Shown: one piece after another, positions 1-34,467 of the stretch
How positions within the stretch are numbered: the first letter of the stretch is position 1
How the letters are laid out: the number at the start of each line of letters is the position of its first letter
DNA from: Aquabacterium olei
GTDB taxonomy: Bacteria; Pseudomonadota; Gammaproteobacteria; Burkholderiales; Burkholderiaceae_C
Direction of reading: 5' to 3'
NCBI GenBank assembly: GCA_029279925.1
Contig: JAJUHM010000005.1
Span: 1 to 34,467, forward strand
Length of the DNA: 34,467 nucleotides
The notes under the pieces: generated by a model
Told to the model about the DNA's origin: nothing
Database searches by the model: none
Seen by the model: only the letters and a program-made list of their open reading frames with translations
Position numbers and translations under genes: made by a program

Positions 1-63
1 GCCCTGATCGGTGAGTTCGCCCCAAGTGGCATCGGCGCGGAACTGGTGGAGGTCGAAGCCTGA
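1..63 (+). CDS. 3' end of an unidentified upstream CDS (ALIGEFAPSGIGAELVEVEA*), overlapping the next start
   Basis: Frame 1 is open from the window edge to TGA at 61-63; the next ATG is at 63-65, so the genes look coupled. Confidence 0.5.
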   Translation, partial: ALIGEFAPSGIGAELVEVEA

Positions 64-434
64 TGGACGACACACTGCAAACCTTCGTGCCCCTGACGTT
101 TCGCCGTCGGGGCGCGCGGCGGGTGGCCGCCGACGACCGCCACGTTCACGATGTGACGCTGCTGGAGGGGGTGGCACGCGGTTTCTACTGGCAGCACCTC
201 GTAGACACCGGCGAGATGAAGAGTGGCTCGGAGATCGCCCGGGCCGAAGGCTTACACCCCTCGGTCACCAACGAACTGATGCGCCTGAGCCTGCTCGCAC
301 CCGACATCCTTGAAATGCTGATGAATGGGCGGCAGCCGCGCCGGATGAACCTGATCTGGTTCCAGCGCAACCCGCTGCCGGTGGATTGGGACGCGCAGCG
401 GCAGATCGTGAAGCGATTTGAGGAGGACGCATGA
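63..434 (+). CDS. Small HTH-type protein of a recombinase/phage-associated operon (paralog 1)
   Basis: 123 aa, coupled to upstream and downstream ORFs; similar along its length to the next ORF (FVPLTF.RRG; EIARAEGLHPSVTNELMRLSLLAPDIL). Confidence 0.65.
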   Translation: MDDTLQTFVPLTFRRRGARRVAADDRHVHDVTLLEGVARGFYWQHLVDTGEMKSGSEIARAEGLHPSVTNELMRLSLLAPDILEMLMNGRQPRRMNLIWFQRNPLPVDWDAQRQIVKRFEEDA

Positions 435-910
435 GCAAGAAGCACAGGGGCCGGTTCAAGGGTGATCCGGTCACCTATCAACTGCCGAACCCGGCAGGCG
501 GCGTGCAACTGGAAACCTTCGTGCCCTGGACGCTAGTGAAGCGGGGGCTGAAGAAGCAGGTCATCACGCCCTTGGACGCGCCGCAGGAATTTCTGTCCGA
601 GGCCACCCGGGAGCGGGAAGCCCGGTCGGCCGCGCAGGACACCGCGTTGATGCGGGCGCTCGGACTGGCACACCACTGGCAACGCCTGCTGGATGAGCAG
701 CGGGCCGCGTCGGTGGCGGAGATCGCCGAGGCCGAAGGCATGGACGTGACACAGGTGCGCCGGGTCATGCGGCTGACGCTCCTGGCCCCTGAGGTCGTGA
801 AACGGCTGGCAGGTTCGCCCGACGCCGTGCTGGAAAAGGTGATGCGCCGACCCTGGCCAAATAGCTGGTACGCACAGAAAAACCTGCTATGTGAAATTAG
901 TCGAGGCTGA
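431..910 (+). CDS. Small HTH-type protein of a recombinase/phage-associated operon (paralog 2)
   Basis: 159 aa, ATGA overlap with previous ORF; LETFVPWTLVKRG...HWQRLLDEQRAASVAEIAEAEGMDVTQVRRVMRLTLLAPEVV, an HTH-like segment matching paralog 1. Confidence 0.7.
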   Translation: MSKKHRGRFKGDPVTYQLPNPAGGVQLETFVPWTLVKRGLKKQVITPLDAPQEFLSEATREREARSAAQDTALMRALGLAHHWQRLLDEQRAASVAEIAEAEGMDVTQVRRVMRLTLLAPEVVKRLAGSPDAVLEKVMRRPWPNSWYAQKNLLCEISRG

Positions 911-1165
911 TCGGCCACTTTCGATCCATTTCCGTATTGCCCCTCAATGTCTGGATCTAAACAGATGCATCGATTTGATCCTTAAAGTTTCGAGAAGGAG
1001 CAGGGCTTGATTGAAGAAGGCAAGATGCGGACGCGGGCATGATCCACGTCGCTCAAGAGGGCGATCTTCAGAATGGTCCCAGAGCAGTACTTCCACCGGC
1101 CCTCATCAATTGGAGAGTTTCAGCGAAATCGTGCTAAAGATTCGATGGCAGCGCACCACATATCC

Positions 1166-2329
1166 CTATAGAAATGACTTCCCTACTACGCAACCGGACT
1201 CGGTCAGTTTCTGAATCCAACATCTTTGCTGATCAGTGAGTTGGAATTTATTGTTGCAGGGAAGTGCAAGAAACTGGAGTCCTTCAAGTTTCACAATACT
1301 TTCTGGAAGCTGAAGTACCCGTGCTCCAATTTTCAGAGATCGCAAGTTCCGTAGATTTTCCACTTCTGGAGGTATTTCCCTAATCCAGAATGCATCCAAG
1401 TCTAGACTTTCGAGCTGTTCAAATTTGAAGACCAATCGCGGAACTGTCCTAAGACAGCCGCCAACTTTAATAGCTTTAACGTGTTCTAGTCGAAGGAAGT
1501 CATCCGGGAGGTCAACTACGACGTCGCGGGTGTCGGGCACAATATTTAAATCTCGCAGGCCTGCTATTTCGGCTTCAGTTGTTGGGAAACCTGTGCAGTT
1601 GTTCCTCGCGGCCCACCTGACCAATGTATTGATCCAGGATTTTTCAGAGACAGTGACCTGCCCCCTAACTGAACGGGATGCAACCCCACTGAATTTATAG
1701 GATCCCCATCCTCGGTCTGACTCAAGATACCGTTGCTGTACCGGCTTCCTCTGTTGAAAATCGAGATACCAAGAATCGTCAGCTTGCTCATCTGCCACGC
1801 CCCAACTTCCGTGCGGCCTAATGCCAAAAAGTGGTCGCTTGATGTAGATGCCATTCTGCGCTTCGACAGCGGTAAGAAGTGTTGAGAGTTCAAAGATTGT
1901 TGGCTCTCGCCAGTCTGAAAAGCCCGCATATTTGAATTCGTTTAGTGCCTTATGCACACCTATTGGCATTGTTCCGTGAAAGTCTTGAAAAACCAAAGCC
2001 GCATCCCAGTAGAGCCCCGTTTCAAGGTCATGCCAGGCCAAAATTTTGTCCGACTCGACGATGACTTTATTTTGATCATCCGAAACCTTTTGATACTTGC
2101 TCAACTCTTGCGAGAACAAATCTTTGAAATCGATACTCATTCCCCCGAAACCGTAAGAAACGAACGTAGACACTCTATCGACATCGATTGCTCCATATGG
2201 AGCCTCCTCGCCTAGCGGTAGAAACCAAGTAAAACCGTTACCGTCTGAACTTCGCTGAATGACGCCGCATCGTTGCCTCTTAGCCCATTTGCTGGCCTCG
2301 GAAAACAACTCGAACCACATATCCTTCAT
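1166..2329 (-). CDS. DUF1566 (Lcl-like) domain protein with C-terminal leucine-rich repeats
   Basis: GFSDWREPTIFELSTLLT signature of DUF1566, then LRR-like L..L.L pattern (LRNLRSLKIGARVLQLPESIVKLEGLQFLALP). Start taken as ATG 2329 (MKDMWFELF) behind GTGAGG; the ORF opens at 2374. Confidence 0.6.
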   Translation of the reverse strand: MKDMWFELFSEASKWAKRQRCGVIQRSSDGNGFTWFLPLGEEAPYGAIDVDRVSTFVSYGFGGMSIDFKDLFSQELSKYQKVSDDQNKVIVESDKILAWHDLETGLYWDAALVFQDFHGTMPIGVHKALNEFKYAGFSDWREPTIFELSTLLTAVEAQNGIYIKRPLFGIRPHGSWGVADEQADDSWYLDFQQRKPVQQRYLESDRGWGSYKFSGVASRSVRGQVTVSEKSWINTLVRWAARNNCTGFPTTEAEIAGLRDLNIVPDTRDVVVDLPDDFLRLEHVKAIKVGGCLRTVPRLVFKFEQLESLDLDAFWIREIPPEVENLRNLRSLKIGARVLQLPESIVKLEGLQFLALPCNNKFQLTDQQRCWIQKLTESGCVVGKSFL

Positions 2330-2822
2330 CACGTATTCCTCACTGATACAACTACCGATCAAGACAGGAAGCATTTTGCACGTGCAGAGCGTTTAGTTCC
2401 TCCGCCTGGTTGCATCCCTGTTGGCCCATGCTGGTCCGGGGTTTTGCATGCCACCAAGGAACTGTACGGAGTAGGGGCCAGCCGGCGTGGTCGCGATGGA
2501 CCCAATGACCGCTTGCTTTAGTCGCCTTCAAGGAACAGCCCCTCGTACTGGCAAGCCTTTTGACCTCTGGCCAAGAGCTGACAGCATCAACGCTGCAATC
2601 TGCAGACTTTTACGTTGAGTCGCCACCGCTACAGGAGTTGCCAACCACAACCGACCGCCTCTAAACCCGTGCTAGCAAAGGTAATGGCCTCGAGAACGCT
2701 CGCGTGGCGACCGGAGAAAACGGAGAACAGAGAGGCGTCGGCGGGGGCGAAAACGCCGCCTTCGCAGGGGCGGCGCTCGCGAGGCCAGGCCCGGAAACCG
2801 CGCCAAAACTGGGGGAACGGGC

Positions 2823-2855
2823 AAAAAAATCCCAACCGATGAGGGTTGGGATTTT
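2823..2855 (-). terminator. Rho-independent terminator of ssrA
   Basis: Minus strand AAAATCCCAACC-CTCATC-GGTTGGGATTTTTTT: 10-bp perfect stem with T-tract, just past the tmRNA 3' end. Confidence 0.85.
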
Positions 2856-2861
2856 GGGTAT

Positions 2862-3233
2862 TGGTGGAGCCGGGGGGAATTGAACCCCCGTCCGTAAGCC
2901 ATCATCGAGCAGTTCTACATGTGTAGCCGTCTGATTTGGATCTCGCCAACCTGATCGCGCAGCGGCACGCTACCAGGTCAGCCAGTCACTGAATCTCGAC
3001 CTGAACCGAGTGACCCGGCTCAGACCCAGCCTATGTGAATGACCTCTCAGTCTTTGTCTTGCGACTCAGACACAGCCCATAGGCCAACTGTCGAGAGGCT
3101 CACCGGTATTAAGCGGCGAGTGCGAACGATTCGTCGTTTGCAGTTACTTTTGTTCCAGATGGATTTACGAGGTGCCTGGCCCTCGACATGCCCTGTCCCG
3201 AATCCGCACCCACGTCGAAACCAGGTCGGCCCC
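2862..3233 (-). ncRNA. ssrA: tmRNA (ssrA)
   Basis: Minus strand 5' GGGGCCGACCTGGTTTCGACGTGGG, tag reading frame ANDESFALAA-TAA (3141-3109), 3' GGACGGGGGTTCAATTCCCCCCGGCTCCACCA. Confidence 0.96.
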
Positions 3234-3327
3234 AGGAAAAGAAGACCATTGTAGGCCGGATCGCCCGGCCGCGCTGGTCTGAATGGAACATGGGGCTGTT
3301 CCGCCCCGTTTCAAGAGCCCGGCGGGC

Positions 3328-4557
3328 TCAGCTGCGGTAGTCGGCGTTGATGCTGACGTAGTCGTGCGAGAGGTCGCAGGTCCAGACGGTGGTCTTCGCC
3401 GTGCCACGGCCCAGGTTCACGCGGATGCCGATTTCGCTCTGCTTCATCACGCGCTGGCCGTCTTCCTCGCGGTAGGCCGGGTTGCGGCCGCCCTTGGTCA
3501 CCACGTGCACGTCGTCCAGGTGCATCTCGATCAGGTTCTGGTCGAGGTCGTCGATGCCGGCATAGCCCACCGCGGCCAGGATGCGGCCCAGGTTGGGGTC
3601 GGATGCGAAGAACGCGGTCTTGACCAGCGGCGAATGGGCGATGGCGTAGGCCGCCAGTGCACACTCGGCCTCGTCGCGGCCGCCCTCGATGGTGATGCTG
3701 ATGAACTTGGTTGCGCCTTCGCCGTCGCGCACGATGGCCTGGGCCAGCTTCTGGGCCACCTCGGTGATGGCCGTCCGCAGCACCTGGGCGTCGGCCGAAT
3801 CCAGGCTGGTGATCTCGGCGTGCTTGGCCTGACGGGTCGCGATCAGCACGAAGCTGTCGTTGGTCGAGGTGTCGCCATCGATGGTGATGCGGTTGAACGA
3901 GGCGTTGGCGGCCTCGGTCACGAGCGGCTGCAGCAGGGCCGGCGCGATGTTCGCATCGGTGGCCATGAAGCCCAGCATGGTGGCCATGTTCGGCTTGATC
4001 ATGCCGGCGCCCTTGCTGATGCCGGTGATGGTCACCGTCTGGCCGCCGATCTGGACCTGCTTCGAGCAGGCCTTGGGCAGCGTGTCGGTGGTCATGATGC
4101 CTTCGGCGGCCACGGCCCAGTTGTCGGCCTTCAGGTCGGCCAGTGCGGCGGGCAGGCCGGCCTCGATGCGGTCGACGGGCAGCGTTTCCATGATCACGCC
4201 GGTGGAGAAGGGCAGCACCTGCTCGGGCGCCACCTGGAGTTGGCGGGCCAGGGCAATGCAGGTCTGGCGCGCGCGCACCAGGCCGTCTTCGCCGGTGCCG
4301 GCGTTGGCGTTGCCGGTGTTGATCACCAGCGCGCGGATGTCGGTGCCGGCCGCCAGGTGGGCGCGGCACAGCTGCACCGGCGCCGCGCAGTAGCGGTTCT
4401 TGGTGAACACGCCGGCCACGGCGCTGCCCGGCTCCAGCGTGATCACGGTGAGGTCGCGGCGGTTGGCCTTGCGCACGCCCGCCATCGTGATGCCCAGCTT
4501 GACGCCGGGAACGGGGTGCAGGTCAGCGGGGTTGGGGGCAGTCAGGTTGACGGGCAT
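3328..4557 (-). CDS. argJ: Bifunctional glutamate N-acetyltransferase / amino-acid acetyltransferase ArgJ
   Basis: 409 aa; [47 protein letters not shown] hallmark motifs. Confidence 0.96.
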
Positions 4558-4583
4558 GGTGTCGGTCTTTCAGGCGCAGGCCA

Positions 4584-7328
<2,745 letters not shown>

Positions 7329-7453
7329 GGAGGAATCTATCCAATCGATCGGCTGGGCACGCCGGCTGACGGGGGCACCTCGCCCCAGTCAACCAAAGCG
7401 AAAAAGTGTAGCACCCGGGGGTGACGCGTCTGCGACGCGCGCACGGGCCGGTC

Positions 7454-7471
7454 GGCGGGGCTTTCCCCGCC
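7454..7471. repeat. GC-rich stem-loop between znuB-like and secA
   Basis: GGCGGGG-CTTT-CCCCGCC perfect 7-bp inverted repeat; no convincing T-tract. Confidence 0.5.
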
Positions 7472-7502
7472 CCGTTTCCAGGGGGGCGGGGGCCGTTCGG
7501 CC

Positions 7503-8294
7503 TCAGTGGCGGGCGCTGGGCAGCACCCGGGCGAGCGCCAGGCCCAGCCCCGCCATGGCCACCACGACGACCGCCCCCGAGGGCAGGTCAAGCACGGCCG
7601 AAAGCGCCAGCCCCGCGAGGTAGGCCGCGGCCCCCAGACCCCAGGCCAGCGGCAGCTGCCACCGCCGGCTGGCGTGGCGCACGGCCAACGCCGGCATGAT
7701 GAGGCTGCTGAACACCAGGTAGACCCCCACCAGCTGCACCGAGGCCGTCACGGCCAGCGCGAACACCACGTAGAAGCCGGCCTGGCCCAGCCGCTGCCGG
7801 GCGCCGAACCACAGTGCGAGCAGCGCGGCCGTGAGGGTGGCCATGGACAGCAGCTGGGCATCCGTCACCCACAGGATCTGCCCCACCAGCAGATCCTTCA
7901 GGTGCTCGCCGCCGTGCGGGTTGCCTGCCAGCAGCAGGATGCCCGCACTCGACGCCAGCACGAACAGCGCGCCGATCAGCGCTTCCTGCACGTCGGGCCA
8001 GCGCCGCTCCAGCCAGGTCATCAGGGCCGCGCCCAGCAGGGCCGCCGTGGCCGCGGCCACCTGCACGCCCCAGCCCTGCGGCTCCCAACCCAGTGCATCT
8101 GCCGCAATGACGCCCAGCCCCGCGATCTGGGCGATCGCCAGGTCGATGAAGACGATGCCCTTGCGCAGCACCTCCATGCCGAGCGGCACGTGGGTGGCGA
8201 GCACGAGCAATCCGGCCAGCAACGCGGGGCCGACGATGTGCCAGTCAAGGGTGTGCCAGTGGTCGATCAAGGCGGCTCCAGTGCTGGGGATCAT
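7503..8294 (-). CDS. Metal (Zn/Mn) ABC transporter permease, ZnuB-like
   Basis: Multi-TM protein MIPSTGAALIDHWHTLDW...GMEVLRKGIVFIDLAIAQIAGLGV; start 8294 overlaps upstream stop (ATGA); the longer ORF to 8672 is an antisense extension. Confidence 0.85.
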   Translation of the reverse strand: MIPSTGAALIDHWHTLDWHIVGPALLAGLLVLATHVPLGMEVLRKGIVFIDLAIAQIAGLGVIAADALGWEPQGWGVQVAAATAALLGAALMTWLERRWPDVQEALIGALFVLASSAGILLLAGNPHGGEHLKDLLVGQILWVTDAQLLSMATLTAALLALWFGARQRLGQAGFYVVFALAVTASVQLVGVYLVFSSLIMPALAVRHASRRWQLPLAWGLGAAAYLAGLALSAVLDLPSGAVVVVAMAGLGLALARVLPSARH

Positions 8295-9217
8295 CGGGCA
8301 GCGGTGGCCTTCAGCAGCTGGTCGACGGTGTCGTCGAACAGGCCGAACAGGTCCTTGGCGCGCTCGTTGCCGCCCACGGTGTAGGCCAGCGTGACCACGG
8401 GGATGCGTGTGCGCTCGCTGAGCCACTGGGCGCCCCGTGCCTCGTTGTACGCCGCGCGCAGGATGACCTTGGCCGGACGGGCCTGCAACTGCTTCAGCAC
8501 GTCGGACAGGTGGGCGCTGCTGGGTTCGACCCCGGGCTTCGGCTCCAGCGCTGCCACCTGCTGCAGTCCCAGCCAGTTTTCCAGGTACGGGAAGCCTTTG
8601 TGCTGAACCGCGATGGGCATACCGCGCAATGGGGCCGCGGCCTGGGTCCACCGTTGGGTGGCGGCCTGCCATCGGCCGTTGAAGTCCGCCAGTCGGGCTC
8701 GGTAATGCGCTGCGTTGGGCGGGTCGATGTCGGCCAGGCGCTGCCCCAGCGCCTGCGCCACGGCGGCGATGTTGCGCGGGTCGGTCTGGATGTGCGGGTT
8801 ACCCGAGGCGTGCACGTCGCCGTCAGCCCGGTCCAGCCGAGTGGGCACATCCAGCTTCCGGACGTGATCGGCTGCCATGAAAGAGCCCGGCTTGCCCTCC
8901 TGCACGGCCGGGTTGGCAGCCTGTTGCAGCAGAACCGGCAGCCATCCAGCTTCGAGTTCGGCGCCCGTGCACACCAGCAGATCCGCCTTGCGGACTCCCG
9001 CGATCAGGCTGGGGCGTGCCTGGATCTGATGCGGGTCCTGCAGGGCCGTCGTGGCGGTGTAGACGGTGGCCTTGTCGCCGGCCAGCTCGCGGGTCAGGGC
9101 GGCCCATTCGGGTTCGCATGCGAACACCTGCAGGGCGTGGGCCCCGGGAGCCGCGCCTGCTGTGACGAGGGCGGCCATGGCCACCAGCATGCGGCTTGGC
9201 TTGAACAATGGGATCAT
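8291..9217 (-). CDS. Metal ABC transporter substrate-binding protein, ZnuA-like
   Basis: Signal peptide; candidate His metal ligands in LQDPHQIQARPSL and ASGNPHIQTDP; VQHKGFPYLENWLGL; GVEPSSAHLSDVLKQL. Confidence 0.85.
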   Translation of the reverse strand: MIPLFKPSRMLVAMAALVTAGAAPGAHALQVFACEPEWAALTRELAGDKATVYTATTALQDPHQIQARPSLIAGVRKADLLVCTGAELEAGWLPVLLQQAANPAVQEGKPGSFMAADHVRKLDVPTRLDRADGDVHASGNPHIQTDPRNIAAVAQALGQRLADIDPPNAAHYRARLADFNGRWQAATQRWTQAAAPLRGMPIAVQHKGFPYLENWLGLQQVAALEPKPGVEPSSAHLSDVLKQLQARPAKVILRAAYNEARGAQWLSERTRIPVVTLAYTVGGNERAKDLFGLFDDTVDQLLKATAAR

Positions 9218-9235
9218 GAGGTGCTCCCTGCTGCG

Positions 9236-10696
9236 TCAGAACGAGTGGGCACCATGGGCACCCAGGCTCATGATGTACTGCAGGTAGATCTGGTTGTCCT
9301 TGAGGCCGCCCAGGCGAACCTGATCCTGGTTGTACTGCAGGCGCCAGCGGCTGAACTCGCTGAGCGACCAGTCCAGCATGGCGCTGGTGCGCTTGGGCTG
9401 GTGATCCGGGTTGCTCAGGAACGCACCGTTGCTGCCGTAGTTGACCTTGCCGCTGTCGAGCTGCTCGTGGCGCAGGCCGACGCGCCAGCGGGGCATGAAC
9501 TGGTAGACGCCCTGGACGTACCAGCCGGACTGGGCGCTGCGGTAGGCGGCGGCCGGGGAACCGTTCTCGGTGACGTTGTCCAGGTCGTACGTGGCCGAGC
9601 CCGTTTCCGTGCGGCGGAAGTACTCGCCCTGCAGCTTGAAGTTGGTGCGCGTGGCGTTGCCGTTCGGCGCCCACTTCCACACGCCATCCAGTGCCCAGAT
9701 GCGGCTCTTGCCGGTGAAGGTGTTGCGCACCTCGTCGCCCGCCAGGTTGGTGTCTGCCCATTCGCGGCCCTGCGCGCTGGTCTGCAGCCAGCTGGCTCCA
9801 GCGCGCCAGCTGTGGCTCACGCCCACATCGCCGCCGGTGTGGGCCGTCAGCGTCAGCGCGCCGGCGGCGTTGCGGTTGCGGTCGGTGCCCGGGAAGCCGT
9901 TGCCGCGTCCCAGTTCCAGTCCCAGTTGCACGAACTGGTCTGTGGGCAGCACCCAGCGGCCTTGTACGCCGTCCTGCTTGAACTGGCCGCCGAACATGGC
10001 CTGGTACACCAACGGAGCATCCACGAAGTCCCAGGTGTGCGGGTGTTGCGCGTTCAGGTAGCCCAGGCCCGAGTAGAAGCGCCCCGCCTTCACGGACGTG
10101 CCCGCCGGCAGCGCCCGCGTTTGCACAAAGGCCTCCTCGACTTCGATTTCGCTGTCGCCGGTCACGGCCAGCGTGGCCTTGCCGTAGAACCAGGGATCGA
10201 TGTTGGCACTCAGCACCAGTTCCGATTCAGCCAGGCTGAAACCCCGGTCGCCCGGGCCCACTTCCTCGCCGCCCGGCTGGAAGCCGCCGATGGACCATGT
10301 GCCCGGATCACGCTGCAGGTTGGTGTACAGGCCGCTGAGGATGAGCGAGACCTGAGGGTTGAAGCCCGTGTCGCTTGGCTGCCGGTTCCGGCGCGCGAAC
10401 GTGCCCGGCTGCGTCAGGCCCGAGGGTGTCTCGGCCGCGGTTTCAGTGGCAGCTGCCTGGGGCTCGATGGGGGTACTCTGCACGGCCCGGGCATTCTGCT
10501 GCGCAGCTCTCAGCTGGGCTTCAAGCGCCTGGATGCGGGCGTCGTACTGTGTGCGCAGCTCGTCAAGCTGGCGCTGCATGTCCGCCAGTGTAGGGTTGGC
10601 CAGGGCCGGACTGAGCAGACCAGCCGAGGCCATGGCAAGGACCAGGGCGCGCGCACGCGCCACAGAAACGGAAGCAGGACGGTTGAGGGGATACAT
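9236..10696 (-). CDS. Outer-membrane porin-like beta-barrel protein with N-terminal coiled coil
   Basis: Signal peptide MYPLNRPASVSVARARALVLAMASAGLLSPALA, coiled coil LADMQRQLDELRTQYDARIQALEAQLRAAQQ, then alternating barrel-like sequence. Confidence 0.7.
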   Translation of the reverse strand: MYPLNRPASVSVARARALVLAMASAGLLSPALANPTLADMQRQLDELRTQYDARIQALEAQLRAAQQNARAVQSTPIEPQAAATETAAETPSGLTQPGTFARRNRQPSDTGFNPQVSLILSGLYTNLQRDPGTWSIGGFQPGGEEVGPGDRGFSLAESELVLSANIDPWFYGKATLAVTGDSEIEVEEAFVQTRALPAGTSVKAGRFYSGLGYLNAQHPHTWDFVDAPLVYQAMFGGQFKQDGVQGRWVLPTDQFVQLGLELGRGNGFPGTDRNRNAAGALTLTAHTGGDVGVSHSWRAGASWLQTSAQGREWADTNLAGDEVRNTFTGKSRIWALDGVWKWAPNGNATRTNFKLQGEYFRRTETGSATYDLDNVTENGSPAAAYRSAQSGWYVQGVYQFMPRWRVGLRHEQLDSGKVNYGSNGAFLSNPDHQPKRTSAMLDWSLSEFSRWRLQYNQDQVRLGGLKDNQIYLQYIMSLGAHGAHSF

Positions 10697-10803
10697 GAAC
10701 AAACACTCCACCGACGACGGGCGCAGCACGCGCGCGTCGTCGCAATCGGACAGACACGGATAGCGGGTGCGCACGCGCGGGCACCCGGAAGGCACAAGGG
10801 GTG

Positions 10804-11109
10804 TCAGCCGAGGAGGGGCGGGGCCCTGGCGTGGTAGCGCACCACCGGGAGGGGCGCGGCGTCGCGGTACACCGCCGGTGATGGCGGTGCATGGAGTGCG
10901 CCGAGCAGCACCAGGGCGGGCGGTGGGCTGTGGACGACCTGGTCGCCGGCGTGGAAGGCCAGGCAGCTGAGGCAGACCTGGTGAGCCGGCAAAGCCTCAT
11001 CCTGCGGATCGTGGCTGAGGCTGTGACGCAAGGCCCCCTGCTGCATCAGCAGCATGCACAGGCCCAGCAGCAGGTGCCAGGCCCATCGGGGCGCCTTTTT
11101 CACGATCAT
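10804..11109 (-). CDS. Small DUF2946-like protein, His/Cys motif, N-terminal TM/signal
   Basis: 101 aa; RHSLSHDPQDEALPAHQVCLSCLAFHAGD; 6 nt after the M23 peptidase stop. Confidence 0.55.
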   Translation of the reverse strand: MIVKKAPRWAWHLLLGLCMLLMQQGALRHSLSHDPQDEALPAHQVCLSCLAFHAGDQVVHSPPPALVLLGALHAPPSPAVYRDAAPLPVVRYHARAPPLLG

Positions 11110-11115
11110 GGGGTC

Positions 11116-12087
11116 TTACTGTACCGGCATCCCGGCGGTGCGGGCGGGGGCGACCTGGGCCAGGAACTTCGCGGGATTCTGTTGAACGCCCTCCACCAGC
11201 ACCTCGAAGTGCAGATGCGGCCCGGTCGAGCGGCCGGTGTTGCCCACCTCGGCCACCTGCTGGCCCCGCTTGACGATGTCGCCCTGCTTGACCAGCATTT
11301 TCGAGGTGTGCGCGTAGCGCGTCAGCAGCCCCTTGCCATGCTCGATTTCGATGAGCAGGCCGTACTGCGGATGCGGGCCGGCCGAGACCACGACGCCGCC
11401 GGCCGCCGCCATGATGGGCGTGCCGACATCGGCCGGGTAGTCCAGTCCGGTGTGCAGCGCAGGCCGACCCGTGAAGGGATCACTGCGGAAGCCGAAGCCC
11501 GAGCCGACCGGGCCATTGACAGGGGCGCTGCTGGGCACCATCAGCGCTTCCAGCCGCTTTTCGAAGAGGTGGGATTCGATCAGGGTGAAGACATCGGCGT
11601 GGCGGTCGCTGACGATCTGCAGGTCGTCCAGGCTGCGGCTCAGATCCTCGATCGTCGCGGCCGATGGCCGGGTTTCGCGCAGAGGCACCAGCGGCCCGCC
11701 GCGCCCGCCCGGCGCGCCCTGAGCGGGGGCTTCCATGCGCTTGAGTTCTTCCGGCTTGACGCCCGCCATGCCGGCCACGCGCTCGCCGACCGCCTCCAGT
11801 CGCAGCAGGCGCGCCTGCAGGTCGCCCACCTTCTCGGCCATGGCGTCGAGGTTCTCGCGCACGTAGCGGTCGCGTTGGGCCCGGTCCTGGCGTTCGACAT
11901 AGCGGACGGCCTCGGAGATGACGGGCCAGCGCTCGTGCGCGGCCTTGAGGACCACCGCGTGGTACAGCGCCAGGCTGAGCACCATCATCGGCAGCAGCAG
12001 GGCCAGCAGCGTGAGCACCAGCGACCAGGGCGTGAACTGCACAATCCGGGGGCGCTTGAGCGCACTCGTCGTGATCAGAATCTGCAT
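11116..12087 (-). CDS. M23-family metallopeptidase (LytM domain), membrane-anchored
   Basis: N-terminal TM, coiled coil, HTGLDYPADVGTPIMAAAGGVV...GPHLHFEVLVEG motifs. Confidence 0.93.
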   Translation of the reverse strand: MQILITTSALKRPRIVQFTPWSLVLTLLALLLPMMVLSLALYHAVVLKAAHERWPVISEAVRYVERQDRAQRDRYVRENLDAMAEKVGDLQARLLRLEAVGERVAGMAGVKPEELKRMEAPAQGAPGGRGGPLVPLRETRPSAATIEDLSRSLDDLQIVSDRHADVFTLIESHLFEKRLEALMVPSSAPVNGPVGSGFGFRSDPFTGRPALHTGLDYPADVGTPIMAAAGGVVVSAGPHPQYGLLIEIEHGKGLLTRYAHTSKMLVKQGDIVKRGQQVAEVGNTGRSTGPHLHFEVLVEGVQQNPAKFLAQVAPARTAGMPVQ

Positions 12088-12129
12088 GCCACTCGTCCTT
12101 CCTGCTACAACCGCCTGACAATCCCTTCC

Positions 12130-12498
12130 ATGAGCACGCGAGACAAGCCCCCCTTCGCCGCGCGACCGCCCGGCACCTTCCGGCCCGCGGTACAGCGGCC
12201 CATGGTGCCCGACGTGCCGCCGGTGCAGGCCGCCATGCGTCGCGCCGGGGCCCTGGGCAACCTCATGTCACGCCTGAAGATGTCCCAGGAATGCCTCGAG
12301 GTGGTGAAGTCCTGTCTGCCGCCTGCCATGGCGGCCCACGTGCGGTCCGGCGCGCTGGATGACGACGGCTGGACCCTGCTGGCGGCCAACTCGTCCGTGT
12401 CGGCCAAGCTCCGCCAGCTTCAGCCCGACCTGATGGACGCGCTGAAGAAAAAGGGGCTCAAGGTTAACGCAATCCGGGTACGGGTTCAAAAGCAGTGA
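12130..12498 (+). CDS. DUF721 / DciA-like protein
   Basis: 122 aa in-frame with ORF 10891..12498; size, sequence character and adjacency to M23-secA block fit DUF721. Confidence 0.7.
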   Translation: MSTRDKPPFAARPPGTFRPAVQRPMVPDVPPVQAAMRRAGALGNLMSRLKMSQECLEVVKSCLPPAMAAHVRSGALDDDGWTLLAANSSVSAKLRQLQPDLMDALKKKGLKVNAIRVRVQKQ

Positions 12499-12520
12499 AC
12501 CCGTCCGGCTGCGGGGGCAC

Positions 12521-13699
12521 TCAACCCAGCAGGGGCGGAACCTGGGCCGCCAGCGCCTGACGCTGGCTCACGGCCTTGCCCTGCAGCACGAAGCCCAGCA
12601 GCCGGTCGGGCTGGGCCGCGTCCGTGAAACGGGCCTCCAGGCCCTCGTCCGTCGTGCTCACCTGCCACCGGCCCTCGGCCCCATCGGGTGGGGGGCTGAC
12701 CACGGTGGGCCAGGCGGGTGTCTTCACCGCCACCGGCATGGCCGGGTAGTTCACCGGGGTGGGCTTGCCTGCCAGCGTGGCGGCCAGCGCGCGGGCCTGC
12801 TGCATCAGGGGCATCACGTAAGGCAGCAGCGTGCCCTCCACCTCGGCGCAGTCTCCCAGGGCGTACACGTGCGGCACGCTGGTGGCCAGCAGGCGGTCGA
12901 CCACCACCCCGCGGGCGACCTTGGCGTGCGCCCCGGTGGCCAGGTCGGTCCGTGGCTTGAGGCCAATGGCCGACAGCACCAGATCCGCTTCCAGCGTGCT
13001 GCCGTCGTTCAGGGTCACGATCAGGCCGTTGGCGCCGTGCTGCACGGCTTGTGCACCGGTTCCGAAGCGGAAGCGGGCGCCAGCGGCCTCCAGCTTGCCT
13101 TGCAGCAGGGCGCTGGCCTCGGCCGGCAGCAGGCGGGGCAGGGCGCGGTCTGCCAGGTCGATCACGGTGGGCGTGATGCCGCGGGCCAGCAGGTCGTTGG
13201 CGAACTCGCAGCCGATCAGGCCGGCGCCCAGGATGACCACCCGTTGCACCGGCGCCCCGTTCGGTCCTTGTTCCAGTCGCTCGGCAAAACGTGCGAAGTC
13301 GTCCAGGTCGTTGACCGACAGCACGGTGTCGGCCGCATCCCCTTGCAAGGGCAAGCGGATCGGGTCGGCGCCCAGGGCCAGCACCAGGTCGCGGTAGGCC
13401 AGGGTCTCGCCGTTCGACAGGCTCAGCGTGCGCGCCTCGCCATCAATGGCCGTGACGGTTGTGTTCGGAAGCACACGGGCCTGCACCTCTTCGGCGATCT
13501 TCTCGGCGGGCTTCATCACCAGCGTGGCGGCCGTCTTCTTGCCGGCCAGCGCGTTCGACAGCATGGGCTTGGAGTAGAAGCCCGCGTGGTCCCGGCTCAC
13601 GACCACGATGGGCACGGCCGGATCGGCCTTGCGCAGTTCGCGCGCCAGATTCCAGCCAGCCAGGCCGGCGCCGAGGATGACGACCGCATCAGAAGACAT
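12521..13699 (-). CDS. FAD-dependent rubredoxin reductase / NAD(P)/FAD oxidoreductase
   Basis: VVILGAGLAGWNLARELR FAD motif, VVILGAGLIGCEFANDL NAD motif, HVYALGDCAEV; next to rubredoxin. Start at 13699 (MSSDAVV). Confidence 0.9.
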   Translation of the reverse strand: MSSDAVVILGAGLAGWNLARELRKADPAVPIVVVSRDHAGFYSKPMLSNALAGKKTAATLVMKPAEKIAEEVQARVLPNTTVTAIDGEARTLSLSNGETLAYRDLVLALGADPIRLPLQGDAADTVLSVNDLDDFARFAERLEQGPNGAPVQRVVILGAGLIGCEFANDLLARGITPTVIDLADRALPRLLPAEASALLQGKLEAAGARFRFGTGAQAVQHGANGLIVTLNDGSTLEADLVLSAIGLKPRTDLATGAHAKVARGVVVDRLLATSVPHVYALGDCAEVEGTLLPYVMPLMQQARALAATLAGKPTPVNYPAMPVAVKTPAWPTVVSPPPDGAEGRWQVSTTDEGLEARFTDAAQPDRLLGFVLQGKAVSQRQALAAQVPPLLG

Positions 13700-13713
13700 G
13701 GGTGCGGCTCCGG

Positions 13714-13878
13714 TCAGATCTCGACCATTTCGAAGTCGGACTTGCCGACGCCGCAGTCCGGGCACAGCCACGTGTCAGGCACGTCTTCCCACTTGGTGCC
13801 GGGCGCGATGCCTTCACTGGGGATGCCCTGGGCCTCGTCGTAGACAAAGCCGCACACGATGCATTGGTAGGTTTTCAT
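13714..13878 (-). CDS. Rubredoxin
   Basis: [18 protein letters not shown]...[14 protein letters not shown]; two CxxC knuckles; start ATG at 13878. Confidence 0.97.
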
Positions 13879-13909
13879 GGGAACTGCTTCAGTGTAAACC
13901 GGTGGATTT

Positions 13910-13949
13910 TGACGCACCGAGGTGGCGCGCGTGGGATGCCGGTGCGTCA
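13910..13949. repeat. Perfect 10-bp inverted repeat with 20-nt spacer upstream of rubredoxin
   Basis: TGACGCACCG (13910-13919) and CGGTGCGTCA (13940-13949). Confidence 0.75.
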
Positions 13950-13966
13950 GCAGGGGGGCGCCGGCG

Positions 13967-15400
13967 TCAGGCCGTCTGGTGGCTCATCGGGTTGTTCGCG
14001 AACTCGGGCGCGACGCCGGCCGGGGACGTGTTCTGGTTCGCGGCGGAGGGCTCGGCCGCCGCAGCGGTGGGGGGCGATGCCACGAGCATATGGCCTTTGC
14101 CCGCCCGCGCTTGAGCCCCCAAAGCGGCCTCAACTGTGTCCAGCAGGCCGGCGTAACGGGTTCGTGGCCAGTAGAAGCTGCCCGGCAGCTGTGTCTGGGC
14201 GATGAGCGCGTTCAGGAAGCAGCCGAACTGCACTCGGTCCACCTCGCCTGGGTTGCTCCAGAAGTCGTCAAGCTCACCTCCGAAAGTCAAGCCAGGATGG
14301 TCGTACAGCGCTTGGCCCATGACCTTTACGGGTGTGCCGTGAAACATTGACGAGAGGCCCACAGTGCTATTGATCAGCACCGTACCCGACGCATGCTCGA
14401 GCAGTGTGGGCAAGTGCCCGTCGCGCAGGTAATGCACCCGACGCTTCAGCGAGTCTTTTCCAAGCAAGCGCACTTGCGAGCGAATCAGGCCTCTGTAATC
14501 TCTATGGCCCCGATTCATTGGGTGATGCTTGATCACCAGGTGTGCGTCGGACGGTGCGTGCCGCGCGAACGATGTCAACACGTCTTCAATGAACGAAACG
14601 ATCGTTGTGTAGCCACTGTGATGCTGGAGCTGCGAGTCGTTGTGGACCTGTAGCGGTACGAGAAAGTAGCGAGGCGTTCCGGAACTGAGGAGGCGCTGCA
14701 CTACCTTTTCGGCATGGCGGGGGGCCCATGTCTTGATGATGCCTGATCGCAACCAAGCCAGCGCTTCCATTAGCACTCCGGTAGGCCGATGATGTTGGTA
14801 CTCCGGGTAAAGCGGAGCGCCGAGCTTGGTGAGCAGGTGGTATTGAGCGGCCAGACTTGCCACTGAGCGAAACGGCAAGCGGAAGTGGGGCGCCTGCGGC
14901 GTAAGCCCCATGCCTCCATCGCCGGCTATATCAGTAGGCTGTGGCCAACGGAATGAGGAGCGTGAGTTCACCCCGCCGACCTCAAAAGTGATGAAGTTTG
15001 GCCTGACATAGCCTTCCTCAAACACCATAACGGGAACGCCGAGCTCTTCAAGCACTCGGCGGGCCTCTCGATGTACAGGGCGGTCCTGGCCAAACACAAG
15101 GCAGGCATCCGGCCTTGCGGCCTTCACGTGCTCCACGAGGTGGTCGGCGAATTGATCCAGGGCACCGCGGAACCAGTGCCCACTTGGAAAGAACCGTACG
15201 TCACCGCCAGTGAAATTGATCTTGTCGACCTCGACGCCACTTTTGAGCAAGCTCGAGGCGAGATCGCGAAAAAAAGGCCCTACTGGGCCTTGCAGCATCA
15301 AGACGCGACGGCAAGCAGCGAGTTGCAGCAAAGCCCTATTTGGCCAGTGCGTATCCCTAGGCGGCTCTACACCCAGCCGCTGAGCATGTTCCTCAACCAT
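13967..15400 (-). CDS. kpsS: Capsule polysaccharide export/lipid-linker protein, KpsS-like
   Basis: [85 protein letters not shown]. Confidence 0.9.
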
Positions 15401-17157
15401 CTTCTTGATTTATTCAGTGTGCGCGTGATCAGCTGTCCGGGCCCGGGTAAGTGCGAGTTCTGTCGACAGTCGGCCAGATGCCTGGCAACGGCTTCTGGCG
15501 TGCTGAACACCAGCCAATGCCAGTCCCAATAAATCGGGTAATCCAACAATGTTACGGCGATCAGGTCATCAAGTTGCAACTTTTTTGGCCTGTCGAGGAG
15601 ATGCTCACACCGGTCTGTGGTCAGCCCCCAACCGGCGTAAAAGGGCAGGCCGTGAGTGACAACCGGCTTGCCCCGGATGAGCGCGTCGAAACCCGCTAGT
15701 GACGAGACCACGTGTACTTCGTCGACTGCATCGAACAGCGAGAGCAGGTCTGCCTCTGTGTCTACTTCATCGCATAACTCATGCGCTGCAATCAGGCCTC
15801 GTCTGTTGCCAGAAAGCACGTCGGGATGCGGCTTGAAAACGAGCCAGGCTGCTGGTTGCTCGGCGCGCACGCGGGCCAGCATCTGCTCGGCCGTGGTGAC
15901 GGCATCGTCCGAACGTCCCGCCCCCAGAATCATGGCAGCGTCATCCGCCACTTGGCCAATGGCGAGCACGACCTTCCGATGAGGTGGCGCTTTCCACTGA
16001 ACTGGCCTTGGAGCGAAGTTGTACTTCGTCACCCGTAATTCGACCAGCATGCGCCTCAATGCTGCCGCCCTGGCGCGTGCTTCCGGCTCCACCTGTGTGC
16101 GGCTAAGGCGCGTCAGCAATTCTGATCCGTGGACCGCGTCAAAGTAAATGCCTTCGCGGTCGATTACCAGGCTGCTGGGCGGGACGAGATCCGATCCCAG
16201 GCCGGCGGAACGCAGAAACCCGTCCTCTACGCGAACCACCGCGCCTCCACAAGCCGAGGGCCGAGGTGTGGCGCCCCACAGGGCAGTTGTCACCTTCTTC
16301 GCTGGAGTGCAGGCGTCGAGTCGAGTTCGCCACCGCATCGGGTGGCCACCAGCACTCAGATAAGGGCGAAGATAGGCCTTTTTCCAGGCTGCCATACCGT
16401 ATGCCTCGATGGTGCCCAGGTCTCTGAATCGGTCTCTTACTGACCTCTGTACCGCCAGAAACTCGAGGGTGTCGCGCAGGCATCCCTGACCTCGGTGCGC
16501 CAGGTCAGCATACATGCTGCCGCGCCAAGCCACGGCCTCAAACAAGGCGGGCAGCGTTACATGGCCGCGCTCGGGTGGCGCTGGCAGCGCGTCCTCTGTC
16601 AGCCCCCAGCCTGCATACCAAGGTTGCCCCCAAGTTGTGAGCACGGCGCCGGCCATGAGTGCCGTGAATCCGCGCTCAGCCGAATGAGTGCACACGCTTG
16701 CTGCCGCCTGCAGCCACGGCCATGCGGCCGTGCCCGGTAAGAGAACATGCACATTGGGGTGGGGGCGCCGCGCCAACGTGCGCGCGAGCAAGCCAGCCCG
16801 ACGGGCGCCTTCGTCAGGGAGCACCCAAACTGGCAGCCCCGGATGCTGGCTCAATACAGTTTCGAGCATCGACAGCATGTCACGGGCTGGGCCGGCTTCC
16901 TGGTCCAGCAGCAGTATGAATCGCTCTGCCGGCGGCGTAGGAACGCTTTGCTGCTCGAGCAGCGGGCAGGCGCTGGACTGCAGTGATCGCCACAAGTTCA
17001 GATCTGACAGCAAGGCCGGATCGCGCCCCAGTGGAGCGACGTCAGCCAGTGAGAACCGATGCCAGTCGCAGATACGCCATGACACCAAACCTTCGCCGTC
17101 GGGACGCAGCGAGCGGATCAAGCCGGGTGAGTTGGCTGTCCGGTCATGTCGAGCCAC
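15367..17157 (-). CDS. kpsC: Two-domain capsule polysaccharide protein, KpsC-like (Kdo transferase family)
   Basis: Two copies of the YAGWGLT motif (WGQPWYAGWGLT, HGLPFYAGWGLT), VEDGFLRSAGLGSDLVPPSSLVID. Start chosen as GTG 17157, preceded by GAGGAGG on the minus strand. Confidence 0.88.
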   Translation of the reverse strand: MARHDRTANSPGLIRSLRPDGEGLVSWRICDWHRFSLADVAPLGRDPALLSDLNLWRSLQSSACPLLEQQSVPTPPAERFILLLDQEAGPARDMLSMLETVLSQHPGLPVWVLPDEGARRAGLLARTLARRPHPNVHVLLPGTAAWPWLQAAASVCTHSAERGFTALMAGAVLTTWGQPWYAGWGLTEDALPAPPERGHVTLPALFEAVAWRGSMYADLAHRGQGCLRDTLEFLAVQRSVRDRFRDLGTIEAYGMAAWKKAYLRPYLSAGGHPMRWRTRLDACTPAKKVTTALWGATPRPSACGGAVVRVEDGFLRSAGLGSDLVPPSSLVIDREGIYFDAVHGSELLTRLSRTQVEPEARARAAALRRMLVELRVTKYNFAPRPVQWKAPPHRKVVLAIGQVADDAAMILGAGRSDDAVTTAEQMLARVRAEQPAAWLVFKPHPDVLSGNRRGLIAAHELCDEVDTEADLLSLFDAVDEVHVVSSLAGFDALIRGKPVVTHGLPFYAGWGLTTDRCEHLLDRPKKLQLDDLIAVTLLDYPIYWDWHWLVFSTPEAVARHLADCRQNSHLPGPGQLITRTLNKSRRWLRNMLSGWV

Positions 17158-18382
17158 GACGGCGGACCTCCTCGATAAGGTGATCGATTGCATCGAAGTG
17201 CGCTTCCCAGGTGGGGGGCGTGAAGGCCTGTAGTCGGTGAAGCTGCGCAGCGCGCTCGGCACTGTCCGGCCTAGCGTAGGCCATGATTAGTCTCGTCCAG
17301 GTGGCTTCGTCAGCTGGCGGCGCCCAGTCTGGGACCTCGCCGGCGACTTCGCGAAACACCGGGAGGTCGCTGGCGATGACGGGCAGACCCTGTTGTAGTG
17401 CTTCAGTCAGCGGCATGCCGAATCCCTCGGTCCATGACGGCAGCAACAGCGCCCTTGCTTGACTCATCCAATACGCCAGCTCAGCATCAGTGCAACCGCC
17501 GCGCTCCAGTACATGGCCGCGCAGCCGGGTGTCGCCATCAAGCAGGCTCGCTACGGTTTCAGTTCGCCAACCGCGCCTACCGACGATCACCAGCTGGGGT
17601 GCGTTCCCGCCGGTGGCCTCCACCAAGCGCGGCCATAGGCGCAGCAGCATCTCGTGGTTTTTGCGGGGCTCGATCGTGCCAAGCATCAGAAAGACAGGCC
17701 GCGAAGCGTGCTGTGCAGCGTTGTCCGACGTCAACGTAGGCAATGACCGTGTCCCGAGCGGCGCGACCAGTGAATGCGGCATCCTGAGCCCCTGGGTCTT
17801 CGCGAAGCGTGATAGTTCGCGTTGCGTATCCGCTGAGTTGCAGATGACGGCTGCGGCGCCCTGCAGGGTGTGGCGCATGCGCCGCACATGCCGGGCTGCC
17901 TCCCCTTTTCGGCAAAGCTCTGGGTGCGTAATGGGGATGAGGTCATGCACCATCACTACCGGCTTCAGGTGATGTCGCCGCCAGCTGGATACATACGCGC
18001 TGTCATCCAGATCGCTGTGCGTGACGTGCAACACGATGCCAGGCCCCGATGGCTGGGGTGATCGTGCCGACCGCCAAGGCACGTGGGCCCAGTGCAGCAT
18101 GCCTTGCACGCGCGCGACAAAGGCGGAAGCAGCAGGCCGCAACAGCTTGGAGAACAGTGCCCTGCTGTCCCTAGCGCCCAGGTAGGCGGACCAGGGGCCC
18201 TGATGCACCAGCGCCCCAGCAAGAAGGTGGTAGCGTTGCACATAGGCAAGTGCCACGCGGTCGATACCTGTGGGCACAATACCCTTTGCCTGACGCCGAA
18301 CCAAGCGCGAAACGTCCAGCCAGAGATCTCTATCTGATGAGCATGCACCCCTACTGCCTACGAACCCTTCTTCTTTTTTCAT
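17144..18382 (-). CDS. Glycosyltransferase family 4 protein
   Basis: LGTIEPRKNHEMLLRLW, PSWTEGFGMPLTEALQQGLPVIASDLPVFREVAG. Start uncertain: only ATG is 18382, inside the divergent kpsD-like gene. Confidence 0.85.
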   Translation of the reverse strand: MKKEEGFVGSRGACSSDRDLWLDVSRLVRRQAKGIVPTGIDRVALAYVQRYHLLAGALVHQGPWSAYLGARDSRALFSKLLRPAASAFVARVQGMLHWAHVPWRSARSPQPSGPGIVLHVTHSDLDDSAYVSSWRRHHLKPVVMVHDLIPITHPELCRKGEAARHVRRMRHTLQGAAAVICNSADTQRELSRFAKTQGLRMPHSLVAPLGTRSLPTLTSDNAAQHASRPVFLMLGTIEPRKNHEMLLRLWPRLVEATGGNAPQLVIVGRRGWRTETVASLLDGDTRLRGHVLERGGCTDAELAYWMSQARALLLPSWTEGFGMPLTEALQQGLPVIASDLPVFREVAGEVPDWAPPADEATWTRLIMAYARPDSAERAAQLHRLQAFTPPTWEAHFDAIDHLIEEVRRRGST

Positions 18383-19539
18383 CCTGGACGCTGACTGCGT
18401 GTAGTGTGACCCCGAGCTTCATTCCTACTGCCGGCCCCAGCAAAAGCGAGGTGCAGGAGGGAGGGGGCGTGCAATTGGTAAGTATCGGCGCAAAAGACCA
18501 GCCTGGCGCCGTACAGCTAGTTGATGTCAATGATGCCGTGGTGAAGCAGCTGCGCGGCCAGCAGCAGCAGCAACTCTTCTCCCAGGCTCTGGGCGATGCT
18601 GCGCCCAAGCCCCTGGTGGTAGGCGTTGGCGACAGTCTTGAGGTGGTGATTTGGGAGGCCCCACCAGCTGCGCTGTTTGGCTCGACTGCGCTAGACACCA
18701 GAAGCGGCGCGAGTGTGACCACCTCGCGCAATGCAACCATTCCCGAGACTGTTGTCAATGCGCAGGGTGAGATTGCTGTGCCTTTTGCGGGGGTCGTGAA
18801 AGTCGCCGGTCGGACCTTGCAGCAGGTGGAGGGTGAAATCACCCAGCGCCTGAAGGGTAAGGCTAACCAACCTCAGGTACAAGTTCGCCTCGCGCGCAAC
18901 GTCGCGAACAGCGTGACGGTTGTTGGTGAGGTGGCGGCGAGCACCCGCATGCCACTGACACCAAAAGGCGAGCGCTTGCTCGACGCCTTGGCTACCGCAG
19001 GTGGTGTGCGCCACCCTGTAAACAAGGTGACCGTTCAGTTGACGCGCGGCCAAACTGTGCATGCGCTGCCGCTGGACACCATCATCCGCGACCCTCGGCA
19101 GAACGTCGTGCTTCAACCCGGCGACGTGGTGACTGCGCTGCATGAGCCGCTGAGTTTCATGGCCCTGGGTGCCGTGGGCAGAAACGCCGAGGTCAACTTC
19201 GAAGGACAGGGGATCAGCTTGACACAGGCACTCGCGCGGGTCGGCGGGCTACAGGATCAGCGCTCGGACGCTCGAGGCGTGTTCGTTTTCAGGCTTGAAG
19301 ATGTCCACGCGCTGTCGTGGCCACAGCCAATCCAACCCAACGCTGACGGCAAGGTGCCCGTGATCTACCGGATCAACCTCCGAGATCCAAATAGCCTGTT
19401 TGTTGCGCAGGGGTTTGCGGTACAGAATAAGGATCTGCTGTATGTCAGCAACGCGCCCGTGGCAGACCTGCAGAAGTTTGTGAACGTGATCGCGGGGATC
19501 GGGTATCCGGTTCTGGGGGTGGTTAACGCGACGAAGTAA
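18337..19539 (+). CDS. Polysaccharide export outer-membrane lipoprotein (KpsD/Wza/BexD-type)
   Basis: Lipobox LTAC; VGVGDSLEVVIWE, SLB-like repeats (GEVAASTRMPLTPKGERLLDALATAGG; VVLQPGDVVTAL). Confidence 0.9.
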   Translation: MSMHPYCLRTLLLFSSWTLTACSVTPSFIPTAGPSKSEVQEGGGVQLVSIGAKDQPGAVQLVDVNDAVVKQLRGQQQQQLFSQALGDAAPKPLVVGVGDSLEVVIWEAPPAALFGSTALDTRSGASVTTSRNATIPETVVNAQGEIAVPFAGVVKVAGRTLQQVEGEITQRLKGKANQPQVQVRLARNVANSVTVVGEVAASTRMPLTPKGERLLDALATAGGVRHPVNKVTVQLTRGQTVHALPLDTIIRDPRQNVVLQPGDVVTALHEPLSFMALGAVGRNAEVNFEGQGISLTQALARVGGLQDQRSDARGVFVFRLEDVHALSWPQPIQPNADGKVPVIYRINLRDPNSLFVAQGFAVQNKDLLYVSNAPVADLQKFVNVIAGIGYPVLGVVNATK

Positions 19540-19568
19540 AACGCGACATGGTCTTTTAAGATTGTGCT

Positions 19569-20204
19569 GTGTCACTAAAATGCAATCGACCGAGGCCATC
19601 AATGCCGGCAGCTATGGCGACCGAACCCGAAACATCGAACCTTGACCGTCGAGACCTTGCTCTAACTGGAGAAGAAACCGGCGTATGCGCAAGCGGGGCC
19701 GTACTTTGGCTGACGGGATTAAGCGGCGCCGGCAAGACGACGCTGGCCCATGCCATGGAAAAGGCCCTTCTGGAGGCTGGCCGGTCTTGTACCGTGCTTG
19801 ACGGAGATGTGTTGCGCGCGGGCGTAAACCGCGACCTCGGCTTCAGCGAAGCTGATCGGAACGAGGCCGTGCGACGGGCTGCCCTCATGGCTCGCTCGTT
19901 GAGCGATGCGGGGCATGTTGTCTTGGTTTCAATGATCTCGCCCCTCTCAACCATGCGGGACATGGCCAGGGACATCGTGTCGCCGCACGTGTTCCATGAG
20001 GTGTATATCTCAACCCCGCTGGCCGTGTGCGAAACACGCGACCCCAAAGGCCTCTATAAAAAGGCCCGAGCTGGGGAGATCTCCCTCTTCACAGGGATCA
20101 GCGCGCCGTATGAGGTCCCCAGTGCGGCCTCTGTCACCATCGACACGAATGCCGTGTCTTTGGAGGACGCTGTCCGTCGACTCTCTATGCTTGTCAGCGT
20201 CTGA
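19569..20204 (+). CDS. cysC: Adenylylsulfate (APS) kinase
   Basis: WLTGLSGAGKTTLAHAME P-loop, VLDGDVLRAGVNRDLGFSEADRNEAVRR, DPKGLYKKARAGEISLFTGISAPYE. Start could be 19602. Confidence 0.94.
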   Translation: MSLKCNRPRPSMPAAMATEPETSNLDRRDLALTGEETGVCASGAVLWLTGLSGAGKTTLAHAMEKALLEAGRSCTVLDGDVLRAGVNRDLGFSEADRNEAVRRAALMARSLSDAGHVVLVSMISPLSTMRDMARDIVSPHVFHEVYISTPLAVCETRDPKGLYKKARAGEISLFTGISAPYEVPSAASVTIDTNAVSLEDAVRRLSMLVSV

Positions 20205-20251
20205 CGATCTGCGGCCAGAGTGATCCTGAGCCACATCAAGCCCATGCCCGA

Positions 20252-21214
20252 TCAGAAGCGTGGCGAGCGCAGCCTTCGGACCCCACGACGCCACGCATTG
20301 GCCTGATACCACCTGGCAATGGCGTTCGGCGCCGCGTGTTGATTGACACGCTCTGACTGCTCGCCTGCCGCTTCAATGGCGGACAAGTACGTTCGGCACA
20401 GTGCCCTGAGATGTTGGTTGGCTGCCGTGGGCTTTCTTGTTGCGGCGTAAACACTGACCTCTTCAGGATGGGATCGCCGAAATCCACTGAAGTGAAAGAA
20501 CACCATATCGGTGACGCCAACTCTAAACCGACCATCGTCCGACATGGTGACCGGGCGTTCGTCCATATTCCAGTAGGCGACGTTCAGGCCTTCGTTGCGT
20601 AGCACGCACGTTCCCTCGAACAAAACGGGAGCGAGGTCCAGCCATCGCTGGTCTCCGCACATGCCGGCACGCGGCAAGTTGTATCCCAACCGACGTGTTC
20701 TATCCTGCCACCACGACAAAAAAGCTCTTCCATTGGGGCATGCAGAGGTTGACACAAATCCACCGTTATACAGACCCGCTCGAAGCAGCGTCAGTTCGCT
20801 GGGCTGTTGTTGAGGTGTCCTCGCGCGAAGGTAATGTGGCGTCAACCCGACTGCGTGTCGTGAGCAAGTCTCAAGCGTCGGAGCGATATCCGAGACAAAA
20901 AAAACATCCGAGTCAATGTAAGCAGCAGTGGTCGCTCCTCTGTCCAGCTCCGCTTCGATGAGAAGAGGCTTCAGGGCAAAGCACACTTCAGCCCAACTGT
21001 AGTCTTTGGGGAATCCTTCGGAAACGATGCGTTGAATTTCGTCGCTGATCCGCAAGATCTCCACGCCGGCCGCCTCGCCGACCTCTGGTTCGCGGTCCAC
21101 AAGGTAAATCGCGGCATGCGTGCAAGGTGAGTGTGACTTGGCGCTGATCATGGCGGCAAGCGCGATATCAACATGCGATGCTGTTGCAATGGTGAAGAGG
21201 TGAATGCCGCTCAC
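20252..21214 (-). CDS. Nucleotide-sugar glycosyltransferase with DXD motif
   Basis: AAYIDSDVFFVSD, GDQRWLDLAPVLF, GLNVAYWNMDER. GTG start at 21214 overlaps the upstream stop (GTGA). Confidence 0.7.
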   Translation of the reverse strand: MSGIHLFTIATASHVDIALAAMISAKSHSPCTHAAIYLVDREPEVGEAAGVEILRISDEIQRIVSEGFPKDYSWAEVCFALKPLLIEAELDRGATTAAYIDSDVFFVSDIAPTLETCSRHAVGLTPHYLRARTPQQQPSELTLLRAGLYNGGFVSTSACPNGRAFLSWWQDRTRRLGYNLPRAGMCGDQRWLDLAPVLFEGTCVLRNEGLNVAYWNMDERPVTMSDDGRFRVGVTDMVFFHFSGFRRSHPEEVSVYAATRKPTAANQHLRALCRTYLSAIEAAGEQSERVNQHAAPNAIARWYQANAWRRGVRRLRSPRF

Positions 21215-22416
21215 ACACAAGCCTGTACACGTGCCCAATTGAGGTAGAGACCGAGGTCTCGATCGTCTTCAAGGCCATGGTCCCTCTTCGGGTTCACCGT
21301 CCTCTTGATGTGAAAGCGCACCTCGATCAGCCCATTGGGGTGCACGAGTTCGTACGGGATGTCAAACCAAAGGTAAGAGAACGAGCCACCTTCTGCGCCA
21401 GGGCATGGATGAGTAGAGGTTGCCACGGGGACACCGTTGAGCGTGACGGCCATGTCGTCGACGTCCTGCGCGTCATAGGTGGCCACCCGCGAGAAGAACC
21501 GATGTTTAACAGGCCGCTGCAGCAAGAACCCGATCCAAGGTTGCATGGTGGACGACCAGACGTATTGAGATCCGGCGTAGCACTCTACCGGTCCCCAGCC
21601 GCCGCCTACCCATCCAGAAACCAGGTCTACATGATCATTGAAGTATTGAGCAGACAGCGGCATCTCACTCAGAGACATGGATTGGCAGGCGGCGGCCTGC
21701 TGTGCAGCAATCAACTTCGCCAGCTCGTATAAATCCCTGTCAAACCTGGTCAACCACTCAAGCCGCGATTTGTCGGCTTGAGAAAGCGTTGGCATGGGGA
21801 CGTCCGTTTTAGCGACGTTGAACCGCGCATCATTCTCGAGAGGAACCCCCATGTGGCGCGACAACATGTCCAGCGAGGAAGCATAGCTTTCCGTGAGTCC
21901 AACAAAGAAGCACCTACTGAGATTCTCCTTGGCCCGCTCAAGGAGTCGGCGCGAGTTCAGCAGGGTGGTAAGAGACGCACGGTCTTCCCGTCTTGACAAG
22001 GCTGCTAAGTGGTCTCCGATGTCACTGAACCCGATGAATCTGGCTTGATAGTTGAGGAGTTCGAACTCGGACAGGTCGCTGTGGATGAAGTCACAGAAGC
22101 TCATGTCTGCGACGGCTTGATTGGAGGGATGACTCTTATCGTTCTGAATGTGCAGAAAGTGAGAGTACGCGCGCGATATGGGCTCGCGCAGGAATGTCAA
22201 TGTCTTGAGCTTTCGCGGGTGCAACGTGAGCGGGTAGGCGCCAAAGTGTCCCGCCAGGAAGCCAACTGCCTCAAGTTGGGCTGAGGGAACCTTGAGGTAG
22301 TCCTCCAGAAACCATTCGGGCCGGCACTTCTCGGGTGCAAACAGCCGAGACAGGCTGTGTCGCAGCGAAGTGCCCGCAGTCTTCGGGATATGGTTGAAGT
22401 AGATTGGCGCTATCAT
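21211..22416 (-). CDS. PAPS-dependent sulfotransferase-family protein with C-terminal extension
   Basis: FNHIPKTAGTSLRHSL (5'-PSB-like), LTFLREPISRAYSHFLHIQ (3'-PB-like); ~140 aa C-terminal region lacks these motifs. Confidence 0.85.
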   Translation of the reverse strand: MIAPIYFNHIPKTAGTSLRHSLSRLFAPEKCRPEWFLEDYLKVPSAQLEAVGFLAGHFGAYPLTLHPRKLKTLTFLREPISRAYSHFLHIQNDKSHPSNQAVADMSFCDFIHSDLSEFELLNYQARFIGFSDIGDHLAALSRREDRASLTTLLNSRRLLERAKENLSRCFFVGLTESYASSLDMLSRHMGVPLENDARFNVAKTDVPMPTLSQADKSRLEWLTRFDRDLYELAKLIAAQQAAACQSMSLSEMPLSAQYFNDHVDLVSGWVGGGWGPVECYAGSQYVWSSTMQPWIGFLLQRPVKHRFFSRVATYDAQDVDDMAVTLNGVPVATSTHPCPGAEGGSFSYLWFDIPYELVHPNGLIEVRFHIKRTVNPKRDHGLEDDRDLGLYLNWARVQACV

Positions 22417-24410
22417 CGTTGCGAGGGGTATAGCAGGCGAACCAGTTTCGTCAGCCAGGCATCATTTCGCCACAACAGGTACCCGTCAATCCAGCCCAAA
22501 GCACTGAGCCTTTGCCGTGCCCGGCGCCGACCTGCTTTCGAAAGCAGCATGATGAAGAGCCACGAACTGGGCACCTTGTCAATCTTGCTGATGTAATGGC
22601 CTACGCCAAATGTCTCATTGTGTGACAGATTGAAATAGGCGTTCAATATGTCAGCAGGCGGGGAGGTGATCAGCTTGCCCCAATTGACCAGCGCCAAGTC
22701 CTTGACTTGCCGCGAATCGTAAGCGTGCCGGAAAACCTCTGGGGCCGCTCGCTGAATGGAATGAATCAGCGCCCGCTGGAATCCTTGCGTAAAATTTTCG
22801 TAGACAGCGTTCTCTGCCTGGTCGATTTCACGCTGTGCTGCGCCCTCAAGGTAGCGCACCACGCTTCCGTTCGGCGAGTTGCACATCATCTCGATCGGTG
22901 CCACGAAGCGCAGCAATTCGGCGTGTGCGGGGCTACGATTAAGGTCTGGGCCATATGCAGCCTTCGTTGCATTTTTAGGTTGTTGGTTCAGTAATTTGCT
23001 AAGGCCTAAATAAACGCCGTGAATTGGCGTTCTTGAAAACAAATGGGCCAGATTGTCTTGTATCGTGCCTCGCCAGCCAATGTCGACGACCATCACCGAC
23101 TTGGTGGCATCCGCGGGGAGCTTCTTGCTGAAATACGCGAGTGCCTCAGCTCTCTTGCGCTGAATCTGTGCTTTTGCGATTTCTTGGACCGACGCATCCG
23201 AAAAAAATGCTTGCACCCCTGGGTGCTCCCAAGGATAGCGAATAACTGCCTGGGGATCCAGTCCGTGCCGCGACATGGCCGTTGCGTAGGGATCCAGTTC
23301 GAAATCGAGGCTCTTGAATAGCGCGCCCATGGACTGTGAGGAGTACAGGTTCCATATGCGCATCATCTCGGATGGAGAAAACTCGCTCAAGGATGGAGAG
23401 AATGTGGCGAGCCGACTGACTTCAAGCAGTTGCCCTCTCGGTAGGGTGTCTCTGATCGGCGATGCTTGCCTGACCGCCTCATAAGCTTGAATGAAGAACT
23501 CACCCTCTCTTGTGAAGAAATACAGGTTCTCAATGCCTAGCCTGCGGCACTCCTCTTGCACGAACAAGATGTATCCAAGGATCAGGGGCAGCGCCAAACG
23601 GGCGGAATCCGGGTGTTCCTGCGTTGCGCTGGCGAAGATCGCATTCAGATGCTTGGTCCGATCATCAAACGTCTTTTCAGTCGCCAGTCGGCGTTCGTGC
23701 TGCTTGATGGGTAGATAATGATGAGCGGTGATGCCGCGTTCCTGAGGTATACGAACGTCGGAGTGTGCGTTGTCACCATAGTGATGCCACTCCAGATCGT
23801 CAGTTACTCCCTCTGCCATTCGGACATGATCAAAAAGCCGCCCCGAGCGCTTATTGAGTCCAGCATCGCAAGAAACGTAGCCATGGTCAAAATATTTAGC
23901 AAGGCCTGCTGCTTCGATTAGTGTGTCGAGAAGTTCTTTCGGGATGTAGAAGTCGGAAATGTAAATGCGGCGTGTGGCACCATCTTGCTCAATCGTTTGC
24001 ACGATGTCGTCATCGGCAGAAATCGACTTGCGCTCAAAGTCAAGCTCTGCCGCCAGGAGTCTGTCTGCGACGGCTGCTCGGTCGACAGGACGCAACTTGC
24101 ATACGCGATCGATCCAACTGCACAGAACGTCGTGAAGGCGATACTCGTCGTCAAGCCCCTGTGACCGCGCGCTAGCGCCAATGTCGCGCTCTGCGATTTG
24201 CCTGAACCGCAGTAGCACAGCCGGGTCGTGCAGATGGAAGGGGATGGCGTCGCCGCAAACGAGGAGGAGTTCGTTCGAGATGTGAATCTTCACCACGTCC
24301 GGATGGCAAGCTCGTCGAATGACGGTATCCCAGACATCATATGAAACAAGGCGTTGTTGCACTGTATTCACCGTTATTGCAGTGCCTTGATGAGACTTCT
24401 CTTCGTCCAC
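22413..24410 (-). CDS. HAD-like protein of polysaccharide loci, large uncharacterised C-terminal region
   Basis: YDVWDTVIRR, RIYISDFYIPKELL, HYGDNAHSDV HAD-like motifs; ~400 aa C-terminal part. Start uncertain: GTG at 24410 overlaps the upstream gene, an alternative GTG is at 24371. Confidence 0.75.
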   Translation of the reverse strand: MDEEKSHQGTAITVNTVQQRLVSYDVWDTVIRRACHPDVVKIHISNELLLVCGDAIPFHLHDPAVLLRFRQIAERDIGASARSQGLDDEYRLHDVLCSWIDRVCKLRPVDRAAVADRLLAAELDFERKSISADDDIVQTIEQDGATRRIYISDFYIPKELLDTLIEAAGLAKYFDHGYVSCDAGLNKRSGRLFDHVRMAEGVTDDLEWHHYGDNAHSDVRIPQERGITAHHYLPIKQHERRLATEKTFDDRTKHLNAIFASATQEHPDSARLALPLILGYILFVQEECRRLGIENLYFFTREGEFFIQAYEAVRQASPIRDTLPRGQLLEVSRLATFSPSLSEFSPSEMMRIWNLYSSQSMGALFKSLDFELDPYATAMSRHGLDPQAVIRYPWEHPGVQAFFSDASVQEIAKAQIQRKRAEALAYFSKKLPADATKSVMVVDIGWRGTIQDNLAHLFSRTPIHGVYLGLSKLLNQQPKNATKAAYGPDLNRSPAHAELLRFVAPIEMMCNSPNGSVVRYLEGAAQREIDQAENAVYENFTQGFQRALIHSIQRAAPEVFRHAYDSRQVKDLALVNWGKLITSPPADILNAYFNLSHNETFGVGHYISKIDKVPSSWLFIMLLSKAGRRRARQRLSALGWIDGYLLWRNDAWLTKLVRLLYPSQR

Positions 24411-25573
24411 TTCTTGAATCTCGTGATCGGATCAAGGCGTGGCTTGCTCGCGATCAGTCGCTCTCGGATCTCAGCGGGGATGGAGCTGATGAAGGGCGTT
24501 GCGACCACAGGCGGTTTGGAGTACATCGGCGCAATAGCTGCCTTTGCTGCCCGGTCGGCTTCGCCGTGGGTTGCGCGACCATAGGCATCCAAGAATTGCC
24601 TGTACCCGTCGCTCAGGTCTCTCTGCTGCATGAACTTCACCGCTGCGGCTTCCATCTGCTGCGTTCGTTCAGGGGTGTTCAGCAGGTAGACCAATCCTTC
24701 CGCGATGGATTCCGGGGTCTGGTCACACAGGAGGCTTGCGTCTTCAGGAAGGTCGAACAATGTGTTAGACCGATGCAGTTCGACGACCGGCAGGCCAGCG
24801 GCCATCATCTCGAACGGGATCCGAGAAGGGTTCGAGGAAGAAATGCACAATCCGACTGATACTCGGTTGTAGAGTGCGTTGCACTCCTCAAGCGACAGAA
24901 GCCCCAGATGCTCGTGGTCAAACCAGACGTTGCCTCTTTCCCGCGATCCGTAAAGATAGATCCTCACATCGGGCAAGTGGTACTTGACGATGCCCAAAGC
25001 CTCAATACCCATCTGAGCGCCGCGACGTGGCTTCTCCGGTTGATAGATAAAGGCGATGGCCCGCTCACGTTTCACGTTGGGCAGCCTTGCATAGATGCTC
25101 CGGTCTGCGCAAAAGTCGAAATAAAGTGCGTCTACGTTGAACCTTTGTTTCAACTCGTGAGGAAGCCAGCGTCCAATTGTGATGGGTGTCAAACCATAGC
25201 GATATGAGTTTTCTGCAAAAAGGTAGGTATCACCCATCGGGTTAAAACACGCCTCCCAGTCTTGCACGAAGTAGAGCTTCTTGCAAGAGAAAGGCAGGTC
25301 GCGCACCACCCGGGCGCTATACCATATGGTCGCAAAGACCGAGTCCACCGGGCTGATGTTATCCCAGCCTACTCGGACATCATGAAATCGGTAGCCGAAG
25401 AGCCGAAATATGGCGTCGGCGCCCGACTCGCCGGAGAGAAGGCAATTGTTATTTTCCAGGTAGAGGGTCGTCCCGTTGCCGTGCAATGCCAGAAACTCGG
25501 CATTTTGCAATATTGTTCGGTGTCCCCCCGATCCCTCGATGAGAGAGGGAACCAGCCATGCCACTGTGCTCAT
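24374..25573 (-). CDS. Glycosyltransferase, GT4 / WsaF rhamnosyltransferase-like
   Basis: WLVPSLIEGSGGHRTILQNAEFL, YFVQDWEACFNPMGDTYLFAENSYRYG, SSNPSRIPFEMMAAGLPVVELHRSNT; ATGA overlap. Confidence 0.82.
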   Translation of the reverse strand: MSTVAWLVPSLIEGSGGHRTILQNAEFLALHGNGTTLYLENNNCLLSGESGADAIFRLFGYRFHDVRVGWDNISPVDSVFATIWYSARVVRDLPFSCKKLYFVQDWEACFNPMGDTYLFAENSYRYGLTPITIGRWLPHELKQRFNVDALYFDFCADRSIYARLPNVKRERAIAFIYQPEKPRRGAQMGIEALGIVKYHLPDVRIYLYGSRERGNVWFDHEHLGLLSLEECNALYNRVSVGLCISSSNPSRIPFEMMAAGLPVVELHRSNTLFDLPEDASLLCDQTPESIAEGLVYLLNTPERTQQMEAAAVKFMQQRDLSDGYRQFLDAYGRATHGEADRAAKAAIAPMYSKPPVVATPFISSIPAEIRERLIASKPRLDPITRFKKWTKRSLIKALQ

Positions 25574-27987
25574 TTTCTCGGAGTCTTCTGAATGATGGTA
25601 ATACCGCAGCCGTCAAGGTACGGCACGTCGCCCGGGGAGCCGCCCTCAACGAAGGAGTTGATGGCCAGTGGGTGTACGCCGTTGGCTTCGCACCACTCGG
25701 TACTTGCCTTGAGCACACCTCCTCCGCCACTGGAGTCAAAGGTGGCCGCAAATGCTGACGTGTCGTGCAGGAGAATGAATCCTCCTTCTGCCACGAGGCC
25801 ATACCAAAGATCCAGCTCCTTCAGTGTGTGCGCATATTGGTGACTTGAGTCAATGAACACAATCTGCGGGGCCCCACCGAGGTAGTCTAAAGCTGCACGT
25901 GCAGACTCTTCATTGGCCGAGTCACCGATGTGCAGTTGCACTTGCTCGTTCAACTCGGCTCTGTTGATCCAGTCTTGTGTGTACTCAGTCACCATTGGAT
26001 CAATGTCGATTGAGAAAAGGCATTTTTTCGCATTCTGGTGTCGCAGCAGGAAGCCCAGAATGAGGGACGAATAGCCAACGTAGTGACCACACTGAACGAC
26101 CTTTGATATGCCATTGCCAGAAATGAGCCCCAAGAGCAGCGACAGTGGGGGAATGTTGGCCTCACCCGTGCTTTGGAACTGCTTTTCTGTGTCGGTGAAC
26201 CATGCCTCCATCAGCGCCCACTCGACGGGACTGAGGTGGGCGTAGAGCAATGGCACGTACCCGGTTCGCTCGACGCGATGCCACCAATACCGGTTGTGGT
26301 TCCGATCCCGGAACTTCATCGACCGCGGCTCAAACTCTGATGGGGTGTACAGCGCGGGCTGGGGCGTGGCGGCAGTCGGCTTGGGCACGGGTCGAACGAA
26401 GTTCAGCTTGCTGACAAGCTTGTACGCGGCTTGGTTATCGTGCGCCTCTTGGTTGGCCAGATACTCTGTGAGAACCTTTTTGCTCTCGTCGAGTTGCGCT
26501 TGCAAACCAATGATCTCGGCCTGACTCTCGTGGCGAACGATGTCGAGCTCATTGACTGTTTTTGTCAGCGCCGCACGCATTTCGTACTCGCGGTGGAGTT
26601 TGCCTACGGCAGCGGCATGGCTCTGCTCCAGAGCGGCCAACTTGGTAGCCATCGACTCCCGCTGACGTATGGCGCTGTCTGCTACGGCTTCACTGGTCGC
26701 TTTCTGCTCCAGCGTGCGGGCGAGTTGATCACTGAGCAAGGCAGCCTCGTTTTTCTGCCCCTCAAGTGCGAGGGCCATTTTCGCATTGGTCGCCTTGAGA
26801 CTCGCCAGTAAAGCATTTGCCTCCGCCAGTTGATGCTCCTTTGTCTCGTGAAGCGCCTGAATGTACCGGTTTTCTGCCTCAAGCTTGTCGACCTTCAGTG
26901 CAAGCTCGCTGATATTGGTGGCACGTTGATTCGCAGAAGCCGTGGCGTCGGCCAGCGATTGCAGCAATGTACTGATTTTTTCTTCAAGCATTTTGTTGAT
27001 TTCCTCCAAATCTGCGATCCGGCGCTCTGTTTCAGAAGGTTGTTTGGGCGGGGCCGAGGTGATCGTGTGAAAGAAGGGTGTCTTGGCGCCTATGCGCAGC
27101 TCGTCGTTTTCTGACTGCAGCTTTGCGGCTGCGAGGGCCGCGGCACGTCTGTTGGCGTGGCTGGCGGCAATGACGTCAGTGAAGACGGCACCATTGCCCG
27201 CAGCCGGCTTTTCTCCGAGGTGCTCGCCTTTTGTTATCTTCGCAGTTAAATAGAGATTGGTATCGTCTCGCCATATGTCGCAACGGGCGCCTGGCAGCTG
27301 GCTGGCTACCCAGCGAAAGGTGCCGCTCGAGAGGAAAAAGAGATGGGCGGGGAAGATATACTCTGGCGTGAGTAGAGGCACTTGCGCCAAAATGCAACCG
27401 CCTGGCGTAAGGCGGTCGTAAGCACACTTCAATGTCTGAACAGGGTCTTCGAGGTGTTCGAGTACGTGCCAAATGAAAATACAATGTACTGGCGTGCCGA
27501 GCGATTTTTCGCTCTCGAGGAAAGACATGGCATCCTGTTGAGCCAGTTCGTTCTCTGTCAGACGCAGCGTTGTTCGTGCCTGCGTCACGAGCCCTGCTGA
27601 CGGTTCACACCCTTTAGCGTGGTAACCAAGATCCAGGAGCGCGCGGACAAGGGCTCCCCTGCCGGCGCCGAGCTCCAGAATCCTTCGGTCTGCGGACGGG
27701 GGGCCCAACGTGTCGGCCAACGCAGACACCATGCTTCTCAGGTCGGTGACGACGTCCTCGACAGACTCAGTGGCATTTAATGTCCATAGGGATTCATGAT
27801 ATTGACTCTGCCACTTGGTCTCGCTGTTGGTGTCTTCGGCATCAACATGCAGATCAGAGTAAAGAGGCTGTATTGCGTCGCAATGCTCGCAATGAAGCAG
27901 TGCGACGTCGTCCCCTTGCGAGTCAGCGAGATGCGATGCCGCATTCAGCGAGCCGGTACCGCAAACGCGACATTTGCCCTCAGTCAT
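25570..27987 (-). CDS. Dual methyltransferase: Zn-knuckle + class I MTase, ~210 aa coiled coil, second class I (CmcI/Methyltransf_24-like) MTase
   Basis: CRVCGTGSL..CEHCD, RILELGAGRGALVRALLDLGYHAKGCEPS; coiled coil ERRIADLEEINKMLEEKISTLLQSL...; VVQCGHYVGYSSLILGFLL, FSIDIDPMV, FIDSSHQYAHTLKELDLW, FILLHDTSA. SD AAGGGATAT before ATG. Confidence 0.85.
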   Translation of the reverse strand: MTEGKCRVCGTGSLNAASHLADSQGDDVALLHCEHCDAIQPLYSDLHVDAEDTNSETKWQSQYHESLWTLNATESVEDVVTDLRSMVSALADTLGPPSADRRILELGAGRGALVRALLDLGYHAKGCEPSAGLVTQARTTLRLTENELAQQDAMSFLESEKSLGTPVHCIFIWHVLEHLEDPVQTLKCAYDRLTPGGCILAQVPLLTPEYIFPAHLFFLSSGTFRWVASQLPGARCDIWRDDTNLYLTAKITKGEHLGEKPAAGNGAVFTDVIAASHANRRAAALAAAKLQSENDELRIGAKTPFFHTITSAPPKQPSETERRIADLEEINKMLEEKISTLLQSLADATASANQRATNISELALKVDKLEAENRYIQALHETKEHQLAEANALLASLKATNAKMALALEGQKNEAALLSDQLARTLEQKATSEAVADSAIRQRESMATKLAALEQSHAAAVGKLHREYEMRAALTKTVNELDIVRHESQAEIIGLQAQLDESKKVLTEYLANQEAHDNQAAYKLVSKLNFVRPVPKPTAATPQPALYTPSEFEPRSMKFRDRNHNRYWWHRVERTGYVPLLYAHLSPVEWALMEAWFTDTEKQFQSTGEANIPPLSLLLGLISGNGISKVVQCGHYVGYSSLILGFLLRHQNAKKCLFSIDIDPMVTEYTQDWINRAELNEQVQLHIGDSANEESARAALDYLGGAPQIVFIDSSHQYAHTLKELDLWYGLVAEGGFILLHDTSAFAATFDSSGGGGVLKASTEWCEANGVHPLAINSFVEGGSPGDVPYLDGCGITIIQKTPRK

Positions 27988-27999
27988 CAGATATCCCTT

Positions 28000-28656
28000 T
28001 CAAGGGCAAACGGCTGAGCCGTACGCTGCGTATGCATCGTCGATATTGGGGTATTCTGTCAAGACGCCAGCCTCAAGTACGGCTGCTCTCTGGCAATATT
28101 GACGGATGAAGGACGGTTCATGAGAGACAAGAATCATGGCCCGATCGCTTCGCACGTGAAAAAGTTCATGCCGGCACTTTTCTTGAAACCTGGCATCCCC
28201 AACGGCCACGACTTCATCGATCAGAAAGCAGTCGAAGTCAATGGCCATGGACAATCCGAATGCCAGTCTGGCTCGCATGCCCGCGGAATATTTCTTCAAA
28301 GGTTCCCGCAAGTATATGCCGAGCTCGGAGAAGTCTTCCACAAATTCGACCACATCTTCGGGTTTACGGTTGTATATCCGGCAGATGAACTTGATGTTGT
28401 CCAGCCCCGTCAGGCTGCTCTGGAAGGCCCCCGTGAAGGCAAGCGGCCACGATATGGAGATGCCGCTCTTGATAGATCCAGAGGTGGGCCTTTCAACGCC
28501 ACTGATCAGGCGGATCAAGGTCGATTTGCCGGCCCCGTTCCTACCCAATATGCCGAGGCGTTCTCCTTTCTGTAGGGTGAACGATATATTCGACAGCACC
28601 GAGCGCGGCCCGCGGCGTGTGGCGTAGCTTTTCGATACATTGCTGATCTCGATCAT
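28000..28656 (-). CDS. kpsT: Capsule ABC transporter ATPase
   Basis: [19 protein letters not shown] Walker [20 protein letters not shown] signature, [18 protein letters not shown]; start 28656 overlaps the kpsM stop. Confidence 0.95.
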
Positions 28657-29444
28657 TCCGGCTCCACCCGAGAAGCGGTCCAACTCACGCCCAGCAGGCC
28701 AATGAGGAGCATGACTGCGGCGCTGCTGGCGAGGTAGGCCGCGCTGCCGTGCGCCCTGATCGTGTCACCGAAATAACCCTCACGAAATAGCTCGACGGCG
28801 TTGACCATGGGCACCAGAAGGAAAGCACCTTGCACGCTACTTGGTAGCCAGTCAACCATGAAAACTGCGCCGGAAAGGGGGAAGGCGAGGTAGGTGAAGG
28901 TGTGCCAGAGACGGTCGTAAGTTTCCGAGTACTCCGTCAACGAGCCCACTGTCATGGCGAGACCGATCGAAAAGAGGCACAGCAGCCCCCAGCTGTAAAT
29001 CATCAGCAGGAGATCGTGGGGTGGCTGCATGAAGTCCAGAAGCCAGAAGACGGTCATGAGGCAGATGGTGGAGCCTGTTGCGCCTGCGATCTCCAAGATG
29101 GCCCGCGCAAGAAAGAGATCCAGCACCCGTACGTTCCGGTGAAACAGCAGCCCCGCGTTAGGTGCAATGGCCGAGGTGCAGCGATTGGCGGTGTTTCGCC
29201 ATAGCAGCACGGTCGAGTAGCCTGTGACGGCGAAGGCCACGATCGGGAGGTTGGAGCCATGGGTCGACCTGGTGGCCGTCCACAGCGCTGCAACTCCGAC
29301 GGTAAAGAGCATGGGCTCGACGACGAGCCACAAAAACCCGATGTTGTGCCTGCCATACCGAGTGAGAACTTCTCTCAACAACAGCGCACCGATCACGCGG
29401 ATCTGAATGCGCAAGGAGCCGAGGAGTTTGGCCGAGTGCATCAT
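28653..29444 (-). CDS. kpsM: Capsule ABC transporter permease
   Basis: [31 protein letters not shown]-2 permease signature; start 29444 follows the kpsE stop. Confidence 0.93.
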
Positions 29445-29455
29445 GGCGACCGTGC

Positions 29456-30544
29456 TCAGTCGTGGTGCTCTCGCACGCCGCTGATGAGCAGCGATGCAAT
29501 GCCCCATGCGATGGCGCCAAGCAGCATCGTGGCAAGCACCGACTTCAAGCGCTTAGGCTCTGCGGCTATATCTGGCTTGCTGGGTTGCGAGATGCGTTCC
29601 AGGTAGAGCTGCTTACGGACGGCTTCGTTTTTGGCCTGCTCGAGCCCCGCCATGGCGGCCGCCAGTTGCTTGGCCGCAAAGTCATTTTCCAGGGCCAGTC
29701 GTTGATAGGCTGAAGCCTTGTTGGCCAGCGAAGTGGAGCCCCCGGTCACGTTCTTCGTTTCCTCCTCAATCGCGTCTCGCAACGACTCTATGCGTCGCTT
29801 CAGCACGGGGATCTGAGGGTTCTCTTTCGTGACACTCTGCAGCTGGATCAATTGCGTCTTGCTGGCGATCAGCTCTTCTTGCAGCTTGGCCACTTGCTGC
29901 AACTGGACGGTGGCTTGCTTTTCGGGGTCGACGACCGATCTCGTGTTTCGGAAATCAGAGAGGGCCACCGCCGCTTTCTTGACGCGAGCTTCTGCCTCGG
30001 CCACTTCTTGGCGCGCCGCGTCAATCAGGTCGTGCCGCCCGCGCTCATTGAGCCGGTTGACCAGCGTTTCGCTCTGCTCAAGAAGCAGGCGATTGATGTT
30101 CACCGCGTCATCGGCCGAATAGGCTCGCACTGTCAGCGTGGCAATGGATGAGGTGCTGTCGAGCTGCAGGTCTACACGCTTTTGGTAGTAGCGGTGCAGG
30201 GCTTCGAAACTGTTGTCGCCATCCAGGCCGGCAAATCGGCTGATGCGGTCAACATCAGGCGACGCGAACTTGTCGCCAACCTTCAGCTTGTCGTTCAGGG
30301 CCTGAAGCGCATCGCGCGACATGATGTAGTCGTGCACTGCGTAGGCGTCATCGGCAGAGCGTGAGAAGCCCGCACCTTTGAGTACCAGGCCCAGCGCCGA
30401 CGTGGCTTGGCGTTCGGGCGCACGTACTACAAAGCGCGACTCGGAGACGTAAACGTCGGAGGCAATCAGCCCGTAGTAGACGGAAGACAGCAGTGTGGGG
30501 GCCACCACACACGCCAGGAACAAGCGATTGACCTTCATGTCCAC
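29456..30544 (-). CDS. kpsE: Capsule export inner-membrane/periplasmic adaptor, KpsE/BexC/CtrB family
   Basis: N- and C-terminal TM; YVSESRFVVRAPERQATSALGLVLKGAGFSRS...DAYAVHDYIMSRDAL; ERISQPSKPDIAAEPKR. Confidence 0.93.
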   Translation of the reverse strand: MDMKVNRLFLACVVAPTLLSSVYYGLIASDVYVSESRFVVRAPERQATSALGLVLKGAGFSRSADDAYAVHDYIMSRDALQALNDKLKVGDKFASPDVDRISRFAGLDGDNSFEALHRYYQKRVDLQLDSTSSIATLTVRAYSADDAVNINRLLLEQSETLVNRLNERGRHDLIDAARQEVAEAEARVKKAAVALSDFRNTRSVVDPEKQATVQLQQVAKLQEELIASKTQLIQLQSVTKENPQIPVLKRRIESLRDAIEEETKNVTGGSTSLANKASAYQRLALENDFAAKQLAAAMAGLEQAKNEAVRKQLYLERISQPSKPDIAAEPKRLKSVLATMLLGAIAWGIASLLISGVREHHD

Positions 30545-30672
30545 TGATCGTGACGAGAGTTACGTGAAAAATGTGAAGCGAGTCTAAGGGACATAAGGTG
30601 TCGTTCTGCTCGCCGCAACGTACGATGGCAGTGGCCGTGAAAACTGTTGTAGCTTCAATCCCGCAAACAGCG

Positions 30673-33135
30673 ATGGAGAGGTGGCTCCTTGCCAAGGGTA
30701 GGGCGCCATTTCCCTTTCAACAAGCTGTCTGGCGCGCTATGCGCAGCGGCCAATCGGGTTTGCTTCATGCTCAGACCGGATCAGGCAAGACCTTGGCAGT
30801 ATGGGGCGGCGTGCTACTGCGCGCACAGGACCAAGTCGACGCATGCAGCGGGCATCAGTCCACGAAGGCTGGTTTGCGTGCGCTGTGGATCACTCCGATG
30901 AGGGCGTTGGCTGCCGATACAGCCGAGGCCCTTCGCACCCCGATGACGGAGTTGCAGGTTGGCTGGCGCTTGGGGGTGCGCACGGGAGACACTTTGCCCA
31001 GCGAGCGGTCTAGGCAAGAGCGGGCGTGGCCGCACGCGTTGGTGACGACACCCGAATCGCTCAGCCAGCTGCTGACGCGGGCAGATGTGGCAGACCTCTT
31101 TGCCCATCTAGATGCGGTGGTTGTCGATGAGTGGCATGAGCTGTTGGGTAATAAGCGGGGTGTGCAGGTTCAGTTGGCGCTCGCGCGGCTGACGACCTGG
31201 CGCCCCGATCTGCTGGTGTGGGGCCTGAGCGCCACCCTTGGCAACCAGGCCGAGGCCTTGGCGGCACTTCTGCCCTGCGTGCCCACGGCGCCCGAGCCCG
31301 CCCTGATCCAGGGTCGCGTCGACAAGTCGCTGGTCATCGACACCCTGCTGCCCGAGGCCGAGAGCCGCCTGTCCTGGGCGGGCCGCCTGGGCGCGCCCAT
31401 GGTGGCCCAGCTCGCACAGGAGCTGGACCAGGCCGGCACCGCGCTCGTCTTCACCAACACCCGCTCGCAGGCCGAGATCTGGTACCAGCTGCTGCTGGAG
31501 GCCCGACCGGACTGGGCCGGCTTGGTGGCCCTGCACCATGGTTCGCTGGATGCCGACGTGCGCGCCTGGGTCGAATCGGGCCTGAAAGCCGGGCAGCTCA
31601 AGGCGGTGGTGGCCACCTCGTCGCTGGACCTGGGCGTGGATTTCCTGCCGGTCGAGCGCGTGATCCAGGTCGGCTCGGCCAAGGGCGTGGCCCGCCTGCT
31701 GCAACGCGCGGGGCGCAGCGGCCATGCGCCCGGGCGCACCAGCCGGGTGACGCTGGTACCCACCCACACACTGGAGCTGGTGGAGGCGGCGGCCGCGCGT
31801 CGGGCCGCACAGGCCGGGCAGGTGGAAGAGCGCCAGGCGCCGCATCAGCCGCTGGACGTGCTGGTGCAGCACCTGGTGACGGTGGCCCTGGGGGGCGGCT
31901 TTCAGGCCGATGCCCTGTTCGACGAGGTGCGCCGTGCCCACAGCTACCGCGCCCTGACGCGCGAGGCCTTCGACTGGTGCCTGGACTTTGCGGCCCGCGG
32001 CGGCGACAGCCTGCAGGCCTATCCTGAATACCACCGCATTGCGCCCGATGAGCACGGTGTGTGGCGCGTGGCCGAGCACACCCAGCCCGGCCGGCTGGTG
32101 GCACGGCGACACCGCCTGCAAGTGGGCACCATCGTGTCCGATGCGAGCATGCAGGTGCGCTACCTGAACGGCCCCAAGCTGGGCTCGGTCGAGGAAAGCT
32201 TCATTGCGCGGCTCAAGAAGGGCGACTGCTTTGTCTTTGCCGGGCGCACGCTGGAGTTCGTGCGCGTGCAGGACATGACGGCCTACGTGCGCCGAGCCGA
32301 GGGCCGCCGGCCGAGTGTGCCGCGCTGGCAGGGCGGGCGCATGCCGCTGTCGAGCGAGATGGCGCGGGCCGTGATGGCCCTGCTCGACGAGGCCGCCGAG
32401 GACCGCGCCTGGCACGAGCCCGAGATGCAGGCCGCGCGCGACATGCTCGAGGCCCAGGCCCGCATCTCGCACCTGCCTCGCAGCGACCGGTTGCTGGTGG
32501 AGCGCTTCACGTCGCGCGAGGGGCACCACCTGTGGCTTTACCCGTTCGCTGGCCGACTGGCGCATCAGGGGTTGAGCGCCGTGCTGGCCTGGCGGCTGGC
32601 CCGGCATCGGCCCAACACCTTCAGCCTGGCGGTGAACGATTACGGGCTGGAGCTCCTGAGTGCCGAGCCGGTGCCGGTGGACGAGGCCAGCTTGCGCGCC
32701 GCCCTGTCGCCCGACCACCTGCTGGACGACATCCTGGCCAGTCTGAACGCGGCCGAGCTGGCGCGGCGGCGCTTTCGTGAGATTGCCCGGGTGGCGGGAC
32801 TCGTGTTCACCGGCTACCCCGGTGCGCCGAAGAGCACGCGGCAGCTGCAGGCCTCCAGCAGCCTGTTCTACGAGGTGTTCCAGCAGTACGACGCCGGCAA
32901 CCGGCTGCTGAGTCAGGCACAGGAAGAGGTGCTGTCGCAGGAGCTGGACGTGGTCCGTCTGCGTGAGGCGCTGACCGCCTTGCAGCCACGGCGCATCGAC
33001 CTGGTCGACCTGCGCAGCCCCAGCCCGTTCAGCCTGCCGCTGATGGTGGAGCGGCTGCGTGAAAGGCTCAGCACGGAAAAGCTGTCCGACCGCGTGGCTC
33101 GGGCGCTGAAAGCGATGGGCGCGGCGCCCCGGTGA
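30673..33135 (+). CDS. Lhr-like DEXH helicase, ligase-associated DNA damage response type
   Basis: [61 protein letters not shown]. Start taken as MERWLLAKG; the ORF opens at 30598. Confidence 0.9.
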
Positions 33136-33136
33136 G

Positions 33137-33376
33137 TCAGTGGCGCGGCTCGTCGCCGTCCATCAGGTCTTCGAGCAACTCGTCGCGGGTCGGCTTGGCT
33201 TCGAAGCGGTATTCCTCGCTGGCCCAGGCGCCCAGGTCGATCGCCTTGCAGCCCTTGCTACAGAAGGGGCGATAGGGGTTGTCGGTGCTGTAGAGGTGCA
33301 TCTCGCCACAGGAGGGGCAGCGCACTTCCAGCGGTTTGCGCGGGGCGCCAGCGTCGGGGCGGTCGGTGTCGTTCAT
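33137..33376 (-). CDS. yacG: DNA gyrase inhibitor YacG
   Basis: 79 aa; VRCPSCGE...NPYRPFCSKGCKAIDLGAWASEEYRF zinc motif. Confidence 0.95.
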   Translation of the reverse strand: MNDTDRPDAGAPRKPLEVRCPSCGEMHLYSTDNPYRPFCSKGCKAIDLGAWASEEYRFEAKPTRDELLEDLMDGDEPRH

Positions 33377-33398
33377 GGCAGAAGGCCGCAGCGCGGGG

Positions 33399-34157
33399 TC
33401 AGGCGCACAGAGTGAGTTCGAAGCCGGCGTCCGTGTCCGAGGCCACGCGCAGCTTGCCGTCCTGATCCGGTCGCATCAGGCGGATGGAGACCATCAGGCG
33501 GTTGGCGCTGATCTCGGGCACCAGGCCCAGGGCCGGGTCGATGCGCAGGCGCAGCAGATGGTAGGTGCGGTTGTCCTTCAGCTGCTGCTGGAACTGCCCG
33601 CAGGGGGCCGCCACCATGTGCGGATGGCCGCCATCGCGCAGCAGGCCCAGCATCACCTTCAGGGCATCGGCAAGCGGCGCGATCGTGGCCACCCACTGCT
33701 GCAGGTCGGCCTGGCGCTTGGCCGCCGGCTCGTGCTGCCAGGCGTAGTAGGCAGGCAGGTCGAATTCGCAGGTGCCACCCGGGATGCTGATGCGGCTGCG
33801 GATGCTCATCAGCCAGTCGTTGGCGGCCAGCGCCTGGCCTGCCTTGCCCTGCAGCTGGTTCAGGCCGCTGTGGGCCCGCTCGATGCGCGACAGCACCTCG
33901 TCCAGCATGGCTTCGTGGATGGCCGGGTTGCCCCGGTAGGCCATGAACTGGGCCTTGTAGCGCTCGAGGTCGCGCAGCACGTCGCTCTTGAGGTCGGCGC
34001 GCGAGGCCACGTCCATGATCTCGAACAGCGTCGCCAGGGCGAAGTGGTGGTCCACCGGGTCTTCGCGCCAGATCAGCACCCCCAGGCGGTCGAACAGGTG
34101 CTCGAGCCGCAACATCGTGCGGATGCTCTCACCAAAAGGGTATTCGTAAAGGATCAA
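33399..34157 (-). CDS. zapD: Cell division protein ZapD
   Basis: YEYPFGESIRTMLRLEHLFDRL, DWLMSIRSRISIPGGTCEFDLPAYYAW; next to yacG and coaE. Confidence 0.95.
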   Translation of the reverse strand: MILYEYPFGESIRTMLRLEHLFDRLGVLIWREDPVDHHFALATLFEIMDVASRADLKSDVLRDLERYKAQFMAYRGNPAIHEAMLDEVLSRIERAHSGLNQLQGKAGQALAANDWLMSIRSRISIPGGTCEFDLPAYYAWQHEPAAKRQADLQQWVATIAPLADALKVMLGLLRDGGHPHMVAAPCGQFQQQLKDNRTYHLLRLRIDPALGLVPEISANRLMVSIRLMRPDQDGKLRVASDTDAGFELTLCA

Positions 34158-34175
34158 TGCGCCACCTGCTGCGGT

Positions 34176-34467
34176 TCACGGGCCATCCGTGAGATTGTTC
34201 CACAAGCGCCAGAGCTTCTCGACCTCGGTCCGCAGTTGCGGCAGGGTCAGCCCGTCGTTGACGATGACGTGGTCGGCCAGCGACAGCCGCAGCGCGCGAT
34301 CGGCCTGCTTCGCCAGCACCTTCTCCACGGCTTCGCGTGGCCAGCCATTGCGCACCATCACGCGCGCAATCTGGGTTTCCGGCGAGGCGTCGATCACCAG
34401 CACCCGGTCCACGCGGTCCTTCCAGCGGCGGCCCGATTCGGCCAGCAGCGGCACGTCGAACACCACA
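34176..34467 (-). CDS. coaE: Dephospho-CoA kinase, N-terminus cut by the window edge
   Basis: [57 protein letters not shown]. Confidence 0.93.

Follow-up and report, generated by a model that had tools for sequence, protein, structure and literature searches.

The stretch of DNA analysed here (the window, 34,467 bp) carries a capsule locus whose type-specific cassette most likely brings its own sulfation module, that is, a dedicated supply of PAPS together with a sulfotransferase (ST), for modification of the capsule. The capsule is probably sulfated, judging from sequence, a structural model and analogy with characterised systems. Sulfated capsules have been established in only a small number of bacteria, and most of the sulfotransferases involved have yet to be characterised. 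The present locus is small, containing a single PAPS enzyme and a single sulfotransferase, the latter HS6ST-like and joined to a putative carbohydrate-binding domain.

A predicted ABC-type capsule locus

The window spans contig C5 in full, one of 640 contigs in a MAG of about 4 Mb (completeness 86.8%, contamination 5.6%). Its Rhodoferax-like kps genes suggest a betaproteobacterial (Burkholderiales-type) affiliation. Its left part encodes, in order, SecA, ZnuB/ZnuA, a BBP2-type porin, a DciA-like protein and a rubredoxin reductase, and an Lhr helicase lies to the right of the minus-strand run on the kpsE side. The features of the capsule locus are as follows.

13967-15400, minus strand: kpsS-type capsule (Kdo linker) synthesis protein (PF05159, 245 bits)
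15367-17262, minus strand: kpsC-type capsule (Kdo linker) synthesis protein (PF05159, 141 bits)
17144-18382, minus strand: GT4 glycosyltransferase (PF00534)
18250-19539, plus strand: kpsD/VexA-type outer-membrane polysaccharide export protein (PF02563, SLBB, NF011658, NF011722)
19538-29111: low-GC cassette, exchangeable and specific to the capsule type, with another in its place in sibling genome G007
19569-20204, plus strand: cysC, predicted APS kinase, the gene that opens the cassette behind kpsD (PF01583, TIGR00455, PDB APS kinases)
20252-21238, minus strand: putative glycosyltransferase, GT-A-like by eye, without a family match
21211-22416, minus strand: predicted PAPS-type carbohydrate sulfotransferase, ST (profile, alignment, predicted fold)
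22413-24410, minus strand: HAD-like protein of 665 aa, without a confident family
24374-25573, minus strand: WsaF-type glycosyltransferase (PF22772, 58 bits)
25570-27987, minus strand: protein with two methyltransferase domains (PF13489, PF13578)
28000-28683, minus strand: kpsT, capsule ABC transporter ATPase (PF00005; polysaccharide-export ATPase models at the top)
28653-29507, minus strand: kpsM, capsule ABC transporter permease (PF01061, NF050053 KpsM)
29456-30544, minus strand: kpsE, BexC/CtrB/KpsE export protein (TIGR01010, 369 bits, full length)

Read from KpsE (30544), the minus-strand order is KpsM, KpsT, the double methyltransferase, the WsaF-type glycosyltransferase, the HAD-like protein, ST and the GT-A-like protein. 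Family models recognised KpsC, KpsS, a KpsD-type protein, KpsE, KpsM and KpsT, in agreement with the initial annotation, which had put cysC and the sulfotransferase gene between capsule export genes. Several NCBIfam equivalog cut-offs were missed by the export proteins, as expected for another lineage. KpsM, KpsT, KpsE, an outer-membrane export protein and KpsC with KpsS are the components of an ABC-transporter-dependent (group 2/3) capsule system, and by its gene content the locus is a complete ABC-type (group 2/3-like) capsule locus. No sugar-nucleotide genes were recognised within the window, and the plasmid DNA resembling it amounted to short, low-identity matches, the named ones in secA.

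The APS kinase and the sulfotransferase

An APS kinase gene and a sulfotransferase gene had been reported within 1.1 kb of each other, split by a glycosyltransferase gene. Open reading frames were indeed found at both positions, and the gap between them is about 1.0 kb and holds one glycosyltransferase-like gene (20252-21238), in whose product a DxD-type motif could be seen by eye; searches of this protein against family models and the PDB gave no match. The cysC frame starts 29 bp past the kpsD stop codon on the same strand. Its product scored 200 bits against PF01583 (cut-off 21.1), matching model positions 2-152 of 152, and 214 bits against TIGR00455 apsK (cut-off 138.7), and its best PDB matches were human, plant and mycobacterial APS kinases (1.2e-44). 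The APS kinase motifs, described as canonical in the initial annotation, were intact in an alignment with human PAPSS1 (P-loop GLSGAGKTT, DGD, ISP and RDPKGLYKKARAGEI..FTGI..PYE). On this sequence evidence 19569-20204 (+) encodes an APS kinase, predicted to make PAPS from APS and ATP.

For ST, the score against PF03567 (Sulfotransfer_2; cut-off 22) straddled the threshold, at 21.2 bits on the whole protein and 22.5 bits in the genome search, so the HMM check suggested at the outset came out over the cut-off for the APS_kinase family and around it for Sulfotransfer_2, and the protein was therefore examined beyond Pfam. A profile built from six ST relatives matched HS6ST (7e-22) and HS2ST (6.7e-12). 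In a 21-sequence alignment, F7, H9, P11, K12, T13, G15, G56, H57, R77, P79, S85, G173, D226 and Y230 were invariant, and most of these columns fall in PKTAGTS and REPISRAYSHF, the two motifs first picked out by eye, which are thus real features of the family. A PAPS-loop lysine and a PxxRxxS 3'-phosphate motif are the consensus by which sulfotransferases are recognised (PMC11625862). The PAPS-binding loop with its predicted catalytic lysine corresponds in ST to P11, K12, T13 and G15, all invariant, and the PxxRxxS motif to P79-R82-S85, of which P79 and S85 are invariant; G56-H57 aligns with the GHV motif of HS2ST and supplies a candidate catalytic base histidine. The AlphaFold2 model of ST was confident (pLDDT 89.9, pTM 0.86). 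A structural match placing the protein outside the sulfotransferase fold would have counted against the assignment; Foldseek instead put HS6ST first in the PDB (E 1.6e-6, probability 1.00), followed by CBM6/CBM35 modules over about 140 aligned columns. The Foldseek table carries no residue ranges, and we infer from the model that the CBM6/CBM35 matches belong to the C-terminal sheet domain, which gives a layout of a sulfotransferase part at about residues 1-245 and a CBM6/35-like domain at about 265-401. By sequence and model, 21211-22416 (-) encodes a PAPS-type carbohydrate sulfotransferase with an HS6ST-like fold.

The genome scan for other cysC or cysNC genes found the window's CysC as the single APS kinase in the ~4-Mb assembly, and ST was likewise the single Sulfotransfer_2 protein. 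Because these two sit 1 kb apart, chance is an unlikely explanation for their proximity.

As to the other cassette genes, the HAD-like protein (22413-24410) shares 41% identity over 647 aa with a protein adjoining another Sulfotransfer_2 gene, in genome G483, where HAD-like and WsaF-type genes stand beside the Sulfotransfer_2 gene in a conserved arrangement; possibly it takes part in capsule assembly as an enzyme of a kind not yet recognised. WsaF is a rhamnosyltransferase. Given the WsaF-type gene of the window and the sulfated rhamnose in the proven capsules of Vibrio sp. KMM 8419 and Cobetia marina KMM 1449, the sugar sulfated here could by analogy be rhamnose, a reasonable guess but a weak one.

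The cassette is exchanged in a sibling genome

The sibling genome G007 matched the window at 98.1% over 4721-19537, the match stopping at the kpsD stop codon, and at 96.1% from a point within kpsM (29112) up to the window end. These points are the left and right (~29112) breakpoints of a window-specific cassette of 9.6 kb, which encodes CysC, the putative glycosyltransferase, ST, the HAD-like protein, the WsaF-type glycosyltransferase, the methyltransferase protein, KpsT and part of KpsM. Its GC content was 53.5-58% in 1.5-kb bins, compared with 60-71% in most flanking bins. Between the same breakpoints G007 encodes a polysaccharide pyruvyl transferase and carries different glycosyltransferase-like genes, and its KpsT/KpsM resemble those of the window at only 62%; both of its contigs end within the cassette, which is consequently seen at its two ends, with the middle outside the contigs. 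The alternative cassette (L190:14802-16759 and L187:1-2900) opens, after kpsD, with the pyruvyl transferase and a glycosyltransferase-like gene. Neither an APS kinase nor ST was found in G007, which is 99% complete. Because G007 replaces the cassette between shared flanks, and does so without APS kinase or ST, CysC and ST belong, on sequence comparison, to that portion of the locus which is exchangeable and specific to the capsule type, and would travel with the capsule type. With both flanks 96-98% alike and the cassette different, G007 is a natural comparison, and the idea that PAPS supply travels with capsule type is therefore directly testable.

Relatives elsewhere and the acceptor of the sulfate

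When 84,980 species genomes were scanned with the single ST sequence, no close relatives appeared; an alignment-based scan gave 80 distant ones. At 75 of these 80 loci CysC was missing within the fetched stretch, so linkage to CysC is not general to the ST family. Sulfotransfer_2 proteins were rare across the order, occurring in 19 of 399 genomes, and plasmids gave three distant matches to ST. The layout of ST with its C-terminal domain recurs in a Rhodoferax MAG, Marinicella, Sedimenticola and others. In an uncultured Marinicella (L111:8546-13894) three such STs lie near-tandem and adjoin a polysaccharide-type ABC transporter, and an ST relative in G314 (L099:9723-11444) has a fused C-terminal domain that by eye is FkbM-type methyltransferase-like. 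One candidate for a standalone CysC in a kps locus (L050 of G069) was rejected as it is actually the end of a CysNC-like protein.

Further CysC genes were seen in other settings. In G022 (L042:5557-15671) and G035 (L044:9907-17890) CysC clusters with an autotransporter (ESPR, Autotransporter beta-domain) and a giant TPR protein that contains sulfotransferase domains (Sulfotransfer_3/1) and, in one of the two genomes, a GT9-like part as well; the G022 cluster occupies the same rubredoxin-reductase hotspot. These clusters possibly sulfate the autotransporter or its glycan, and a limited literature search for such a system returned nothing relevant. In G036 (L045:1233-10578) CysC lies close to the rubredoxin reductase and adjoins what looks by eye like a peptide natural-product cluster, with asparagine-synthase-like, kinase-like, two P450-like and methyltransferase genes.

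The relatives bear on which glycan receives the sulfate. CysC and ST could be active on an acceptor other than the capsule repeat, such as LPS, a glycolipid, the linker or lipid end of the capsule, or some different sugar at the cell surface. O-antigens or glycolipids are sulfated elsewhere (a sulfated O-antigen is proposed in PMC11641403; Stf0, PMC11625862), and ST relatives also stand in Wzm/Wzt-type (ABC) polysaccharide loci, possibly O-antigen loci: in G052 and Pseudomonas alcaligenes ST adjoins CysD and CysNC in such loci, that of G052 with CysQ too. However, ST here lies in a type-specific cassette that also holds capsule glycosyltransferases and KpsT and has its limits at kpsD and kpsM, and the same-type ST of the Rhodoferax MAG is also in a kpsEMT locus, a single stretch carrying kpsC, GT4, kpsE, kpsM, kpsT, a glycosyltransferase-like gene, ST and a methyltransferase-like gene (its CysNC lies elsewhere, cut by a contig end). 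We consequently regard a non-capsule acceptor as unlikely.

Cysteine synthesis and the need for APS kinase

APS kinases in other bacteria often serve sulfate assimilation. CysC might likewise supply a PAPS reductase in cysteine synthesis, its position in the kps locus being incidental; besides this common use elsewhere, the assembly, which is incomplete, yielded no other APS kinase. The initial annotation had argued for a dedicated supply from the lack of cysD/N or cysH in the window. That observation was right, but it is a weak argument, as cysD and cysH are present elsewhere in the genome, together on contig C139, and the stronger argument is therefore the kind of CysH. The CysH of the source genome scored 220 bits against TIGR02055 (APS reductase), slightly below the subfamily cut-off of 235, and 129 bits against TIGR02057 (PAPS reductase; cut-off 254), and it has both cysteine pairs for a [4Fe-4S] cluster, in RKACCGIRKLEPL (CCGIRKLEPL) and CAPC. 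Because it resembles APS reductases and keeps both pairs, assimilation should not need PAPS. No cysN scored over the cut-off in the source genome because contig C139 ends inside cysD, and as far as the assembly directly tells the genome may carry a fused CysNC. A true APS kinase was missing in 37 of 41 congeners, the remaining four having a real-scoring one. The sibling G007 encodes CysD beside an unfused 441-aa CysN, an APS-reductase-type CysH and a sulfite-reductase-like CysI, all without an APS kinase, and cysC is lost there together with the capsule cassette. By sequence, members of the genus seem able to make cysteine without an APS kinase, and against this background a role of CysC in assimilation is very unlikely; the dedicated PAPS supply that was first proposed remains the best reading of the APS-reductase-type CysH, the congeners without APS kinase and the exchange in G007.

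A proposed route to a sulfated capsule

That the module has decayed or lost its activity, leaving the capsule unsulfated, is highly improbable: ST scores near the Pfam threshold and the activities are predicted ones, but neither reading frame is broken or shortened, every motif residue is kept, and the structure model of ST is confident.

From the identities, motifs and folds of the enzymes, their co-location and the cassette exchange, all of which come from sequence or predicted structure, we infer the enzyme activities, the acceptor sugar, the timing of sulfation and the sulfate on the finished capsule. Housekeeping CysD/CysN would provide APS, which the CysC of the cassette would phosphorylate to PAPS, a compound that the APS-reductase route to cysteine would not use. 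ST, presumably cytoplasmic, would bind PAPS through PKTAGTS and PxxRxxS and sulfate a hydroxyl group on a sugar of the capsule chain as it grows, while the CBM-like domain probably keeps hold of the glycan. Export of the sulfated chain, on the Kdo linker made by KpsC/KpsS, would then fall to KpsMTE and the KpsD-type protein. A more speculative extension, which we offer as possible but doubtful, is that ST acts on the polymer while tethered by its CBM6/35-like domain to give a heparan-sulfate-like capsule, and that a capsule switch in this genus swaps a sulfated polyanion for a pyruvylated one, the capacity to make PAPS being gained or lost with the cassette.

Comparison with known systems

Sulfated capsules had been described at the outset as rarely reported; they are rare, but not undescribed, as NMR has proven kps-type cases in the marine bacteria Vibrio sp. 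KMM 8419 (alpha-L-Rhap3S4Ac, from a locus with kpsDMET, sulfotransferases and a second cysNDC; PMC11641403) and Cobetia marina KMM 1449 (alpha-L-Rhap2S; PMC11766843). The architecture of the window is closest to that of Cobetia, with which it shares a kpsETMD operon, opposed kpsSC, PAPS genes between them, a sulfotransferase and glycosyltransferases (PMC11766843). The Cobetia cluster, however, extends over ~94 kb and includes sugar-nucleotide (dTDP-Rha, GDP-Man) and wcb genes (PMC11766843), whereas the present locus is compact and has cysC alone of the PAPS genes; the likeness drawn here is one of architecture. Vibrio KMM 8419 shares KpsD/M/E/T export together with cysC and sulfotransferases, but differs in having second copies of cysN, cysD and cysC, no kpsC and three sulfotransferases over 95 kb; a conspecific strain has a wholly different capsule cluster (PMC11641403). 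Synechan of Synechocystis is another bacterial sulfated extracellular polysaccharide, whose biosynthesis is known; it is a cyanobacterial exopolysaccharide, unlike a kps-type capsule, and is compared here by its product (PMC8205485). The vertebrate enzymes HS6ST and HS2ST resemble ST in the PAPS-binding loop and the PxxRxxS-type 3'-phosphate site, and HS2ST also in the GH motif. They are its top sequence-profile and fold matches, yet identity is about 20% and the bacterial ST carries the CBM6/35-like C-terminal domain. Like the Cobetia and Vibrio loci, the window has a PAPS-forming gene and a sulfotransferase inside a capsule locus; ABC-exported sulfated capsules with such a gene set are already known and the window probably adds another, what is new here being the evidence for cassette exchange, the argument from the APS reductase and the CBM-like domain.
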